Shown here: positions 1 through 64,000 of the stretch, in pieces
Numbering within the stretch: the stretch's first letter is position 1
How the letters are laid out: every line of letters begins with the position of its first letter
From: Acidobacteriota bacterium
GTDB taxonomy: Bacteria; Acidobacteriota; Vicinamibacteria; Vicinamibacterales; UBA2999
Assembly: GCA_030697165.1 (NCBI GenBank)
Contig: JAUYQQ010000017.1
Span: 1-64,000, forward strand
Direction: 5' to 3'
DNA: 64,000 bases
Made by a program: the position numbers and the translations under genes
The notes under the pieces: generated by a model
Told to the model about the DNA's origin: nothing
The model's input: the letters and a program-made list of their open reading frames with translations, nothing else
Databases searched by the model: none

Positions 1-54
1 GGTGCTATCACGGGGGTTCAAGCCGAAGGTGCTATCACGGGGGTTCAAGCCGAC
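1..54. repeat. 27-bp direct repeat, two copies
   Basis: Two adjacent 27-base copies (1-27 and 28-54) differ only at the last base. Each contains CGGGGGTTCAAGC, which is nearly the reverse complement of the 14-base units that follow, so the two arrays could pair as a large imperfect hairpin. The array is cut by the window edge and may be longer. Confidence 0.85.
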
Positions 55-180
55 CCTCCGTGCTTGAACCTCCGTGCTTGAACCTCCGTGCTTGAACCTC
101 CGTGCTTGAACCTCCGTGCTTGAACCTTCGTGCTTGAACCTTCGTGGTTGAACTCCCGTGGTTGAACCCCCGTGAGGCTA
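55..180. repeat. 14-bp tandem repeat, nine units
   Basis: Nine consecutive 14-base units follow the pattern CCTCCGTGCTTGAA. The first five are identical, the next four drift, and the last runs into the stop codon of the permease gene at 178. The array lies directly downstream of that minus-strand gene. There are no unique spacers, so it is not a CRISPR. A role as a transcription stop or a mobile-repeat remnant is possible but unproven. Confidence 0.9.
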
Positions 181-2583
181 CTGCTCCCGCAACGCGATCA
201 TCGGATCTACCCGCGTCGTGCGCAGCGCCGGCAGCACGCTGGCGGCCACGCCGGCAATCATCAGGACCGTCGCGGCCAGGGCAAACGACGGGATGTCGAA
301 CGGCCCGACCCCGTAGAGTATGCCCTGCATCGAGCGCGCCAGCAGGCTGGCGGCTACCAGGCCGACCGCGCCGCCAATGGCCACGAGCGCCACGCTGCTC
401 TTCACCACCAGCGCCACGGTGTTGCCGCCCGAGGCGCCAAGCGCCATGCGCAGGCCAATCTCCCGGGTCCGCTGCGACACCGAGTACGACAGCACGCCGT
501 AGATGCCGAGCGCGGCCAGCAGGAGCGCAGCCACCGCGAACAGCGCCAGCAGCGTGGTGCTGAGGCGCGGCAGGAACACCGCGCGCGCGAGAATCTGATC
601 CATGGTGCTCAGTTCGTAAATCGGCTGGCCCGGATCGACCTCCCAGATCACCCGCTGGATGGTGTTGGCCACCGTCATCGGGTCCTGGTTGGTGCGCGCC
701 ACCACCGCCATGCCGGCGGTCGGGCTCTGCTTCATCGGCAGGTAGACCTGCTTGCGCGGCTCGCGGTCGAGGCCCTGGTTGTGCACGTCGCCGACCACGC
801 CCACCACCTGGCTCTTACCGTGGGGGTTCTGGATGACCAGGCCAAGCGGGCTGCGATCCGCAAAGTAGCGGCGCGCCATGGTCTCGTTGATCACGCTGGT
901 GCGCGGGCCCACGTCGGCATCGCGCTCGTCGAGAAAGCGGCCCTCGATCAGCCGGATCTTCATGGTCTCGAAGTAGCCGGGCGCGACAATGCGGACGTCG
1001 GCCAGCGGATCTTCGGTGGGTGGCGGCGGCTGTCCTTCGACGTTAAACGGCAGGGCGCCGGCGGCGCCCACGTCGTGCAGCGGCATGGCCGACACCGCCG
1101 AGGCGTTGGTCACCCCGGGCGCGCGGCGCATCCGCTCGATCACATCCTCGTAGAACCGCACCTGCGTCTGGCGCTGGTACTTGGTGGCCGGCAGCAGCAC
1201 GCGCGCGGCGATCAGGTTGGTGGAGTCGAACCCGGGATTCACCTCCAGCAGCTTCGAGAAGCTGCGCGTCATCAGGCCCGCGCCCACGAGCAGCACCAGC
1301 GCCAGGGCGACTTCCACCACCACCAGCCCGCTCAGCAGGCGGCGCGCGTACGGGCTGCCGGTGGTGCCAGACGATTCCTGCATGTTGTCGCGCAGGTCCT
1401 GGCGCGACGCGTGCAGCGCCGGCAGCAGGCCGAACGCCAGCGCGACGCCAATCGAGATCACCGTCGTGAACAGCAGCACGCCGCCGTCGAGCGCCAGGCC
1501 GTCCATGCGCGGCAGCTGGCTTTCGGGCAGGTTCGACAGCAGCCGCAGGCCGCCGAAGGCGGCGAGCAGGCCCGTCACACCGCCCGCAAACGACAACAGC
1601 AGGCTCTCGGCGACGATCGGCTTGGCAATTTCCCAGCGGCTCGCACCAAGTGCTCCGCGCACGGCCATCTCGCGCCGCCGGCTCGACAGCCGCGCCAGCA
1701 GCAGGTTGGCCATGTTGGCGCACACGATCAGCAGCAGGAACCCGACCGCGCCCATCAGCACCATCAGCGCCGGGCGCGACGCGCCCACCAGTTGTTCATG
1801 AGCGGCGACGACGCGCGCGGACCAGCCGGCGTTGCTGTCCTTGAATTCGGCGGCAATGCGGCTGGCGAGGACGGTGACTTCTTCCTGCGCCTGCTGCGCC
1901 GAGCTGCCTGGCGCGATGCGGCCGACCACCGTCAGCGACCGCGCCCGGCGCGATCGGCCGTGCATGTCCTTGGGATCGAACGCCAGCGGCGTCCACACCT
2001 CGACCTTGGTGCTGGTCGGGAACTCGAAGGCCGGCGGCATGACGCCGACCACGGTGAACGGCACCGCATCCAGTTGAATCACCTGGCCGATGATGCCGCG
2101 GTCGGCGGCGAGCACGCGCGTCCAGAAGCCATGGCTCAGGACCACCACGCGGTCCGCGCCGGGGACGGCCTCGTCCGCGGTGAACGTGCGGCCGAGTGCC
2201 GCGTTGCTCTTGAGGACCTTGAACAGGTCCGGCGTCGCGCGCAGGCCGGGGACGTTCTGCGGATCGCCGGTCCCCTTGTACGAGAAGTCGACGTGCCGGT
2301 ACGCCGCCAGCGATTCCAGGCTCGTGGCCTCGCGCTGCCAGTCCTCGAAGGTGGGGATCGAGACCGGCCCCTGGTTGCCGTCGGGGTTCACCTCCCACAG
2401 CACGGCAATCTTCTCGGGATCCTCGTACGGCAGCGGGTTGAGCACCACCGTCTTGATCACGCTGAAGATCGCGGTGTTGGCACCAATGCCCAGCGCCAGG
2501 GTCAGCACCGACACCAGCACGAAGGTGGGCTGCCGGCGCAGGGTGCGGAAAGCGTAGGTGAACGCGGCGGTCCAGTCGGACAT
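178..2583 (-). CDS. ADOP-type ABC transporter permease (MacB/FtsX family)
   Basis: An 801-residue membrane protein of the acidobacterial duplicated orphan permease type. An N-terminal helix with LTLALGIGANTAIFSV is followed by a periplasmic MacB-like domain (about 50-250), three FtsX-type membrane helices (about 270-420), a second periplasmic domain (about 430-660), and a second FtsX set with the signature REIGLRMALGAS near 690. Such proteins form the membrane half of MacAB-like exporters, but no ATPase gene lies beside it, as is usual for this family. The start is the ATG at 2583. Its 3' end meets a tandem-repeat array and its 5' side another repeat. The substrate cannot be told from sequence. 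Confidence 0.9.
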   Translation of the reverse strand: MSDWTAAFTYAFRTLRRQPTFVLVSVLTLALGIGANTAIFSVIKTVVLNPLPYEDPEKIAVLWEVNPDGNQGPVSIPTFEDWQREATSLESLAAYRHVDFSYKGTGDPQNVPGLRATPDLFKVLKSNAALGRTFTADEAVPGADRVVVLSHGFWTRVLAADRGIIGQVIQLDAVPFTVVGVMPPAFEFPTSTKVEVWTPLAFDPKDMHGRSRRARSLTVVGRIAPGSSAQQAQEEVTVLASRIAAEFKDSNAGWSARVVAAHEQLVGASRPALMVLMGAVGFLLLIVCANMANLLLARLSSRRREMAVRGALGASRWEIAKPIVAESLLLSFAGGVTGLLAAFGGLRLLSNLPESQLPRMDGLALDGGVLLFTTVISIGVALAFGLLPALHASRQDLRDNMQESSGTTGSPYARRLLSGLVVVEVALALVLLVGAGLMTRSFSKLLEVNPGFDSTNLIAARVLLPATKYQRQTQVRFYEDVIERMRRAPGVTNASAVSAMPLHDVGAAGALPFNVEGQPPPPTEDPLADVRIVAPGYFETMKIRLIEGRFLDERDADVGPRTSVINETMARRYFADRSPLGLVIQNPHGKSQVVGVVGDVHNQGLDREPRKQVYLPMKQSPTAGMAVVARTNQDPMTVANTIQRVIWEVDPGQPIYELSTMDQILARAVFLPRLSTTLLALFAVAALLLAALGIYGVLSYSVSQRTREIGLRMALGASGGNTVALVVKSSVALVAIGGAVGLVAASLLARSMQGILYGVGPFDIPSFALAATVLMIAGVAASVLPALRTTRVDPMIALREQ

Positions 2584-2598
2584 GCGGGCATTGTATAT

Positions 2599-2641
2599 GG
2601 GTGCCTGGGTGCCAGGGTGCCAGGGTGCCAGGGTGCTTGGG
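2599..2641. repeat. 8-bp tandem repeat (GGGTGCCA)
   Basis: Five units of GGGTGCCA (the first and last with changes) fill much of the 97-base gap between the divergent permease and PH-domain genes. The same short unit is, as I recall, dispersed in acidobacterial genomes. It separates two promoters and may alter spacing. Confidence 0.8.
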
Positions 2642-2680
2642 AGTCAAACTTCCAGCCGGCAAGTTCCGTAGAATCAAGCA

Positions 2681-3196
2681 GTGAGCGAATCTGACAGCGT
2701 TGCCGACGGCCTGGACCACCAACTCGATCCCCGCGTCATCCCCATGCAGCGCATTTCCGGCGGCCTGTTCATTGCGGCGGTGCTGTTGGCCTCGCTGGTG
2801 GGGTTGGGTATCGCGCTGCTCGCCGGAGACGACATCCCGGGGTGGTTGCGAATGATGCTGTCGCTCGTGTGGCTGGTCCTCGCCATGCTTGGCGGCGTGT
2901 TCGCCTATCGCTGGCCGGTGCGTGCCTACCGGCACACCTCGTACCGCGTCGACGACCAGGGCATCGAGATCCGCCAGGGCGTGTACTGGCGAATCGTGAT
3001 CAATGTGCCCCGCTCGCGCGTGCAGCACATCGACGTCGCCCAAGGCCCACTCGATCGGCGCTATGGACTCGGCAAGCTGGTAATCTACACGGCCGGCACC
3101 GATCACGCGAAGGTCGAGCTCGAGGGCCTCGCGCACGAACGCGCATTGCGCGTCCGCGCGCACCTGCTGCCGTCGGGAGCGGGCGATGCCGTCTGA
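2681..3196 (+). CDS. bPH2 (PH-domain) membrane protein, YdbS-like
   Basis: A 171-residue protein with two membrane helices (about 28-48 and 55-75), followed by a bacterial PH-like domain with the family motif SRVQHIDVAQGPLDRRYGL. The start is a GTG at 2681. It overlaps the next gene by 11 bases, an arrangement typical of the YdbS-YdbT pair, so the two are very likely co-translated. The family sits in the inner membrane. Its role is poorly known; links to envelope stress and to lantibiotic-like resistance have been proposed. Confidence 0.85.
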   Translation: MSESDSVADGLDHQLDPRVIPMQRISGGLFIAAVLLASLVGLGIALLAGDDIPGWLRMMLSLVWLVLAMLGGVFAYRWPVRAYRHTSYRVDDQGIEIRQGVYWRIVINVPRSRVQHIDVAQGPLDRRYGLGKLVIYTAGTDHAKVELEGLAHERALRVRAHLLPSGAGDAV

Positions 3197-4760
3197 ACAG
3201 CGCCTGCACCCGGCGACGCTGCTGTTCGATCTGGCCGGTCACATCAAGCGGTTTGCCATTCCCGCCGTGCTGGTGATCGTCGGCGCCTCGCGATCGACCG
3301 GCGGTGACGGCGGCATGGTCCGCGGCGTGCCGGCCGGCTGGGAAGCGTGGCTGCTCGTCATGTTCGTCCCCGCCATGATCTTCAGCGTGGCCCGCTACCT
3401 GTCGTTCCGCCTCCACTACGACGAGCGTGAGCTGGTGATTCGCACCGGCCTGGTGTTCCGCAACGTGCGCCACATTCCGTTCGCGCGCATCCAGAACGTG
3501 GACGCCGTGCAGAACGTGTTTCATCGCTTCTTCGGCGTGGTCGAAGTGCGCGTCGAGACCGGCGGCGGCAAGGAGGAAGAGGCGCGGCTGAGCGTGCTGC
3601 CACGCGCGGCCTTCGACGAGATGCGCCAGCACGTCTTCAGCGCCCGGTCGGCGAACGGTGGAGGCAACCCCTTCCTGGGGTTGCCTGCAGAGGCCGGCGC
3701 CGAGCCGGTGCCTGAGCCGGCCGGCGACACGCTCGTTCACTTGCCGCTGCGCGAGTTGCTGCTGTGCGGGTTCCTCGAGAACAAGGGCATGGTCCTCGTC
3801 GGCGCGGGCGCCGGCGTCGTGTGGCAAACCGGCCTCGGCGACCTCATCATGGGCCGGATGTTCGGCGGCAGCGAGGCGGTTGGCCGCGGCTTCTTCCGCT
3901 CGGTCTTCCGAGGCATCTTCGATGGCGGCCCGCTGCCCATCGCCAACATCGGACTGGCGATCGCCGCCTTCGGGTTCTTCCTGATCGCGATCCGCGTCGT
4001 GTCCATGGTCTGGGCATTCGTGCGCCTCTACGACTTCCGGCTGACGCGCATCGGCGAAGACCTGCGAACACACTACGGACTCTTCACGCGGGTGACGACG
4101 ACGGTGCCGATCAGAAGGGTGCAGACGTTGATCGTGTCGGCCGGCCCCCTGCACCGCTGGCTGGATCGCGCGACGGTGCGCGTCGAAACCGCTGGCGGAT
4201 CCGGCCAGGGACCATCGTCTGCCGGCGGCCGCGAGTGGCTGGCGCCGCTGATTCGCGTCGCGGCGCTGCCCGGCCTGATTGAGCAGGTGGTGCCGGGCGC
4301 CGACCTGTCGTCGCTCGAGTGGCATCCGGTCCACCCGCGCGCGTTCCGCCGGGCAATGAAGCCGAATCTGGTGGTCGCGGGAGGCCTGACGATCGCTGCC
4401 AGTCTCGCGATCGGCTGGGGCGCGATCGGGGTGCTGGTGCTCGCGTCCACCTGGGCCGTAATCAGCGCCCGGCAGTATGTCGCGCACCTGGGGTGGTCGG
4501 AGACAGACGAGGTGGTAGTGATGCGCAGTGGGTGGCTGTGGAAGCAGGTCACGCTCGCGCGGGTCAACAAGATCCAGGCGGTATCGCTATACCAGACGCC
4601 GTTCGATCGCCGCGCCGCCATGGCGCGCGTGCGGGTCGACACCGCGGGCGCGCGCGAGATGTCGCATCGCATCGACGTCCCCTACCTGGACGTCGTCATT
4701 GCCAGGAACCTATACCGGCGCCTGTCGGCGCATGCTGCCGTCACCGCGTTCAAGTGGTGA
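3186..4760 (+). CDS. PH-domain membrane protein, YdbT-like
   Basis: A 524-residue partner of the preceding YdbS-like protein. It holds three bPH2-type units separated by paired membrane helices. The repeated signature is visible as PFARIQNVDAVQN (about 97-109), PIRRVQTLIVSAGPLHRWL (about 307-325) and LARVNKIQAVSLYQTPFDRR (about 458-477). The start ATG at 3186 overlaps the upstream gene by 11 bases. It is expected to be an inner-membrane protein working with YdbS. The function is not established. It converges on the next gene, with stops 22 bases apart. Confidence 0.85.
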   Translation: MPSEQRLHPATLLFDLAGHIKRFAIPAVLVIVGASRSTGGDGGMVRGVPAGWEAWLLVMFVPAMIFSVARYLSFRLHYDERELVIRTGLVFRNVRHIPFARIQNVDAVQNVFHRFFGVVEVRVETGGGKEEEARLSVLPRAAFDEMRQHVFSARSANGGGNPFLGLPAEAGAEPVPEPAGDTLVHLPLRELLLCGFLENKGMVLVGAGAGVVWQTGLGDLIMGRMFGGSEAVGRGFFRSVFRGIFDGGPLPIANIGLAIAAFGFFLIAIRVVSMVWAFVRLYDFRLTRIGEDLRTHYGLFTRVTTTVPIRRVQTLIVSAGPLHRWLDRATVRVETAGGSGQGPSSAGGREWLAPLIRVAALPGLIEQVVPGADLSSLEWHPVHPRAFRRAMKPNLVVAGGLTIAASLAIGWGAIGVLVLASTWAVISARQYVAHLGWSETDEVVVMRSGWLWKQVTLARVNKIQAVSLYQTPFDRRAAMARVRVDTAGAREMSHRIDVPYLDVVIARNLYRRLSAHAAVTAFKW

Positions 4761-4765
4761 ATGTA

Positions 4766-4785
4766 ACGGTGCCTGGCCCCAATTA
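4766..4785. repeat. GGGGCCAGGC-type dispersed repeat copy
   Basis: The convergent gap holds GGTGCCTGGCCCCAATTA, a copy of a short motif seen again at 12488 and 16114 in this window (core TTGGGGTCAG and its variants). It lies between two convergent stop codons and overlaps the stop of the minus-strand gene. Confidence 0.55.
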
Positions 4786-5655
4786 GCCCTTTTTCATTGC
4801 AGAATCTGCGACTTCGAGGCGTCTTCTGTCGCCATCGTCAAGGACATCTCCATACAAGCGATGGGCGCACGAGGGACACACGCCATGTGAGAACTCCGCG
4901 TCGCTGTGGTCGCGCACGTAGCGCTCGATCTGCTGCCACTCGCCCGCATCGGTGCGCACGTGCTTGCAGCTGGCGCAAATCGGGATGATGCCGTGCAGCG
5001 CCTGCAGCTGCTGGGTGGCGTCCTCGGCGCGATGCTGTGCCAGCCGCTCGCGATCGCGGGCCTCGGCCTCGAGTTGCCAGGACTCCGCGACCTGGTGCTG
5101 CAACAGACTCCGGCGGCGGACCGCAAGAACGCCAATGGTGTTCAGGAACACGATCACCACCAGGTCGGCGATCAGGCCTGCATCGGATGGCCCGTTCAGC
5201 CACCACAGGCGCGCCCCGACGAGGAATGCCGACAGCAGCAGCGGCGGCGTGATCTGTCGCATCAGCGTGTTGGGCACGGCCCCATACATGACGCCCAGGA
5301 TCAGCAGCATCGTCGTCAAGACGAGGGTCGAGCCGCGGGGTTGCTGAAGCTGCAAGGCGATCAGCACGGGCACCACCAACAGCGCAATCATGAACGTGTT
5401 GCGCGACAGCGCCTCGCGCGTGCGCGAGCGCTGGAGCAGCCACAGGCCGCCCAGCGGCAGGGCCAGGGTCATGGCGCGGACCAGCACCCGGCTCTCAAGG
5501 CTGGAGGCGCCCGGCCGGATGCCCATCAAGTCGATGGCCGCGAAGATGCCCGTCGGAATGCAAATCGTCAGCAGCAGGGCCTGAATGAGCTTGCGGTCGC
5601 TACGAACCCGCAGCGTTTCGAGGGCGTCTGGCGAGAGGGGCGCGGGCGTACTCAT
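4783..5655 (-). CDS. Membrane protein with C-terminal Cys-rich CxxC...CPxC module
   Basis: A 290-residue protein. About six hydrophobic segments occupy residues 20-190, followed by a coiled-coil linker (about 190-230). The tail reads PICASCKHVR...HGVCPSCAHRLYGD. This tail is well known at the end of many response regulators and PAS proteins (CxxCK...HGxCPxC) and probably binds a metal or heme; its job is unclear. The start at 5655 (ATG, MSTPAPLS) was chosen because a longer reading runs antisense into the neighbouring oxidase gene. It may be a membrane sensor. The two CxxC pairs are intact. Confidence 0.8.
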   Translation of the reverse strand: MSTPAPLSPDALETLRVRSDRKLIQALLLTICIPTGIFAAIDLMGIRPGASSLESRVLVRAMTLALPLGGLWLLQRSRTREALSRNTFMIALLVVPVLIALQLQQPRGSTLVLTTMLLILGVMYGAVPNTLMRQITPPLLLSAFLVGARLWWLNGPSDAGLIADLVVIVFLNTIGVLAVRRRSLLQHQVAESWQLEAEARDRERLAQHRAEDATQQLQALHGIIPICASCKHVRTDAGEWQQIERYVRDHSDAEFSHGVCPSCAHRLYGDVLDDGDRRRLEVADSAMKKG

Positions 5656-5829
5656 GGATCCTTGCTGAGGTGCACGATGCGTACCGGTTAGTTTACTGAA
5701 ATTTCGCCGATCGATCGGGTGCGCCAGGGGAATATCCCCCGTGAGTCGCTGCATATTCACCCCGCGATGCCCCCAAATCGGGCTGTAGCCTGGATGCTCC
5801 GCGGCCTGAACATTGCAGCTGGTATCGAC

Positions 5830-7353
5830 ATGCATCGACGAGATTTGCTTCGCTTCCTCAGCCTCTCTGCCCTGGCCGGCGCAACCGGGCGGGCCTACGC
5901 CGCCGGCGCGCCGGCGCCGTTCGGCCAGCTCCCGTCGGCCGGGTTCACGCCCGATGTCGAGTTCACGCTGGCCGCCGCCTCGGGAGAGGCGTCGATCCTG
6001 ACCGGGGCGCCCACCAGCGTGTGGCGATTCACCGGCCAGGTCACCAAGGGTCCGGCCACCACCCTGCAGGTGCTGCCCGGCTCGTATCTCGGTCCGGTGA
6101 TTCACGTCCGCCGCGGGCAGAAGGTGCGCATCCGCTTCCGCAACCAGCTTGCGGAAAGCTCAATTGTCCACTGGCACGGTCTCGACGTGCCGGAGCTCGC
6201 CGACGGGCATCCGCGTTTCGCCGTCGGCCCCGGCCGCGACTACGTCTACGAGTTCGAGGTGATCAATCGCGCCGGCACGTACTGGTATCACCCGCATCCC
6301 CACATGCGCACGGGCGCCCAGGTCTATCGCGGGCTCGCGGGCCTGTTCATCGTCCACGATGCTGAAGAAGACGCGCTCGGCCTGCCATCAGGAAGCGCCG
6401 AGCACCTGTGCGTGCTGCAGGATCGCCTGTTCGACGCGCGCAACCAGCTGGTGTTCCGCGGCGACAACATGATGGAGATGACGAACGGCTTCCTCGGCGA
6501 CCGCGTCATGGTGAGCGGAAGGCCGCAGCCGGTCATCGACGTGGATGCCGGGTGGCAGCGCATCAGGCTGCTGAACGGATCGAACGCGCGCATCTACAAG
6601 CTGGCGTGGAGCCGCGACGTGAAGATGACGCTGATCGGCGGTGATGGCGGCCTGATGGAGCAGCCGGTTCGCCAGTCGGTGCTGACGCTGGCGCCCGGGC
6701 AGCGTGCCGATCTGCTGGTCGATCTCACCGGCATCGCCGCCGGCACCGATCTTCATCTCGACAGCCAGGCCTATCCCGAAGCCGATGCGGGTGTGGTCGG
6801 CATGATGGGGATGGGCCGGGGCATGGGCGGCGCGGCGAACGGCGCTCCGCTGCGCGTGATGACCCTGCGCACACGCGCGCGCGCCGGCGTGGCCTTCTCG
6901 GTGCCGGGGCGGCTATCAACGTTTGACGCGACGTGGACCGCCGGTGCCGGGGCAAGAATCCGCCAGGTGCCGATCGTGTTCCAGCGCATGGAGTGGCTGC
7001 TCGGCGGCCGCACATTCGAGATGACGCAGGTGGCGCCCGAAGAAACCGTCGCCGCGGGATCCACGCACGTCTGGGAGTTCATGAACCTCCCCAACGGCAT
7101 GGGCATGCAGGCCGCGCATCCCATTCACATGCACGGCCGCCAGTTCCGCGTGCTGCAGCGCAGTGGGGCGGCCAACAACGCCCTGCGCGAGGGTTTGGCC
7201 GATGGCGGGTGGCGCGATGTCGTGCTGGTGCTGCCGGGTGAAACGGTGCGCGTGCAGGCGACGTTCTCGAGCTTCCCTGGGCTGTACCTCTATCACTGCC
7301 ACATCCTCGAGCACGAGGACATGGGCATGATGCGCAACTTCCGCATCACCTGA
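5830..7353 (+). CDS. Multicopper oxidase, Tat-exported
   Basis: A 507-residue blue copper oxidase of the CueO/SufI/bilirubin-oxidase fold. The start ATG at 5830 gives the Tat-like leader MHRRDLLRFLSLSALAG, ending near AYAAG. All four copper-binding motifs are present: HWHG (about 114), WYHPHPH (about 152), HPIHMHG (about 434) and HCHILEHEDMGMM (about 489). Both the trinuclear cluster and the type 1 site (Cys, His, Met) should therefore be intact. A methionine-rich stretch (GMMGMGRGMGG, near 330) resembles the copper-sensing insert of CueO. Likely roles are periplasmic Cu(I) oxidation or copper tolerance. No copper pump gene is adjacent. Confidence 0.9.
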   Translation: MHRRDLLRFLSLSALAGATGRAYAAGAPAPFGQLPSAGFTPDVEFTLAAASGEASILTGAPTSVWRFTGQVTKGPATTLQVLPGSYLGPVIHVRRGQKVRIRFRNQLAESSIVHWHGLDVPELADGHPRFAVGPGRDYVYEFEVINRAGTYWYHPHPHMRTGAQVYRGLAGLFIVHDAEEDALGLPSGSAEHLCVLQDRLFDARNQLVFRGDNMMEMTNGFLGDRVMVSGRPQPVIDVDAGWQRIRLLNGSNARIYKLAWSRDVKMTLIGGDGGLMEQPVRQSVLTLAPGQRADLLVDLTGIAAGTDLHLDSQAYPEADAGVVGMMGMGRGMGGAANGAPLRVMTLRTRARAGVAFSVPGRLSTFDATWTAGAGARIRQVPIVFQRMEWLLGGRTFEMTQVAPEETVAAGSTHVWEFMNLPNGMGMQAAHPIHMHGRQFRVLQRSGAANNALREGLADGGWRDVVLVLPGETVRVQATFSSFPGLYLYHCHILEHEDMGMMRNFRIT

Positions 7354-7355
7354 TT

Positions 7356-8351
7356 TCAGCCGCGGAGCAGGTAGGTGAGCGCGACCGCGACGAGGTAGAA
7401 CGCGGCGATGGCGCCGGTGTCCCAGGCGACCACAAATCTCTTCGTCAGCACGCGATACGTCAGCCCCGTAAGGAACAAGCCGTTCATGGCGACGATGGCG
7501 ACGATGGCCACGCTGTGGCTCGGCGACGCCTCCGCCAGCAACGGTCCCCCGAGGTAGAACACATCATCGAGGCCCAGGATCAGGAGGTTGAACAGGTTGC
7601 TGCCGAGAATGTTGCCAACCCCGAGATCGATCGCGCCAATGCGCACGGCCGCCAGCGAGACGACAATCTCCGGCAGCACCGTGGTGATGGCAATGAAGAA
7701 ACTGCCGACAAAGGCATCGCCCAGGCCAGTCTGGCGGGCGATCTCGGCGCCAATTTGCGGCAGCATGAGCGCGGCGGCGACCACCAGCAGGGCGGCCACC
7801 GCGTAGTGCAGCACGGCGGTGCGCAGCGGCACCTGAGCGTAGTTCAATTCCTCGGCCACCTCCTTGCTCTCACGCGCCATCGTCTGCTTCTGGTGGGTGA
7901 AGATGACGCGCATGGCGACGAAGTAGAGAACGATCAGGATGGGCGTCGACATGCCGATCCAGCCAAGCGGCGGCAAGCGCGCGCCGGCCAGCAGGCCGAG
8001 GCCGGCGACCGAGATCAGCAACAGGCCAAACCCGATCGACAGCGCGTGCCCCTGATGCGCCCGCGCGCTGATCGGCTCGGGCTGAACCGCGTCCATGAGC
8101 GAGAGGATCAGCAGGTTGAACATGCAACTGCCCAGCACGTTGCCGATGGCAATGTTGGGGAGCGGCGCGAGCGCCGTGGCGCCGAAGCCCGTGATCAATT
8201 CCGGCAGGCTGGTGGTGGCCGCCAGCAAGACGAGACCGGCCCAACTGCGGCCGAAGCCCATCTTCTCGCCGAGCACGTCTCCGTAGCGCGCCAGGCGCAC
8301 GCCCGCGAACACGATCACCAGCGCCACGGCGAGGAACTGAAGCCAGATCAT
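7356..8351 (-). CDS. CaCA-family Na+/Ca2+-type antiporter
   Basis: A 331-residue inner-membrane exchanger with about ten helices in two inverted halves. Each half carries the alpha-repeat signature: TTSLPELITGFGATAL with GNVLGSCMFNLLI in the first, and TTVLPEIVVSLAAV with GNILGSNLFNLLIL in the second. The catalytic acidic residues of both repeats (SLPEL, VLPEI) are kept. The family exchanges calcium (or potassium) for sodium or protons. It starts 10 bases after the universal stress gene on the same strand, so the two probably form an operon. Its stop lies just 2 bases from that of the convergent oxidase. Confidence 0.88.
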   Translation of the reverse strand: MIWLQFLAVALVIVFAGVRLARYGDVLGEKMGFGRSWAGLVLLAATTSLPELITGFGATALAPLPNIAIGNVLGSCMFNLLILSLMDAVQPEPISARAHQGHALSIGFGLLLISVAGLGLLAGARLPPLGWIGMSTPILIVLYFVAMRVIFTHQKQTMARESKEVAEELNYAQVPLRTAVLHYAVAALLVVAAALMLPQIGAEIARQTGLGDAFVGSFFIAITTVLPEIVVSLAAVRIGAIDLGVGNILGSNLFNLLILGLDDVFYLGGPLLAEASPSHSVAIVAIVAMNGLFLTGLTYRVLTKRFVVAWDTGAIAAFYLVAVALTYLLRG

Positions 8352-8361
8352 CGGCCGCGGC

Positions 8362-9264
8362 TTACGCGGGGACGCTGAGGACCGGGCACGTGGCCCCGCG
8401 CAGCACCGGTTGACTGGTTGAGCCGGACAGCATCACCTCGATGCCGCCCGCGCCCTGCGCGCCCACCACGATCAGGTCGGCGCCGCCATCGGCCGAGCGC
8501 GACAGCAGCAGTTGCGCCGCGCGTCCAACCACGACCACTTCGTTGATGGCGCACCAGGTTTGCGGTTCGCCCGCCAGCCGCGCGTGCAGCCACTCGCCGG
8601 CGCGCGTGATGGCCTCGCGGTGGTACTTCGCCAGGTCGACGTCCAGGAATGGGCTGGGTTCCCGTTCGTGCAGGAACTCGATGGCGTGCAGCACGGTCAC
8701 GCACCCGCCCGACTGCCGCCCGAGTTCGAGCGCCCATTTCAGCGCGGCGAGCGAGGCCGGCGAGAAGTCGACGCCGCACAGGATGTTCTTGAAGACCACC
8801 GGCAGTGCGGTAGCGGTGCCGGTTGCCGGCGGCACGGTCAGCACCGGGCACGGCGCGTTGCGCACGACCCGTGCGGTGACCGAGCCGAGAAACAGGCGGC
8901 TGAACCCCGAGCGGCCGTGCGTGCCCATGACCAGCAGGTCGGCCGGCAAGGTCGAGGCATGACGCAGGATGGTGGTGTGGACCACGCCGCTGTCGGCGAT
9001 GAGCGACGTGCGATCGTCCTCGACCGGCGAGCCTGGGAGCCGCCGCAGTTCGGCCAACACGTCGTCCCGCGACGTGGCCAGGAGGATGCGCTCGGCCTCC
9101 TCCAGGCCCACCACTGGCTCGATGGCGCTACCAAGCGTCGGCACCACGTGCAGCAGCGTCAGGGTGGCGCCGTACCAGTTGGCAAAGGCCCTGGCGTAGG
9201 TGGTGGCTCGCACCGACGTTTCGGAGAAATCAATTGGGCAAAGCACGTGACTGAAATGCCTCAT
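8362..9264 (-). CDS. Tandem universal stress protein (two UspA domains)
   Basis: A 300-residue soluble protein made of two Usp domains (about 1-145 and 155-300). The first has the full ATP-binding signature GTHGRSGFSRLFLGSVT followed by PCPVLTVP. The second has the weaker GAQGAGGIEVMLSGSTS and CPVLSVP. The start at 9264 (MRHFSHVLCPIDFS) is preceded by GGAGCTGAGG and matches the family N-terminus. It is the first gene of a likely two-gene operon with the CaCA antiporter, which hints at an ion-stress role. Binding of ATP by the first domain is likely. Confidence 0.9.
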   Translation of the reverse strand: MRHFSHVLCPIDFSETSVRATTYARAFANWYGATLTLLHVVPTLGSAIEPVVGLEEAERILLATSRDDVLAELRRLPGSPVEDDRTSLIADSGVVHTTILRHASTLPADLLVMGTHGRSGFSRLFLGSVTARVVRNAPCPVLTVPPATGTATALPVVFKNILCGVDFSPASLAALKWALELGRQSGGCVTVLHAIEFLHEREPSPFLDVDLAKYHREAITRAGEWLHARLAGEPQTWCAINEVVVVGRAAQLLLSRSADGGADLIVVGAQGAGGIEVMLSGSTSQPVLRGATCPVLSVPA

Positions 9265-9404
9265 GGCCTCAGCTCCTGGGATGGTGATATCCCCGTAAAG
9301 GAGCATCAAATATGCCAAGAAAATGGCTCGAAAATCGGTAATTTCTGACCACAACCTCAGGAATAATCCCCGCGACCGGCCGCATTTTCGGCGGGTCGTA
9401 TGGC

Positions 9405-10586
9405 ATGCGGTGTGCATCTGTTGGCAGTGTGATTCGCACCTGCGTGGTTGTCTTTACGGTTGGGCTGGCGCTCTCCGGATGCGCCAGTGGCCGCTTTGGT
9501 CCGCCGCCGGAAATCAAGGCGCCCGGAGGGCCGCGCACGCTCAAGCAGTTGAGCGTCGAAGAGCGCCGCGCGGTGATGGAGCGCGCGCGCGTCTGGCAGT
9601 CGGTCAACACCTCGTCGCTCGATTTGATCAAGGGCCCGGCACTGCCCGCCGCCGAGCGCGTCGGCGCAGAGACCACCTGCACCTACGTGCATCCTGACGA
9701 ACCGCTGTCTGGCAACACGCCAAAGTTTCAGTGCGCCATCGCCAAGGGCGACGAGGTGAAGGTGAAGTACGGGCAGGCCAACGGCGAGGTCTACGCCGAG
9801 GTCGCGGCGAGCCGGCTGCTCTGGGCACTGGGGTTCAAGGCCGACACGATGCTGCCGACGCGCGTCACCTGCATCAATTGCCCGGTCGATCCGTTTGCCG
9901 TCGGCGCCAGCGACTGGCGCAGCAAGCCGCCTACCGATGTCGCGACGCGCGTGTTCGATCCGGCCGTGATCGAGCGCGACCTTCGCGGCAAGAAGGTGGC
10001 GGTGCCTGGCTACGAAGGCTGGGCGTGGCCCGAGCTGGATCAGGTCCGCCCACGCGAAGGCGGCGCCACGCGCGCACACCTGGATGCGTTGAAGCTGCTC
10101 GCCGTGTTCATCCAGCATTCCGACTCGAAGCCGGATCAGCAGGAGCTCGTGTGCGAACAGGGCCGCACCCGGAAAGACGCCGAGGGCAACGAGACCTGTC
10201 CGGCGGCGTGGCTGGTGATCAAGGACCTGGGCGCGACCTTCGGTAAGGCGACCCGCCTCAACAGTAGCAAAATGATCCTTGCCGATTGGGACAGCGCCGG
10301 TGTCTGGAAGGCGGGACAGCGCTGCATCGGCGACCTGCCGCGCTCGCTCACCGGCAGCCTCGAGGATCCCCGCATCAGCGAAGCGGGACGCCGTTTCCTG
10401 TCGCGCCGGCTCGCGATGCTCAGCGATCGGCAGATCCGCGACCTGTTCACCGTGTCGCAGATCGAGAAGCGCGGGGAAGAGATCACCGGGGCCGATGGCC
10501 GCAGGCGCAAGGTGACCGTCGCCGACTGGGTTCGCGTGTTCAAGCGCAAGCGTAGCGAGATTGCTGCCGTCCAGTGCCAAGCGTAG
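9405..10586 (+). CDS. Predicted lipoprotein of unknown function
   Basis: A protein of up to 393 residues with a lipobox (LALSGCAS, Cys near residue 26), so it should be a lipid-anchored periplasmic or outer-membrane protein. GTG at 9429 is an alternative start giving a more typical signal peptide. The mature part has a pattern (VKYGQANGEVYAEVAASRLLWALGF, about 115-139) faintly like the nucleotide-binding lobe of HipA/atypical kinases, and a CINCP motif near 163. The resemblance is only suggestive. It lies 15 bases upstream of nrfHA on the same strand and could be co-transcribed with it. I do not recognise the family. Confidence 0.7.
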   Translation: MRCASVGSVIRTCVVVFTVGLALSGCASGRFGPPPEIKAPGGPRTLKQLSVEERRAVMERARVWQSVNTSSLDLIKGPALPAAERVGAETTCTYVHPDEPLSGNTPKFQCAIAKGDEVKVKYGQANGEVYAEVAASRLLWALGFKADTMLPTRVTCINCPVDPFAVGASDWRSKPPTDVATRVFDPAVIERDLRGKKVAVPGYEGWAWPELDQVRPREGGATRAHLDALKLLAVFIQHSDSKPDQQELVCEQGRTRKDAEGNETCPAAWLVIKDLGATFGKATRLNSSKMILADWDSAGVWKAGQRCIGDLPRSLTGSLEDPRISEAGRRFLSRRLAMLSDRQIRDLFTVSQIEKRGEEITGADGRRRKVTVADWVRVFKRKRSEIAAVQCQA

Positions 10587-10601
10587 TAGATTAGACATCC
10601 C

Positions 10602-11057
10602 ATGACACGATTCCGGGTTGCGATTGTGGCTGCCCTTCTCCTTGGCGTCACACTCGGCATCGGCACGTACACGTTCGTCTACGCCAAGGGCTACTCCTAC
10701 CTCACTAACGACCCGGCGGCGTGCGCCAACTGCCACATCATGGGCGACCACTTCGCCGCATGGCAGCGCTCGAGTCATCGGTCGGTCGCGGTTTGCAACG
10801 ACTGCCACACGCCCGCGGGGCTGGTGCCGAAATACATCACCAAGGCGCAAAACGGTTTCTGGCACTCGTTCTACTTCACCACCGGCGGCTATCCGGATCC
10901 GCTGCGCATCACGCCGCGCAATCACGACATCACCGAGCAGTCGTGCCGCAAGTGCCATACCGAGCTGACCTCCTCGATTGACCGCGCCCACAGCAACACT
11001 GGCAAGGGCGGCGTGACGTGCACGTCGTGCCACAACGAAGTAGGACACATCGAATGA
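10602..11057 (+). CDS. nrfH: NrfH-type tetraheme cytochrome c, quinol dehydrogenase
   Basis: A 151-residue NapC/NirT-family protein with one N-terminal membrane anchor (about 5-27) and four heme motifs: CANCH (about 42), CNDCH, CRKCH and CTSCH. In the Nrf complex it takes electrons from menaquinol and passes them to NrfA in the periplasm. Its stop codon overlaps the NrfA start (ATGA), which is typical of nrfHA operons and implies coupled translation. Confidence 0.93.
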   Translation: MTRFRVAIVAALLLGVTLGIGTYTFVYAKGYSYLTNDPAACANCHIMGDHFAAWQRSSHRSVAVCNDCHTPAGLVPKYITKAQNGFWHSFYFTTGGYPDPLRITPRNHDITEQSCRKCHTELTSSIDRAHSNTGKGGVTCTSCHNEVGHIE

Positions 11058-12439
11058 AGCGACTCATTTCCGTCCCCATCGCCGTCGCCTTGTTGTCGGC
11101 CGCCGCGGCCGTTCTCGTGACGGCGCTGTTGGTCAACATCTTCACGCGGCAGCAGGAGGCGCAGACGCCGTTCTTCACCGTCGTGCAGCTCGACGACGAG
11201 ACCGAGGATCCGGCAGTGTGGGGCCGGAACTTTCCCATGCAGTACGACAGCTACCTCCGGACGGTGGACCAGGTGCGCACGCGCTACGGCGGCAGCGAGG
11301 CGGTGCCGCGCACGCCCACCCAGGCCGACCCGCGCAGCATCGTCGCCCAGTCGCGGCTGGAAGAGGATCCGCGGCTCAAGACCATGTGGGCCGGCTATGC
11401 GTTTGCCACCGACTTCCGCGAGGAGCGGGGCCACGCGTACATGCTCGATGACCAGACCTATACCGAGCGGCAAGGCGTCACGCAGCAGCCGGGCACCTGC
11501 ATGCACTGCCACGCGTCGGTGTATGTGCCGTACAAGAAGCTGGGTGGCGGCGATCTGATCAAGGGCTTCGAGGTGATGAACCAGATGAAGTACCAGGAGG
11601 CGCGCACCAAGGTGACGCATCCGGTGGCGTGCATCGATTGCCACGATCCCGCGACCATGCAGTTGCGGATCACCCGTCCCGGCTTCATGGAGGGCATCGT
11701 CAAGGTGAAGGCGGCGCGGGGGATCAAGGACTATGACGTCAATCGCGACGCCACGGCGCAGGAGATGCGCACGTTTGTGTGCGGACAATGCCACGTCGAG
11801 TACTACTTCAAGGGCCCCGAGAAGCGGCTGACCTATCCCTGGGACAAGGGCCTGAAGGCCGACGAGATTCTCGCGTATTACGAAGAGAACGGCTTCAAGG
11901 ACTGGACGCACGCCGAGTCGGGCGCACCGGCGCTCAAGGCGCAGCATCCCGAGTTCGAGCTGTGGAGCCAGGGCATTCACGCGAAGTCGGGCGTGACCTG
12001 CGCCGATTGTCACATGCCGTACCAGCGCGTCGGTGCCATGAAGATCAGTGATCACCACGTCCGCAGTCCGCTGCTGAACATCAATCGCGCGTGCCAGACG
12101 TGTCATCGCTGGTCGGAAGAGGATCTGCGCCAGCGCGTCGAGACCATCCAGGATCGCACCTACAGCGTGCGCAACATCGCGATGGATGCGCTGATGGCGC
12201 TGATCGCCGACATCAAGACCGCAAAAGCCGCCGGCGCCACCGACGCGGAACTGGAAGCGCCGCGGCGTCAGCAGCGGCGCGGCCAGTTCCTGCTGGACTT
12301 TATCGAAGCCGAGAACTCCATGGGCTTCCATGCCGACCAGGAAGCCATGCGCGTGCTGGCGCTGTCGCTCGACGAGACGCGCCGCGGGCAAGCGGTGCTG
12401 CCCGGCAGCAAGTCCACCGCGGGCGCCGGCGGGCGGTAA
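11054..12439 (+). CDS. nrfA: Ammonia-forming cytochrome c nitrite reductase NrfA, CxxCH variant
   Basis: A 461-residue periplasmic pentaheme enzyme that reduces nitrite to ammonium with six electrons. An N-terminal hydrophobic segment (about 5-29) serves as signal or anchor. Five heme motifs are visible in order: CMHCH, CIDCH, CGQCH, CADCH and CQTCH. The first, the catalytic heme, is CxxCH instead of the classical CxxCK; such NrfA clades are known. The diagnostic KxQH motif is present (KAQHPEFELWSQGIH), as is the conserved CADCHMPY. The ATG at 11054 overlaps the nrfH stop. With nrfH it forms a complete dissimilatory ammonification module. The maturation proteins are not in the window. Confidence 0.93.
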   Translation: MKRLISVPIAVALLSAAAAVLVTALLVNIFTRQQEAQTPFFTVVQLDDETEDPAVWGRNFPMQYDSYLRTVDQVRTRYGGSEAVPRTPTQADPRSIVAQSRLEEDPRLKTMWAGYAFATDFREERGHAYMLDDQTYTERQGVTQQPGTCMHCHASVYVPYKKLGGGDLIKGFEVMNQMKYQEARTKVTHPVACIDCHDPATMQLRITRPGFMEGIVKVKAARGIKDYDVNRDATAQEMRTFVCGQCHVEYYFKGPEKRLTYPWDKGLKADEILAYYEENGFKDWTHAESGAPALKAQHPEFELWSQGIHAKSGVTCADCHMPYQRVGAMKISDHHVRSPLLNINRACQTCHRWSEEDLRQRVETIQDRTYSVRNIAMDALMALIADIKTAKAAGATDAELEAPRRQQRRGQFLLDFIEAENSMGFHADQEAMRVLALSLDETRRGQAVLPGSKSTAGAGGR

Positions 12440-12500
12440 AAAGGGACCTGCTCCCCTTTTACGGTTTGCGTAAGCGAATGGATGATTGGGGTCAGGCCCC
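12438..12500. repeat. Two dispersed hairpin repeats downstream of nrfA
   Basis: The stretch after nrfA holds AAAAGGGACCTGCTCCCCTTTT (12439-12460, first two and last two bases pair around a GGG/CCC stem) and GGGGTCAGGCCCC (12488-12500). The first begins at the nrfA stop and could act as a terminator. The second is a member of the GGGGTCAG family also seen at 16114. Confidence 0.6.
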
Positions 12501-12552
12501 CATTCTCATCCTCCTGAACTATTGACCCGCTGGAGCCGATAACTCCACGGAC

Positions 12553-13647
12553 ATGCCTCGTAACGCCGAAGTGATCCGCCAGTGGAAGCTGCTGCTTCAC
12601 CTCGACGGCCTGGCCCACGGCCGTGCCGTCGACGAACTGGCTGCCGAACTGGGCGTCAACAAGCGAACCGTTTGGCGCGACCTCGCGGCCCTGCAAGAGG
12701 CTGGCTTCCCCCTCGTCGACGCCAAGCGTGACCGCAAGACCGTGTGGCGGGTGATGCAGTTGCCGCTCAAGTCGCTGACCGACGCCGGCCTGTCGGTCAC
12801 CGAGGTGTGCTCGCTCTACATGAGCCGCGCCCTGCTGCTGACGCTCACCGGCTCGCCGTTCGAGGCCGGCCTCAACTCGCTGCTGAAGAAAGTGCAGCGC
12901 GCCCTGTCGCCGAAGAGCCGCCAGTTCCTCGACGAGCTCCCCAACGTCGTGCGCGTCAGGCCCGAGCCGCGAAAGAATGTGTCGGCCGGCTACAACGAGA
13001 TGGTGGCCAAGATCATCGAGGCCTCCACCCGGCGCAAGGCGGCCGAGATGCGCTACTTCTCCGTCAGCAGCAACCGGCAAAAGGACTACGTCGTTCATCC
13101 GTATGTCGTCGAGTACTCGGATGGCGGCCTGTACCTGCGCGCCTACGTGCCCGAGTACGACGAGGTCCGGATGTTCGCGGTCGAGCGCATCAAGACCATC
13201 CGCATCACCGAGCAGTCGTTCACGCCCGTCAAGGCGGTGAGCGACGACGACTTCGAGCCGTCGCTTGGCCTGGGCAACGGCAAGCCCGAGCGCGTGATCC
13301 TGGAGTTCTCGGCCCGCGTCGCGCCCTATGTGCGCGAGCGGGTGTGGCACAAGTCCCAGCAGATCGAAGAACTGCCCGACAATGGCTTGCGCCTCGGGTT
13401 GAAGGTGTCACGCGACTGGGCCCTGCACGGCTGGATCCTGAGCTGGGGTCCACACGTGCGCGTCACGGCCCCGGCCTCGCTCGCCCACGAGATCCTCGAC
13501 ATGCTGGACGATGCGCGGGAGTTCTATGTGCCGCGGCTCAAGTTCGAGTCGACGTTCATTCCTCCGGTCGCTTCTTCCGGCGCGCCGTCCCTCCCGCTTC
13601 CCGGGAATGGGCGATCCGGTAAGCGTCGAAGTGCCGCCCCTTCATAG
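12553..13647 (+). CDS. WYL-domain transcriptional regulator with N-terminal HTH
   Basis: A 364-residue regulator of the DeoR/PafC-like class. Residues 1-60 form a winged helix-turn-helix (LAAELGVNKRTVWRDLAALQ), residues about 130-220 the WYL domain, and residues 240-330 the WCX extension. The family senses nucleic-acid-type or small-molecule ligands and often controls DNA-damage or defence genes. No obvious target operator was found. Its last 92 bases overlap the 3' end of the convergent VWA gene, so the two transcripts are antisense to each other at their ends. Confidence 0.85.
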   Translation: MPRNAEVIRQWKLLLHLDGLAHGRAVDELAAELGVNKRTVWRDLAALQEAGFPLVDAKRDRKTVWRVMQLPLKSLTDAGLSVTEVCSLYMSRALLLTLTGSPFEAGLNSLLKKVQRALSPKSRQFLDELPNVVRVRPEPRKNVSAGYNEMVAKIIEASTRRKAAEMRYFSVSSNRQKDYVVHPYVVEYSDGGLYLRAYVPEYDEVRMFAVERIKTIRITEQSFTPVKAVSDDDFEPSLGLGNGKPERVILEFSARVAPYVRERVWHKSQQIEELPDNGLRLGLKVSRDWALHGWILSWGPHVRVTAPASLAHEILDMLDDAREFYVPRLKFESTFIPPVASSGAPSLPLPGNGRSGKRRSAAPS

Positions 13648-14875
13648 CCAGCGGCGTCATCACCTCGGCGAACGCGACTTCGTCGTGATGTAACTGGTCG
13701 ATCAGCGCCAGCACGCCTTTGTCACCCGGCGCCATGGCGCGCAGGTCGTCAACCATCTCTCGCAAGATCCGCTTGGCCGCGTCGAAGTCGCCGCGCCGAT
13801 TCGCCGCCAGCGCCGTTGAGCGGGCCCGTTCGGCGAGCATGGCGGCCACGGCCAGGCGGACGTCCCGGTTCACGGGCTGGTTCCTGTCTTCCAGCGCCGC
13901 CACCGACCGCCACGTCACGGGCACTGGCTCAGCGAACAGCACGTGATCGCGATCCGACACCCGGCACTGCACGCCGAGTTGCGCGCCTTCGGGAGACGCG
14001 CCCTTGAAGGCCACGGCGACAATCAGCACCAGCTCCTGATCGGCCACCAGGTCGCCGCACTGCACGCGGAGCCGGCCGTCGGCCTGCCCTGACGGCAGTT
14101 CGTTCAGGACCATGGCCTCGACGCCGGGGTCGCACGCCACCTCGAACACCACCTCGCGTGCCACCACTTCCAGCGTTTCGCCCAGCTCACTGGCAAACAG
14201 GTCTGGAATCTGCTTCGCCTTCTCGATGAAGTAGAAGTGGCCGCCGCCCTCGGTGGCGAGGCGCGACAGCAGCTCCTCGTCAAAGTCGGCGCCCACACCA
14301 AACGTCGACGTCACGATGCCCTCTTGGCGCAGTCGGGACGCTGACGCGATCATCTCACCGTGATCGACCACGCCGTGGTTCGCGAGGCCGTCGGTCAGGA
14401 GCAGCACCTTCGACAACGCGCCACGCGGCTCCGCGGCTCGGGCCAGTTCGGCGCCACGCAGCCAGCCCCCATGCAGGTCGGTTGACCCCCGCGCATCCAC
14501 CGATTTCAAGCGCTTGGTTGCCAGCGCCTTGGCTTCGGGCGTCGCCGGCGTGCGGTCCAGCACGGTCGTGACCTGTTCGTCGTAACACACCACGCCGAGA
14601 TGGTCGTCTGGCTTCAGCAATCGGATCGCGTGGGTGACCGCCTCGCGGGCCATGGTCAGCTTGTTGCCGTCCATGGAGCCGGAGCGGTCGAGCACGAGGG
14701 CCACGTCCACCGGCGTACGAACCGCGCCGGCGGCCTTTGGCGGCGGTGGAGCGCTGATCAGCACGTGGAGGTAGCGGACGGTCGGAGTGTTGGGGGGAAC
14801 GAGCGCGCGATCGGGTTGGAGATGCATGACCCCAGTGTCGGTGACGACTGCGACACCCAGGGTCACACTGAGCAC
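13556..14875 (-). CDS. VWA-domain protein
   Basis: A 439-residue protein. A von Willebrand A domain (about 55-225) has a complete MIDAS motif (LDRSGSMDG, with STD and LTDG further on), so it should bind a divalent cation. A beta-rich domain follows (about 235-340), then a helical tail. This layout matches soluble VWA proteins of the inter-alpha-trypsin/YfbK-like kind. No signal peptide is evident, so it is probably cytoplasmic. Its 3' end overlaps the WYL regulator gene. The function is unknown. Confidence 0.82.
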   Translation of the reverse strand: MLSVTLGVAVVTDTGVMHLQPDRALVPPNTPTVRYLHVLISAPPPPKAAGAVRTPVDVALVLDRSGSMDGNKLTMAREAVTHAIRLLKPDDHLGVVCYDEQVTTVLDRTPATPEAKALATKRLKSVDARGSTDLHGGWLRGAELARAAEPRGALSKVLLLTDGLANHGVVDHGEMIASASRLRQEGIVTSTFGVGADFDEELLSRLATEGGGHFYFIEKAKQIPDLFASELGETLEVVAREVVFEVACDPGVEAMVLNELPSGQADGRLRVQCGDLVADQELVLIVAVAFKGASPEGAQLGVQCRVSDRDHVLFAEPVPVTWRSVAALEDRNQPVNRDVRLAVAAMLAERARSTALAANRRGDFDAAKRILREMVDDLRAMAPGDKGVLALIDQLHHDEVAFAEVMTPLAMKGRHFDAYRIAHSREAGGTARRKKRPEE

Positions 14876-14922
14876 CGGTTCGTAGGAATCGCGAGGCCGG
14901 GCGGGCCCGGCCTCGCGGCCAG

Positions 14923-15507
14923 TCAGAAGCGAACGCCGAACCCGCCATAGACACGGGAGACGTTCATGTCGGATCCGGTGATGCGCATGTACCGATAGCC
15001 GGTATCGATAAACGCCTTGGCACCGGCCGGAATGATCACGCCTCCGCCCAACTCGAAGGCGAACTCGGTCGAAGTCAGCGAGTAACCGATCTCGTCCTCG
15101 ACCAGGCTCGTGATATCGCGACCGGCGTACTCGAACTTGCCGGCGAGGTGGGCCAGACCGGCGCCGGCAATCCCGTAAGGCCGAACAGACCCCTCAGACA
15201 GGCCGAGCCGGACGCCGCTGATGCCGTAAAGGGCCGGCACCGATGCGTTCAGGGAGCTATCCACAAAATTCAAGATGTCTTGAATCTCGCTGGGCATGGC
15301 GTCCTGCATGCGTCCCACCGAGCCGTAGATCTCGGCCACCGGCGCGAGTCGTACGGTGAACTCCCCGGCGAACACAGTGGCGGTCTCAGATTGGAACGTG
15401 ACACCGGCCTGACCGCCAACGGAGCCGCGGTTCTGCGCGGTGGCGGGCGTGGCGGCAAACGTGAAGGCGGCGAGCGAAAGCACAAGTGTTGCAGCGCGAT
15501 AGATCAA
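14923..15507 (-). CDS. Outer-membrane beta-barrel protein (OmpA/OprF-like fold)
   Basis: A 194-residue protein with a signal peptide ending at TPATAQ, alternating beta strands and a terminal aromatic (GGFGVRF), as expected of a small eight-stranded outer-membrane barrel. The start is a TTG at 15507. It was chosen because a perfect AGGAGGG ribosome site lies 6 bases upstream (15514-15520) and the signal peptide begins there; the upstream in-frame extension lacks such a site. The function is unknown. It is divergent from the lipoprotein gene at 15670. Confidence 0.75.
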   Translation of the reverse strand: MIYRAATLVLSLAAFTFAATPATAQNRGSVGGQAGVTFQSETATVFAGEFTVRLAPVAEIYGSVGRMQDAMPSEIQDILNFVDSSLNASVPALYGISGVRLGLSEGSVRPYGIAGAGLAHLAGKFEYAGRDITSLVEDEIGYSLTSTEFAFELGGGVIIPAGAKAFIDTGYRYMRITGSDMNVSRVYGGFGVRF

Positions 15508-15669
15508 AGTGAACCCTCCTGGTGGTGCGGGCGAACGTGCCCACCTCCAGTCCCCATCGTCTGCTGCCACTGCGACGGCTCAGGTCGCAGTTCACACCCG
15601 CAGATCGCCCGCCTTCCTGCGACCCACCCTGTCGCAGGCGGGCGCCACGATTTCTGCGGAGGATAATTG

Positions 15670-16071
15670 ATGAAGGCAGTGATCTTGACCCTGTGTGTTC
15701 TCGCATCTGCGTGTGGTGGCGGGAGCAGCAGCCCGACCGCCCCGTCGGCGACGCCGCAACCTTACAACCAGACCGTTACTGGCACTGTGAGCTCACTGGG
15801 GATTGTGCAGCATCCGCTGAGCATCCCACGGTCCGGCAACATGACACTGACACTGAGCTGGGGCACAACGGCGGACCTGGACCTATACCTGACCAACTCG
15901 TCGTGCAACGCCTACCCGCCGGACTCGTGTCAAATACTGGCGGCCTCCGATGGCGTGGCGGCCACGGAGCGAATCACCCGCACGGTAACATCCGGCGAAA
16001 GTTTCAAGATCTGGGTCGACAGCTTCTCGTTCTCTCCGCAGAACTACACGATCGCGATCTCCATTCAATGA
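15670..16071 (+). CDS. Small lipoprotein with PPC-like beta domain
   Basis: A 133-residue predicted lipoprotein. The signal MKAVILTLCVLASAC ends in a lipobox with Cys at 15, followed by a Gly/Ser/Thr-rich linker. The rest resembles the bacterial pre-peptidase C-terminal (PPC) beta-sandwich (GNMTLTLSWGTTADLDLYL, then FKIWVDSFS and YTIAI). Such domains act as binding or secretion modules. The start ATG at 15670 follows GGAGG by 7 bases. A GGGGTCAG-type repeat directly follows the gene. Confidence 0.75.
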   Translation: MKAVILTLCVLASACGGGSSSPTAPSATPQPYNQTVTGTVSSLGIVQHPLSIPRSGNMTLTLSWGTTADLDLYLTNSSCNAYPPDSCQILAASDGVAATERITRTVTSGESFKIWVDSFSFSPQNYTIAISIQ

Positions 16072-16074
16072 TGC

Positions 16075-16130
16075 AGGTGGGGCCTGACCCCCTTTTTCAC
16101 CAAATGGTGGATTGGGGTCAGACCCCAGTC
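16075..16130. repeat. Paired GGGGTCAG hairpins around a CACCA/TGGTG stem
   Basis: Between convergent genes lie GGTGGGGCCTGACCCCC, then the hairpin CACCAAATGGTG (16099-16110), then TTGGGGTCAGACCCCA (16112-16127). Each GGGG...CCCC copy can fold by itself and the two can pair together. The stop codon of the addA-like gene (16118-16120) lies inside the last copy. The structure could serve as a two-way terminator. Confidence 0.7.
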
Positions 16131-19100
16131 ACACGCGTTTGCACGATCGCCGATGTGACCTTGGCGTCGGTGAACTTCTTCCAGGCATCCGCGTAGGCCT
16201 TCAACTGGTCCGAATACCGCGCCTGGAGCATGGCCGGGCTCACGTCGATGTCGGTCTTGTAGTCGACAATCTTCCAACCATCGCCCGTTCGGTAGACCGA
16301 GTCGATGGTCCCGTTGATCACCTTGGGGACGCCGGCACCGTCCCCGGCGGCCTTGAGGGCAAACGGCACTTCTTCGTGGCACTCGTTCGATGCCTTCGCC
16401 TCCGCCCAGAACTCCTTGCTCGACATGGCCTGCACCGTTGCCACCGCATCATCGATCACCGGCCGCAGGTCGGGCGTCTCCATGGTCATCCACAGCGCCA
16501 GTCGCCTCAGGTCGGCGGCCGTCACGTCCTGGTGCCGCAGGGCGTGTTCAAGCAGCCCGTGGATCAAGCTGCCCCATGCCGTGCCGGCATCGACTCGGCG
16601 GCTTGGAGTATCGGCGGTGATCACGCCCGTCGGGTCGTCCGCCTCAGCCTGCGGCGACGGCCTGGGCAGGTGCTTGGTCTCCGTGCTGACCGTGGCCGCC
16701 GCCCACGACGCTCGCATGGCGTGCAGGTGTCGCTGTTCGGCGTTGGTGACCGCGGCCGCCGCAGCGCCCTTCGACAGATCGACCACCTGCGTGACTGGTG
16801 GACTCGCGATGGCCGGTACGCTCAGCTCCGTCGCCTGGCCGCAGAACTGGTCGAACACTTCCCACGGCCGCCGGCCACCGGCGCTCTTGGCCCACCGGCT
16901 GATCACCAGCATGTCTTTCGCGCGAGTGGCGGCCACGTAAAGCAATCGCTGCTCTTCCGCCTGGATGTACAACAACTCGTCGTCGTGATGCTGATCCCAG
17001 CCCGCAGGCTCGGCCACCACCTTCTCGCCTTTTCCGAACTCGCGCTTGATCTGGAAGTAGCCGTGAGCCTTGTCGGCCTCTCGCACCACGCGGACATCTA
17101 CTCGCGGCGACACACCACTACAGGGATTGGCCAGGAACACCACCGGCGCCTCGAGCCCCTTCGCCTTGTGCAGGTTCATCAACCTGACCACGTCCTCCCG
17201 GCCGGGCTCCAGCGGCAGGGACTCGACATCGCTCGACTCATCCGCGTCGGGCTGCAACGCGTCGGCGGCATCAGCAAGCGTGAAGCCGTCTTCGACGATC
17301 GAGCGGATGCGGTCGACGGCGTGAATGAGGTCGCCGGCTTCGACGCCGCCGGGAGTGGTGGCGGCCAGAGCCAGGTAACCGGTGCGCTCGAGAATGCGCT
17401 CCACGGCCGCCGCAATCGGCATCACCTGGGTCCACCGATGCATCTGCCGCAGCGACGACAATGCCGACGACACGCGACCAATGGCGTCCTGATCGGACTT
17501 CGGAGCCTCGGCGAAGATGCTGAACCAGCCGTCCGCCTGCTTATAGGCGAACAGGTCGCGATCGCTCACGCCGAACAACGGCCCACGCAACACGCCGACG
17601 AGCGACACGCCATCCTGGGGATCGGCGATGGCGCGCAGCAGCAACGCCAGCTGCAGCACCTCCTCCGAGTCGCCAAACGCGCCGGCACCACTCACCTCCA
17701 CTGGAATTTGCTGGTCCTCGAAGGCGCGGGCGTACACCTCCATGTCCTTTTTCTTGCGGAGCAGGATCAGGAAGTCGCCGTAGGTCCGGCGGCCGGCGGC
17801 CACCTCCGCCTGGACAAAGCGCGCCATCGCGGCGGCTTCATGCGCAGCAATATCCGACTTGTCCACGGTGTCGGGCGTCGTCAGCGTGAACAGACCATGC
17901 TGCCCCGTCAGCTTCGTCCGTGCCGGCTCCAGTCGCGCGAACATCGGCGAGTGCGTGGACGGCGTCGCCGGGAACGGCGTCGAGAACACGTCGTTCGCCA
18001 ACTCGCACAGCTCCGAGGCCGAGCGGAAGTTCGACGTGAGCGACACCACCTTGCCGTTGGGCATGCCTTCCAGCCGGGCACGGACTTCGTTGTAGATGTC
18101 GATGTCGGCGCGCCGGAAGCGATAGATCGACTGCTTGGGATCGCCAACGACGAACAGGGCGCCCGGGCGCAGGGCCACGGTCCGCCAGTCGGCCCGGTTC
18201 CCGACTCCCGACTCCCGGCTCCCGTCTGAGGCAAGAAGAATCATGATCTCGGCCTGGACCGGGTCCGTGTCCTGGAACTCGTCCACGAACAGCCAGCGAT
18301 ACTTATCAGCCAGCGCGCGGCGAACATCGGCATTGTTGCGCAACACCCCGGCCGCCAACTGCAACAAGTCGCCGTAGTTCAGCGTGTTCAGCCGGCGGCG
18401 TTCCGCGGCGGCGTAGTCGCGGGCACGTGACAGCAGCGCGACGCTCAGTCGATAGACATACTGGCGCCACGCTTGCAGGAACGGCTCAACGACCTCGGTC
18501 CTGAACGGTTCATGAAGCGCCTTGATCTCTGCGGCAATCTTCTTCTTGGCAGCGGGCTCGTCTGCCCACCAGTACTGGACGATCTTGGGTTCGAAGTCCC
18601 AGGTCTCGAGCAGCGTGACGACCGTGCGCGCCTCGCCGCGATGCATCTGCGCCACGCCCCACTGCCGGCGAAACCTGCCGGCGCACTGCTGGGTCTTGCA
18701 CGTCGTCGCGGGATCAAGTCTCGACGGCAGTCTCTTCTGGAGCGCCGCCCAGAACGCGTCCAGTTTCGCCCACGCGGCCGTGGCGTCAGGGACACCAGCC
18801 GTTCCGCATGGAAACGCCACCTCCTCGTAGAGGCACACCGTATCGAAGGCAGAGTCCAAATCGGCTGGACGGGCGCCGATGTCGAGCATCTCCAGGATCA
18901 GCGGGTCGCCGGCCGACTTCAACTGGCTGCGATAGTCGCGCCAGCTCTGGCGCCGCAGCCGCGTGTCTTCGACCTCGTCCAGCTCCGTGAATCCCGGCGA
19001 CACACCTGCTTCGACCGGACGCTCGCGCAGCAAGTGTGCGCAGAACGAGTGGATGGTGCCGGCGAAGAAGCGCTCGATGTGCGAGAGCGCGGCTCGCACC

Positions 19101-19372
19101 CGTGCGGCGAGCTCGGCATCGCCGGCCGCGTCCCTCAGTTCCTTCTCGAGCGCGAGTTGAAAGCGACCGCGCAGTTCGGCGGCAGCCTTGCGCGTAAACG
19201 TCACGGCGGCCATGTGTTGAACCTCGTAGGCGCCGCTCGCCACGCCGGCCGCCATGCGCTCGGCCATCATCTGCGTCTTGCCCGACCCCGCACCCGCCTC
19301 CACGAGCTGGTTGCACGCCAGCTCGGTCTTGATGGTGTCGCGCGACTGCTTGTCGACCAGTTCACTATTCAT
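16118..19372 (-). CDS. addA: UvrD-type helicase-nuclease, AddA-like
   Basis: A 1084-residue superfamily 1A helicase with a C-terminal RecB-type nuclease. Walker A is VEAGAGSGKT (about 24-33), Walker B FVDEFQDTDP, and the motif III region GDPKQSIYRFRRADI. The nuclease shows GTAWGSLIHGLLEHAL and the catalytic run GTIDSVYRTGDGWKIVDYKTD near the C-terminus. With the upstream AddB-like protein it should process double-strand breaks for recombination. The start ATG at 19372 overlaps the addB stop by 8 bases and begins MNSELVDKQSRDTIKT, fitting the family; an upstream in-frame Met at 19522 would lie inside addB. The last residues are encoded by a dispersed repeat. Confidence 0.88.
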   Translation of the reverse strand: MNSELVDKQSRDTIKTELACNQLVEAGAGSGKTQMMAERMAAGVASGAYEVQHMAAVTFTRKAAAELRGRFQLALEKELRDAAGDAELAARVRAALSHIERFFAGTIHSFCAHLLRERPVEAGVSPGFTELDEVEDTRLRRQSWRDYRSQLKSAGDPLILEMLDIGARPADLDSAFDTVCLYEEVAFPCGTAGVPDATAAWAKLDAFWAALQKRLPSRLDPATTCKTQQCAGRFRRQWGVAQMHRGEARTVVTLLETWDFEPKIVQYWWADEPAAKKKIAAEIKALHEPFRTEVVEPFLQAWRQYVYRLSVALLSRARDYAAAERRRLNTLNYGDLLQLAAGVLRNNADVRRALADKYRWLFVDEFQDTDPVQAEIMILLASDGSRESGVGNRADWRTVALRPGALFVVGDPKQSIYRFRRADIDIYNEVRARLEGMPNGKVVSLTSNFRSASELCELANDVFSTPFPATPSTHSPMFARLEPARTKLTGQHGLFTLTTPDTVDKSDIAAHEAAAMARFVQAEVAAGRRTYGDFLILLRKKKDMEVYARAFEDQQIPVEVSGAGAFGDSEEVLQLALLLRAIADPQDGVSLVGVLRGPLFGVSDRDLFAYKQADGWFSIFAEAPKSDQDAIGRVSSALSSLRQMHRWTQVMPIAAAVERILERTGYLALAATTPGGVEAGDLIHAVDRIRSIVEDGFTLADAADALQPDADESSDVESLPLEPGREDVVRLMNLHKAKGLEAPVVFLANPCSGVSPRVDVRVVREADKAHGYFQIKREFGKGEKVVAEPAGWDQHHDDELLYIQAEEQRLLYVAATRAKDMLVISRWAKSAGGRRPWEVFDQFCGQATELSVPAIASPPVTQVVDLSKGAAAAAVTNAEQRHLHAMRASWAAATVSTETKHLPRPSPQAEADDPTGVITADTPSRRVDAGTAWGSLIHGLLEHALRHQDVTAADLRRLALWMTMETPDLRPVIDDAVATVQAMSSKEFWAEAKASNECHEEVPFALKAAGDGAGVPKVINGTIDSVYRTGDGWKIVDYKTDIDVSPAMLQARYSDQLKAYADAWKKFTDAKVTSAIVQTRVTGV

Positions 19373-22300
19373 GGGCCGCCAACCTTCGATAGGGCTCGAG
19401 TCCGGCATCGGCGCTCGTCTTGGCTCCGGCCCTGGCCTGGACCCTCGCGCCACAGGCGTTGCCGAAGTCACACCACTTACACGCCGACTCGTCTGGCGCG
19501 TGCACAAACAGGCCCGAGGCAATCACCTGGCGGAGGTCAGACAACACGGATGTGAGCTTCGCTGTTGGCATGGCGTCGATGGTTCGCCGCTCCTGCCCGC
19601 CCTTGGCGCTGGTGAAGTAGTAGGTGCCGTGCGTGACCTTGGGAGTCTTCACGCGGAGCTTGAGAAGCTCGGCCGCGGCCAGGCCGTAAAGCGCATGCTG
19701 CAGCTTGCGCCCGCCCGAGGTGATGCCGGCCCAGTCTTTCTCGAAATAGCCGCCGGTCTTGTAGTCGATCACCTCGAAGCACGCGTCGCCGACCTGGTCG
19801 ATGCGATCGATCTGTCCGGCGAGGCGGAACTTGAGTCCTCCGCCAAGGTCGATGACGATGGGCTCCTTGCGCGCCAGCGGTTCGCCTTCTTCGCTGCCGG
19901 GCCGGCCGAACGACACTTCGAATCCCACCGCCGTTCGGCTGGCGTCGCTGGCGTCCTCGGCCGTCACGAACAGCACCACGTCGTCCATGAAGCCCTGGAA
20001 CTCGCGGTCGAACACCTCCTGCGACGGCGGCGGCATCTCGACGCGCAGCTTGTCCAACTCGTCGCGGGTGATGGTCGCGCTGAACGCGAGGTCGTCCTTG
20101 ATCGACAGACGCCGCTGCTCATCGCGACTTCGCCGCATCAAGCGGGCATAGAGCGCGTGCAGCAACGAACCGCGCGTCAGCGGGTCCAGCCACACATCAC
20201 TATCGCGCCCCCCATCGTCCACCGCCACCAGCCCCAGGCCGCGTTCCAGGAAGTGGCGGAAGGGACACTCGGCTGCCTTCTCCAGTTGTGTGGCCGACAC
20301 CGGAGCGTCACGCGTGCACGGGTCGAGATAGGCGCCGGCATCCGGCACGAACCCATCGAACTCGGTGAAGGTGTCCGAATCGCGCTGGTCGTCGGCGTGC
20401 AGGCCCTGCTGCAGCGCGGCGTACTGCTGAAGCACCGAGGCGCGTCCCGAGAGCCCGGCGCGCTTCAGCCCGTGGAGCCACCAACTGGCCTCGCCGAGCG
20501 CAGACGAGTCGTTGGCGGGCACGCAGGACGCGGGGGGGGCCAGGGCCTTCAACAGGTCCGGGAACGAGCTTTCGGGCTGGCCACTCACAATGCGATGCGC
20601 CTGGAGCATCAGCCACGACGGAAACGTCTGCCGGAACTCTCGGAGATCGCGGCAGGAGTAACTGAGCGTGATCGACACCGAGCCGCTGGTCGCCGCCAGG
20701 CGATGGAGCACGGCAGACACGGCCTCCTCACTGCGATCACTCGACAGCCGGAGCAGCGGGCTGATCCGGCTGCGTTCAACATCCAGCAGGACCGGATCTT
20801 CGGTGGCCGACGGGAACACCCGGCCTTCCTCGAGGCCGACGACAAACACGTGTGGGCGACCGGGGTAGCCCACCTGTGCGAGCGCCGAGACGTGGAGGTG
20901 ACCGGGGCGCGCGCGGTCGGCGCCGACGTGGAGTCCATCCACGCGCTCGTTGATGAAGCGCAGTCCTTCCATCAGGGTGCACCTGAAGGATCCCAGTGCC
21001 TTCAACTCGGCGGTGGCACTGGCCAACGCGATGGCTGCGGCGCCATCCAGTGCACTGGTCTTCGCCACACACGATTCGATGAACTCGCTCACGCCATCGA
21101 CGAGGTGCTGGAGTTCGATCTGGTCGGTCGCATCCGGTTCCGGAATGCTGCGCAGTAACGACGTCACCCACGCCAGCAGTTGATCCGACTGCGCGGCGTT
21201 GCGGGTGGCAGCGTCGCGCTGTTCGTCTGGCAGTTCGGTGTCGGCGGCGCGCAAGCGATAGCGGGCGGACAGCTTGCCGAGAGACAACTCGTAGGTCTTC
21301 CGGCCCCAGGCGGCCTCGGCTTTCACCAGCACGCGAGCGGCCTGCCCCGGCGAGAGGTCGCCATCGCCGAGCGTGACGTCGCCGGACTGCAGCAGGCGGC
21401 GTAGGTCGCCGGCCGCGAAATCGCTTTCGATCCAGGCGCCAAGGCCCACCAATGCGCGACCGGGCCGGGTCAGCGTCGCGGGGAGACCGGAGGACAACGT
21501 GACGGGCCACTCGTGCCGGCACGCCTTCTCCCACAGCAGCACGGTGTAGTCGGCTGACGCGCAGGCCACTTCCACCTGGTCGAGCGGGCAGCCCACGTCG
21601 AGAATGCGGCGGAACACTTCTTCCACCTCCGCCTCTCGCCCACCCGCGTGGAACAGATGGACCTTCTGACGTGGGGACGAGCCGGTAGGCTTTTGTGGGG
21701 GCAACCCTTTAGGGACCGGAGCCTGCAGGAACGCCAGTGGCGATGCGGCGTCGGGCGCCACAAACTCGTGGACCGCATTCACAAGTCGCCTCGGAGTCGC
21801 GGCACCAGGCAACTCGAACGACCGCGGTGCCATTCGCTCGCCCGGCAACGCATCGAGCAGCCGCCGCTGCAACGGCGTCCACGCGGCAGCAGGCATCTCG
21901 GTCCAGCAGTCTTGTGGCTGAATGGGGCACCAACCGGGGTGCTGCAGCGCCTCTTCGTAGACAGTAGCCATGTCACCACGTGCGCTCGTAGACAGGAACG
22001 CCTCGTAGGCGCCATACAGCGCCTGCATCTCCGCGTGCTTGTCAGGCGAGCCAAACGCGGTGGCCACCAGATCCACCGGCCTCACGCCGGCCATCCGCAG
22101 TTCCCGAATCGTGGTCCACAGCGCCTGTGCCATGGCCGGGTGATGGGCCAGTGGGCGGAAGTACGACGGCTGCCCGGGAAGATCCAGGAGCAATCGCATG
22201 ATCAGCGCGGGCCCGAGACCTTCTTCCGATGGATCAATGCCGCGCTCCACCAGGAACGGCGCGCCCATTCGGGTGGCAATGTCGAGGGGCGTGACGAACC

Positions 22301-22460
22301 GCAGGTTGGCCCAGTCGCGACCCTCGAGCACCAGCCGGTCGCCGAGCATCCGGCCAATCGCGTGGGTGGGCACAAACACCCACTTGGCGCGCGTGGGTGC
22401 TGCCGCGCAGAGGTCCGTGAGCTGGGAAATGAACGGATCGCGCGAACCGGCCTGGGGCAT
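19365..22460 (-). CDS. addB: AddB-like helicase/nuclease subunit with Fe-S nuclease domain
   Basis: A 1031-residue protein. The N-terminus holds an inactive helicase-like region (VFVPTHAIGRML), and the C-terminal third a PD-(D/E)XK nuclease (QIDRIDQVGDACFEVIDYKTGG). Cys residues of the iron-sulphur staple are present: one in AAECPFRHFLERGL before the nuclease and three in the tail (ACKWCDFGNACG). This is the AddB design. It precedes addA on the same strand with an 8-base overlap, so the two should form one complex. The start ATG is at 22460. Confidence 0.85.
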   Translation of the reverse strand: MPQAGSRDPFISQLTDLCAAAPTRAKWVFVPTHAIGRMLGDRLVLEGRDWANLRFVTPLDIATRMGAPFLVERGIDPSEEGLGPALIMRLLLDLPGQPSYFRPLAHHPAMAQALWTTIRELRMAGVRPVDLVATAFGSPDKHAEMQALYGAYEAFLSTSARGDMATVYEEALQHPGWCPIQPQDCWTEMPAAAWTPLQRRLLDALPGERMAPRSFELPGAATPRRLVNAVHEFVAPDAASPLAFLQAPVPKGLPPQKPTGSSPRQKVHLFHAGGREAEVEEVFRRILDVGCPLDQVEVACASADYTVLLWEKACRHEWPVTLSSGLPATLTRPGRALVGLGAWIESDFAAGDLRRLLQSGDVTLGDGDLSPGQAARVLVKAEAAWGRKTYELSLGKLSARYRLRAADTELPDEQRDAATRNAAQSDQLLAWVTSLLRSIPEPDATDQIELQHLVDGVSEFIESCVAKTSALDGAAAIALASATAELKALGSFRCTLMEGLRFINERVDGLHVGADRARPGHLHVSALAQVGYPGRPHVFVVGLEEGRVFPSATEDPVLLDVERSRISPLLRLSSDRSEEAVSAVLHRLAATSGSVSITLSYSCRDLREFRQTFPSWLMLQAHRIVSGQPESSFPDLLKALAPPASCVPANDSSALGEASWWLHGLKRAGLSGRASVLQQYAALQQGLHADDQRDSDTFTEFDGFVPDAGAYLDPCTRDAPVSATQLEKAAECPFRHFLERGLGLVAVDDGGRDSDVWLDPLTRGSLLHALYARLMRRSRDEQRRLSIKDDLAFSATITRDELDKLRVEMPPPSQEVFDREFQGFMDDVVLFVTAEDASDASRTAVGFEVSFGRPGSEEGEPLARKEPIVIDLGGGLKFRLAGQIDRIDQVGDACFEVIDYKTGGYFEKDWAGITSGGRKLQHALYGLAAAELLKLRVKTPKVTHGTYYFTSAKGGQERRTIDAMPTAKLTSVLSDLRQVIASGLFVHAPDESACKWCDFGNACGARVQARAGAKTSADAGLEPYRRLAAHE

Positions 22461-22479
22461 GGATGAGGGAGTGTATCAA

Positions 22480-22496
22480 GTGCTGTGTGACAGCAC
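22480..22496. promoter_or_regulatory. Perfect 7-bp inverted repeat upstream of addB
   Basis: GTGCTGTGTGACAGCAC pairs GTGCTGT with ACAGCAC around a 3-base loop. It lies 20 bases before the addB start and after the stop of the antitoxin gene on the same strand. It could be an operator for addBA or a weak terminator of the antitoxin transcript. No T-run follows. Confidence 0.45.
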
Positions 22497-22535
22497 CGGT
22501 CACACCCGGCTAGCTTGCGCAGAACAGCGCCAGGC

Positions 22536-22877
22536 TCAGATGGTCGCCAGTCTCTCGACCGTGTCTGGAAAGCGCTTCACCAAGTGGATAAGCAGTGCGG
22601 CTTGGGCGTTGGGTTTCGCCCGGCCCTGCTCCCAATTTTCCAGAGTCCTCACATTCGTCCGCAGGAAGGCAGCAAAGAGCGCCCTCGACATCTTCAGTCG
22701 CCCTCGTATCACGCCAAGCTCCCTTGGCGTTAGGTTTGGCACCGGCCGATACTCCACAGCATGCGTGCGCAGCGTCCGCTTGCCCTGACGGGCAGTGGCC
22801 AATGCCGTGAGTCCCTCGCTGAGCTCAGCAAAGAGATCCCGCCGGTCGTGAACGCCTTTGTGTTCCTTCTTTGCCAT
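22536..22877 (-). CDS. NadS/HigA-like antitoxin (HTH), toxin partner decayed
   Basis: A 113-residue helix-turn-helix protein. The last third reads LKMSRALFAAFLRTNVRTLENWEQGRAKPN, the XRE fold typical of NadS-type antitoxins that neutralise RelE/HigB-like mRNA interferases. In this family the toxin gene normally precedes and overlaps the antitoxin. Here only a relic of it remains directly upstream (22878-22973), ending in TGA next to the ATG. A palindrome at 22978-22994 is the likely operator. A close paralogue lies at 24809-25411. With no toxin, it may act as a free regulator or an anti-toxin against other loci. Confidence 0.85.
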   Translation of the reverse strand: MAKKEHKGVHDRRDLFAELSEGLTALATARQGKRTLRTHAVEYRPVPNLTPRELGVIRGRLKMSRALFAAFLRTNVRTLENWEQGRAKPNAQAALLIHLVKRFPDTVERLATI

Positions 22878-22973
22878 TCACTCGCCTCGTCTCGCCGCCA
22901 ACTCGGCCTTTACGGCGTTCTTCAGTACCGACCATCGCTAAAAAGCGGGCAGCTCCACGAATGTCGCCTTCAT
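22878..22973 (-). pseudogene. Relic of the RelE/HigB-like toxin gene (internal deletion)
   Basis: Reading from ATG at 22973 gives MKATFVELPAF, then TAG, then RWSVLKNAVKAELAARRGE and TGA at 22880-22878, all in one frame. The first 11 residues match the typical start of NadS-partner toxins and the last 19 match their usual end (LKxxxxxELxARR). The roughly 80 residues between, including the catalytic core, are missing. Position and spacing are exactly those of the toxin gene of the downstream antitoxin. Confidence 0.75.
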
Positions 22974-22977
22974 GAAT

Positions 22978-22994
22978 ATACGCAGATAACGTAT
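22978..22994. promoter_or_regulatory. Palindromic operator of the antitoxin locus
   Basis: ATACGCAGATAACGTAT has arms ATACG/CGTAT around 7 bases. The same element with three base changes (ATACGCAAGCAACGTAT on the minus strand) lies in front of the paralogous antitoxin gene at 25442-25458. Conservation at both promoters makes it the likely binding site of these HTH proteins (inference). Confidence 0.65.
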
Positions 22995-23031
22995 AGATGT
23001 AAACGGTTCTATTCCACCCTGGCGTAGCCGG

Positions 23032-23364
23032 CTACCGCCGGGCCATGCAAACTGGCCACTCCGGCTCCGGCGGTGGCGGCAGCATCTCCGCAAACTGCAG
23101 GTCGGACTTGTCGAGCAGATACGTCTCCGCAGAAACCACGTGGTCGCGGATCAAGGTCAGCGCCGCAATCCGATCCAGGCGCTCGTCGATCATGCTCTCC
23201 AGGATGTGGTCCGGCAGCCACGGATGCTCATCGGTCTGATCTTTCGGATCCATCTTCAAGTCCGCTCGGTAGCGCTCCAGTGCGCTTTCGTGCAACCGGA
23301 TCCGGCCCGCCACTCTCGCCTTCAGCACATCACCCGGCATCGTCAGCTTCAATCCATCGATCAT
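23032..23364 (-). CDS. Hypothetical protein
   Basis: A 110-residue acidic protein starting MIDGLKLTMPGDVLKARV (ATG 23364; a GTG sits one codon before). It looks largely helical and has no membrane segment. The C-terminal part is proline-rich (LPPPPEPEWPVCMARR). I do not recognise a family. The start lies 24 bases from the perfect palindrome GACGATGCCATCGTC, which may control it. It sits among toxin-antitoxin cassettes and could be one half of such a pair, though no partner is evident. Confidence 0.55.
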   Translation of the reverse strand: MIDGLKLTMPGDVLKARVAGRIRLHESALERYRADLKMDPKDQTDEHPWLPDHILESMIDERLDRIAALTLIRDHVVSAETYLLDKSDLQFAEMLPPPPEPEWPVCMARR

Positions 23365-23388
23365 CACTCACCACCCTCTCCACGCGAC

Positions 23389-23403
23389 GACGATGCCATC
23401 GTC
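23389..23403. promoter_or_regulatory. Perfect 15-bp palindrome, possible operator
   Basis: GACGATGCCATCGTC pairs GACGATG with CATCGTC around one base. An identical one except for the centre base lies at 26845-26859, upstream of the DUF2442 gene. Both sit upstream of small minus-strand genes in the cassette region. Confidence 0.5.
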
Positions 23404-23496
23404 TGAAAGCGTGCGGCAAGACGAAAGATTTGCGATGCAGTTGCGGCGGCACGTACGCAGGAACTGCAATGTCGATCGACCTATCTTTCATCCTCG

Positions 23497-23541
23497 CGAT
23501 CTTCGGTCGAACGCCGTCGCCCACGACGATGCTACCGTCGT
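23497..23541. repeat. Cassette leader block B, copy 1
   Basis: A stretch of about 45 bases beginning CGATCTTCGGTCGAACGC and ending in the inverted repeat ACGACG-7-CGTCGT. It recurs at 25539-25582 in front of the vapB gene with only a few changes. Both copies lie just upstream of a plus-strand start codon. Confidence 0.7.
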
Positions 23542-23556
23542 CTGAACGGGTGCACG

Positions 23557-23859
23557 ATGATCAATCCCATAGACCCGATCACTTGTAAGGCGTGCGCGCT
23601 CAATCGCGCGTTGATCGCGAAGCTTGACGAGCGACTCACGGCGCTCGAGATTGAGGTCCGCGGCGCCCCGGTGGATGTGCTGCTGGAAGAGTTCGCGGCC
23701 GACAAGGCCAAACGGGATGCCAGGCAGACAGCCATCGACGATTACCACCGCCTCCAGGAAGAGGAGTTCTACCGGAAGCTGCCCGAGCTGAAGGCGGTCG
23801 CCGCGCAGCAGCGGGCGAAGTATGAAGCGTTTATGCGGGAACGGGGATTTGAGCCCTGA
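23557..23859 (+). CDS. Hypothetical coiled-coil protein
   Basis: A 100-residue highly charged protein with a CKAC pair at 10-13 and long helices rich in Glu/Lys/Arg (ALIAKLDERLTALEIEV, then FYRKLPELKAVAAQQRAKY). A coiled coil is likely. The start ATG at 23557 follows leader block B by 15 bases. No family was recognised. It is followed by another small gene 41 bases on. Confidence 0.55.
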   Translation: MINPIDPITCKACALNRALIAKLDERLTALEIEVRGAPVDVLLEEFAADKAKRDARQTAIDDYHRLQEEEFYRKLPELKAVAAQQRAKYEAFMRERGFEP

Positions 23860-23900
23860 CCTGCAACTCTCCCAGGCGGACTGCTAGAATTCAGACAGCT

Positions 23901-24113
23901 ATGGCGCCCCTAACGGCCCTCGCCGATGCGCTCTATCGCGAAGAAGTCATTCGCGCCAGGGCGATGCGGCCCGAAGACAAGCTGTTAGAGGGCCCACGGC
24001 TGTTCGAACGCGCGTGCCGGCTGATGGCTGATGGCGTCCGCCATCGCCATCCGGAGCTCGATGAACAGGCTGTACTGGCGAAGGTCAAGGAACAGTTGGA
24101 CCGGCTGGATTAG
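23901..24113 (+). CDS. Small hypothetical protein (ALYREEVxRARAM family)
   Basis: A 70-residue helical protein, MAPLTALADALYREEVIRARAM..., ending KEQLDRLD. From memory, similar short proteins with LADxLYRExVxRARAM and KLLxGxRLFxxACR are common in mobile, TA-like cassettes, usually followed by a nucleotidyltransferase gene. The gene that should follow is here reduced to a short C-terminal relic (24136-24264). The function is unknown. Confidence 0.65.
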   Translation: MAPLTALADALYREEVIRARAMRPEDKLLEGPRLFERACRLMADGVRHRHPELDEQAVLAKVKEQLDRLD

Positions 24114-24135
24114 GGCTTCACTGCCGAGTGGCTGA

Positions 24136-24264
24136 TCGACCCTAGCCAGTACGCTATTTCTTCCACATTCCGACGTCCACCCGAGCGAAGAAACTGAGAC
24201 CGCTCGAGCCACACGTCTCGAAATCATTCGGGATCACGCCCTATTTCGATTGGCCCGTCGTTAG
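24136..24264 (+). pseudogene. C-terminal relic of a cassette gene (EIIRD...FRLARR)
   Basis: An open frame without a start codon ends in LEIIRDHALFRLARR and TAG. The same ending, HEIIRDLTQFRLARR, occurs at 31551-31631, again just before a heptad-repeat protein gene. Both copies lack their N-terminal part, so both look like decayed remains of one gene family. The family is not identified. Confidence 0.6.
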
Positions 24265-24267
24265 CAG
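24222..24267. repeat. Cassette leader block A, copy 1
   Basis: About 45 bases with ATCATTCGGGATC and TTTCGATTGGCCCGTCGTTA recur at 31590-31634. The copies differ mainly in an 8-base stretch. Both precede a heptad-repeat protein gene that starts after GGACGATGCTAC. This shows that the two cassettes descend from one. Confidence 0.8.
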
Positions 24268-24294
24268 GTTATCGCTGCGGAGGACGATGCTACG

Positions 24295-24735
24295 ATGGCC
24301 AACGATCACGTTATGACACTGGATAAGCAGCTTGCGAACCTTGAGGTCACGGTTGCGAAGGGGTTTCAAGAGCAACGGTTGCGCCTCGACAAGATCGACG
24401 GGCGCCTTGGCAAGATCGACGGGCGTCTGGACGGGATCGATGGAAGCCTGGGTAAGATCGACGGGCGTCTGGACGAACACACCGGTCGCTTTGACCGCCT
24501 CGAAGGTCGCATCTCCGCTCTCGACTCGAAACTCGACGTCGTGGCGGAATCGATTCGCGGGGACGTGACGACGATCCGCGAGCTGGTGACCGGCTTCATG
24601 GGCGAGATGCGGCGCACCACGGATTTAATCCGCAAGGAACACGCGGTGGACCGCCGTCTGACGCGACTGGCCCTGGCCGATCAGGTCGTGCGCATTCGCA
24701 AGGTCGAAGGCGGCGCGTCAACCTCGGACAACTAG
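24295..24735 (+). CDS. Heptad-repeat coiled-coil protein, copy 1
   Basis: A 146-residue protein. Residues about 30-65 are a run of seven-residue units of the form LDKIDGR, LGKIDGR, LDGIDGS; further heptads follow to about residue 90, then a helical tail (MGEMRRTTDLIRKEHAVDRR). A long coiled coil is expected, perhaps a trimeric stalk-like or dimeric rod. The repeats are encoded by a 21-base DNA repeat, so length change by slippage is likely. The start ATG at 24295 follows GGAGGA by about 11 bases. Its sister is at 31694-32116. The function is unknown. Confidence 0.7.
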   Translation: MANDHVMTLDKQLANLEVTVAKGFQEQRLRLDKIDGRLGKIDGRLDGIDGSLGKIDGRLDEHTGRFDRLEGRISALDSKLDVVAESIRGDVTTIRELVTGFMGEMRRTTDLIRKEHAVDRRLTRLALADQVVRIRKVEGGASTSDN

Positions 24736-24762
24736 GCGCTGCCACCTGTTTGCGTCTCGTAG

Positions 24763-24795
24763 GGCGCCCCTTTATGGGGCGCCACTGCGAAGTGG
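24763..24795. terminator. Two-way hairpin between convergent genes
   Basis: GGCGCCCC-TTTAT-GGGGCGCC (24763-24783) is a perfect 8-bp stem, directly followed by GCCACT-GCGA-AGTGGC (24781-24796). They lie between the convergent ends of the coiled-coil gene and the fused antitoxin gene. A short T/A loop but no T-run is present. Confidence 0.6.
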
Positions 24796-24808
24796 CGACA
24801 TCACCGGC

Positions 24809-25411
24809 TTATGGTAGTACCCGCCCGTCGTGCCCATGCGCATCTGTCCGTGGCCATCGTGGCCCCATGGCAACCTGCAGCACCTTGCCGGGCAGGTCGA
24901 TGGGGATGGGAGTGGTCACCAGGCGGTTCGCGGACACCGGCCGCGCGGCCTGCCCATCCGGATCGCGTCCCCAGCCGACGACGGTGCCGTCGGCTTTGAC
25001 GATAAGTGTGAAGTTGGCGCTGGATGCGATGTCGCGGATCAGTGGCGCGGTTTGCGCCGCGGCCCCCGCCGGCGACAGCAGCGCGATGGCCAGGCAGATG
25101 GCCGCCAATCGCTCCACCGTATCGGGAAACCGCTTCACCAGCTTGATCAGCAACGCGGCCTGGGCGTTTGGTTTGGCCCGGCCTTGTTCCCAGTTCTCGA
25201 GGGTGCGGACATTGGTCCGGAGGTAGCCCGCAAAGACGGCCCTGGATAGGTTGAGGGTTTCTCGCAAACGCAACAGCTCGCGCGGTGTCACGGCGGGTGC
25301 CGGCTTGAACTCAACCGCGTGAGTCCGCAGCGTCCGTTTGCCGCCCCGGGCCTCGGCCAGCGCAGTCATGCCTTCGGTGAGTTCTGCAAAGAGATTTCGC
25401 TTCTTGCTCAT
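24809..25411 (-). CDS. Antitoxin fused to a truncated RCC1-repeat exported protein
   Basis: A 200-residue chimera. Residues 1-105 are a NadS-like HTH antitoxin, closely similar to the protein at 22536-22877 (RTNVRTLENWEQGRAKPNAQAALLI shared almost exactly). Exactly where the sister protein ends (ERLATI), this one continues AAICLAIALLSPAGAAAQ. That continuation looks like the signal peptide of a different protein, followed by an RCC1-like unit (VKADGTVVGWGRDPDGQ), and the frame ends soon after. The second part is thus a fragment of a secreted RCC1-repeat protein joined in frame. The antitoxin half could still fold and bind DNA. No toxin gene lies upstream. Confidence 0.8.
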   Translation of the reverse strand: MSKKRNLFAELTEGMTALAEARGGKRTLRTHAVEFKPAPAVTPRELLRLRETLNLSRAVFAGYLRTNVRTLENWEQGRAKPNAQAALLIKLVKRFPDTVERLAAICLAIALLSPAGAAAQTAPLIRDIASSANFTLIVKADGTVVGWGRDPDGQAARPVSANRLVTTPIPIDLPGKVLQVAMGPRWPRTDAHGHDGRVLP

Positions 25412-25441
25412 GCTATTTGGTTCTAACTCCGAACGCGCATT

Positions 25442-25458
25442 ATACGTTGCTTGCGTAT
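25442..25458. promoter_or_regulatory. Palindromic operator with adjoining TATAAT
   Basis: ATACGTTGCTTGCGTAT has arms ATACG/CGTAT and is the second copy of the element at 22978-22994. On the minus strand the right arm runs into TATAAT, a good -10 box for the fused antitoxin gene 31 bases downstream. This fits autorepression by the HTH protein (inference). Confidence 0.65.
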
Positions 25459-25538
25459 GAAGAAACCGGACCAGCGGGATGAACCAGCGGCGTTCCCGCT
25501 AGTCAGAATAACCATCGTCTGACCTATTTCGCCCGACC

Positions 25539-25582
25539 CGATCTTCGGTCGAACGCAGTCGCCGGCGACGATGGTAGCGTCG
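25539..25582. repeat. Cassette leader block B, copy 2
   Basis: The second copy of the block at 23497, again starting CGATCTTCGGTCGAACGC and ending in an inverted repeat (CGACG-ATGGTAG-CGTCG, 25566-25582). Here it lies 5 bases before the vapB start codon and may be its operator. Confidence 0.7.
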
Positions 25583-25587
25583 TCGTC

Positions 25588-25866
25588 ATGAAACGCGAAC
25601 GCGGAGACTACGGTGCGGATGTTGAGAAGCAGATGCTCATTCGAGACTTGATTCAAGTCACGGGCGAATCGGAGGACGAGGTGGTGATCGTCTCCCTGCA
25701 AGAGCGCCTGGCGCGCCTGACGAAGCCGGTGTCGAAGGCGGAGCGGATGCAGCAGGTGTTGAATGTGCTGGAGACCTCCTGCCGGCCCGCGCGCAAGGTA
25801 CCGAGTCAGCCCCTTACGCGCAAGGAAGAGGACGCCATCCTCGGCTACGGACCGGAGGGCGTATGA
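25588..25866 (+). CDS. vapB: VapB-type antitoxin (Rv0623/PSK family)
   Basis: A 92-residue protein. The N-terminal half (IRDLIQVTGESEDEVVIVSLQERLARL) has the pattern of the PSK/Rv0623 antitoxins, which start with a short ribbon-helix-helix-like segment and end with a toxin-binding tail. Its stop overlaps the vapC start (ATGA at 25863), the normal vapBC layout. It would neutralise the downstream PIN toxin and repress the operon, probably through the inverted repeat just upstream. The N-terminus is unusual, because the typical AVNIKNxEV strand is absent. Confidence 0.7.
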   Translation: MKRERGDYGADVEKQMLIRDLIQVTGESEDEVVIVSLQERLARLTKPVSKAERMQQVLNVLETSCRPARKVPSQPLTRKEEDAILGYGPEGV

Positions 25867-26210
25867 CGGTCGATGCGCGAACCCTCGTCGCGATCGCGCG
25901 CAAGGAACCGGGCTTCGAGGGCCTGGTCGCTCAGTTGGTTGACGACGAGAACCCTCGGGTATGCGCCACCGCCGTGGCCGAAGCGGCGATCATCTTGTCG
26001 ACAAGGGGCGACTGGATGTCGGAGCTGACGCTGGACGTCATGATTGGCCAGTTGGGTATCACTGTGGTGCCTTTTACCAAGGACCACTGGCGAGGGGCGG
26101 TCGCGGCGTACGAGAAGGGAATTAAGGCCGGCCAATCGCCCCCGCCGGCCTTCGGCAGGTGCCTCAGCGCCGCGGTCGCGGCAAAGCTTGGCGCGCCGCT
26201 GATCGAATAG
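25863..26210 (+). CDS. vapC: VapC-like PIN toxin, truncated and probably inactive
   Basis: A 115-residue PIN-domain protein. The first acidic site (MTVDARTLVAIARKEPG) and the second (AVAEAAIIL) are present. The third acidic residue of the usual FGDC motif is Arg here (AFGRCLSAAVAAKLGAPL), and the C-terminal strand carrying the last acidic residue (normally KGxDFxxTD) is missing because the frame ends at PLIE. Typical VapC proteins are about 130 residues. It probably cannot cut RNA. Its end lies 13 bases from a strong palindrome that also ends the convergent DUF433 gene. Confidence 0.75.
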   Translation: MTVDARTLVAIARKEPGFEGLVAQLVDDENPRVCATAVAEAAIILSTRGDWMSELTLDVMIGQLGITVVPFTKDHWRGAVAAYEKGIKAGQSPPPAFGRCLSAAVAAKLGAPLIE

Positions 26211-26222
26211 GCTGAGGCCCCG

Positions 26223-26284
26223 TTAGTTTAGGAACCCATGCCAACGGCATTGCTATTTTAGGTTTGGCGCCGAACCTAAACTAA
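26223..26284. repeat. Nested palindrome between truncated convergent genes
   Basis: A perfect 10-base outer pair TTAGTTTAGG (26223-26232) / CCTAAACTAA (26275-26284) encloses a small hairpin ATGCCAACGGCAT and a 24-base near-perfect palindrome (26257-26280) centred on GGCGCC. The right outer arm overlaps the palindrome, so alternative folds compete. It does not fit integron attC rules. It may be a two-way terminator or a small mobile hairpin. Confidence 0.7.
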
Positions 26285-26456
26285 GGGCGGCAGCCAGAGC
26301 TTCAGCGCTCAGTTGCGGGTAACTGGCCAGGATTTCAGCCTGACTGGCGCCGCCGGCTGAGAACTCGAGCAGGAACTCCACACTCAACCGCGTGCCACGA
26401 ACGCAGGGTTTTCCGCCGAGAATGTCAGGGTCTGTGACGATCCATCCTGAGGTCAT
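26253..26456 (-). CDS. DUF433 antitoxin, shortened copy
   Basis: A 67-residue protein starting MTSGWIVTDPDILGGKPCVRGTRLSVEFLLE, the hallmark of DUF433 antitoxins, which pair with DUF5615 PIN-like toxins. It is nearly identical in DNA and protein to the one at 35321-35554 up to about residue 55, but there the sister continues with SYAAQVLKHDRT while this one ends LGSAPNLK inside a palindrome. No DUF5615 toxin follows it. It is probably an orphan left after loss of the toxin. The start was set at 26456 from alignment with the sister copy. Confidence 0.8.
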   Translation of the reverse strand: MTSGWIVTDPDILGGKPCVRGTRLSVEFLLEFSAGGASQAEILASYPQLSAEALAAALSLGSAPNLK

Positions 26457-26475
26457 GTGGGTTCCCGGACAGATC

Positions 26476-26760
26476 TCAGGCATCGGCGTGGGCAGACCTG
26501 AGGACCGGAAACAGTTCCTCCGGCGACCGTCCAGTCAGCCGGATGTACAGGGCGTCTGGGCACAGGTCAAGGCCGGAACCCCACTCGACGGCACCGTGCG
26601 ACCCCACCCGAACCGCGGTGAAGAACGCCGGGTCGTCCCACGCTTGGAAAACGCCGCGACCGGCCAGGTCGCCAAGATCGACTTCCCCCTGTATGCCGTC
26701 GTCGTAACGCAGCCAGATTCGGTAGTTGGCGAGTGCCCTGACTTCTACAGGTTTTGGCAT
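26476..26760 (-). CDS. DUF2442-family protein
   Basis: A 94-residue protein starting MPKPVEVRALANYRIWLRYDDGIQGEVDLGDL, followed by ...GVFQAWDDPAFFTAVRV and AVEWGSGLDLCPDALY. This is the characteristic DUF2442 pattern (a small beta-rich fold seen beside DUF4160 and other TA-like genes). The start at 26760 is the Met that begins the domain. Its stop is 20 bases before the DUF433 start on the same strand, so the two may be co-transcribed. A DUF4160 partner is not present. Confidence 0.8.
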   Translation of the reverse strand: MPKPVEVRALANYRIWLRYDDGIQGEVDLGDLAGRGVFQAWDDPAFFTAVRVGSHGAVEWGSGLDLCPDALYIRLTGRSPEELFPVLRSAHADA

Positions 26761-26844
26761 GGTCAGCACCTCAAGAGCAGCCGGGATCAGAATACTCCCA
26801 CGGCGGCCAGCCACGCCAAAGGATCGAGAGTGCGCCATGCCGAC

Positions 26845-26859
26845 GACGATGTCATCGTC
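26845..26859. promoter_or_regulatory. Perfect 15-bp palindrome, second copy
   Basis: GACGATGTCATCGTC matches the palindrome at 23389-23403 except at the central base. It lies 85 bases upstream of the DUF2442 start and may be a binding site for a cassette regulator. Confidence 0.45.
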
Positions 26860-26895
26860 CTGAGGACTCCGCAAGAGGCAGAATTTGCGATCTGC

Positions 26896-26964
26896 CTACA
26901 CCCCTGACGTCACGCGCGCAACCAGCTCGTCAACCGTCCCAAGCCACCCCAGCAACTCCATCGA
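26896..26964 (-). pseudogene. C-terminal relic of the HEPN cassette gene
   Basis: The minus strand reads MELLGWLGTVDELVARVTSGV and TAG (26898-26896), matching the tail SAELLGWLGTVEELVTSVTSGA of the intact gene at 33911-34309. Similarity also continues past the stop (GGCAGAATTTGCG and CCCCTGACGTCACGC shared). Everything upstream of the tail is gone. Confidence 0.7.
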
Positions 26965-27154
26965 GGTCCGCCTTCGCGCAGCGCCACGGTCTCGCGGACC
27001 AACACCTTGACATCAATCACCATATCCCCATACATTGATTCCGCTGTCGTCATTCGACGCAGCTAGTCATCAAGACGATCCGAGGGACGTGGCCCTATGA
27101 CGATCACCAACCGGCTTCGAGTCGGTGGTAATGCCGCGATCGATGAGGTGCTGC

Positions 27155-28585
27155 ATGTCCGATACGACTCCTCCGTCCCGGGGCCGCCTGGCCGGCCTTG
27201 GCGCCTACGGCTTCCTCGCGCACGAGCCCGTCATCCTCGCCGCGCTCACGAGCGGCGACCCGATCCTGCTCATCGGCCCGAGCGGCACGGGCAAGACGTT
27301 CCTGCTCAACTCGATCAGCGAAGCGCTCGGCCTCGAGCACCGGCACTACAACGCGAGCCTGATCTCGTTTGACGATCTCGTCGGCTTCCCCTATCCGGAC
27401 GAAGAGAAGGCCTCGGTCCGGTTCCTGGCCACGCCGGCCACGGTGTGGGGCGCCGAGTCGGTGCTGATCGACGAGATCAGCCGCTGCAAGCCCGAGCACC
27501 AGAATCGTCTGTTCTCGCTGGTGCATGAACGCAAGATCCAGGGCCTCGCGCTGACGAAGCTGCGCTACCGCTGGGCCGCGATGAACCCCTGCTCGACCGA
27601 CCAGTCGGGAGGCGAAGACTATCTCGGCGCCGAGCCGCTCGATCCCGCGCTCGCCGACCGCTTCGCGGTGATTCTGCAGGTCGGCGACTGGGACGCGTTG
27701 AGCGACGCCGACCGCCGGCTCGTGGCCAACCCCGCCGGCGAAGGCGTGTCGGCCGACGACGGTGGGGAGCTGAAGACGGCGCTGGCCGCCTGGCAGACAG
27801 CCTTTGCCGCACTGCAGGACCACTGCCCCGACGCCCTGGTCAACTACGTGTGCGCCGTGACGACCGCGCTCGGCGACGCCGGCATTCGCCTGTCGCCGCG
27901 CCGCGCGCGCCTCATCACGCGCACGCTGCTGGCCGCGACGCTCGTCGAAGGCCTCACCACCGAGACGCTCGGCAGCCGCGCCGGCGAGACGCTGTTCCGC
28001 ACGGTGCTCGACGCCAGCCTGCCGCAGCGCGCGTGGGGCGAGACGCCCGATGCCGACAAGGTGGCCGCCGCCCATCGCCTGGCCTGGGATACGACGATGC
28101 TCCACGGCCGCGATCGGTGGCTGCACCACTTCCACCTGCAGCGGCCGCTCGACCGCAAGGCGCAGTTGCTGCTCGACGAGTGCCCGGACCCCGACGCGGG
28201 CACCCTCGCCATCGAGCAACTGCTGGCGAACGAGCCCAAGGCGCGCGCGGCCGCGTTTGCGTTTGCCGCCTATCCGGCTGCGGTGGCCGGACGCCTGCCG
28301 ATTGGCGCCGAGGCCGTGAACGACCTCGGCCGCCTCGCACAACCCATCCTCACGGTGGACGGCGAGATCACCTGGCAGGAGCGGCTCTCCCAGCAGAACA
28401 GCACGCATCCCGAGCTGGCCGCCTACGCCCCCGTGCTGCAACGGCTCGGCGCCGCGCGCCGTGAGCGCGCCCAGCAGCTCCTCTACTTCTGCCTCGTCCA
28501 CAACCTCGTCGTGGCCAAGCCCCGCGAGTTCGAGCAGGAGTTCCACCGGACCGTGCAGGTGTTCGGCGAAGGGAGGACCGCGTGA
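27155..28585 (+). CDS. MoxR-family AAA+ ATPase
   Basis: A 476-residue AAA+ ATPase. Walker A is LLIGPSGTGKTFLLN (about 40-54), Walker B SVLIDEISRCKPEHQN (about 97-112), sensor 1 AAMNPCST, and the DPALADRF arginine-finger region follows. The C-terminal half is helical. MoxR ATPases act as chaperones or chelatase motors together with VWA-domain proteins, and here a VWA protein is encoded two genes downstream. The start ATG at 27155 has GAGGTG 6 bases before it. It is the first gene of a four-gene operon whose members all overlap by 4 bases (ATGA). Confidence 0.88.
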   Translation: MSDTTPPSRGRLAGLGAYGFLAHEPVILAALTSGDPILLIGPSGTGKTFLLNSISEALGLEHRHYNASLISFDDLVGFPYPDEEKASVRFLATPATVWGAESVLIDEISRCKPEHQNRLFSLVHERKIQGLALTKLRYRWAAMNPCSTDQSGGEDYLGAEPLDPALADRFAVILQVGDWDALSDADRRLVANPAGEGVSADDGGELKTALAAWQTAFAALQDHCPDALVNYVCAVTTALGDAGIRLSPRRARLITRTLLAATLVEGLTTETLGSRAGETLFRTVLDASLPQRAWGETPDADKVAAAHRLAWDTTMLHGRDRWLHHFHLQRPLDRKAQLLLDECPDPDAGTLAIEQLLANEPKARAAAFAFAAYPAAVAGRLPIGAEAVNDLGRLAQPILTVDGEITWQERLSQQNSTHPELAAYAPVLQRLGAARRERAQQLLYFCLVHNLVVAKPREFEQEFHRTVQVFGEGRTA

Positions 28586-29034
28586 ACGCCGCCTGGAACG
28601 AAGACGTCTACGAGCGATTCGCCAACACCGGCGGGCCCATGAGCCGTGGCCGGTCCGAGCGGATCCGGTCCACCCTGCTGGGGCAAGACGAGGGCGCGGT
28701 GCGCTGCCCGCGCGTGCTCCGCGTGGGCCTCGACTTCGGGCGCCGCAGCCCGTTGACCTGCGTGCGCGATCTGCTGAAAGACTGCGGGTTCGCCGACGAA
28801 CGGGAGGCGCGCGAAGCGCTCGCCCTGCCGGACGAGCCGCGCATTTGCCGGCCCGACCCGGCCCCAAGGCCGGCGCCGGTGGCCTCGCTCCTGGCCAGCG
28901 ACGCGCTCTACCAGGCGCTCGTGCTCGGGCTCTGCACGGCGTGGTGCTACGACCCGCGGCGGCCCGTGCTCTGGACCTGCGCCAGCCTCACGCGCCAACT
29001 CGAGCTGTTCGACGGACGGGGGTTCTACGCATGA
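28582..29034 (+). CDS. Hypothetical protein of the MoxR-VWA operon
   Basis: A 150-residue protein, MNAAWNEDVYERFANTG..., with no domain I recognise. It has no signal peptide or membrane helix and carries several Cys residues (VRCPRVL, TCVRDLLKDCGF, LCTAWCYD). It overlaps both neighbours by ATGA, so its amount should be tied to theirs, and it is likely a subunit or adaptor of the same complex. Nothing more can be said from sequence. Confidence 0.75.
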   Translation: MNAAWNEDVYERFANTGGPMSRGRSERIRSTLLGQDEGAVRCPRVLRVGLDFGRRSPLTCVRDLLKDCGFADEREAREALALPDEPRICRPDPAPRPAPVASLLASDALYQALVLGLCTAWCYDPRRPVLWTCASLTRQLELFDGRGFYA

Positions 29035-30404
29035 ACGCCCAGGTCTTTCGCAACATCTACCGGGAACTGATCGACGAGAACCCGCTGGCCGTCCGCGCCG
29101 TGCTGAAGGTGCTGGCGGTCGAGTTCACCGACAGCGTGCCGACGCTCGCGGTCACCTGCGAGGCGCGGCCGCGCCTGCTCGTGAACCTGGCCTTCCTCCG
29201 CGAGCACTGCCACACCGAGGCGCAGGTGAAGGCCGTCGTCTGCCACGAGTTTCTGCACGTGCTGCTGCGGCACACCGAGCGGTTCACGGCGCTCACGCCC
29301 CCAGAGCACCTCGCCGTTGATGCCGTAATCAACGCGATCATCCACCGGAGTCTCGGCCCCGACTACAGCAGCCTGATGAGCCAGTACTACGCCGATGAGC
29401 GCGGCGTCGCGCGGCTGCTCAGGCCGCCCACCGCGCCCGAGCAGAATCGCATACTGGATGTCGGCTACGGTCGCCGGCGCGTGCGCCCCGAGGAGAAAAC
29501 CATGCTGGCTGCCTGGGCGGGGCTTTACGACGGGCGGCTCGTCGCCGACGACATCCGCGATCTCGCGCGCGACCTCACCAGCCGGCGCCGGCAACCGGCC
29601 GGGCTCTTATTGGGCAATCACGACTCGCTCGACGGCGGAACCCCGGCCGCCGGCGCAACGGTGTCTGAGGCCGCCCCGCTGACCGGTCCGCTGGCCGAGG
29701 CGCTCGAGACCGCGCTCAAGTCCATGAACGGGTCCGGAGTCTTCCGCAGCCCGAAAAGCCGGGGCGTTGGCGCTGACGCGTATCGCAGCGAGGTGCGCGC
29801 GGCCGACACGGCGGTGGACCGGTGGCGGCGCGAGACCTATGCCGTGCTGCGGCGGCACCTGCTGCCGGACCCGAAGTCGATCGCGCGCGAACCGTCGCCG
29901 CGCAGCTTCACGCTGCCCGTGCTGTCGCCGGGCGACCGGCGCGCCGCGCTGCGATCGCTCTGGAGCCCGTTTCTGCCCGACGCGCGGTGGGACACCGAAC
30001 ATCCGGCCCGCGCCGGTTCGGCGCACGTCTACCTGGATGTCAGCGGCTCCATGAACGCCGAAATGCCGGTGATCGTCTCGCTGCTCGGGCGGCTGGCCGC
30101 CTACATTCGCCGCCCCTTCTTTGCCTTCAGCAACATCGTCGCGCCCGCGCGCATCGAGCAGGGCCGGCTCGTTGCCGACACGACCGGCGGCACCAGCATG
30201 GGCTGCGTGCTCGCGCACGTCGCGCGCACGCGGCCGCGCGCCGCCATTGTCGTCACCGATGGCTACATCGAGCCCCTCACTCGCGCGCAGGTGGCCGCTG
30301 CCGCCGGCACGCGCCTGCACATCATCGTCACGCGCGACGGCAGCCCCGCCCTCCTGGCGAATGCCGGCCTGCCTTACACACAGCTCTCGAGGTGCCCGTC
30401 ATGA
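29031..30404 (+). CDS. HExxH metallopeptidase-like + VWA protein (DUF2201-like)
   Basis: A 457-residue protein. Residues about 1-110 hold a zinc-peptidase-like motif, VKAVVCHEFLHVLLRH (HEFLH). A low-complexity linker spans about 180-240. Residues about 330-457 form a VWA domain with MIDAS motif YLDVSGSMNAE, TTGGTSMG and VVTDGY. This is the layout of the DUF2201/VWA-like metallopeptidase family encoded beside MoxR ATPases. The ATPase probably remodels or loads a target through the VWA domain, and the HExxH part may cut or only bind metal. The start ATG at 29031 overlaps the previous stop. Confidence 0.85.
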   Translation: MNAQVFRNIYRELIDENPLAVRAVLKVLAVEFTDSVPTLAVTCEARPRLLVNLAFLREHCHTEAQVKAVVCHEFLHVLLRHTERFTALTPPEHLAVDAVINAIIHRSLGPDYSSLMSQYYADERGVARLLRPPTAPEQNRILDVGYGRRRVRPEEKTMLAAWAGLYDGRLVADDIRDLARDLTSRRRQPAGLLLGNHDSLDGGTPAAGATVSEAAPLTGPLAEALETALKSMNGSGVFRSPKSRGVGADAYRSEVRAADTAVDRWRRETYAVLRRHLLPDPKSIAREPSPRSFTLPVLSPGDRRAALRSLWSPFLPDARWDTEHPARAGSAHVYLDVSGSMNAEMPVIVSLLGRLAAYIRRPFFAFSNIVAPARIEQGRLVADTTGGTSMGCVLAHVARTRPRAAIVVTDGYIEPLTRAQVAAAAGTRLHIIVTRDGSPALLANAGLPYTQLSRCPS

Positions 30405-31498
30405 TCCGCATGAGTGAAGTCGTTCTCCCGGGACATCCCGACAAGTTCTGCGACCAGGTGGCCGACGCCATCGTGGCCGCGTGCTACCAGGCCGACGCCC
30501 GCGCCTATTGCCAGGTGGAGATGAGCACGTGGTCGGACCAGGTGTTCCTGACCGGCGGCATCGTGACGCGGAAGCCGCTGAAGCACTCGCTGGCCGACAT
30601 CGTGCGCGCCACCGGCCGGCGCATCGGCTACGTCGCGCCCAACGCCATCGACGCCGATCGCTACCAGGTGCACGACACCGTGTGCCAGCGCCGGGAGGAT
30701 CCGCGGACGTGGACCGATCACGTCAACGACCAGTGCATTGCCGTCGGGTGGGCTGGATACGACGCCAGGGTCGGGTGGCTACCGCCCGAGCATTACCTGG
30801 CGCACCACCTCGGCGCCGCGCTGGCGCAGAGCTGCCGGAACGGGCGTTTGCAGGGCCAGGGACCGGACGGCAAGCTGCTGGTCCGCCTGCGCGAGAGCAC
30901 GGACTGGTGGCAGCTCGAGCAGATTCTCGTCACCCTGCAGCAACTGCCCGACATCGCGCTGCTCGAGCTCACCGCCCGCATCGTGGACGATCTGCGCGAC
31001 GCCTACGCGCGGCTCCGCTCGAAGGATCGCCGGTGGGCGGCACCGTTCGACGACATCGAGCTGCTGATCAATCCCAACGGCGTGCTGCTGAATGGCGGCA
31101 GCGACGGCGACAACGGTCAGACCGGGCGCAAGCTCGTGGTGGACTACTACGGCCCGCGCGTGGCCATTGGCGGCGGGGCGCTGTCGGGGAAAGACCTGAG
31201 CCACATCGATCGCGCCGGCGCCTATGCGGCCAGGCATGCGGCGCTCCATGCCGTGCAGACCGGGGCCGGCACGTGCCGGATCGCGGTCGCGTATGCGCCC
31301 AACCGTGACGTGCCGCTCGACGTGGTGTACGAGATGGACCAGCGCGGCGAGCAAGCGCCGCCCGCGTGGTTTGCCCACTCGGCGGTGCGAGAGCGGTATT
31401 GCGGCGGCGCGTTCGTGGCCGGCCTCGGGACAGGTGGGCACTTCGTGGATCCCGCGCTGGCGTGGAACTCAAGAATGACAGTCGGGGCGCTTTCTTGA
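30401..31498 (+). CDS. Divergent S-adenosylmethionine synthetase
   Basis: A 365-residue protein of the methionine adenosyltransferase family, which makes SAM from methionine and ATP. Signature loops are kept: GHPDKFCDQVADAI (about 13-26), a changed second loop VNDQCIAVGWAGYD, NPNGVLLNGGSDGDNGQTGRK, and GGGALSGKDLSHIDRAGAY. The usual GDQGxMFGYA hexapeptide region is strongly altered and the protein is shorter than housekeeping MetK (about 390). It overlaps the VWA gene by ATGA, so it belongs to the MoxR operon and is unlikely to be the general MetK. It may feed SAM, or a related product, to the system. Confidence 0.82.
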   Translation: MIRMSEVVLPGHPDKFCDQVADAIVAACYQADARAYCQVEMSTWSDQVFLTGGIVTRKPLKHSLADIVRATGRRIGYVAPNAIDADRYQVHDTVCQRREDPRTWTDHVNDQCIAVGWAGYDARVGWLPPEHYLAHHLGAALAQSCRNGRLQGQGPDGKLLVRLRESTDWWQLEQILVTLQQLPDIALLELTARIVDDLRDAYARLRSKDRRWAAPFDDIELLINPNGVLLNGGSDGDNGQTGRKLVVDYYGPRVAIGGGALSGKDLSHIDRAGAYAARHAALHAVQTGAGTCRIAVAYAPNRDVPLDVVYEMDQRGEQAPPAWFAHSAVRERYCGGAFVAGLGTGGHFVDPALAWNSRMTVGALS

Positions 31499-31550
31499 AG
31501 ACTCCGGTTCCCGCTGGTGTCGTTTATTGCCGCATTTCTCGATCCGATGG

Positions 31551-31631
31551 TACGCAACATCTGCGACGAGTGAGACCGCGGACCACGAGATCATTCGGGA
31601 TCTAACCCAATTTCGATTGGCCCGTCGTTAG
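31551..31631 (+). pseudogene. C-terminal relic, second copy (EIIRD...FRLARR)
   Basis: The frame YATSATSETADHEIIRDLTQFRLARR and TAG (31629-31631) matches the relic at 24136-24264. It sits directly after the SAM-synthetase gene and before the second heptad-repeat gene. No start codon or N-terminal part is present. Confidence 0.6.
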
Positions 31632-31634
31632 CAG
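31590..31634. repeat. Cassette leader block A, copy 2
   Basis: The second copy of the block at 24222-24267, sharing ATCATTCGGGATC and TTTCGATTGGCCCGTCGTTA. After its end this copy carries an inserted CCTTCGCCAAGG-type element before the common GGACGATGCTAC leader resumes. Confidence 0.8.
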
Positions 31635-31640
31635 GATCCA

Positions 31641-31667
31641 CCTTCGCCAAGGGCTACGGTGGACAAG
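31641..31667. mobile_element. CCTTCGCCAAGG short element, copy 1
   Basis: A short imperfect palindrome, CCTTCGCCAAGGGCTACGGTGG, of the kind that yields the peptide FAKASAG or SLGEGG when inside genes. Comparison with cassette copy 1, which lacks it, shows it as an insertion of about 30 bases between the conserved CAGG and GGCGGAAGGACG. Confidence 0.65.
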
Positions 31668-31693
31668 TCCCGTGGCGGAAGGACGATGCTACT

Positions 31694-32116
31694 ATGACGA
31701 CGGACGACGATATGCGCGAAGAGATCCAAGGTCTGGGAACAAGGTTCGATGGACTCGAGCAGAAGTTCGGCGGACTGGAGCAGAAGTTCGGCGGACTGGA
31801 GCAGAGGTTCGGCGGGCTGGAGCAAAAGTTCGATGGACTCGAGAAGAAGGTCGATGGACTGCCGACCAGAGCCGACCTGGCTGGATTCAGGGACGAGATC
31901 ATCAACAACTTCCGGATCCTGGCCGAGGAAGCCAAAGCGGGTGCACGGCTTGCTGCGGAGGGTTTTGACGGGACGCTCAAGAGAATCGAGCGCGACCTCG
32001 GCGACCTGAAACAGGAGATGGTCACCAAATTCTCGGACCATGGCCAAGCGTTGGCAAATCACCACCAGCGGCTGCTCACGTTAGAGCGCCGGCGACGCCG
32101 AACCAAGCGTGACTAG
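31694..32116 (+). CDS. Heptad-repeat coiled-coil protein, copy 2
   Basis: A 140-residue protein. Residues about 15-55 are seven-residue units LEQKFGG, LEQRFGG, LEQKFDG, LEKKVDG, each encoded by a 21-base repeat. A helical region follows with RADLAGFRDEIINNFRILAEEAK and a basic tail RRRRRTKRD. It is a paralogue in design and in leader sequence of 24295-24735, but the repeat units differ. A coiled-coil rod is expected. The function is unknown. Its 3' end overlaps by 4 bases the end of the HEPN-gene relic on the other strand. Confidence 0.7.
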   Translation: MTTDDDMREEIQGLGTRFDGLEQKFGGLEQKFGGLEQRFGGLEQKFDGLEKKVDGLPTRADLAGFRDEIINNFRILAEEAKAGARLAAEGFDGTLKRIERDLGDLKQEMVTKFSDHGQALANHHQRLLTLERRRRRTKRD

Positions 32117-32345
32117 TTCTGGGCTGGTTTCACTCGAGAAACCAGCTCCTCCACCGTCCCCAGCCACCCCAATAGTTCCGCCGACGTTGGCGGCAACTCA
32201 TACGGATGCTGATGGCATGCCCGGCTGAGTCCCGCGCACGCGTAGGACGCGCGTTCAGCCAGCTCCTCGTCGCGGAGGTAGTGCGGAAGGCATAGCAGCT
32301 GCGCCTTCATCGAGCACTGCTCCATCCCGGGCGCGGCCCCCTTCG
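32113..32345 (-). pseudogene. HEPN cassette gene, 5' truncated copy
   Basis: The minus strand encodes PGMEQCSMKAQLLCLPHYL... and SYACAGLSRACHQHPYELPP, ending VSRVKPAQN, which matches the C-terminal two thirds of the intact gene at 33911-34309. Upstream of PGMEQ the sequence is replaced by a CCTTCGCCAAGG element. The usual LARQALEGALDDFWKVRA part is absent, so it is a broken copy. The Rx4H motif (RACHQH) is kept. Confidence 0.75.
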
Positions 32346-32362
32346 CCAAGGCTGCGGCGGCC
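32337..32362. mobile_element. CCTTCGCCAAGG short element, copy 2
   Basis: CCCCTTCGCCAAGGCTGCGG lies exactly at the point where the truncated HEPN copy stops matching the intact one. The minus-strand frame reads ALAKGAA through it. This suggests that the element marks the breakpoint. Confidence 0.65.
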
Positions 32363-32481
32363 ACGACGGCGGCATCTCGCCCGGCTGCATGTGGGCGTAG
32401 AATGCCGGTGTGGAGCCGGATCCTGAACTGTTTTTCGAGGTCCTGCCGGCTCTGGGATTCCGGGGTCGCGGGGACGCAGAT

Positions 32482-32694
32482 ATGGCCGAAGTGAAGATGT
32501 TCTACGACCGGGAGGGCCAGACCCTGACCGTTTGGTTTAGTGAAGCAACTCCGGAGTACATCTGTGAAGAGACTGGCGAGGAGGTTGTCCTGATGAAAGA
32601 CGTGGCAGGGCGCGTGATTGGGTTCGAGAAGCTGAACTTCTCGATTCCTCAGTCCGATTCGCTTCACGTGGCCCTCGAAACAGTGCCGGCCTGA
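32482..32694 (+). CDS. DUF2283-family protein
   Basis: A 70-residue protein, MAEVKMFYDREGQTLTVWF..., with VLMKDVAGRVIGFEKLNF further on. This is the DUF2283 pattern (YDxExDxLxI...vxxdxxGxvvGiEil), small proteins common beside DUF4258 or HicA-like toxins. The start at 32482 matches the domain; a longer frame begins at 32410. No partner toxin is adjacent. It is followed by a VapBC45-like pair 58 bases downstream. Confidence 0.8.
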   Translation: MAEVKMFYDREGQTLTVWFSEATPEYICEETGEEVVLMKDVAGRVIGFEKLNFSIPQSDSLHVALETVPA

Positions 32695-32752
32695 CGGGTT
32701 GCCTGAGGGCGTCAGGCTTCTCCGTTCGCCGAGCAAGGGGTAGAATGCAGGA

Positions 32753-33454
32753 ATGTTGGCAAGGAGGCCCGCCGCCAATAAGGATCATCGCAACCAACCC
32801 GCGTATCCCCTGAGTGAAGCTGCCAGGTATCTGAAGCTCCCGGCCGCGACGCTGCGTGCGTGGACGGTTGGGCGGCCGTACCCGACTGCTCATGGCCAGA
32901 GCCACTTCCCGCCGCTGATCAGGCCGGCATCTAAAGAGCCGCCCGTTCTGTCGTTCTGGAATCTCATCGAGGCGCATGTGCTTCGGGCGCTGCGAACCGA
33001 ACACGGGGTTCCCATCAAGGCGCTGCGCCAGGCCGTGGACTACGCCGAGAAGAAACTGAGCATTGAGCGCCTGCTCCTGAGCCCCGAGCTCAGGTCCGAG
33101 GCCGGCCGATTGTTCTTGGACCGCTACGGCGACCTGATTGACCTGCAGGCCTCCGGACAACTCGCCATGAGGCAGGTGTTCGAGGCGCACCTCAAACGCG
33201 TCGAGTGGGATGAATCGCGGTTCCCGGTTCGGCTGCGTCCGTTCGTGATGGCCGAGTCGTCGCTTGATGGGATGCCCATCGCGATTGACGCCAATATTTC
33301 ATTCGGTCGCCCAGTGGTACTTCGCGCCGGCATCTCGACGGCCGCTATCGCTTCGCGCATCGACGCGGGCGAGACAACGGACGACCTCGCAGCCGATTAC
33401 GGGCTTACCGTGGAGGAGATTGAGCACGCCGTTCTCTACGAGCGGGCGGCTTGA
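32753..33454 (+). CDS. VapB45-like antitoxin: HTH plus DUF433
   Basis: A 233-residue protein. The N-terminus has a MerR-like helix-turn-helix (YPLSEAARYLKLPAATLRAW), the middle is helical, and the C-terminus has a DUF433-like HTH (RPVVLRAGISTAAIASRIDAGETTDDLAADYGLTVEEIEHAV). Size and layout match VapB45-type antitoxins, which are longer than plain DUF433 proteins. It overlaps the next gene by 4 bases (TTGA), the pattern of a toxin-antitoxin operon. The start at 33 kb-side Met (32753) is the first Met; RBS AAGGGG lies about 14 bases upstream. Confidence 0.82.
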   Translation: MLARRPAANKDHRNQPAYPLSEAARYLKLPAATLRAWTVGRPYPTAHGQSHFPPLIRPASKEPPVLSFWNLIEAHVLRALRTEHGVPIKALRQAVDYAEKKLSIERLLLSPELRSEAGRLFLDRYGDLIDLQASGQLAMRQVFEAHLKRVEWDESRFPVRLRPFVMAESSLDGMPIAIDANISFGRPVVLRAGISTAAIASRIDAGETTDDLAADYGLTVEEIEHAVLYERAA

Positions 33455-33870
33455 GCGTTGTCTTCTTCACCGATCGAGATCTTGGCCTGCAGTTTCCAGC
33501 AATCCTGACTGCCGGAGGATTGACCGTCGAGCGGCACGGGGATCACTTCGCTCCCGATTGTCCGGACAGCGATTGGCTGGCCGCGGTTTCCGCCAAGGGC
33601 TGGGTAGCCCTGACCCACGACAAGCGAATCCGCTATAAGCCGAACGAACTGGCTGCGGTCGTCGACCACAAGGTGGCCTTGCTAGTCGTGGTTGGTGACG
33701 CGCCCTACTCGGAACTGGCGAAGGCCTTCGTCGCGACAGCGCCAGCTGTCTTGAAGTTCATCGCCGAACACGAGCCGCCCTACATTGCCAAGGTGTATCG
33801 GCCGTCGCCCACGGCGGTCAAGGCCGACCCGTCAGCCACCGGCCGCGTCGAGCTGTGGTACCCCAAGTAG
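33451..33870 (+). CDS. VapC45-like PIN-fold toxin
   Basis: A 139-residue protein of the PIN-like DUF5615/VapC45 group. It starts VVFFTDRDLGLQFPAIL and has DSDWLAAVSAKGWVALTHDKRIRYKPNE, in which D-R-D and THDKR supply the acidic and polar site. It should act as an RNase held by the upstream protein. The start codon is probably TTG at 33451, overlapping the antitoxin stop. Motifs look intact, so this may be the only complete two-gene TA module with its own HTH antitoxin here. Confidence 0.8.
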   Translation: MSVVFFTDRDLGLQFPAILTAGGLTVERHGDHFAPDCPDSDWLAAVSAKGWVALTHDKRIRYKPNELAAVVDHKVALLVVVGDAPYSELAKAFVATAPAVLKFIAEHEPPYIAKVYRPSPTAVKADPSATGRVELWYPK

Positions 33871-33910
33871 GTGTGTTGCTTGCGACCGAGGCAGAATTTG
33901 CGCTCTCGCC

Positions 33911-34309
33911 CTATGCCCCTGACGTCACGCTGGTAACCAGCTCCTCAACCGTCCCCAGCCACCCCAGCAACTCTGCCGACGTGGGCGGCAGCTCATACGG
34001 ATGCTGATGGCATGCCCGGCTGAGCCCCGCCCACGCGTAGGACACACGCCCCGCCAAGTGCCCATCGCCGAGGTCTTGGGGTCCTAGCGTCTTAGGGTTC
34101 TGAAGATAGTACGGAAGGCATAGCAGCTGCGCCTTCATCGAGCACTGCTCGATCCCGGGAGCGCGGACCTTCCAGAAATCATCCAGGGCACCTTCGAGGG
34201 CCTGCCTTGCCAGCAGGGCCGTGGCCCGCGGCCACAAGCCCGCCGTGGATGGGTCAATCCGCTCCATCAAGTTGCGCGCGGCGGTCACGACTTCGGCGTG
34301 CGCCAGCAT
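33911..34309 (-). CDS. HEPN-like protein, partner of a broken AAA ATPase
   Basis: A 132-residue helical protein starting MLAHAEVVTAARNLMERI. It contains SRACHQHPYELPP, an Rx4H motif (RACHQH) as in HEPN ribonucleases, and ends ELLGWLGTVEELV. It overlaps by one base (TGATG) the C-terminal piece of a RecF/SMC-like ATPase upstream, so the two formed a pair. An extra run of about 12 residues (NPKTLGPQDLG) is absent from the copy at 32113 and is encoded by a 9-base tandem repeat. Two more tail copies lie at 26896 and 32113. A role in abortive infection is plausible but inferred. Confidence 0.7.
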   Translation of the reverse strand: MLAHAEVVTAARNLMERIDPSTAGLWPRATALLARQALEGALDDFWKVRAPGIEQCSMKAQLLCLPYYLQNPKTLGPQDLGDGHLAGRVSYAWAGLSRACHQHPYELPPTSAELLGWLGTVEELVTSVTSGA

Positions 34310-34689
34310 CACAGCCCCTGGACCTTCTCGGCCAGCTTCTCGGTATCGCGGATCAGCAGTTGGATGTCGCCGGCGAACTCCTGGTGCGCGCCCTCCTTGC
34401 AGCCCTTGAACGCATCGCCCGCCCAGCTGCCCATCTTGTTCAGGCGCGCCATCACGTCGCCGCCGCGGTCGCGATCGTCGAAGAGGGCCAGTGCGGCCAG
34501 GGTGGTCCGCATCTCCGATACCAAGTGGGTTCCAGCGCGGCCCCCTTCGCCAAGGCTTCGGCGGGCCAAGCGGGCCAGGCCGTCCACGCGCGAGGGGTCC
34601 ATGGATTGCACCGGGTCGTCGATCACCACGAAGCGGAACGGGCTTTCGGGCAGGGTGGCGCGTGGCAGGAACAGGCTGAGGCCGTGGTC
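34309..34689 (-). pseudogene. AAA ATPase, C-terminal fragment (Walker B part)
   Basis: The frame LSLFLPRATLPESPFRFVVIDDPVQSMDPSRVDGLARL is the Walker B and D-loop region of a RecF/SMC-type ATPase. It then passes into a CCTTCGCCAAGG element (ARRSLGEGG) and the tail DIQLLIRDTEKLAEKVQGL. The Walker A part lies separately at 35672-36058, and about 1 kb of unrelated sequence with a toxin-antitoxin pair lies between. The region after Walker B is also shortened. It ends one base into the HEPN gene start. Confidence 0.75.
34543..34570. mobile_element. CCTTCGCCAAGG short element, copy 3
   Basis: CCCTTCGCCAAGGCTTCGGC followed by GGGCCAAG sits inside the ATPase C-terminal fragment. It reads SLGEGG in the gene frame, and normal ATPase sequence after DGLARL is missing. 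This is the third copy of the element, again within a rearranged gene. Confidence 0.65.
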
Positions 34690-34928
34690 TGAATTCGGAC
34701 TCGCTCGGCATTCGGCTGGCGCTGCATCCCGACTGGCTGCGTTGCTCCTCCCTTACATATGTGCAATATGCTCGGTCGTCGCGCCTTGCCATTCGGGCGC
34801 ATCGCCACCCTCGGTGCTCGAGCGAATCCGAATCCTGACCACCCGGGAGTGCAGTTCGCCGCGGCTCTTCACGCGCAAGGCAGTGCGGCCGAGTCCAAAC
34901 CTGTGGCTTGGCTTCGGCACGCGATGAC
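34690..34928. other. Decayed sequence between ATPase fragment and TA pair
   Basis: No gene was found in these 239 bases. They contain CTGCGTTGCTCCTCCC followed by ACATATGTGCAATATG, which resembles a palindromic intergenic repeat known from several phyla (recalled, not checked). The junction with the ATPase fragment is near 34689. Confidence 0.4.
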
Positions 34929-35324
34929 CTAGCCGCCAATCGGAAGTTGGCGGACTCTAATTCGGAGACCGGACTGCGATTTCTGCTCCACTGTGAGGAG
35001 GAAGGGCGTGGACAGATCTCCCGCAGCCGTGTTGGCAGCTTCGAGGGTAGCCAGCACGACGCCGCTTGAAATGTGCCCGGGGCGCAAGAACACGACGCCT
35101 GTCGAAATCGCCGAGCCTTGCAGAGCCAGCCGGCCAAAGTCTGGGTCGTGAGTGAGGACGACTCGGCCATCGGCGTCCGCCCGCTCGAGGATCAGGCTAT
35201 CGGCGGCTCCTGCCAGACCCAACTCCGAAACGGTTACGATCTGGCAGCCGAGGGCTCTCAGCCCAGAGACGACTTCGGGGTTGATGTTCTCGTCCGCTAG
35301 CAACGCGAACGCGAACAGGTTCAT
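34929..35324 (-). CDS. DUF5615 PIN-like toxin
   Basis: A 131-residue protein with the family start FAFALLADENINPEVVSGLRALG and the core ILERADADGRVVLTHDPDFGRLAL. DEN, E-A and the THDxDF motif form the acidic site of this PIN-like fold, so it may act as an RNase toxin. It overlaps the upstream DUF433 gene by 4 bases (ATGA), the standard order antitoxin-toxin. The pair sits in the middle of a disrupted ATPase gene. The tail after residue 105 is not distinctive. Confidence 0.85.
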   Translation of the reverse strand: MNLFAFALLADENINPEVVSGLRALGCQIVTVSELGLAGAADSLILERADADGRVVLTHDPDFGRLALQGSAISTGVVFLRPGHISSGVVLATLEAANTAAGDLSTPFLLTVEQKSQSGLRIRVRQLPIGG

Positions 35325-35554
35325 GCCGGTTGCGGCAGGTCGATTGTGCGGTCGTGCTTGAGTACCTGGGCCGCGTAGGAGAACGCTGCTGCCAAAGCCT
35401 CCGAGGTGAGTTGGGGGTAGCTGGTCAGAATCTCGTTCTGGCTGGCGCCGCTTCCCGCGAGCTCAAGCAGGAACTCCACGCTCAGCCGCGTGCCACGGAC
35501 GCAGGGTTTTCCGCCAAGAATGTCAGGGTCGGTGACGATCCATCCTGCGGTCAT
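35321..35554 (-). CDS. DUF433 antitoxin, intact copy
   Basis: A 77-residue protein, MTAGWIVTDPDILGGKPCVRG..., with SVEFLLELAGSGASQNEILTSYPQLT. This is the DUF433 fold (two HTH-like helices) that pairs with DUF5615 toxins. The gene overlaps its toxin by ATGA. It is about 90 percent identical by eye in DNA to the orphan copy at 26253-26456, including bases before the start, so one arose from the other recently. Confidence 0.87.
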   Translation of the reverse strand: MTAGWIVTDPDILGGKPCVRGTRLSVEFLLELAGSGASQNEILTSYPQLTSEALAAAFSYAAQVLKHDRTIDLPQPA

Positions 35555-35671
35555 GTGGGTTTCCCAGCCTTTGACTCGATGCTAGCGACCATCGGGGGAG
35601 GTGTCAACACGGGTAACCATCGCGGACCTTTGAGGGACCCTCGTCCAGCATGGAGCCCAGCTCGTTGTCCC

Positions 35672-36058
35672 CTACCCTTCCTTCCAGATCTTCGAGCGAT
35701 CCGACCAGCGCTTGCTGTCGCCGGTGAGCAGCACTTCCAGCGCCTCGGCGAAGCTGGACTTCCCGGAGCCGTTTCGCCCGACGATGATGGTCAGGCCGGG
35801 GCCGGCGGTCAGCGTGAGGGTTTGCCTGGGGCCGATGCCGCGGAAGCCTTCGACGGCGAGGGAGGTGAGGTATGCGCCCGTGCCTTTGGTTGCCGACGGC
35901 TTCTCGTCGGCCTTCGCCGTCGTCTTGGCGTTCTGGAGGACGCTGTCGAGGGCGTCGCGGCCGTCGCAGGCGGCGAGGACGAGGGCGCTCCAGTTCTTGG
36001 TGAGCAGTTCTTCTATCTCCAGGCGGGTCCGAACCAGATCCCGAAGGTCGCTATTCAT
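35672..36058 (-). pseudogene. AAA ATPase, N-terminal fragment (Walker A part)
   Basis: The frame from ATG 36058 begins MNSDLRDLVRTRLEIEELLTK. It has FRGIGPRQTLTLTAGPG and Walker A IIVGRNGSGKSSFAEALEVLL, then ends at KIWKEG and a stop. It is the start of a RecF/SMC-type ATPase whose end is at 34309-34689; the intervening few hundred residues are missing. The broken gene and the HEPN gene together look like a former two-gene defence module. The 5' part could still be translated as a 128-residue stub. Confidence 0.75.
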
Positions 36059-36138
36059 CTGATGTCCGATCTAGAACGCGCTTGGTCTCGCAATCGCGTA
36101 TCGCCAACGCTGTGACGCTCGCCGGGCGCAGTCGTCTA

Positions 36139-38313
36139 CTACGCTGTTTCCTTCATCCACGCCTGGCTTCGCTGGACGGATGCGCGAACCGCAACGCACC
36201 AGTCAGTCCAACGAGCCTCCGCGAAAATGTCGTGATGAAAGAACTTCGGAGTTATAACGTCGCCCATCGGAGTGCGGACACGTATCCGACTCACTCTGCA
36301 GGCTTCGAGTCGACGCCCCAGCCCCATAAAGAGTGTGCACAACCTGACAAACGCCTCAAGATCGGGCTTGATTGCCTCCTGGATAGCCAAGGCACGAAAC
36401 CGCTGCTCAAGTGCGGGCACATACTCTCCGTAGAGTATTTCTGAGAGCTCATGGAAGATGCTCGCGTACTGTCCAAGTCGCTGCCGGTGTTCGTACCAGT
36501 CCTCAGCACTGAGAGGACGATCTGCAGATTCCAGTCCCACCAGCGCTCGTTGCGATTGCGACCATAAGACGTTGCCAATCGCCAGGGCAATGTGCATGAA
36601 GTTTGGCACACCTGCAACGGACGGTGTCGAGCAATGGCGTCGCATCCTTCGGGTGTGACGCTCGCAGAATCCGATTGCTGCCTCGTGTAGGGACGCATAC
36701 GCGCGAAGGTTGCCTTGACCGAGGCCGTTAATCGCGGCGTCCCCGTCGTGCTGGGGTCTGGCTCTTCGATAGTCAAACGGCCGCTCGGCGTTGATTACCG
36801 GGATGTCGCAGTGCGTGAGAAAGTTCTGCAGCGTGTCGGTTTCATTCAATTGAAGGAGCTCGTCGAGCATTGCCGCGAACAGGGTAGCGCTACGCTGGGC
36901 CTCTCGAACTCGTCGCTCACGGCCTTTGCTTCGCCCGGTCTCGACATCCTGCAGGTTGAGGAGGAATAGACGGTTGCTGGCGAGCACGGTTGAGCGACCG
37001 GCTGCCGCTTCGAGGTGAACAACCGTGGCACCGGCGGCACACCTCTCCGCGGTAGGGCTATCAACCGTTGCGACCAACAGTGCTGGAGTCGACAAGGATA
37101 GGGGGACGCGGAGCTGGCCTCCATCCCCGGTAGACAGGATAACGAACCACTCGCTCAGGCCGCTGGGCGGTTCTCCGACCCGGCATGCAAGAACTTGATC
37201 GGTGAGGGTTGCTTCCAATAACTCGATTGGGGGCGATGGCACACGCGGATGACGTTCTTTCGGCGCTGTTCGCACCTTCAGTGGATCAGTTAGGACCGCC
37301 GCGGAGCCGCAAGGGTCGAACAGACGTTCAGGCTTGCAGACCTTGGTCGACAAACCGTCAATGACAATCATCAACTCGCAATTGCCGGTCTGGCTCGTCG
37401 AGAAGAGGCCCGAGTGCGTAAAGTTGGCGCTACCGAATGCGAGTCGAACCTCATCTCCAGCGATCACCGCTAAGGCCTTAGCATGGAGGGGTTGAGGGTG
37501 ACTGTCATCGTCGACCGCAATGTCTTTCACGGTCGCTGCGCCATTTCGAACGGCAGGATGTCGCACCCAATCAGGTGTTAGCGTGGTCAACCCGTTCTGG
37601 GTCCAAAGCGTGTACTTTTCGGCATTGAGGTCCCGGATCACGCGCGTGAGCGCTGCCGGGGTAGCATCGAAATATCGCGACACCGCGTGGAACGCAGTTG
37701 GACGCTTCTGGACGCCGTCGCACACTTGCTCCCAGATCGAGCGGTCTAGATTGTGAATCAAGCGCGCTGACGGACCAGGCGTAGCAGGAACCGAAGGTCT
37801 GCTCAGCCAAGGTGCGCCAACCAGGAGTTCCCGTAGATTGCCTTGTAGGTCGTCGCCCGGCGAGCTGTCGGCCAATCTCAGCAGGAACTGCACAGCCTGC
37901 TGGAACAATGCGAGGTGTTGTTCATCCTTCGCCGATTCGTAGCGATACACCCCGACAAGTTCGGCGTTTGTAGTTAGTCCCGCCTTACTAAAATTCGCGC
38001 TCCCAACGATCAGAAGCCCTTTCTCCTTGCTTGCGAACAGGAATAGCTTGGGGTGGAAAATGCCGGGCACCGAGATGGGGTGCAATAGATAACGGAGATT
38101 CGCAAGACGAGGCCATTCCGACGGCGGCGCGGCGAGAATCTCGTCGTAGATTCGACGGTCGAGAATGACCGACACGTTTCCGTTCTCCGATAGGGACTTC
38201 AGCCGGTCCAGGCAATAGTTCTCGAAGAAGTTCGGGTCGAACGTGAAGGTGCAGATTACAGCGTGATCGAATGTGTTCCGACCTAACGCCTCGTGAATGT
38301 CTGACCTCACCAT
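36139..38313 (-). CDS. Double-HKD phospholipase-D superfamily protein
   Basis: A 724-residue protein. Two PLD-type motifs lie in the first half: IFHPKLFLFASKEKGLLIVGSANFSKAGL (about 90-118) and LHAKALAVIAGDEVRLAFGSANFTHSGL (about 270-300). Each has HxK and GSANFxxxGL, so the protein resembles the nuclease/helicase-associated PLD group of defence loci. The second half (about 400-724) is helical and unknown. Its start overlaps the stop of the upstream gene by one base (TGATG), so the two are coupled. It is the last gene of the minus-strand run. Nucleic-acid cleavage is the likely activity. Confidence 0.8.
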   Translation of the reverse strand: MVRSDIHEALGRNTFDHAVICTFTFDPNFFENYCLDRLKSLSENGNVSVILDRRIYDEILAAPPSEWPRLANLRYLLHPISVPGIFHPKLFLFASKEKGLLIVGSANFSKAGLTTNAELVGVYRYESAKDEQHLALFQQAVQFLLRLADSSPGDDLQGNLRELLVGAPWLSRPSVPATPGPSARLIHNLDRSIWEQVCDGVQKRPTAFHAVSRYFDATPAALTRVIRDLNAEKYTLWTQNGLTTLTPDWVRHPAVRNGAATVKDIAVDDDSHPQPLHAKALAVIAGDEVRLAFGSANFTHSGLFSTSQTGNCELMIVIDGLSTKVCKPERLFDPCGSAAVLTDPLKVRTAPKERHPRVPSPPIELLEATLTDQVLACRVGEPPSGLSEWFVILSTGDGGQLRVPLSLSTPALLVATVDSPTAERCAAGATVVHLEAAAGRSTVLASNRLFLLNLQDVETGRSKGRERRVREAQRSATLFAAMLDELLQLNETDTLQNFLTHCDIPVINAERPFDYRRARPQHDGDAAINGLGQGNLRAYASLHEAAIGFCERHTRRMRRHCSTPSVAGVPNFMHIALAIGNVLWSQSQRALVGLESADRPLSAEDWYEHRQRLGQYASIFHELSEILYGEYVPALEQRFRALAIQEAIKPDLEAFVRLCTLFMGLGRRLEACRVSRIRVRTPMGDVITPKFFHHDIFAEARWTDWCVAVRASVQRSQAWMKETA

Positions 38314-39932
38314 CACACGCCTTCCGAGAGGGACCGCCTGAGGACGTCTCTTCCTTCTGCAGATACAACGAGGCTGGGCTTGCCCTTGGTGCCGACCCAA
38401 CGGAGCAGCCCAAGGTCGGCGAGAATGCTGACGGCCTGTTTGTGCCTAGACTCGCGAAAGTAAGGTGTGCAGTCCTGCTCTCGGTAGTACCGGCCCTCCT
38501 CGTGACGCAGCCAACAACTTTCGAGTCGGCCCTTGCCGTACATGACTTGGTCGTGCTGCTTAATGACCAACACACAAGCGATTCTCAGGGCCGTGCGCCA
38601 GTCCATCGCTCCATCGAACCAACTATCCAACAGTGGTAACACGTTAGGACTCGACAGCTCGTTGCCTGATTCCTGGGCAACCGCCAAGTAGCTGACGTCA
38701 GTCTGAATGCCTCGCCATTTGCCATACAGAATGGCGAGAACGACGCAAGAACGGGCCACTAGTTCCGGTGGTGACCCTGCATCTTCGTGGCAGAACCATT
38801 CGCTGAGTACGTTGTTGTAGGGGTAAGCAGAGCGAAGTTTGACGCACGCGGCTTCGTCCGGTTGGCGGCCGATCTGAAGGGCAGCCATGAGAGCCTTGGG
38901 AGTGGCACACCGGCGTCCAACGGCGCTATGCAAGTATTGGGCAAATCTCGAATCGGTCAGTTCGTCTAACACCTCGTCCAGGGTTGCTCCGCCAGGATGG
39001 CCAGCAATAGCATCGATCACTGCCTGAAGCACCCCTTCAAGTGCCTGCGTCAGGAACTGCTGCAGGCAGAACTGCCGCCAGAAATGCGTTGGCCTCTGCA
39101 ATTTAGCTTGGCTCACGAAATTCTTGGGACGATCTCTTGAATCGACAAGCACCCCAAAATAGGACGGGCCGAAGAGAAGCTGATCGGAGAGAGTGGCCTC
39201 CAACACCGGAATGTCTGCCTGCATGTAATCGGAAACAGTCTGGAGCACTCTCGCCAGGGAACCGCGCCGTCGGATAGTCGATTCGCTTGGGGTGGGGACG
39301 TTCAAACCGAAGAAGAGGTTGATCAGGAGCCGACGTTCCTGTGAGGCAAAGGGTCGACTGAGGCCATCCAGACCCAATCGCTCACTGGAGCGCTTTAGCA
39401 TGTTCAAGGGAACCGTCGCTTCTTCGAATCCCTTTTGGCGCAAGTACGGGGCCTCAGAGACGGCGTCCTGGAATACCCGAGCCAGGTCCTCGGCCATGCC
39501 GGGTGTAAGTCTGTCAAGCCCATCTTCGAGTCGCTGCGTCAGCCCAAGTTCGTACAGGCAACCAGAGTAGTACTGACCAAAAGCACCCAGCCGATTCGAA
39601 GGCAGGACCGCGAAGTCGGTTGAGATCTGACCGCTTGCCTTCGCTCGCGCGACCCGCACTTCGACAGCTCGAACGCCGACAGGATGGGTGCCATCGGCTC
39701 CAAGTAGTGTTGCGATTGCCACGGCTGCGTCACGGCGCTGAAAAGCCTTCACAAACGCGTCACCGCTACGTGGCTGATCCTGTTCGTGGATATGGCGAAG
39801 GATCCAACAATAGAGAGAGTAGTAGCGCGCGCGGTCTGTCTGGGTGGTAATTGCCGGCAGCATGCGGCCAGACAGCATGTGGGCAACACGCGATAGGCCG
39901 AGAGGGTCTCGACCGCCTGCATCCGTGACCAC
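38313..39932 (-). CDS. Unknown protein coupled to the PLD nuclease
   Basis: A protein of at least 539 residues that I do not recognise. The annotated start is a GTG at 39932, but the frame stays open upstream with sensible sequence (KIRPGSAGATALLPQWTKRVV), so the true start may lie at a rare codon near 39990. The visible motif DPLGLSRVAHML...DRARYYSLYCWILRHI suggests an alpha-helical fold. The C-terminus looks winged-helix-like (KQAVSILADLGLLRWVGTKGKP). It overlaps the PLD gene by one base. It is probably a partner or sensor for the nuclease. Confidence 0.65.
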   Translation of the reverse strand: MVTDAGGRDPLGLSRVAHMLSGRMLPAITTQTDRARYYSLYCWILRHIHEQDQPRSGDAFVKAFQRRDAAVAIATLLGADGTHPVGVRAVEVRVARAKASGQISTDFAVLPSNRLGAFGQYYSGCLYELGLTQRLEDGLDRLTPGMAEDLARVFQDAVSEAPYLRQKGFEEATVPLNMLKRSSERLGLDGLSRPFASQERRLLINLFFGLNVPTPSESTIRRRGSLARVLQTVSDYMQADIPVLEATLSDQLLFGPSYFGVLVDSRDRPKNFVSQAKLQRPTHFWRQFCLQQFLTQALEGVLQAVIDAIAGHPGGATLDEVLDELTDSRFAQYLHSAVGRRCATPKALMAALQIGRQPDEAACVKLRSAYPYNNVLSEWFCHEDAGSPPELVARSCVVLAILYGKWRGIQTDVSYLAVAQESGNELSSPNVLPLLDSWFDGAMDWRTALRIACVLVIKQHDQVMYGKGRLESCWLRHEEGRYYREQDCTPYFRESRHKQAVSILADLGLLRWVGTKGKPSLVVSAEGRDVLRRSLSEGV

Positions 39933-40000
39933 ACGTTTGGTCCACTGAGGAAGGAGGGCGGTTGCACCTGCGGAACCAGGTCGAATCTTCGTCTGGGTAC

Positions 40001-40933
40001 TCAGCCGCCCACCTCTTCGTAGGCCTTCCTGATCAACGGCTTTGCCAACTCGACTTCAGCCGAATCGGATACGGTGATCTCCAAGTCGCCGGTTCCAAAG
40101 TGCCCGATCGATGAGACGTCTCGACTGATTCCCTTTGGGCCTGGGAACTTCTTCGGGTCGAGCTTCAGATACAAGAGGAGTTTCTTGTGCTTCACTTCCA
40201 TACACAGGATGTTCTGTGATGTCTTGTAGCTGACGTAGAGCTTCTTCGGAGCGACGTCGATCGACGAGTCGAGGCCGGTCGTGAACTCGTTGACGGCGAG
40301 CGCCAGTTCGCGAATTGCCTCGGGCTTACCTTCAAGGTGTTCGTCAAACGTGTAGACACCAATCGCACGGGCTGCAGCCGACTTCCTGCCCGCCTCCACC
40401 ATAACTGGGTTCTTCCCGGCCAATGGCGCACCGATTCCGGCGTCTGACTTGCGGAAGACTTCTTCCAGATAGACAACATCGTTAGCGAAGGCGCGGTAGG
40501 TCCACAGTTCGAGGCCCGCGCCCATCATCCGAACCGCGTGCAGGTCGTACTTCCGGAAGTTCGGCGCTATACAAATGACTCTAACTGTTGACCAATCGAC
40601 CTTGATCTTGTCGCCCAATGCCTTTTGGGCGGCAACCTGGAAGTCGCCTCTGTGATCGTGAATCCAGGCGAGATAGAAGAGGCTTTGGTTGACCAGGTCA
40701 GAAGCCTCCGTGACCTTGTATTCGATGATGACGGGGTTATCGTCCTCCGACAGGGCGAGGGTATCGATGCGACCCGCGTGCTGTGAGCCAGTCGAAAACT
40801 CGGTCGCGACTAGCCGACACTTGAATACGGCGTCTAAGTTCGATTCAATCAGCCGCTGCAGCACCTTCTCGGACGTAAAGGGACGCTGCGGAACCGCCTG
40901 GAGAGTCGTCTTCGCAATCGAGAACAGTGGCAT
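40001..40933 (-). CDS. PD-(D/E)XK nuclease with DUF5655 domain
   Basis: A 310-residue protein. Residues about 40-100 carry RIDTLALSEDDNPVIIEYKV, the D...ExK site of a NucS/DUF91-like endonuclease. Residues about 200-310 match DUF5655 (DEHLEGKPEAIRELALAVNEF, then KLYVSYKTSQN and SRDVSSIGHFGTGDLEITV). Such proteins occur as single-gene nucleases, often in defence islands. The start ATG is at 40933. It is 67 bases upstream of the unknown gene and follows the small gene at 41053 on the same strand. Confidence 0.83.
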   Translation of the reverse strand: MPLFSIAKTTLQAVPQRPFTSEKVLQRLIESNLDAVFKCRLVATEFSTGSQHAGRIDTLALSEDDNPVIIEYKVTEASDLVNQSLFYLAWIHDHRGDFQVAAQKALGDKIKVDWSTVRVICIAPNFRKYDLHAVRMMGAGLELWTYRAFANDVVYLEEVFRKSDAGIGAPLAGKNPVMVEAGRKSAAARAIGVYTFDEHLEGKPEAIRELALAVNEFTTGLDSSIDVAPKKLYVSYKTSQNILCMEVKHKKLLLYLKLDPKKFPGPKGISRDVSSIGHFGTGDLEITVSDSAEVELAKPLIRKAYEEVGG

Positions 40934-41052
40934 TCGCGCTAGGCTCCGTCCATGAGGCTGAGTCCAGGGCAGTTCGCTCTGGCATTCTCGGACAACAGCA
41001 TTGTCGAAGAACACTTGAGTTACCAGTCCGAATTTGTCCAAGGCTGGGCGCG

Positions 41053-41283
41053 TCAGACCTCTCTGAAGGCCGGCCGTTGGGCGGCGTTGAACGCTCGGAT
41101 CGCGATTGTGTGCGCCAAACCGTGGCGGCCTTCCGGCGTACCGGCGGTCGTTACCCCGGCAAGCCAACATGCGACGTCCACCAGGGCGTCGGTTGCTTCT
41201 GCCTGCGAGGCCCCCGATTCACGTAGGGCACCCGCCACCGCGTCAAACAACGCAACATGTACTGGAGTGAGTGGCGCGTTCAT
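41053..41283 (-). CDS. Small hypothetical protein
   Basis: A 76-residue Ala-rich helical protein, MNAPLTPVHVALFDAVAGALRESG..., with no recognised family. It lies between the HEPN-like gene and the nuclease on the same strand, with gaps of 56 and 119 bases. Little Shine-Dalgarno signal is visible before the ATG at 41283. It could be a small partner (antitoxin-like) of a neighbour, but this is only its position speaking. Confidence 0.5.
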   Translation of the reverse strand: MNAPLTPVHVALFDAVAGALRESGASQAEATDALVDVACWLAGVTTAGTPEGRHGLAHTIAIRAFNAAQRPAFREV

Positions 41284-41339
41284 AAGGTAAAGACGCTCGT
41301 CAGGCAGTTTCCTGACACCAGTGCCAAGAGCGAACGGAC

Positions 41340-42632
41340 CTAGGCTCGCAGCGCCGCCGCGAGTTTGGCGAGATACACGAGCGACCCTGATTCAAGCACG
41401 AGAGCACGAAGGGTCACAAAGGCGTCTGCCGGCATGGCCGCCACATGTGCGCCAAAATGGTTTCGGATCGCGCCCACTTGACGGGTTGTCGCCCTCAAGT
41501 CGGCGACCAGCTCAGGATCGAGGCCGGCCCCCAGGTCACAGTCGAGCCCCATTACGCGCAATAGGTGCTGTGACTGGCCAAGCGTGAGGAACTGGTGGGC
41601 CGCCATGGGGCTCCGGGAATCAAGCTCGTTGATATTGACGTGCTGTGGTTGTCCGAGTGCACGCGAGGTGTCCACCACGCCGCTGCCGGCCATCAGGTCT
41701 GGGTCGAACAGGCCGTACCTGGCGGGCAGCGGCACTCCGCGGTTCCGCCTGGCTACTTGCACCGGTGCCAGGTTCAGTTGCCGCTCAAAGAGTTTGCACA
41801 GCGGCAGACCGGCCGCTGCGTAGTCAACCTCGAGGTTCGCCGACGCGAGAGCGTCGGTGACGACGATGACGGTCGACAGGAAGGCGCGGCTCTCGTTGTC
41901 CAGTTCCGGCCAGATCGCTGTGACTGGCTCGGGTAGTTCGGGTGGATCGGCCAGCGCATGAACGGCGGCCCTTGCGCTTTGAAGCCGGCGCTCGTCCTGA
42001 ATCTGCACCACGTCCAGTTTCGATGCGGCAAATGCACGACTCTCGAATTGGGTTTCCTCCCCATACGAAACCACTCCGAGGAGTGAGGCAAGTAACTCGT
42101 CAAGCACCTCAGGCGAGTTCTTTGACCTGACGGGCCGCGGCGTGAACCGTTGGTCCGGGGACACCTCTCTAAGTGCGAGACTGAACGGTCGAAGCCCCGC
42201 TCCCTCACCGAACTTCATCGCAACGTTAGCAGCGACCTCCAACTGGGCGACTACCGTCGTCGGAGATGTCGGCACGACCAAGCGAGGGCCGGTGAATGCC
42301 GAACGTCCCACGACCACCACCGGAAGCTCGTCCCATCGAGCGCCGCCAATCCCCACGAACTGCTCGAGCAAGGCCCACGAACCGACTGAAAGCGGTTCGT
42401 GCCTCTTCTGCTTCGTCCCCTGGGCGTCCGCCCATGCCGCAGCCATGTCCAGAGGCACAAACACCACCACGCTCTCGCTTGTGACGGCCTGGATTCGGTC
42501 GGCGTCGTTCCGAATGGCCGCCATCATCGACTCGTCGGTTGGAGAGAACAGAACAAGTGCCTGAAGGGGGATCTGATCGAGCCGGGACCGAAACGCTGCG
42601 AAATATTCCGGCCCGTAGAGTTGGGAGGACAT
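41340..42632 (-). CDS. HEPN-like domain protein of unknown function
   Basis: A 430-residue protein. The N-terminal half (about 1-190) is alpha/beta and unrecognised. The C-terminal half is helical and shows two features of HEPN domains: LCKLFERQLN (about 277-286) and GAIRNHFGAH (about 398-407, an R-N-x4-H motif as in HEPN RNases). It is 33 bases downstream of the macro-HEPN gene on the same strand and is probably co-expressed. A ribonuclease or nucleotidyl-transfer-related role is possible. Confidence 0.6.
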   Translation of the reverse strand: MSSQLYGPEYFAAFRSRLDQIPLQALVLFSPTDESMMAAIRNDADRIQAVTSESVVVFVPLDMAAAWADAQGTKQKRHEPLSVGSWALLEQFVGIGGARWDELPVVVVGRSAFTGPRLVVPTSPTTVVAQLEVAANVAMKFGEGAGLRPFSLALREVSPDQRFTPRPVRSKNSPEVLDELLASLLGVVSYGEETQFESRAFAASKLDVVQIQDERRLQSARAAVHALADPPELPEPVTAIWPELDNESRAFLSTVIVVTDALASANLEVDYAAAGLPLCKLFERQLNLAPVQVARRNRGVPLPARYGLFDPDLMAGSGVVDTSRALGQPQHVNINELDSRSPMAAHQFLTLGQSQHLLRVMGLDCDLGAGLDPELVADLRATTRQVGAIRNHFGAHVAAMPADAFVTLRALVLESGSLVYLAKLAAALRA

Positions 42633-42665
42633 TGTACGGCTCAGTCCAGTTCGCGCGCCATCTCG

Positions 42666-44762
42666 CTAGTCTTTCCAGATCACATCGCCGGCAGGAACCA
42701 GAATGGGATCGACTCGCAAGGGGTTCGAGAGCGGATACATGAGGTAGGTTTCACCGGGGCGAACGGGCTCGTCAGTGAACAGCGTTTCGTCCATGCCTTC
42801 GTCGTTCAACGCGCGCACGGTGCGGCGGCCCCAGCGGTCGATCTCAAGGGACTGGATCGTCACGACAAATGGGAGCAGGCGACCTTCCGGCCTGGCCAAG
42901 GCGACCAGGAGTTGCCGCGCGTGGTGCAGGAACCCCAAGGCATCGGCCTCTGACGCAACCGGGGCCCCAGGTTTGAAGTGCGAGAACGAGTTGCGAACGC
43001 CGGTGAGCGCGTCTTTCCCCTTAGGAAGGGATGTCTCGCCCAGGTCGCGCTGCAGCACGAGAGCTTGGGGCGCCTCCGTCGTTCTGAGGTCATCGATGAC
43101 CTGCTCGCAGTAGATCAACAAAGGACCGAGACCAGACTTCACAAGATCGCCTGGTTTCGAGATGCTGCCGCGACTCCTTAGGTAGATCTCAGGTGCTTCG
43201 GAAAACGCCGCTCGGCAAATGAATCTAAGTAGTACATGGCAAAGGTACTCCAGCTGTCTCGCCACATCGTGAACCACGCTCGACGCTGCCGACAGGCCCT
43301 TGACGCGCACAAGCTGTTCGGAGCGGTCGATAATCTCACGCACCTGCTTCGGGCCATGGCACGCGGTGGCCGAAGGGAAGCCGACAGCTGAAAGGATCTC
43401 ACGGACAAGTTCGGCGGAGTCAGCCGCGTCATCGGAGGACTGGCCGACAACCTGTTCATAGATAACGTGCAGCGTCGGAAGGTCGAACGTTCCACTCAGA
43501 AGGTCGGCCGGTTCGTCAATCCGAATGCAATGCTCGAGGAGCCGGAGCTCGAACTCGCCCTGGTAGCCCCTTTTTAGCAGGAGTCGGTCGATCCTCGACT
43601 TCAGTTCGTCGTGCTTGGCCAGCTGATCGAGTAGCAGTCGATGCAGCCTTCGGACATGCGATCCTTCCGGCACGGCAACGACTTCCTCAGCAGGTCGAGC
43701 CGCGACCACGGGCTCGGGCGGACGTTTGACGCTGGCGCCATCGCTAGGGCCTTGCAGGTCGAACAGCGGGCCGCGTGCGGGATGGATGAACTTCTTGTGC
43801 AGGCCTCCCATCTCGACTGCGAGCCGCGCGAGGCTGCTGGCCGTTGGCACGTCGTCGTCTGCCCTTCCTTGATCTGGCGGTAATGACCGCTCAAGGCACT
43901 GAAGGACGGAGAGAAGGGCTCCTGTCACTTCGGCGGTCCATCTGGGCTGGCGGCTGCCATGTGCGAGTCGGTTCCGGACCATACTCGCCCGCGACCAAAG
44001 CTCAGGTGGAAGATCGCCAGGATTCATCGTGACGTGCGCTTGGTCCAGCAGATGGGCAACCACCGATGGCCAATGGGAGGCGGTCCCGATCTCCAGCAGT
44101 GACTGCAGCGAGGTGACCAGCCAGGCCGGCAGACTCATGCCGCTTGTCAGCATCCGGTTGGCGGAGGAGCGAATCTGCGCAAACGAAGTGTCCAGGCTGA
44201 CCAAGGGCCCGATGGCGTCGCACGCGATCGAGAAATTTGGAGCAGGAGCCGAGACGATGATCCGAGACAAGGCTGAAGGACCAGCAATTGAGTCCTGGAT
44301 CGCGCGAGCCAGAAGTGAGGCAGAAACCTGCGGCGTAATTCGACCGGCACCAGACGCGACCAAGGGGAGACCTACTGCAGTGTGCCCATGCTGCTCCGAT
44401 AGCTCGAACACTCGCGTGTAGAGCTCGCTCAGCTGGGGTTGCGTCAAACGACGGTTGCTATCAAAGTCGACGGTTACGGCGTGGAAGATCGCTTTGGCCT
44501 GTAGGCGACCAGCCACCGTGACCACCACATCGCCTAGCGCCCATTTGTCGCTTTGCGCCGCCACACTGGCGGCAATCTCGGACTCACCGGCGCCTTGCCA
44601 GAGAGCCAGCGAGACGCCGCCGCCATGACTGAGGTAATTGTCGTCAGAACTGACCAGAACATCGACAGGGATGCCGAGTTCCGACAAGGACCGGTTGGTG
44701 ATCAGAATCTCGCTGTCGCCGACCTGAATTGAGTGCTCGGCGAGCTGGAGGCCTTCGCTCAT
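42666..44762 (-). CDS. Macro domain fused to two HEPN-like domains
   Basis: A 698-residue protein. Residues about 1-175 match a macro domain, which binds or removes ADP-ribose: DVLVSSDDNYLSHGGGVSLAL is the ligand loop and GLPLVASGAGRITPQ the second loop. Two helical modules follow, each with an HEPN-like motif: VRNRLAHG (about 263, Rx4H) and VRNSFSHF (about 597, Rx4H). A linker rich in Pro/Ala lies between (about 310-370). The combination suggests a conflict protein that senses or edits ADP-ribosylation and cuts or binds RNA. It is the first gene of the lower cluster. Confidence 0.72.
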   Translation of the reverse strand: MSEGLQLAEHSIQVGDSEILITNRSLSELGIPVDVLVSSDDNYLSHGGGVSLALWQGAGESEIAASVAAQSDKWALGDVVVTVAGRLQAKAIFHAVTVDFDSNRRLTQPQLSELYTRVFELSEQHGHTAVGLPLVASGAGRITPQVSASLLARAIQDSIAGPSALSRIIVSAPAPNFSIACDAIGPLVSLDTSFAQIRSSANRMLTSGMSLPAWLVTSLQSLLEIGTASHWPSVVAHLLDQAHVTMNPGDLPPELWSRASMVRNRLAHGSRQPRWTAEVTGALLSVLQCLERSLPPDQGRADDDVPTASSLARLAVEMGGLHKKFIHPARGPLFDLQGPSDGASVKRPPEPVVAARPAEEVVAVPEGSHVRRLHRLLLDQLAKHDELKSRIDRLLLKRGYQGEFELRLLEHCIRIDEPADLLSGTFDLPTLHVIYEQVVGQSSDDAADSAELVREILSAVGFPSATACHGPKQVREIIDRSEQLVRVKGLSAASSVVHDVARQLEYLCHVLLRFICRAAFSEAPEIYLRSRGSISKPGDLVKSGLGPLLIYCEQVIDDLRTTEAPQALVLQRDLGETSLPKGKDALTGVRNSFSHFKPGAPVASEADALGFLHHARQLLVALARPEGRLLPFVVTIQSLEIDRWGRRTVRALNDEGMDETLFTDEPVRPGETYLMYPLSNPLRVDPILVPAGDVIWKD

Positions 44763-44867
44763 CAGCTGAGTCTATGGCTGCCTGTATCAGGCGGCAACCA
44801 CAGTCGTCAGCACACGGCGCCAGGGGGTGCAGGACTGTGAATCTTTCGGCCTCGGTCGGTGTGGGCT

Positions 44868-45530
44868 CTACAGCCGTCCGGCTTCAAGGAAACTGTAGTA
44901 ACCAGTCTTGTCGAAAACAATGTGGTCGAGCAGCTCAATCCCGATGATGCCACCCGCTGCCTTGAGTTGAACCGTAATGGCTACATCGTTCGGCGATGGT
45001 TCAACGCCGCCGCTGGGATGATTGTGGGCAACGATCACGGCCGACGCCCGATCGGCTAGTGCATCTGCGAAGACCTCTCGAGGATGGACCGGGGTTCGGT
45101 CAATCAGGCCTATCGAGATGACTCGGATATTCAGAACCTCGTTTGCGCCGTTGAGGCTGGCGCACAGAAAGTGCTCCTGCTTCCGATCGGCGTAGTGTCG
45201 AATGTGGGGGAGAAGGTCAGCCGGGGCCACGATCTTGGCGCCCTCGGGCTTGATCCGGCGACGGGCGAACTCGATGGCCGCGAGAATGAGGGCGGCCTTC
45301 GCATCGCCAACTCCCTCGAACGACACCAGGTCGGTGGCCACTACCTGCAGACCCTTCTCGTCCATGAGCCGGGCCAGCTTCCCTGCAAGGGTCATGACGT
45401 CCATTCGGGCTGTGCCCTTTCCGAGCAGGACCGCCAGCAACTCCCTATCGCTCAAGGCCGCCGCGCCCTTCGCGAGCAGCTTCTCTCGCGGCCGGTCAGC
45501 CTCCGGAGTCTGCTGGATCGTCTTGCTCAT
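44868..45530 (-). CDS. radC: RadC-family JAB/MPN protein in the hsd operon
   Basis: A 220-residue protein. An HhH-like N-terminal part (VSFEGVGDAKAALILAAIEFA) is followed by the RadC JAMM domain with HNHPSGGVEPSPND (about 170-183), the complete metal site. The start ATG at 45530 lies 4 bases after the hsdR stop, so it is translated with the restriction genes. RadC proteins are named for an old DNA-repair claim; their true role is unknown, but they are very common in mobile and defence islands. Confidence 0.9.
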   Translation of the reverse strand: MSKTIQQTPEADRPREKLLAKGAAALSDRELLAVLLGKGTARMDVMTLAGKLARLMDEKGLQVVATDLVSFEGVGDAKAALILAAIEFARRRIKPEGAKIVAPADLLPHIRHYADRKQEHFLCASLNGANEVLNIRVISIGLIDRTPVHPREVFADALADRASAVIVAHNHPSGGVEPSPNDVAITVQLKAAGGIIGIELLDHIVFDKTGYYSFLEAGRL

Positions 45531-45534
45531 GGAC

Positions 45535-48456
45535 TCACGCCGGTGAGGATAGATGGGTTTGGATAACAGTGACGGCCATGATGTCGAAGATGCCGCCTGT
45601 GTCTGTGTATTTCGGATCGGCGAGCTCATCGTAGCGACCTCGTGCGTCGTAGGTCGTCTGGATGTCCCCGTTCACCTGGCCGCGATACGGCCCATCAAGA
45701 TAGATGCGGTCGTCACGATGGGCCCGGACTGTCGTACGGATAGCTGGATCGGCGATCTTCTCCTCGGTTACTTGCTTAATATAGAGCGCCTCCTCGTCTG
45801 TGATGTCGTATTTGGCCCGGATTTGCGCGATCACGTCCTGAACGGACACTTTCGCTGGCACCGGGCCTGCGCCTCCTCTGCCCTTGCCTGGCTGGAGCTT
45901 CACCGGGCCGCCGCTGGTCATCACCCCCGCATACTGAACCGCGGCCTTGGTGACCACGGTTGCCCGAATCTGCTTCATCAGCTCGGACACGGTCCCAGCC
46001 TTGATCAGCTGCGGGCCGACCCATTCAGCGAAAGTGGCGAATTCGCGAATGTCCGCAGAGTAAGTGAAGAAGCACGTCAGGAAATGGTAGCTCTTCACGA
46101 AGCGGGCCAGCAGATACGCGAACGCCTTGCGGTGCTCCCAAGCGGTGAGCTTGGACTGAAACCTCGCCCGCAGGGCATTCACCTGAAACTGCACCTGCGC
46201 ATCCGTCCCTGTCTTGAGCAGTGCCACCACATCAGCGGCGTCTTTCTGGGTGAAGAGGCCGACGGCGAGAATCTCCGCGAGGAGCTTTGAACAGGTCTCT
46301 TGATCCGGCTCATCTGGCTTGAACGGCGTGCCTTTCCGATACTTCGAGAAGGCCTTGAGGATTTGCTTGGCGTTGTTGGTGAAGTCCACGACCACGACAT
46401 CTTTCTTGCCGTGGTGACAGCGATTCAACCGTGACACCGTCTGCACCGCGTTGCGGTCGAGCACCGGCTTGTCGAGAAACATGCCGGCAAGTAGAGGCTG
46501 GTCGAATCCTGTCTGAAACTTGTTCGCGACCACGATCAATCGGTAGTCGTCACCCTCGAAGCGATCTTCAATCAACTCCCCCGCCTGCAGCTCATTCACG
46601 GAGTATTCGCTGATGGCGGCGTTCGTCTCGGGATGGACGAAATCCGAAAAGGCATAGAGCACCTTGTAGTCGGCCCCGCGCTCTTTGAGCTTTTCTCTGA
46701 TGATATTGAAGTATCGCAGCCCGGCTACGCGCGAAGAGGTGACGATCATCGCCTTGGCGCGTCCGCCGATGAGGGGCTTAACATCCTTCTCAAAGATGCG
46801 CAGCATGACCTCGGCCTTGTATTGGATCAGCCCGTCATCCTGAAACGCCACGTTCTGTAGCGCTTTTGAGACGACCCCCTTGGGGTAGAGCTTTTCCTCA
46901 TCCGGCTTCGGAACGACCGAGCAATGCAGGTTGTAGAGCGTCTTGTAGGAGATGATGCTCGCCGCCACGTCCACGATGTAGCCCTCTTCGATCGCTTCCG
47001 CTTCGGTGTAGCTGTCGAAGGGCGTACCGAACATCGACACAGTGGCCGGTGCTGGTGTAGCGGTAAAGGCGACGAACAGCTGATTCAGATCATGCTCGCG
47101 AATGACCTTGGCGATCTGCTCTTCGAGATCCTCCTCGGGTGCCTCATTGTCCGGCTCGCCCTCTTTGCGGAACGGCAGGCGGATGGCAGCACCCATCTGG
47201 CCCTCCTGCGAGCGGTGGGCTTCATCAATCAGAAACGCCACCCGCAGTTTCTTCAACTCTGGGTTCTGTTGCAATGTCTCAAGGACGTAGGCGAGCTTCT
47301 GCTGCGTCGTAACGATGATAGATTTCCGCTCCTTAAGAAACCGCGGCAGGTCGTCGGCCTTTTTCGCAATTCCGACCACATCCTTGAGGTGGGTGAACTT
47401 GTCGATGTCCTCACGGATGTTTGTGTCGAGCGACTTACGGTCAGTGAGAATGAAAGTGATGTCCACCAGCTTCTCGTTAGTGCCGGGCTTGTAGAGACTG
47501 TGGAGCCGATCGGCCAGCCAGCAGATGGACAACGTCTTGCCGCTGCCGGCCGAATGGTCGGCCAGATACTTCTTCCCGATGTTTCCGGTGGTTACGAAGT
47601 GGGCTGTAATGTCTTCCGCCACGTGCCGCACCAGGCGGCTTTGGTGGTACCTGGGGAAGATTGTGGAAGCTGGACGCTCCGGCTTGTCACCTTCTGCCGC
47701 CCGCTCAGGAACGCGAACTAGAAAGAACGACAGCGCCTCCAGCAATTGATCCTGCGACAGCACCTCCCGATAGAGAAACTCCACGGGATACTCGTCGGCA
47801 TTTGTCGGGGTGTTGGTGAGACCCATGTTGTGCCAACGGAAATTCTCTTCCCTGCGTGGGTCGGTCGCGGCCTTCGCGTCACTGGTGTCGGCGGCGAGGT
47901 AGAGGAAGGGGTGCTGGAAGATCTTGCGCGTATGATCGCGGGCTACGAATTGCGCTACGGCGTGCTCGACATTCTGATTGGCCTCGTGCTTCAATTCCAA
48001 CACGACGATGGGCAGACCGTTGAGGTAGAGGACAAAATCAATCTCGTGATTCACGTCGCCGAAGTAGAAGTGCGGGCGGAAGGTGATGCGGTTCTCGGCA
48101 TATTTGGCGACGGCAGCGCTCGCGGCGGACCGTGGCTTCGGATAGAAGAGGCGGAACTCCAGCCCGCGCACCTTGAGCCCCTGCCGGAACAGCATCCAGA
48201 GCGGCGTGTGCTCCAGTTCCTTGCGCAGCGACTTGAAGACTTCCTCCCGCGCATCCGTGCCGTAATCGTCCATCAGCTTTTTGAGCGTGTCGGCCTGGCT
48301 GGCCTTAAGGAAAGCCCAGAGCTGGTCCTCGGCAATGCAGTGGTCGGTGTCGGTGATGTCGGACTGCTCAAGCACTGCATACTTGTGCTCGCGGACAAGG
48401 TAACCAGCGATGTGCTTCTGAAAGGTCAGCTCCGGCGGTTCAATCATCTTAACCAT
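45535..48456 (-). CDS. hsdR: Type I restriction enzyme, R subunit
   Basis: A 973-residue motor-nuclease subunit. The N-terminal PD-(D/E)XK endonuclease shows EIDFVLYLNGLPIVVLELK (about 138-156). The SF2 helicase follows: Walker A HSAGSGKTLSICWLA (about 305), DEAHRSQEG, SAT-like FTATPAP, and VSRLNRCHHGKKDVVVVDF. A helical HsdR C-terminus ends the protein. It cuts foreign DNA after translocation, guided by HsdS. ATG 48456 overlaps the hsdS end by 8 bases; MIEPPEL (48447) is an alternative start. All motifs look intact. Confidence 0.94.
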   Translation of the reverse strand: MVKMIEPPELTFQKHIAGYLVREHKYAVLEQSDITDTDHCIAEDQLWAFLKASQADTLKKLMDDYGTDAREEVFKSLRKELEHTPLWMLFRQGLKVRGLEFRLFYPKPRSAASAAVAKYAENRITFRPHFYFGDVNHEIDFVLYLNGLPIVVLELKHEANQNVEHAVAQFVARDHTRKIFQHPFLYLAADTSDAKAATDPRREENFRWHNMGLTNTPTNADEYPVEFLYREVLSQDQLLEALSFFLVRVPERAAEGDKPERPASTIFPRYHQSRLVRHVAEDITAHFVTTGNIGKKYLADHSAGSGKTLSICWLADRLHSLYKPGTNEKLVDITFILTDRKSLDTNIREDIDKFTHLKDVVGIAKKADDLPRFLKERKSIIVTTQQKLAYVLETLQQNPELKKLRVAFLIDEAHRSQEGQMGAAIRLPFRKEGEPDNEAPEEDLEEQIAKVIREHDLNQLFVAFTATPAPATVSMFGTPFDSYTEAEAIEEGYIVDVAASIISYKTLYNLHCSVVPKPDEEKLYPKGVVSKALQNVAFQDDGLIQYKAEVMLRIFEKDVKPLIGGRAKAMIVTSSRVAGLRYFNIIREKLKERGADYKVLYAFSDFVHPETNAAISEYSVNELQAGELIEDRFEGDDYRLIVVANKFQTGFDQPLLAGMFLDKPVLDRNAVQTVSRLNRCHHGKKDVVVVDFTNNAKQILKAFSKYRKGTPFKPDEPDQETCSKLLAEILAVGLFTQKDAADVVALLKTGTDAQVQFQVNALRARFQSKLTAWEHRKAFAYLLARFVKSYHFLTCFFTYSADIREFATFAEWVGPQLIKAGTVSELMKQIRATVVTKAAVQYAGVMTSGGPVKLQPGKGRGGAGPVPAKVSVQDVIAQIRAKYDITDEEALYIKQVTEEKIADPAIRTTVRAHRDDRIYLDGPYRGQVNGDIQTTYDARGRYDELADPKYTDTGGIFDIMAVTVIQTHLSSPA

Positions 48457-49783
48457 GTGCTTTGACGCGAGTGATATCGGCCTCGGCGATTCGCCGCTGG
48501 CCGGTGACGCATTCGTGAATCAGCGACTTGCGGTAAGCGGTGAGGGTTGCGATTTGGCCTTCGATAGCTGCTTTCACATCGTTGCATTCCTTGGTGCGTC
48601 GCTCGATTTCCGCGCATACCTCTGTTTGCTCGTCCCGCGGCGGTATAACCACTCGCAAGCGCTTCAACTCTGACGAGTTGAATGTTTTATTAACTTTGTC
48701 CTTCGCGCCGGAGAAAAACCCTGCGTCCTTCAATATTCCCAAATAGCTGCGTAGGAAGAAAGGATCCATGTGCCGACCGCAGCGGATGCGAAGCAGGAAC
48801 GAGACGTGGGCAACCTCGCCTTCCAAATCGAAATACGCCGTCTTGCCGACGTGATATTGACTGCCATTCCGCCAGTTAAAAAGCAGGTCACCTCGGCGCA
48901 GGTAGTCGGCTTTCGTCAGTTCAGCCGGGTCAATGTAGTACTCATGTTCGAGGTTGAGATTTCCGTCGATCGTCAGATTGCTGACGGTCAGAATGCGTAC
49001 ACCATCACCAGCAGACTGGCCCTTCTCAAGTTGTAGCGTGATGCCATAGTTGACCTCACAGGCAAAGCGTATCTGCTTCACGTCCCAATGCGCGGGAATG
49101 GCGCCAATGGATTCGATACCGGAGTCTTTGAGTGGGAGTCCAGGACGGAGGCCCTCTGACAAGACTTGATGTGCGGCGGATTTGCGGACCTGATCAAGTG
49201 TTCCGAGTTGTTTACGTTTGGCGGCCACCGCCGCGTCAATTGACGCGCAACTCGCATCCAGATACGCCGCGATCCGCTGTTGGTCGGTAGGCGGTGCATC
49301 AGGCCAAGGCATTGCTTCAAGTTTTTCGGCTGTAAGGTGGGCGATGGTTGTGCGACTCACGACCGCATCAATGAATCCAGCGTGTTTTACGTTGTAGAGC
49401 CAGTAGTAGAGGAAGCGGGTCGATGCTTTCTGACGCGGGCGCACCCGATTGACTGAATTTTGGAAATAACACGCATCAAGTCCTGCGGTCCAAGTTGCAC
49501 AACGCCCGACATCGCCACCCTCATTGACAACCAAGTCGCCTGCACGCAGGAGCAGTTCCTTCTTTTCCCGTGCCGAGAACCACATCATTTTGATGTCAGA
49601 GACATCGACGCCCTCCCACTGGACGTTCGCAGACCGGAGATAGGGCTCTTCCGTTTCCAGTTCATTGTCTTGATCCGGCTGAAGCATCTTTCCGAGGACG
49701 ACCTCAAAGTCGCGCTTCAGAATCCTCTCCTGCCAAGGCGTTGGAATGGTCTTTTTACCTTTCGTGGTGAGCGGTGCGGCCAT
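48449..49783 (-). CDS. hsdS: Type I restriction enzyme, S (specificity) subunit
   Basis: A 444-residue protein with two target-recognition domains (about 20-165 and 230-395), each followed by a coiled spacer (PTDQQRIAAYLDASCASIDAAVAAKRKQL and PRDEQTEVCAEIERRTKECNDVKAAIEGQI). This is the full two-half HsdS design, so a bipartite DNA site is expected. It starts 2 bases after hsdM and overlaps hsdR. The recognised sequence cannot be read from the protein. Confidence 0.92.
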   Translation of the reverse strand: MAAPLTTKGKKTIPTPWQERILKRDFEVVLGKMLQPDQDNELETEEPYLRSANVQWEGVDVSDIKMMWFSAREKKELLLRAGDLVVNEGGDVGRCATWTAGLDACYFQNSVNRVRPRQKASTRFLYYWLYNVKHAGFIDAVVSRTTIAHLTAEKLEAMPWPDAPPTDQQRIAAYLDASCASIDAAVAAKRKQLGTLDQVRKSAAHQVLSEGLRPGLPLKDSGIESIGAIPAHWDVKQIRFACEVNYGITLQLEKGQSAGDGVRILTVSNLTIDGNLNLEHEYYIDPAELTKADYLRRGDLLFNWRNGSQYHVGKTAYFDLEGEVAHVSFLLRIRCGRHMDPFFLRSYLGILKDAGFFSGAKDKVNKTFNSSELKRLRVVIPPRDEQTEVCAEIERRTKECNDVKAAIEGQIATLTAYRKSLIHECVTGQRRIAEADITRVKAHG

Positions 49784-49785
49784 GG

Positions 49786-51777
49786 TTAAGATTTCCGAAT
49801 TTCGAGGCGCCCCAGCATCTTCTCCGCGTCCTTCTCCAGCCTCCAGAACTCCGCCAGCAGGTCCTTCACCGGCGTTGGCGGCTGGTAGCGGTAGAAGTAT
49901 TTGGTTGGCAGGATTTCGTAGCCGAGTTGCGGGCTGTCGGCCCAGCGGATGATCGGCTTTGCAATTTCACGTTTCAGGAAGGCAGCGATGTCGTCGCCGT
50001 GCGGGATGAATTCGTCGTCGGCCACGTAGTGCCGGTGTGTCCACTCCACGGAAAGCGTTTCGTCCGCCTCAGCCAGCGCCTCCTTGAACTTCTTGGCGGC
50101 GTTGTCTTTTGCCTTGACGGTGAACTCGACGGTGTTCTCCTGGCCCTTCATCTTCACCCGCACGCGGAAGGTGAGGTCGCTCTCGTGGAAGTCCTGCTCC
50201 TTCTTCACGTTCGCGGCGGTGAAGGCCTTCTCGTAAGGTTCGGTGATGGTCGCGGGCTTGTCGTGCTCATCCGTCTGCCAGAAGACGACGCTGACCTTGT
50301 GGTAGGCGAAGTCTTCGCGCGGGAAGAGTTTGACCTGCTCATCGGCGTAGGCCTTGGCCCAGCCTTTGGTGTAACGCTCCTCGATCCACGCGCGGTGAGT
50401 GTCGGTGATGCGGTGGCGTTTATTGCCAAAGGATTTCGGTTCCTTTTCGAATTGCTGGCGGGCGTCGATGAGCATCACGCGCCCGCGATGGCTGGCGGGC
50501 TTGTCATTTCGCAGCAGCCAGATGTAAGTGAAGATGCCAGTGTTGTAGAAGAGCTGGTCGGGAAGCATGACGATGGCATCCAGCCAGTCGTTCTCCAGAA
50601 TCCAGCGGCGGATTTCGCTCTCGCCCGAGCCGCAGTCGCCATTGGAGAGAGTCGACCCATTGAAGATGATGGCAATGCGGCTGCCACCTTCCTCGGGCGT
50701 GGCCATCTTGGCCAGCATGGTTTCCAGAAAGAGCAATGAGCCGTCGTTCCCTCGCGGCATCCCGGCCCGGTAGCGGGTCTTCTCCAGCTTCCGCGCTTCC
50801 TTTTCGTAGCCATCCTTGCCACCCCAGGTGACGCCGAAGGGCGGATTGCTCAGCATCCGATTGAAGCGCCATTTCCCCTCCGGCCACTGGTCGCCGGGCT
50901 CCTTGCTATTCTTCTCATGCGGGATGAGCGAGTTGCCGAGGTGGACGGTGGCCTGCCGGTCGTTCTTGATGAGCAGGTCGGCCTGACAGACGGCGTAGTT
51001 GGTGGGGGAAAGCTCCTGGCCGTGCACGGTTACATATTTCTCCACGCGTGCTTTCTCTTCCGGCGTGTCGGCTCGCTCCAGCAGGTGCTCCTTCGCCACA
51101 GACAACATGCCGCCCGTGCCGCTGGCGGGATCGTAGATGGAGAGGTGCTTGTCAGGGATAGGGATATCGAGCAACTCGACCATCAGGCGCACGACCTCGC
51201 GCGGCGTAAAGTGCTCCCCGGCCTCGTCGCCACTCTGTTCCGAGAAGCGCCGCAGCAGCTCCTCATAGATGTAGCCCATCTCGAGCCCGGAGAGCTGTTC
51301 GGGCCCCAGCGCGAGTTCCTTGTATTGGTTTAGGATCGGGGCCAGCCGGTTATGCTTCACCATCAGGCCGATGGTGGCGCGATAGTTGAAGTGTTCGATG
51401 ATGTCGTCAACGTTCTTCGAGAAGCCGTTGATGTAGGCGCGGAAGTTCTCCTCCAACAACGCGTGGTCTTCCTCATAGACCGATCGAAGCGTCCAGTTGG
51501 TGGCGTTGGAGAATGGGCTTTGCTTGGGATTCAGCTCCAGTTCCTTGACCAGCTTGGCGAGTTCCTTCGCGGTGAGCTTGGGCCGGTTCTTCAGCACCTC
51601 GACCGCCTTCTTCTCTCGCCAATCGATCAGCACACACTCCAGGCGGCGAATGACGATGATCGGCAGAATGACGCTCTGGTACTCGTAGGACTTGAACTTC
51701 CCGCGCAGGCGCTCGGCGGATTTCCAGATATCGGAAGCAAGGTTGTCGAGCTTGGCTTTATTGAGTGAGAGTGCCAT
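49786..51777 (-). CDS. hsdM: Type I restriction enzyme, M (adenine methylase) subunit
   Basis: A 663-residue N6-adenine methyltransferase. The N-terminal helical HsdM_N starts NKAKLDNLASDIWKSAERLRGKF. SAM motif I is YDPASGTGGMLSVA (about 216-229) and catalytic motif IV LSNPPFGVTW (about 310-319). A long C-terminal part is typical of the HsdM variant that carries extra coiled segments. First gene of the hsdMSR-radC operon; the 81-base gap upstream of it to the helicase gene could hold a promoter. Confidence 0.93.
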   Translation of the reverse strand: MALSLNKAKLDNLASDIWKSAERLRGKFKSYEYQSVILPIIVIRRLECVLIDWREKKAVEVLKNRPKLTAKELAKLVKELELNPKQSPFSNATNWTLRSVYEEDHALLEENFRAYINGFSKNVDDIIEHFNYRATIGLMVKHNRLAPILNQYKELALGPEQLSGLEMGYIYEELLRRFSEQSGDEAGEHFTPREVVRLMVELLDIPIPDKHLSIYDPASGTGGMLSVAKEHLLERADTPEEKARVEKYVTVHGQELSPTNYAVCQADLLIKNDRQATVHLGNSLIPHEKNSKEPGDQWPEGKWRFNRMLSNPPFGVTWGGKDGYEKEARKLEKTRYRAGMPRGNDGSLLFLETMLAKMATPEEGGSRIAIIFNGSTLSNGDCGSGESEIRRWILENDWLDAIVMLPDQLFYNTGIFTYIWLLRNDKPASHRGRVMLIDARQQFEKEPKSFGNKRHRITDTHRAWIEERYTKGWAKAYADEQVKLFPREDFAYHKVSVVFWQTDEHDKPATITEPYEKAFTAANVKKEQDFHESDLTFRVRVKMKGQENTVEFTVKAKDNAAKKFKEALAEADETLSVEWTHRHYVADDEFIPHGDDIAAFLKREIAKPIIRWADSPQLGYEILPTKYFYRYQPPTPVKDLLAEFWRLEKDAEKMLGRLEIRKS

Positions 51778-51858
51778 TAGGAAGTCCTGTCCAATCTCGA
51801 AAAGAAGATGCCCGCGTACGCTGCAAAGTTAGCCTAATCGGCATCGCGCGCCATAATG

Positions 51859-54405
51859 TCATGCCGCCGCAGCGTTTGTCTCCACCTTCGACTCGCCGGT
51901 CATGACGTTGTACTGGGTCAACAGGCTGTCGCCGTTGAGCGACGAAACCGCGTCTGCGGCCACGAGCCAACGGCTGCCCGGCCGCGGCGACACGAGTTCG
52001 TAAAGCAGGCCCTGAGGCGTATAGCGATAACCGGCAACCGTGACTTCGATCGGGCCATCCTGGCTGGCGTAGATCGCGCGCTGGCCCGATGCAATCACCG
52101 TTACCCAGTCGCTATTTGATTGCGGCAGCACGCTCGAGGCCGCCGGCGCTTCGGCGGTCAGCGTGCCCAGCATCCAGCCGAACGAGCGCAATTCGGCAAG
52201 AACGGCGTCACTCTCCTGCCGTTCCTCAGCAATCGAGACCGCCCGGTCAAGGACCCCAGAAAACCGCTCAGCCAAGATCTGCGTCAACCGGAGGCTACCG
52301 TTGGTCGCATCGTAGATGCAGATCCCTCCTGTGGCGTCGGGCAGCGCGGGGTTGGTGTTGGTGCGAAACACGCCAATCCCCAGATCGCGGCACTGGATGC
52401 CGCATTCCACGCAGAGGGCTTCCAGCACCCGTGCGGCCATGGCCTCCGACACCGCGAATCGATCGGGGAAGTACCAACAGACACCCGTCGTCTGAAAGAA
52501 TCGGCCAATCGGTTTTTGGTAGTGCTCAGACCCAGGCCCGTAGACGTGCTCGGTCTTAGTGCTGCCGCGCTGCTCCACGAAGCCCACGACCCGCTCGCTG
52601 ACCTGGAGTTCGACTTCGGCGACAAAGCCGGTGTCGGACTTCTGAAGATTCAAGATCCCGCCCTGGAAGCGCGGAAAGACGACGGTCTGGGTCTGAGGGC
52701 GCGTCGTCCAGTGACGGCAGCGCATCACCTTGATCTCGCCCGTTCGATAGACGAAGCCAATCACCCGGTACGGGCGCGCCATGTAGTAGTGGACAGCACC
52801 CGGATATGCCTCCCTCAGCGCCTGGGACATGGAGAGCGTTCCCAGCGGATTGCCACGGACATCTGTAACCCTGAAATCCTGCTCGGTTGCCGAGCGCAAC
52901 GGGAACTCGCGATGAGCGCCGCCCTGCCCTCGCTGCTTGAGCGGGTACAGGTCACTGGCAACGACGTCGGTGGGATTCAGCTCGTTCTCGACCAACTGCA
53001 CGAATGAAGGCGGCAGCGACGCGAAAGACGGCTCCGTAGAAGGCGCCTTCCCGCTGGCCGACATCTCGGCTGCCGCACAGAGAGCATTCGCGTATTGAAT
53101 GTAGCGATTGTCGAGATACAGCCAGCTCGGCTCGACCGTGCGAGCCAGATAGTCCGTGAGGCTTCCCATCGTCCCTTCATCGTCCAGAACGATGCACACC
53201 GCCGCACGGCGCCGGCCGGCTCGTCCCAGTCGCTGGCGGAACGACTTGACCGACGGGGGGGTGTTCAACAGGACCACCGTGTCGATCTCGCCGATGTCGA
53301 TACCCATCTCGAGGGCGCTGGTGGAAACAAGCCCCGCCAGGGCGCCGTCGGAAAGGGAACGCTGGATCTGCCGTCGGTCCACCGCCTCGTAGCCGGCGCG
53401 GTAGGGAAGAATCCTTCCTAACGCCTCGGGCGTGTCCGCGTCAGCTTCTTCTACCTCTCCACCCGCATCGTCTTCCGGCTGCGTGTTTCGCGCTCGAAGC
53501 GTGGCCGCGACGACACGTTCGACCATCTTCCGCGAGTCGCCGAATGCCAGGAAGCGGCTTCCATCAAGACGTGAGAGTCCAACCAGGAGCTCGACCATGC
53601 ACTCAAAGGACTTCTTGTGCGGTGCGCGCACGCGGACGATGGTCTTCTCCGGGCTCGAGCTGCCGTCTTGGTCAGGACCGAGGACCGACACCTGCCGACC
53701 TGTCAACTGTTCGAGAAACCCGGCGGGGTTGCCAATGGTGGCGGTGCTGGCGATCAGTTGGAATGGCGCGGTCACCGCGGCGAAACGCCGAAGGAAGTAG
53801 GCCATATTCGTCCCAAACACGCCGTCGTAGACATGCGCTTCATCGAGGATCAGCAGACGGACGCTTCGCAGGAACGGGCGGATCGCTCGGTCGTTCGCGT
53901 GGTTCATCAACCATGCGTGCGTGACGTCTGGCGTCAGCAGTACCACACGAGACGAGGCCAGAATCTGGGCACGCTGCGCCACGGGGACGCTGCCATCGAT
54001 GAAGCCAAGGCCAATTCCAAATGGGTCGAGGACACGATGCCATTTTTCGAGCTGATCCTGAATCAGCGCCTTAGCCGGATAGAGTGCGACGACCTTCGCG
54101 AAGGGGTTCTTGAGCAACAGGTCGAGGCTGGCTGCCATGAACACCAGACTCTTGCCAGACGCCGTCGCCGTCGCCAGGCAGATGTCCTTCCTGCCGGCAA
54201 CGGCTTGTAGAGCCTGAGCCTGGTGTGAGTACAGGCCAATCGGGAAAGCCGCCTTCAGCGAGGCCACAACGCGAGAATCCAAAGCGTCGGGAATCGGCGC
54301 GTAGGAGGCAGTCCTACCCGGAAGCGTAGCGCTCTCCATTACCTCAAACCCCGCCTCGTGCAAAAGCGGTTGGATAGGCGAAATACCTGCAGTTGTCGTG
54401 GCCAT
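51859..54405 (-). CDS. DEAH-box helicase, MrfA/YprA-like
   Basis: An 848-residue SF2 helicase. Motif I is ATATASGKSLVFMAA (about 79), DEAH box LLILDEAHVYDG (about 188), motif III IASTATIGNP, and motif VI FRQRLGRAGRR. The C-terminal part has clustered cysteines (CVECGIQC) as in MrfA/Hrq1, whose DUF1998 region binds zinc. MrfA repairs mitomycin lesions, and relatives such as DrmA act in phage defence. The start ATG at 54405 follows AGGAG by about 5 bases. It stands alone between the STAND gene and hsdM; either repair or defence is possible. Confidence 0.82.
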   Translation of the reverse strand: MATTTAGISPIQPLLHEAGFEVMESATLPGRTASYAPIPDALDSRVVASLKAAFPIGLYSHQAQALQAVAGRKDICLATATASGKSLVFMAASLDLLLKNPFAKVVALYPAKALIQDQLEKWHRVLDPFGIGLGFIDGSVPVAQRAQILASSRVVLLTPDVTHAWLMNHANDRAIRPFLRSVRLLILDEAHVYDGVFGTNMAYFLRRFAAVTAPFQLIASTATIGNPAGFLEQLTGRQVSVLGPDQDGSSSPEKTIVRVRAPHKKSFECMVELLVGLSRLDGSRFLAFGDSRKMVERVVAATLRARNTQPEDDAGGEVEEADADTPEALGRILPYRAGYEAVDRRQIQRSLSDGALAGLVSTSALEMGIDIGEIDTVVLLNTPPSVKSFRQRLGRAGRRRAAVCIVLDDEGTMGSLTDYLARTVEPSWLYLDNRYIQYANALCAAAEMSASGKAPSTEPSFASLPPSFVQLVENELNPTDVVASDLYPLKQRGQGGAHREFPLRSATEQDFRVTDVRGNPLGTLSMSQALREAYPGAVHYYMARPYRVIGFVYRTGEIKVMRCRHWTTRPQTQTVVFPRFQGGILNLQKSDTGFVAEVELQVSERVVGFVEQRGSTKTEHVYGPGSEHYQKPIGRFFQTTGVCWYFPDRFAVSEAMAARVLEALCVECGIQCRDLGIGVFRTNTNPALPDATGGICIYDATNGSLRLTQILAERFSGVLDRAVSIAEERQESDAVLAELRSFGWMLGTLTAEAPAASSVLPQSNSDWVTVIASGQRAIYASQDGPIEVTVAGYRYTPQGLLYELVSPRPGSRWLVAADAVSSLNGDSLLTQYNVMTGESKVETNAAAA

Positions 54406-54600
54406 ATGGTCTCCTGGCAAATCTTGAACCCAGGGTATGGACGCACGCCGCCGCCTCTCCTGACACTTCGGGCGCCGCCTGGCGACGGCTAAGCTCTCGG
54501 CCGGGGACTTCAGAACTTGCAGTCCTGCCAGGGATTGGTCCTTCGTCGCGACCGTTAAGTCACCGCTTCGTGAGTTCCTGATTAGCAGGCAGCATTCTTT

Positions 54601-57600
54601 TCAGGAAGGCGGCCCGGCCGAGAGTTCCGTGAACATCCAGTCCGGCACAACCCATCCACCGCTTCTTGCGCGGACGAGGCGATCCGAGAACGACAGCCCT
54701 TCGGGATCCACGATGAGGCCGTGCCGCCCCAGCCAGCCAAGAACCAAGTCGCCCTCTGAATCTCCGCGCGTCGCCAACGAATGCCACCAGTCCACCAATC
54801 TGCTCGCTGAGTCGCCCAAGCTTTCTACGACCTCATCCGCGCGCAGCCAATCTATTTCATGTTGAAAGCCCTGGGCCAAGCAAAGAGCCAGATTGATGCG
54901 ATTAAACGGCTCGCTTGCCTTGAGACCACCCTCGAGATAGTGGGCCACAGGCTGGAGGTTCAGTTCCCGTTGTTGAATCTCACCGCGTCGCAACATGTAG
55001 GCGATGTTATTGCCGGCGTCCGTTGAACCTTGCTCAAAAGCCCGAAGAAAAGCATCTATCGCCACGTTCGTCTGACCACGCTCGAACAGTTGAACACCCA
55101 AGCTACTGAGTTTCTGAGGGTTGTTACCACTGGCCCGCCGCAGCCACTCCTTTCCCTCCGACTCGTTCGCTGCCACTCCGTCGCCCTCAATCAATCGCGT
55201 TCCGAGGTCTACCATCGCATCATGGTCGCCGCGCCGCGCACTTTTGCGCAGCCAAAATTCGCCCACCCCAGGCTCAGAAGTCAGGGGGCGTGCGGCCAAT
55301 AACCTGGTTCCGAGATCGACCATCGCTCGAGTGTCTCCAGATCGACAGGCCCGCAATAGGAACCCTTTACCAGCGTCAACATCTTGAGCCATCTCGAGGC
55401 CATCAATCAGTAGAGCACCGAGTAACCGCATCGCAGGACCATACCCGGCTTCAGCCGCGCGTCTCAACATGGCTTCTCCGGTCGCCGTATCCTTGCTGAT
55501 CTCTTTGCCCGCTATTAGCAGTTTCCCCAACAAGGTCGAAGCGCCGAGATTGCCGGCTTCGGCCGCCGATCTGAGCACGTGGAGGCCAGCATCACGATCG
55601 CGCGGCACACCATCTCCAGTGATCAATCGGCGCCCTAGTTCATTCTTCGCATTCCGGTCGCCGCGCTCTGCCAAGAGACTCAGCAGCCTCAGACCTTCGT
55701 CGCTGGCTTTGGCAACACCGTCCCCGTCAAGCAGGCGCCTCGCCAAATCTCGCATCGCCGCCGGTATTCCGCGCGCTACAGCGCGTTCGAGCTGCTCCCT
55801 TGCGCGGATCTTGTCTGAGGCTATTCCTCGGCCGTCGAAAAGGCGATCGGCCAACTCAACTATCGCCCTGGAATCGCCACGACTGGCCAAGTCGAGCAAG
55901 AGTGCATGTCCTTCCATTCTGAACTCGGACGATTCGCCGTCAAGCAGGCGTTCGGCCAACAGAATGCGTGCCTCCGAATCCCCAAGATCCGCGGCCACTC
56001 GTAGCCAGTCGATCGCTTCATTTGCTCTGGCCTCCGGAATCTCGCCAAAGTCGATGAGCTTGGCCAGAGCGATCATCGGCTCAACAAACCCCTGGTTCGC
56101 GCCCGTCCGAAGCAATACCTCGCCTTCGCCGGGATTGTCGGCTACCCCATTCCCAGCCACGAGTCTCTCACCAAGTTCCCGAAGTCTATGTTGGTTGAAG
56201 GCTGCTGCTTCGCTTCGGAGCATCGCTTCTCCTTCGGAGCTAGTCTCCTCGTGGTTCAGCAGATGAATAATCAGAATTCTCCTCGCCGAGTCGCCACCCA
56301 AGCGCGCGGCCTCGCGAAGATGTTGTGTGCCGATATCGCGATCTTCTTCAGACGGCTGATGTGAAAGCCATTCCCCTAGTACCGTCATGGCGACAACGTC
56401 GCCGTCGGCGATCAACTCTTCGAGTAGTCGGATTCCTTCGGAGCGATTCTTCGCCAGCCCGTTCCCTTCTAAGAATCTTCTGCCCAAATCGCGTTTGGCG
56501 CGCTGATGTCCATGATCCGAGGCTTTTCTAAGGATCTCGATCGCCTGGGATTCATTCGGGGCCAAATGGCCGCCAGGCAAGCAATGATGGGCAAAAATGA
56601 CGGACGCCAAGCCGCTTCCTTCATCAATTGCGCGGCGGAGCCAACTCTCGCCAGCGGCGCCGTCCGCGGCGATACCCTGCCCGGTGATCAGCCTCGATCC
56701 CAGAATGCACATCGCTCGAACGTCGCCTGCTTCGGCCGTATCCACCAGTATCCGGCGCCCTTCTGACTCATCCAACTCGACACCATTGCCATCAAGGAGT
56801 CGCTCTGCGAGTTGACACGCCGCAAGCCCGTTACCTCGCTTCGCCGCACCGCGAAGCAGGCTGACCGCCCGATCGGAGTCGCGAGATGCGATGGGTCCAT
56901 CAAACAAGACACTCGCTAGAATGACCGTGAATGATTCATCCTTCGCAGCACTGTCGCAAAGCAAGCTGAGGCCAGCCGGTCTGTCTGGCAATAGACGATC
57001 TCCAAACAACAGGCGAGTTCCCAGAAGGGACATCGCTCTTGCGTCGCCAGTCGCAGCAGCACGTCTAAGCCATCGCTCTCCGTTAACGGTGTCTGCTGGA
57101 AGGCCTTGGCCGCCCAATAATCGGTCGGCCAGAATGAGGGTTGCCGAGACGTCACCGGCTTCCGCCGATCTCGAAAGGTAACGGATGCCCGCCTCGGGGT
57201 CAGCAGAAACGGAACGGCCGTCAATATATCGCGCACCCAGCTCTCGAAGGGCTCGAGGCTCGTTGAGGTCGGCTGCCAACTTTAGGAAGGCGAGGCCGAC
57301 CTCCACTCCATTCTGTTTCTTGAGAGCACCCAGGCCGATGTCGCGTAGGGGCTTGGCCGCCTCGCGCGACTTCAGGGCGTTCGCGATCGTCTGGGTTACG
57401 TGCGATGGCATCGGGGCTTCGCCCATCACCCGAGGTGCTGTAACGAATGCGGCGATTGTGTCTGAGCTGACAGCCGAGTCATTCCCGAGCCATTTGGCAA
57501 TCGAGGCTAGTGCATTATCCAAGTCGCGGGGGCTGAGGTGGGGGGATCGAACGTGTTGAGCAAAGATGGATTGCGCCAGCTTCACGCGGCCGGAGCTTAG

Positions 57601-59403
57601 CCCCTCCACCTGAGGGCCAACCCTCCGTAGTAGCTCGACGGTTTCAGCCCGCGTCAACCTTGTGCCGGACTGCTGGATCAGATAACCCTGAATCTCGTCA
57701 ACAGAGAGAGGACTGCAGGGTTCAAACACGGCCAACAGAACCAAGGACAAATGGAGTAAGCCACCAGAATCTGATCGCGTCCACTCACTTATTTGCCGCT
57801 CAAGCAGGTTATCGGCCAATCCACTGAGTGAAACCGAGTCAAAGGAGCCGTTGGCTCGCTCAACCTCCCGCCCAATAGCCGCGAGTACGTATGCCCATCC
57901 ATTGCTGCGTTTGTGAGCCTCGTCATTGAACTGCTTCCCACGCCCTTGAGGCGAGTCTTTGACGCGCGTCAGAAGCGGAGTTTCATCGCGCGTCAGGTTA
58001 TCAAGGCTCAGTACTTCCACATTTGACCGATTCAGCTTCAGCCACAAATCCAAGCCCAGGTTGGGCCGAGTCGTGGCGATTACAACTGAACCTTTGGGAA
58101 CTGGCTCTGGGAGGAATCCAAGCTGAGCACCGTCGCGGGTAATCTCGTCGAGTGCGTCGAGGATCATCAAGGAAGCCCCACGCTCTTCGACCAGCCGCTC
58201 AAGAGCCCACCGGAGTGCCCTATTGTGTAGACCGGTTGGATCCGGTACTCCCAAGTCGCGCCGCGGGGCTCGTGAGCGATCGGTGCTGGGGTGTCGATCT
58301 TCGAACATTCTATCAAGAGCCTCATCATTGCTGCTGCCGTACGGCTGGGGGTCAATCAGGACAGGAGAGGCATATGAGAGCGACGCCAATGATTCCGGCA
58401 CCGCTCGAATCAATTGGCTATTCGCCTGAGCAACGAGCAGCGTTACGATTTCATCGACTCTGGCGGATTGCTTCCCGAAGTGCAGTAGCACTCCTGGCAA
58501 CCATGGCGCGTCTCTCCGAACCTTAGGCCCATCTGAGCCGAGGAGCCGCCCTTCAGCGGCGAATCTGTCCGCCAACTTCGCCATCAAGGCCGACTTTCCC
58601 TGCCCTTCTGGCCCCGTTAGCACTAGGTACCCTCCGGTCTCGCGGAGCTTGGCCACACGCTCTGAGCACATTTGTAGCCAATACTCTCGTCCTCCAAAAC
58701 GGTCCACATGATTTCGCTGCACTTCTGCGATCGTTCGAAGAGTCTGTAGCGGCGCGTCGTCCAATCGCAGCGGACGCGAAATGAGACCCGCGAGTACGTC
58801 GCGAAGCACCAAATGCCACTTCAGGAGGGGGCCAAGGAACAGAGTAATCGCCAGGTCGATATCCTTTCGGTCTGGCAGGCCACCGGGATCATGGCCATCG
58901 TTCCGGCAGTCTTGGGCAATCCTATAGTTTCGGCGAACCGGATCTACTATCCCGTCTGGATCAGGGGCATTGGCTTCCCCTTTAGTGAGAAGGTCCAGCC
59001 GAAGGTACGCCTCGAAGAGGTTAAACCGGGCATTTTTTCGCTGCCGTCTCGCCTCTTCTGATCGCTCTTGAAGCTCCTCATAGACCGGAGAGTCGACAAC
59101 CCACAGGATGGCCTTTAGCCAATGCTCGGCGTTATGTTGAACCCACCGACCAGCCGACTTCCATGCTTCATCTGTCTTGCCAGACTCCTCAAACTGTGCC
59201 ACCTCAAACAGAGCAGCTGGCACGTCACCGATCTTGGTAAATTCTGGGCGACCGAGACACGCGGCCACGATTCGATCACCGATGACCAGGGCCTCGTCCA
59301 ATCGCTGCGAACTCACTACACCGTACTCAGCGCTTGAACGAAATACTGCTGGGGCACGGTGTGACAGAAATGACGACAGAGTTATGAACTGGTTCGATGC
59401 CAT
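54601..59403 (-). CDS. STAND-type NTPase with about 20 Sel1 repeats
   Basis: A 1600-residue protein. The N-terminal about 220 residues are helical and unrecognised (possible effector). A STAND/NACHT-like ATPase follows: Walker A LVLTGPEGQGKSALMAKLA (about 261-279), Walker B SLMILDALDEI (about 411-421), then sensor VVIATTRP. A helical winged region runs about 500-690. From about 725 to 1450 there are about 20 Sel1-type repeats of 35-37 residues (pattern AxxLGxRLLxGxGVxxDxxxGxxWLRRAAExGD), forming a long solenoid. This is the plan of Avs-like immune ATPases: effector, motor, sensor. It ends 17 bases after the protease gene. Confidence 0.82.
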   Translation of the reverse strand: MASNQFITLSSFLSHRAPAVFRSSAEYGVVSSQRLDEALVIGDRIVAACLGRPEFTKIGDVPAALFEVAQFEESGKTDEAWKSAGRWVQHNAEHWLKAILWVVDSPVYEELQERSEEARRQRKNARFNLFEAYLRLDLLTKGEANAPDPDGIVDPVRRNYRIAQDCRNDGHDPGGLPDRKDIDLAITLFLGPLLKWHLVLRDVLAGLISRPLRLDDAPLQTLRTIAEVQRNHVDRFGGREYWLQMCSERVAKLRETGGYLVLTGPEGQGKSALMAKLADRFAAEGRLLGSDGPKVRRDAPWLPGVLLHFGKQSARVDEIVTLLVAQANSQLIRAVPESLASLSYASPVLIDPQPYGSSNDEALDRMFEDRHPSTDRSRAPRRDLGVPDPTGLHNRALRWALERLVEERGASLMILDALDEITRDGAQLGFLPEPVPKGSVVIATTRPNLGLDLWLKLNRSNVEVLSLDNLTRDETPLLTRVKDSPQGRGKQFNDEAHKRSNGWAYVLAAIGREVERANGSFDSVSLSGLADNLLERQISEWTRSDSGGLLHLSLVLLAVFEPCSPLSVDEIQGYLIQQSGTRLTRAETVELLRRVGPQVEGLSSGRVKLAQSIFAQHVRSPHLSPRDLDNALASIAKWLGNDSAVSSDTIAAFVTAPRVMGEAPMPSHVTQTIANALKSREAAKPLRDIGLGALKKQNGVEVGLAFLKLAADLNEPRALRELGARYIDGRSVSADPEAGIRYLSRSAEAGDVSATLILADRLLGGQGLPADTVNGERWLRRAAATGDARAMSLLGTRLLFGDRLLPDRPAGLSLLCDSAAKDESFTVILASVLFDGPIASRDSDRAVSLLRGAAKRGNGLAACQLAERLLDGNGVELDESEGRRILVDTAEAGDVRAMCILGSRLITGQGIAADGAAGESWLRRAIDEGSGLASVIFAHHCLPGGHLAPNESQAIEILRKASDHGHQRAKRDLGRRFLEGNGLAKNRSEGIRLLEELIADGDVVAMTVLGEWLSHQPSEEDRDIGTQHLREAARLGGDSARRILIIHLLNHEETSSEGEAMLRSEAAAFNQHRLRELGERLVAGNGVADNPGEGEVLLRTGANQGFVEPMIALAKLIDFGEIPEARANEAIDWLRVAADLGDSEARILLAERLLDGESSEFRMEGHALLLDLASRGDSRAIVELADRLFDGRGIASDKIRAREQLERAVARGIPAAMRDLARRLLDGDGVAKASDEGLRLLSLLAERGDRNAKNELGRRLITGDGVPRDRDAGLHVLRSAAEAGNLGASTLLGKLLIAGKEISKDTATGEAMLRRAAEAGYGPAMRLLGALLIDGLEMAQDVDAGKGFLLRACRSGDTRAMVDLGTRLLAARPLTSEPGVGEFWLRKSARRGDHDAMVDLGTRLIEGDGVAANESEGKEWLRRASGNNPQKLSSLGVQLFERGQTNVAIDAFLRAFEQGSTDAGNNIAYMLRRGEIQQRELNLQPVAHYLEGGLKASEPFNRINLALCLAQGFQHEIDWLRADEVVESLGDSASRLVDWWHSLATRGDSEGDLVLGWLGRHGLIVDPEGLSFSDRLVRARSGGWVVPDWMFTELSAGPPS

Positions 59404-59420
59404 GGGAAGGGTGCGTTTCC

Positions 59421-61214
59421 TCAGTAGGGGTAACAGAGGGCGACGTGAGTTGCTAAGTCTTTTCCAATCGCTCCGAGGCGAAGGTGCTGCATTAGGCCAG
59501 GCTCCAACGCCGAGATTCGATTTATCGACGCTGTAGCACCGGAGGTTGAGTTCGCCGCAATCGCCTCATCCAGTTCCACGAGAACCAGATTTACCGCAGC
59601 GGAGTGCCTGCGGCGACGATCTGGATCAGCTGCTGCGTGTGTGAGCGCGGCACGAATAGTCGAACTCAACGCTTCATCCGCTTCAACTCTGTCCGAACGC
59701 AACACACAGCGCGCTGCGGCCCACTTGACGTGCTGCGGTGCACTGTGTCCCTGGGCCATCAACGACAACCTCTGTAATCCGATCTCACGTCCGACTGTGC
59801 GCAGCAAACACCAAGCTCGAGCATGCGACAGTTCCACGTAGGCGCTGCCATCGAGGCCCAGACCTCCCACAGCCTCAACAGCCGAGCGCAACACTTCCGC
59901 TCGATAGAAAGACTCGCAGTCGCCCAAGGCACCGCTCAAACGAAACCATTCTGCCAGTGGGAACGACACCTCATCGTAGAGCAGGCTGTCGAAATAGGCG
60001 CAAGCCAACTCCTCCTGACGTGCCAGGGCATCGGCTGCGCGCCCGGTGACCGCCCAAAGACGCGCGATCGCTCCCTCGACCCGCAACTGCATCACTTGGC
60101 CATCCCGGACGTTGGCGGCCCGGACCAGACCCACGAGCGGCTCGACCTCGGACCATGTCGGTTGGCCGACATCGGCCACCTGCTGAACCAGGTGAGACAC
60201 GATATGGGTGCGTAGCGGGGCGGGCCTGGTAAGCAGCCAGTCAACTGAGGGAACTGGAATGGAACCAGAATTCAGCTCATGACGTTCGGCTACGCCTCGA
60301 GCGAACCCAAGCTTGAATTTCTGATCCTCGGTTAGATGCTGCCAGCTATCTAACGCTCGGGCCGCTGCAGCGGCAACTGGTGACCAGTCGACAAGTTCTC
60401 CGCGTCCGACGAGCGAGAACCTAAAGAACCACTCGGCAAGCTGTTGTCGTCTCGGTGCGGTTGTGCCCTCGGCCAAGAGTAATTCGACTAGACGCTCGCC
60501 GAAGACAACCTCAAGAGTGTGCGAAGCACTGCTGGCACCAATGATCTCTAAACGCCCAGCCGACAGCCGTCGCGCTTCCTCCTCTTGAGGGGCAGCGACA
60601 ATCAAAGTTGTGACCCTCGGGAGAATCCCGACGATCGAGTTGATCTTTAGGGCCAATCCATCAACTGCGTGCAGGCTTCCGTCGTCGGCTATGGCTGCAC
60701 TTGCTGCCAAATGTCCGGGCAGAGGAACGTTGAAGACGCGTGAGGCGAGCACGAGAAGGAACGCAAGTCCAAAAGAGGAGCCTCGAACCACATGGCATGC
60801 GGGGGCGATGCCCGGGCCCTTGAACGAAGTCCCAAGCCCAATGATTCTCGGTGTATGCGCTTGGGCTGAACTCACAGAGGCCCATAGGAGGGGCACCGAT
60901 CGCGGGAGAGCAAGGGCGGCCGTTCGCCAAGAATCCCGGCAGGTGTCCCCTAACTCAGCATGTGAGACCTCGCCCTGAGGACTAGGTCGGCCATCAATAA
61001 TCCACGCGAATCCACAATTCGCATCGACGGTAACGCCGACGGAGACCCCCACTGTAGGCAGTGGAGGCAAGTCGAAACCTGTTGCTCTGGCGGCGAGCGC
61101 GTAGGCTCGCTCCTCGCCAGGAAGTGGCCAGCACCATGGCCCGAGCCCCAAGCTTGTTTGAAGTCGGCGAAGGCCCGCTTCGTCCGTCGTTCCTCGTTCG
61201 AGTTCCGGGAGCAT
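59421..61214 (-). CDS. Lon-type Ser/Lys protease domain protein
   Basis: A 597-residue protein. Residues about 60-225 resemble the proteolytic domain of Lon: GSSFGLAFLLVLASRVFNVPLPG, then GSLHAVDGLALKINSIV. Taking Ser147 and Lys190 as the dyad, their spacing is 43 residues, the same as Ser679/Lys722 in E. coli Lon. The rest (about 270-597) is helical, TPR-like. It has no AAA+ motor of its own, so the STAND ATPase encoded 17 bases downstream may control it. Start: ATG 61214 was preferred; a GTG at 61247 would overlap the upstream gene. Confidence 0.7.
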   Translation of the reverse strand: MLPELERGTTDEAGLRRLQTSLGLGPWCWPLPGEERAYALAARATGFDLPPLPTVGVSVGVTVDANCGFAWIIDGRPSPQGEVSHAELGDTCRDSWRTAALALPRSVPLLWASVSSAQAHTPRIIGLGTSFKGPGIAPACHVVRGSSFGLAFLLVLASRVFNVPLPGHLAASAAIADDGSLHAVDGLALKINSIVGILPRVTTLIVAAPQEEEARRLSAGRLEIIGASSASHTLEVVFGERLVELLLAEGTTAPRRQQLAEWFFRFSLVGRGELVDWSPVAAAAARALDSWQHLTEDQKFKLGFARGVAERHELNSGSIPVPSVDWLLTRPAPLRTHIVSHLVQQVADVGQPTWSEVEPLVGLVRAANVRDGQVMQLRVEGAIARLWAVTGRAADALARQEELACAYFDSLLYDEVSFPLAEWFRLSGALGDCESFYRAEVLRSAVEAVGGLGLDGSAYVELSHARAWCLLRTVGREIGLQRLSLMAQGHSAPQHVKWAAARCVLRSDRVEADEALSSTIRAALTHAAADPDRRRRHSAAVNLVLVELDEAIAANSTSGATASINRISALEPGLMQHLRLGAIGKDLATHVALCYPY

Positions 61215-61216
61215 GC

Positions 61217-62287
61217 TCAGCCAGCGGAAAGCGGAGTGGCCCACCACGACGCGATAGCAAGGAGTGCTGCCCGCCGCAGCCGTTCGTCGTCGTCCTGCAT
61301 ATGCGGTGGGACCGACAGCCGCACCAAGTCACCTTCTCGATCGAGTTCTAGCATCGCAGCTCGCAGCGGGGTCCCGTGCTCGGACTCATCTAGGAGGACC
61401 AAAACGCACTCCAAGTCGTCCCGGCGATAACGGAGATCTAGCCACTGCCGATGCCAATCAGTCACATGCTCATTCACCTCGAGCTCGAACGACTCAAGTT
61501 CCGACTGCAGCGCGTCACCCTCAGCGAGTGCCATCTCTTGAATACTGTGAGTCTCATGAGGGGTGAGGCTGCGGGCCCAACGTCTGGGCGCGGCCAATTT
61601 CTCGTCGACCACTCCTCCGAAAAACGCCTGCACGGAGGCACGAGCGTCCTCTGAACCCGGAGGAATGGCAAGACGGGCTAGCATTCCGGCGGCGACGACA
61701 CGACTCCAGGTATTGTGGCTGGCAACCTTGGCCGTGATCTGATCTAGCAACCACGAATCCGTGATTCCTTTAGCCCACTGCAGAACAGGGGGGTCAAGAA
61801 CCGCGAGTGGAACCAACGGGATTGGCTTCACAATGGCGGCTAACTCTAGACCTTCATCGGCAGAAGCCAGCGCCACGTATCCAGACGACGTACGGATCAG
61901 TAACCCGGGCACCTTGGTCACATCGACGTAGACGGTGCCGGCGTCTTCCTCTGGGGTGTAGGCATTCACGCCTGGTGTGAGTATGCCCCGCAGAGCATGA
62001 AGACCAAGTGGCCGATCGCTTAGACTAGACACCCTAAGAACCTGCGAAGGCGATTGGGTGATGCTCAATTCCACGCCTTCAAGCAGCGAGTGAACAATCG
62101 GCGCAAACGGAACACCGACGAATCGGGCGGCAAGCATTGCAGCAAAGCTCACACCTAGAACGGTCCCCCGCCCAAGGGCCTCACTGGTCTCTGGAGGTGG
62201 AAACGCCAGTACAACTGCCTCTCCCAGGTCGTATCCCTCTAGGCCCAGTCGCGCTAGTTCGTCGCGTGCAGCTTCTAATGACAACAT
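61217..62287 (-). CDS. Lon-fold-like accessory protein without the catalytic Lys
   Basis: A 356-residue protein. Its first part, GRGTVLGVSFAAMLAARFVGVPFAP (about 39-63), resembles the Ser region of the neighbouring Lon-like protein (GSSFGLAFLLVLASRVFNVPLPG), and PLGLHALRGIL may align with its Lys region, where no Lys is found. The C-terminal part is helical with a Trp-rich segment (VTDWHRQWLDLRYRRDD). It may be an inactive sister or regulator of the protease. The start ATG at 62287 follows AGGTGG. It lies 2 bases before the protease gene. Confidence 0.6.
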   Translation of the reverse strand: MLSLEAARDELARLGLEGYDLGEAVVLAFPPPETSEALGRGTVLGVSFAAMLAARFVGVPFAPIVHSLLEGVELSITQSPSQVLRVSSLSDRPLGLHALRGILTPGVNAYTPEEDAGTVYVDVTKVPGLLIRTSSGYVALASADEGLELAAIVKPIPLVPLAVLDPPVLQWAKGITDSWLLDQITAKVASHNTWSRVVAAGMLARLAIPPGSEDARASVQAFFGGVVDEKLAAPRRWARSLTPHETHSIQEMALAEGDALQSELESFELEVNEHVTDWHRQWLDLRYRRDDLECVLVLLDESEHGTPLRAAMLELDREGDLVRLSVPPHMQDDDERLRRAALLAIASWWATPLSAG

Positions 62288-62327
62288 AACCACCTACGTT
62301 CCTCAGAGCTTCTTCCGGCGTCCACTA

Positions 62328-63047
62328 CTAGGACGCTCGACGCTGCAGCCGGCTGACACACCAACGGAAGACGCGAATTCGGTCAGGACTCGTTTCGCCC
62401 GCGACTTCTAGCCTCTCGATGTAGTCCATGAGTCGGCGCCTCGTCCTCGAATGACGCTGATGGACGGCCGATTGAGCCTGGCCGTCATGTCGACCGGTAG
62501 CCTCGAGCACGACTGCAGTAAAATCGGTCTCTCCGCTAGCCAGAGCCCGCATGTGCCCGACCGCCAGAAGGAGCTCGTAACTTGCTGAGGTTCTAAGGCC
62601 TGATGCCACTGTTGGCACTATGCGCTCGTAGAACTCAGCCTCCGCCGACCTCCGAAGTTCAACCTCTTGGAGGGCCGAGGCCTCTTCCTCTGGTGAGGGA
62701 TGTTGCGCTTTGTGAACTGAATCCAGGAGGTCCTGGTCAAGCGGCGCAAGGCGCTTCCGCCTTCGCAACTCATCGAGCAGGGCATTACGAACACACTCCC
62801 TCAGAAATCCTCTAACCCTCACGTCAGAATCACAGGCTAGTGCCGCTGCCCCCCGGTTGCCACCTGTCATAAGACGACAAAACGTATCGGCAACAGCATC
62901 GTCGAGAAGATCACGAGGGAAGCCGAGACCAAGTGCCAGTTTCGCCAGTTCCGGAAGCAAGACTTCGCCAGCCTGTTGCCGAGCAGAATCCACACTCGGA
63001 TCGCCGATCAACACGCCGAGTGAGCGAAGCGCAGCCAGTAGTGTCAT
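62328..63047 (-). CDS. ECF-like RNA polymerase sigma factor
   Basis: A 239-residue protein. Sigma-70 region 2 is visible as DDAVADTFCRLMTGG and VRGFLRECVRNALLDELRRRKRL (about 50-110), and region 4 as QAQSAVHQRHSRTRRRLMDYI near the C-terminus. It should direct transcription of a private promoter, perhaps that of this cluster. The start ATG at 63047 was chosen because the upstream gene stops at 63053 and a GGTAG-type site lies just before. An anti-sigma gene is not apparent, although the upstream unknown protein is a candidate. Confidence 0.75.
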   Translation of the reverse strand: MTLLAALRSLGVLIGDPSVDSARQQAGEVLLPELAKLALGLGFPRDLLDDAVADTFCRLMTGGNRGAAALACDSDVRVRGFLRECVRNALLDELRRRKRLAPLDQDLLDSVHKAQHPSPEEEASALQEVELRRSAEAEFYERIVPTVASGLRTSASYELLLAVGHMRALASGETDFTAVVLEATGRHDGQAQSAVHQRHSRTRRRLMDYIERLEVAGETSPDRIRVFRWCVSRLQRRAS

Positions 63048-63052
63048 CGTCA

Positions 63053-64000
63053 CTACCTCGCGCACCATTCCCAAGCTTGCTCGCATGCCCACCGGCGCCG
63101 AGGCCTCTCATAAGACAGGGCCGCTGGCCCATCTGAGCCAGGCAACTGACACAGAGCGTAGGCATCGCCGCTGGCGGCGAGGTGGCTGCGCGGAGGAGTG
63201 CCGCTTCGAACGGCCAAGGCGAGGTGGGTCTCTACGTCTGTCTCGGTGTCCTTGAGCGGTACCGCGCCACGACGCAAAGCCCGCCGCCCGCGATTCGCAG
63301 CGAAGTCGGCAACCACAAAACGCATCCCGATGTGCCGATCGAAGGGCGTTACCGCTCTCGCAACGATGCGCACCGAGTGCCGCCATTTCGCGCGTAAGGC
63401 CGAGAGCTCGCGGTCGACGTGCTGGGTGAGTTGCTTTGCGGGCCGGCGAAACAGGGGGTCAATGAGCCGCCGTTCAGAGACGTCAAGCGAGAGTTCGTGC
63501 GCGCCACCGCGACGCGCCAACGTGGCGGCAGCGCGGTCCACCAACACCTCTAGGAGGCGAAAGTACCGCCGATCCCCAAGAACAGATTCTGGTTCAGAGC
63601 GAGCATCGCCACGAACGGTCTCCGACGAAAACAACAGTAGCGCTGCTGTCGCATCACCCGTCGACGCCGCCCGAATCGCCAGCGCATTCGCGAACTGCTT
63701 CACCGCAGCCCTTGCTCTTTGGGAATGCGCGCGAATCGCCTCCAGTTCGGCGGGGTATGCTTCCCGCAGAAGACCCTCGAAGTCCGCAAGCTCGTTTAAC
63801 TTAATCTGCCCGGCCTCACCATCGGAAGCCAAGCGCGTCCGAATCGCCAGGTAGCGGTCCCCAAATCGATCGGCGAATCCATCGTTGACCCGGCGCACGG
63901 CCTCAGCCAGCCATCGAATGTCGGCGTCTGGGTGAGAGGCCGAGAGTTGGCGCTCACCAAGTACAAACGCGACCCACGAGGCGTTATTGATTAAGCTTGC
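63053..64000 (-). CDS. Unknown protein, partial (runs off the window)
   Basis: At least 315 residues; the frame stays open to the window edge (ASLINNASWVAFVLGERQL at the edge), so the N-terminus is outside. It is largely helical and Arg/Ala-rich. The C-terminal part has VTPFDRHIGMRFVVADFAANRG. No family is recognised. It ends 5 bases before the sigma-factor start and probably shares its transcript. Confidence 0.65.
   Translation of the reverse strand, partial: ASLINNASWVAFVLGERQLSASHPDADIRWLAEAVRRVNDGFADRFGDRYLAIRTRLASDGEAGQIKLNELADFEGLLREAYPAELEAIRAHSQRARAAVKQFANALAIRAASTGDATAALLLFSSETVRGDARSEPESVLGDRRYFRLLEVLVDRAAATLARRGGAHELSLDVSERRLIDPLFRRPAKQLTQHVDRELSALRAKWRHSVRIVARAVTPFDRHIGMRFVVADFAANRGRRALRRGAVPLKDTETDVETHLALAVRSGTPPRSHLAASGDAYALCQLPGSDGPAALSYERPRRRWACEQAWEWCAR

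Follow-up and report, generated by a model that had tools for sequence, protein, structure and literature searches.

A macro-domain fusion with a probable HEPN-type region and a ZacA/ZacB-like gene pair lie in a row of candidate defence genes behind a type I restriction operon of an Acidobacteriota bacterium

The window analyzed here, a 64,000-nucleotide stretch of an Acidobacteriota genome, carries a row of six genes at 36139-44762, all on the minus strand and directly after a type I restriction operon of the order hsdM-hsdS-hsdR-radC. Open reading frame (ORF) calls agree with the initial annotation on the strand and order of these genes, which are separated by gaps of 33-119 bases or overlap. 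Six genes read in one direction with such short gaps could be co-transcribed here. The restriction operon (45535-51777, minus strand; PADLOC models REase_I, Specificity_I and MTase_I) lies outside the row and consists of hsdM (49786-51777), hsdS (48449-49783) and hsdR (45535-48456), all on the minus strand. It is followed by a RadC-family gene (44868-45530, minus strand; Pfam RadC, 1.9e-37), which we considered as a member of the row and rejected: an 84% identical RadC-family gene lies directly 3' of hsdR in genome G090 (locus L084), and the gene goes with the restriction operon. Within the 7.4 kb examined behind the G090 operon (HsdR 80% and RadC 84% identical), none of the six genes was found. 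Searches of plasmids with HsdR at 1e-100 and of E. coli genomes with the restriction-modification (R-M) region gave no match.

The gene nearest radC (42666-44762, minus strand) encodes a protein of 698 residues that carries, as the initial annotation had claimed, a macro domain (about residues 9-171; Pfam Macro, 4.8e-12, 46.3 bits against a cut-off of 22). Profile matches to the PDB support this assignment, and the best Foldseek rows for an AlphaFold2 model of the protein are macro domains. In that model, built from an alignment of four rows, residues 11-180 have pLDDT values of 68-91 by blocks of ten; beyond them pLDDT is mostly below 65 and the model is unsure. Related macro domains occur in other settings. 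In L049 the partner is a fused protein kinase, in L042 a neighbouring TIR gene and in L043 a neighbouring trypsin-like gene; the motifs SSDDNY and GGGVS are identical in five proteins, namely the window protein, its two full-length relatives and those of L042 and L043. Matches in 18 of 192 genomes, and in 16 of 40 besides G367, cover the macro part of the query and at most little beyond it. Among the matches inspected (3 of the 18 and 4 of the 16), L038, L039, L052 and L062 hold plain macro ORFs and L049 the macro-kinase fusion, while in L037 and L050 the gene caller picked no macro ORF. All eight plasmid records matched are ordinary macro proteins covering 18-22% of the query. An IMG/VR scan with the protein gave nothing useful. 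One other scan of IMG/VR returned only the L065 contig again. A second match within the phylum (L026, 2.7e-4) reads as an unrelated protein kinase and was set aside. The fusion of a macro domain to the helical region described below is rare; it is the least familiar module of the row and its novel part.

Beyond the macro domain, predicted helices span about residues 186-292, 369-459 and 494-623, followed by strands at about 632-675 that carry a conserved DRWGRR and, beyond them, a conserved DPIL..AGD. The initial annotation had described HEPN-like modules in this region, and the evidence for these is weaker than that description suggests. The first helical stretch contains RNRLAH at 263, the histidine of which is missing in both full-length relatives (34% identical to the window protein). 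The third contains RNSFSH at 590-595, and RNxFxH, a form of the Rx4-6H motif of HEPN RNases, is kept in all three proteins. Of the Ex3[KR] element that PMC3710099 gives for HEPN domains, E505 is present in three of three proteins but a lysine or arginine four residues on in one, which counts against the assignment. We consider it likely, on the kept RNxFxH, that the helical C-terminal part is an RNA-cutting HEPN-type domain. A different helical fold with a chance RNxFxH, giving a macro sensor with some other effector, would be compatible with the modular reading of the row given below and is possible, if unlikely. Pfam detects no HEPN domain in any of the three proteins, R[N/D]x3-5H arises at least once in 29% of shuffles of the window sequence, and AlphaFold2 confidence is low outside the macro domain, all of which fit such a fold. 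Against it, all three proteins keep R, N, F and H in a region predicted to be helical, although the two relatives are only 34% identical to the window protein.

For the macro-HEPN protein the probable role is that of an RNase under the control of an ADP-ribose-type ligand. Hydrolysis of ADP-ribose links is common among macro domains. A solved series of mutants of the MacroD-type Oceanobacillus macrodomain altered N30 and D40 (numbering taken from the mutant titles), and we take the equivalents of these residues as marks of a MacroD-type hydrolase. They align with D41 and S51 of the window protein, so this hydrolase feature is absent from its macro domain. Because both pocket residues are changed, ligand sensing appears likelier than hydrolysis. 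The initial annotation had proposed ADP-ribosylation as the signal or the weapon being countered, and as a signal for this protein ADP-ribose is plausible rather than demonstrated: the macro-HEPN relative at L033 is followed by an ARPP-1 gene (2.8e-92) and a WYL gene, both described in ADP-ribose conflict neighbourhoods in PMC9503650. The window copy differs from these neighbourhoods in having no such genes adjoining; its neighbours are radC and the gene at 41340. A literature search on ARPP-1 with macro domains gave nothing useful. A rather improbable alternative is that the macro domain removes ADP-ribose, either as a built-in antidote that keeps the HEPN-like domain off or to undo ADP-ribosylation by phage. 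The hydrolytic activity common among macro domains and the ARPP-1 and WYL neighbours at L033 would suit this idea; the changes at D41 and S51 speak against it, as does the lack of a DarT match in the organism's own genome. DarT was the one ADP-ribosyltransferase family searched.

The next gene (41340-42632, minus strand) encodes an orphan protein of 430 residues. It has no match in Pfam, PADLOC, NCBIfam, PHROGs or the PDB, no relative among 296 further genomes from its phylum or in plasmids, and no IMG/VR match with six peptide patterns; its AlphaFold2 model has a pLDDT of 34.8. The proposal that this is a second HEPN-like protein draws on one motif, RNHFGAH at 390, present in a single sequence, and 11% of shuffled versions of the protein contain R[N/D]x3-5H one or more times. 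A profile comparison with the macro-HEPN protein gave a Probab of 0.10. Its HEPN assignment is unproven. The small protein listed after it corresponds to an ORF of 76 residues (41053-41283, minus strand) that has no match in Pfam, PADLOC, NCBIfam or PHROGs and is uncertain as a gene.

The fourth gene (40001-40933, minus strand) encodes the DUF5655 nuclease of the PD-(D/E)XK type that had been claimed here (310 residues; Pfam, 8.1e-14), with E30, D57, E71-x-K73 and Q83 invariant in the five proteins aligned. The PADLOC model PDC-S18 matches residues 2-308 of 310, near full length (1.1e-102). Its frame is open to 41170; ATG 40933 is the likely start because this is where the alignments to the PDC-S18 model and to four relatives set in, in a comparison in which only the ATG 40933 version was given to both model and alignment. 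Related genes adjoin type I R-M genes in four of the five plasmid loci viewed, out of 39 records with a match. As with other PDC-S18 proteins the window copy combines a near full-length match with type I R-M genes near by, but it lies several genes behind hsdR, whereas in L069 and L071 the gene sits between hsdS and hsdR, inside the type I operon. A literature search on DUF5655 gave nothing useful.

The last two genes form a pair in which the TGA of the 38313 gene overlaps the ATG of the PLD gene by one base, as annotated. The product of the first (38313-39932, minus strand), previously listed as unknown, can now be called ZacA-like, on a match confined to its N-terminal part (PADLOC ZacA, 1.1e-8 over 87-88 residues, spanning 86-87 of 396 model positions); seven of ten family members match ZacA at 1e-3. 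Starting it at the GTG of 39932 probably makes the protein too short, because the profile match (38325-39956) reaches upstream to about 39956; the frame upstream of 39932 contains no ATG, GTG or TTG. The second gene (36139-38313, minus strand) encodes a ZacB-like protein of 724 residues (Pfam PLDc_2, 5.2e-14; PADLOC ZacB, 7.6e-17), and all nine family members match ZacB at 1e-3. The double-HKD architecture claimed for it is clear: HxK..GSxN..E occurs twice, with H87/K89/N107/E118 and H277/K279/N297/E313 invariant in nine aligned proteins (excluding the L034 copy, which a contig end truncates). By sequence similarity the pair appears to be a two-gene module related to ZacA and ZacB of Azaca (ZacABC; PADLOC PDLC03828-03830), with which it shares adjoining genes, here overlapping by one base. 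It differs in that its proteins are longer than the Azaca models, the ZacA match is partial and ZacC has no match on the window's contig (C17). A full Azaca system was rejected for want of ZacC here; the ZacC profile gives two short matches in the organism's own genome (contigs C9 and C21) and also matches 6 of 14 control genomes. Of 21 other loci, 20 hold a detected copy of each gene. One Myroides plasmid carries the pair between hsdS and hsdR. Phage records searched with the ZacA-like protein gave no match, an IMG/VR scan with one ZacA-like protein nothing useful, and a literature search on ZacABC and ZacA/ZacB nothing relevant among the papers listed.

The initial annotation had rightly called these domain types typical of conflict systems, had allowed for two or three adjacent systems, and had proposed that the macro-HEPN gene and the PLD pair be regarded as separate units if they never co-occur elsewhere. 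None of the 21 loci with the pair matches the macro-HEPN protein, the 41340 protein, the 76-residue ORF or the DUF5655 nuclease (tblastn, E <= 1e-3), and neither of the two full-length macro-HEPN loci, a small sample in which the G367 contig spans only 12.9 kb, shows any other gene of the row. These counts therefore speak against one unit and bear out the annotation's caution. The ZacA-like gene occurs in eight other genomes of the phylum; searched with the macro-HEPN alignment, seven give nothing at E <= 1e-10, and the eighth gives a macro stretch interrupted by six stops. We lean towards a reading in which the row comprises about three defence modules that lie next to each other behind a type I R-M operon and are inherited separately: a ligand-switched macro-HEPN RNase, a nuclease and an Azaca-like pair. 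In the first (42666-44762, perhaps with 41340-42632), we infer that the macro domain would bind an ADP-ribose-type ligand appearing in infection and switch the HEPN-like domain, which would cut RNA and stop growth. The DUF5655 protein would act as an accessory nuclease, usually found alongside type I R-M systems. In the third, the PLD protein probably cuts DNA, and the ZacA-like protein would guide or restrain it. Of this reading, the genes, their domains, the invariant residues and the differing neighbourhoods are observed, whereas all activities, the ligand and which partner controls which are inferred. It is quite unlikely that the R-M operon, the macro-HEPN protein, the 41340 protein, the DUF5655 nuclease and the pair form one layered system that cuts DNA first and falls back on RNA cutting. 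Such a system would account for the common strand and close spacing of the genes between hsdM and PLD, which are separated by short gaps, for the placement of the Myroides pair and of DUF5655 genes inside type I operons, and for the frequent linkage of HEPN to R-M genes reported in PMC3710099; yet the pieces lie apart in 21 pair, 2 macro-HEPN and 5 DUF5655 loci, R-M genes are the sole row companions detected, and none of the six genes lies behind the G090 operon.

Several known systems resemble parts of this arrangement. PrrC, as described in PMC3710099, likewise places a HEPN-type motif protein beside hsdMSR, of a type Ic system, but fuses its HEPN domain to an ABC ATPase where the window protein has a macro domain. 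PrrC proper was rejected: Pfam found only Macro and no ABC ATPase in the macro-HEPN protein, and its gene is not stably linked to hsdMSR, being absent behind the G090 operon; its two relatives, a small sample, show no R-M gene by eye and no HsdR match. DarTG was rejected since the genome has no DarT match. Some members of the pEK499_p136-like (B) HEPN family lie in operons with R-M genes, ADP-ribosyltransferase-like enzymes (ART) and Macro, according to a table row of the same paper, and so bring R-M, macro and HEPN together in one place as the window does. There, going by that row, macro and HEPN belong to separate genes, whereas in the window they share one polypeptide, and an ART gene is present, whereas none is known near the row (DarT only searched). 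We also think it improbable that the macro-HEPN and 41340 proteins form a two-subunit RNase, a PrrC-like back-up to the R-M operon in which binding of an infection-made, NAD-derived nucleotide to the altered macro pocket would release a composite HEPN site from its off state. Phage ADP-ribosyltransferases or host NADases would be candidate makers of that nucleotide. Were there such a two-subunit RNase, the macro domain with SSDDNY and GGGVS could be read as a sensor of general use, plugged in beside HEPN-like, kinase, TIR and trypsin-like partners.

For the ZacA-like/PLD pair and the DUF5655 gene, the present analysis is useful mainly in providing better-defined neighbourhoods of known candidates. 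A macro domain and a likely RNase in one protein would make RNA cutting directly responsive to ADP-ribose-type signals, and the fusion makes it a testable question whether an NAD-derived ligand gates a HEPN RNase.

Six consecutive genes on the minus strand, which the initial annotation had presented as a row of conflict genes with the caution that several adjacent systems might be involved, are best read as adjoining modules, as that caution anticipated. The genes encode a macro-HEPN protein (42666-44762), a second large protein (41340-42632), possibly a small protein of 76 amino acids (41053-41283), a DUF5655 nuclease (40001-40933, with the frame open to 41170), a ZacA-like protein (38313-39932) and a ZacB-like PLD protein (36139-38313). 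The last two genes overlap by one base, within TGATG. The similarity of the ZacA-like protein to its relatives extends upstream of the first ATG, GTG or TTG of its reading frame (39932-40003), and the gene may start at a CTG overlapping the DUF5655 stop. The row follows directly on hsdM, hsdS, hsdR and a radC-family gene, which share its strand, and G+C content is 58-61% across 36-46 kb (2-kb steps) versus 62-72% in 1-32 kb. Just past the PLD gene lies a short reading frame (35672-36058) that carries the beginning of an ATPase of the AAA/SMC type, probably a remnant. Farther along, the products of the reading frames at 32113-32778 and 33911-35170 resemble each other over a stretch at the C-terminus, which may reflect a small duplication.

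The ZacA-like and PLD genes form a pair that recurs without the rest of the row. We compared 21 loci: 16 picked by the ZacA-like protein, comprising six of eight plasmid records (the other two being further Myroides) and ten genome or other loci (three in two genomes, one more, and six in genomes found by profile), and five picked by the PLD protein, drawn from nine plasmid records beyond those already in the set. The PLD partner was found by tblastn in 16/16 of the former and the ZacA-like partner in 4/5 of the latter; in the Halorussus locus L073 a 629-aa gene without detectable likeness to ZacA-like overlaps the PLD gene. Both genes were thus detected in 20/21 loci, some single matches being weak (for instance L097 and L099 near 1e-3; 3.4e-84 and 3.1e-9, respectively, by the ZacA-like profile). 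The copy in L096 has one internal stop and looks damaged. These loci speak against macro-HEPN and the pair being one unit: none of the 21 (stretches of 5-18 kb, some ended by contig ends) matched macro-HEPN, the 41340 protein, the 76-aa frame or DUF5655 (tblastn E <= 1e-3, small databases). HsdR was matched in one, a Myroides plasmid, where the pair separates hsdS from hsdR within a type I R-M operon (L032:5050-15278). Azaca comprises three genes, as the PADLOC profile names also indicate. PADLOC assigns ZacA to 7/10 family proteins and ZacB to 9/9, and the ZacC profile gave only short matches in the same genome, on other contigs. Azaca is described as having a PLD-like domain (PMC10952713).

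The DUF5655 protein is a near full-length match to PDC-S18 in PADLOC. Among five of the 39 matching plasmid records viewed for neighbours, it adjoins type I R-M genes in four, two of which have the order M-S-DUF5655-R; in one of these two, the R gene bears the annotation of a DEAD/DEAH helicase, and its product matches HsdR of the window. In the fifth, genes for a restriction endonuclease and a DNA methyltransferase are close by. The small protein had no match in libraries or plasmids, and the 41340 protein none in domain and profile libraries, the PDB, plasmids or genomes of the phylum; structure prediction of the latter gave no usable model. Calling the 41340 protein HEPN is a guess based on a single motif.

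Among 192 other genomes of the class, one (G090) carries a close relative of HsdR, at 80% identity; five more strong matches are 32-34% identical. In G090, hsdM and hsdS (both recognised by eye), hsdR and radC (84%) run directly into a gene that looks like thiI, and none of the six proteins has a match in the 7.4 kb covered there. Since radC follows hsdR there without the six, this one comparison places it with the restriction operon and makes an addition in the window genome the best reading of the six genes. Just before hsdM, a DEAD helicase gene (51859-54420) best matches TIGR03817 (below cut-off) and BrxHI-type models. The region from 54601 to 63092, which looks like another conflict cluster, encodes a protein of 1600 aa in which Sel1 repeats accompany a NACHT/AAA-like part, the NACHT match falling just short of its cut-off; upstream of it are two unmatched proteins and one with a weak sigma-70 region 2. 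Just beyond the window (contig positions 64294-70076), an RmuC gene and a PLD-helicase-DUF3427 protein follow, and the defence island seems to continue.

The proposed macro-HEPN fusion holds for its macro domain (Pfam 4.8e-12, the only Pfam domain in the protein), whereas the HEPN part is weaker than claimed, with one conserved motif. Matches in 18/192 other class genomes cover the macro part only. Querying a sample of 395 other genomes of the phylum with the C-terminal 504 residues yielded one full-length relative (G367) and a spurious match, L026. Two peptide patterns scanned through 84,980 species genomes gave four loci, three with the macro part only and one full-length relative (L041, from a 'delta proteobacterium' MAG). 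Each of the two full-length relatives shares 34-35% identity with the window protein. RNSFSH at 590 corresponds to RNEFVH and RNAFAH in them; the H of RNRLAH at 263 is absent from both (the L041 stretch, which the aligner had spread, was read by eye). A HEPN-type motif arises in 29% of shuffles of the protein, and because such motifs are common by chance the weight of this one rests on its conservation. An AlphaFold2 model (4 alignment rows; mean pLDDT 55.5 overall) is confident in the macro part and elsewhere unsure and mostly helical, with strands near the C-terminus; its best Foldseek matches are macro domains.

PDB titles name Oceanobacillus macrodomain mutants N30A and D40A, and with residue numbering inferred from those titles, the window protein has D41 and S51 in place of N30 and D40 (HMMER alignment to the D40A chain, gap-free there). 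SSDDNY and GGGVS are identical in the three macro-HEPN proteins and in two related macro domains, whose genes adjoin a TIR gene (L042) and a trypsin-like gene (L043); in a third, fused to a protein kinase (L049), the conserved stretch is partly different. We infer a mechanism for macro-HEPN in which MacroD-type hydrolysis would have been lost from the pocket and replaced by a sensing role, known MacroD enzymes being the basis for reading the pocket changes as loss of hydrolysis. In the G367 relative (L033:3372-8247), macro-HEPN, ARPP-1 and a WYL gene run in one direction, ARPP-1 (2.8e-92) starting 72 bases past macro-HEPN on the same strand. ARPP is reported from ADP-ribose systems centred on ARG and also, apart from these, from a neighbourhood of two genes in which its partner is a WYL factor (PMC9503650). 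The link between HEPN proteins and R-M systems is well established, PrrC with PrrI serving as its model, and R-M genes, ART and Macro are listed as operon partners of one HEPN family (PMC3710099). Animal proteins combining macro and HEPN are mentioned (PMC8195603); a single bacterial protein with both was not found in the literature searched, where coverage of subscription papers is thin. The macro-HEPN fusion is the part of the row that deserves pursuit.
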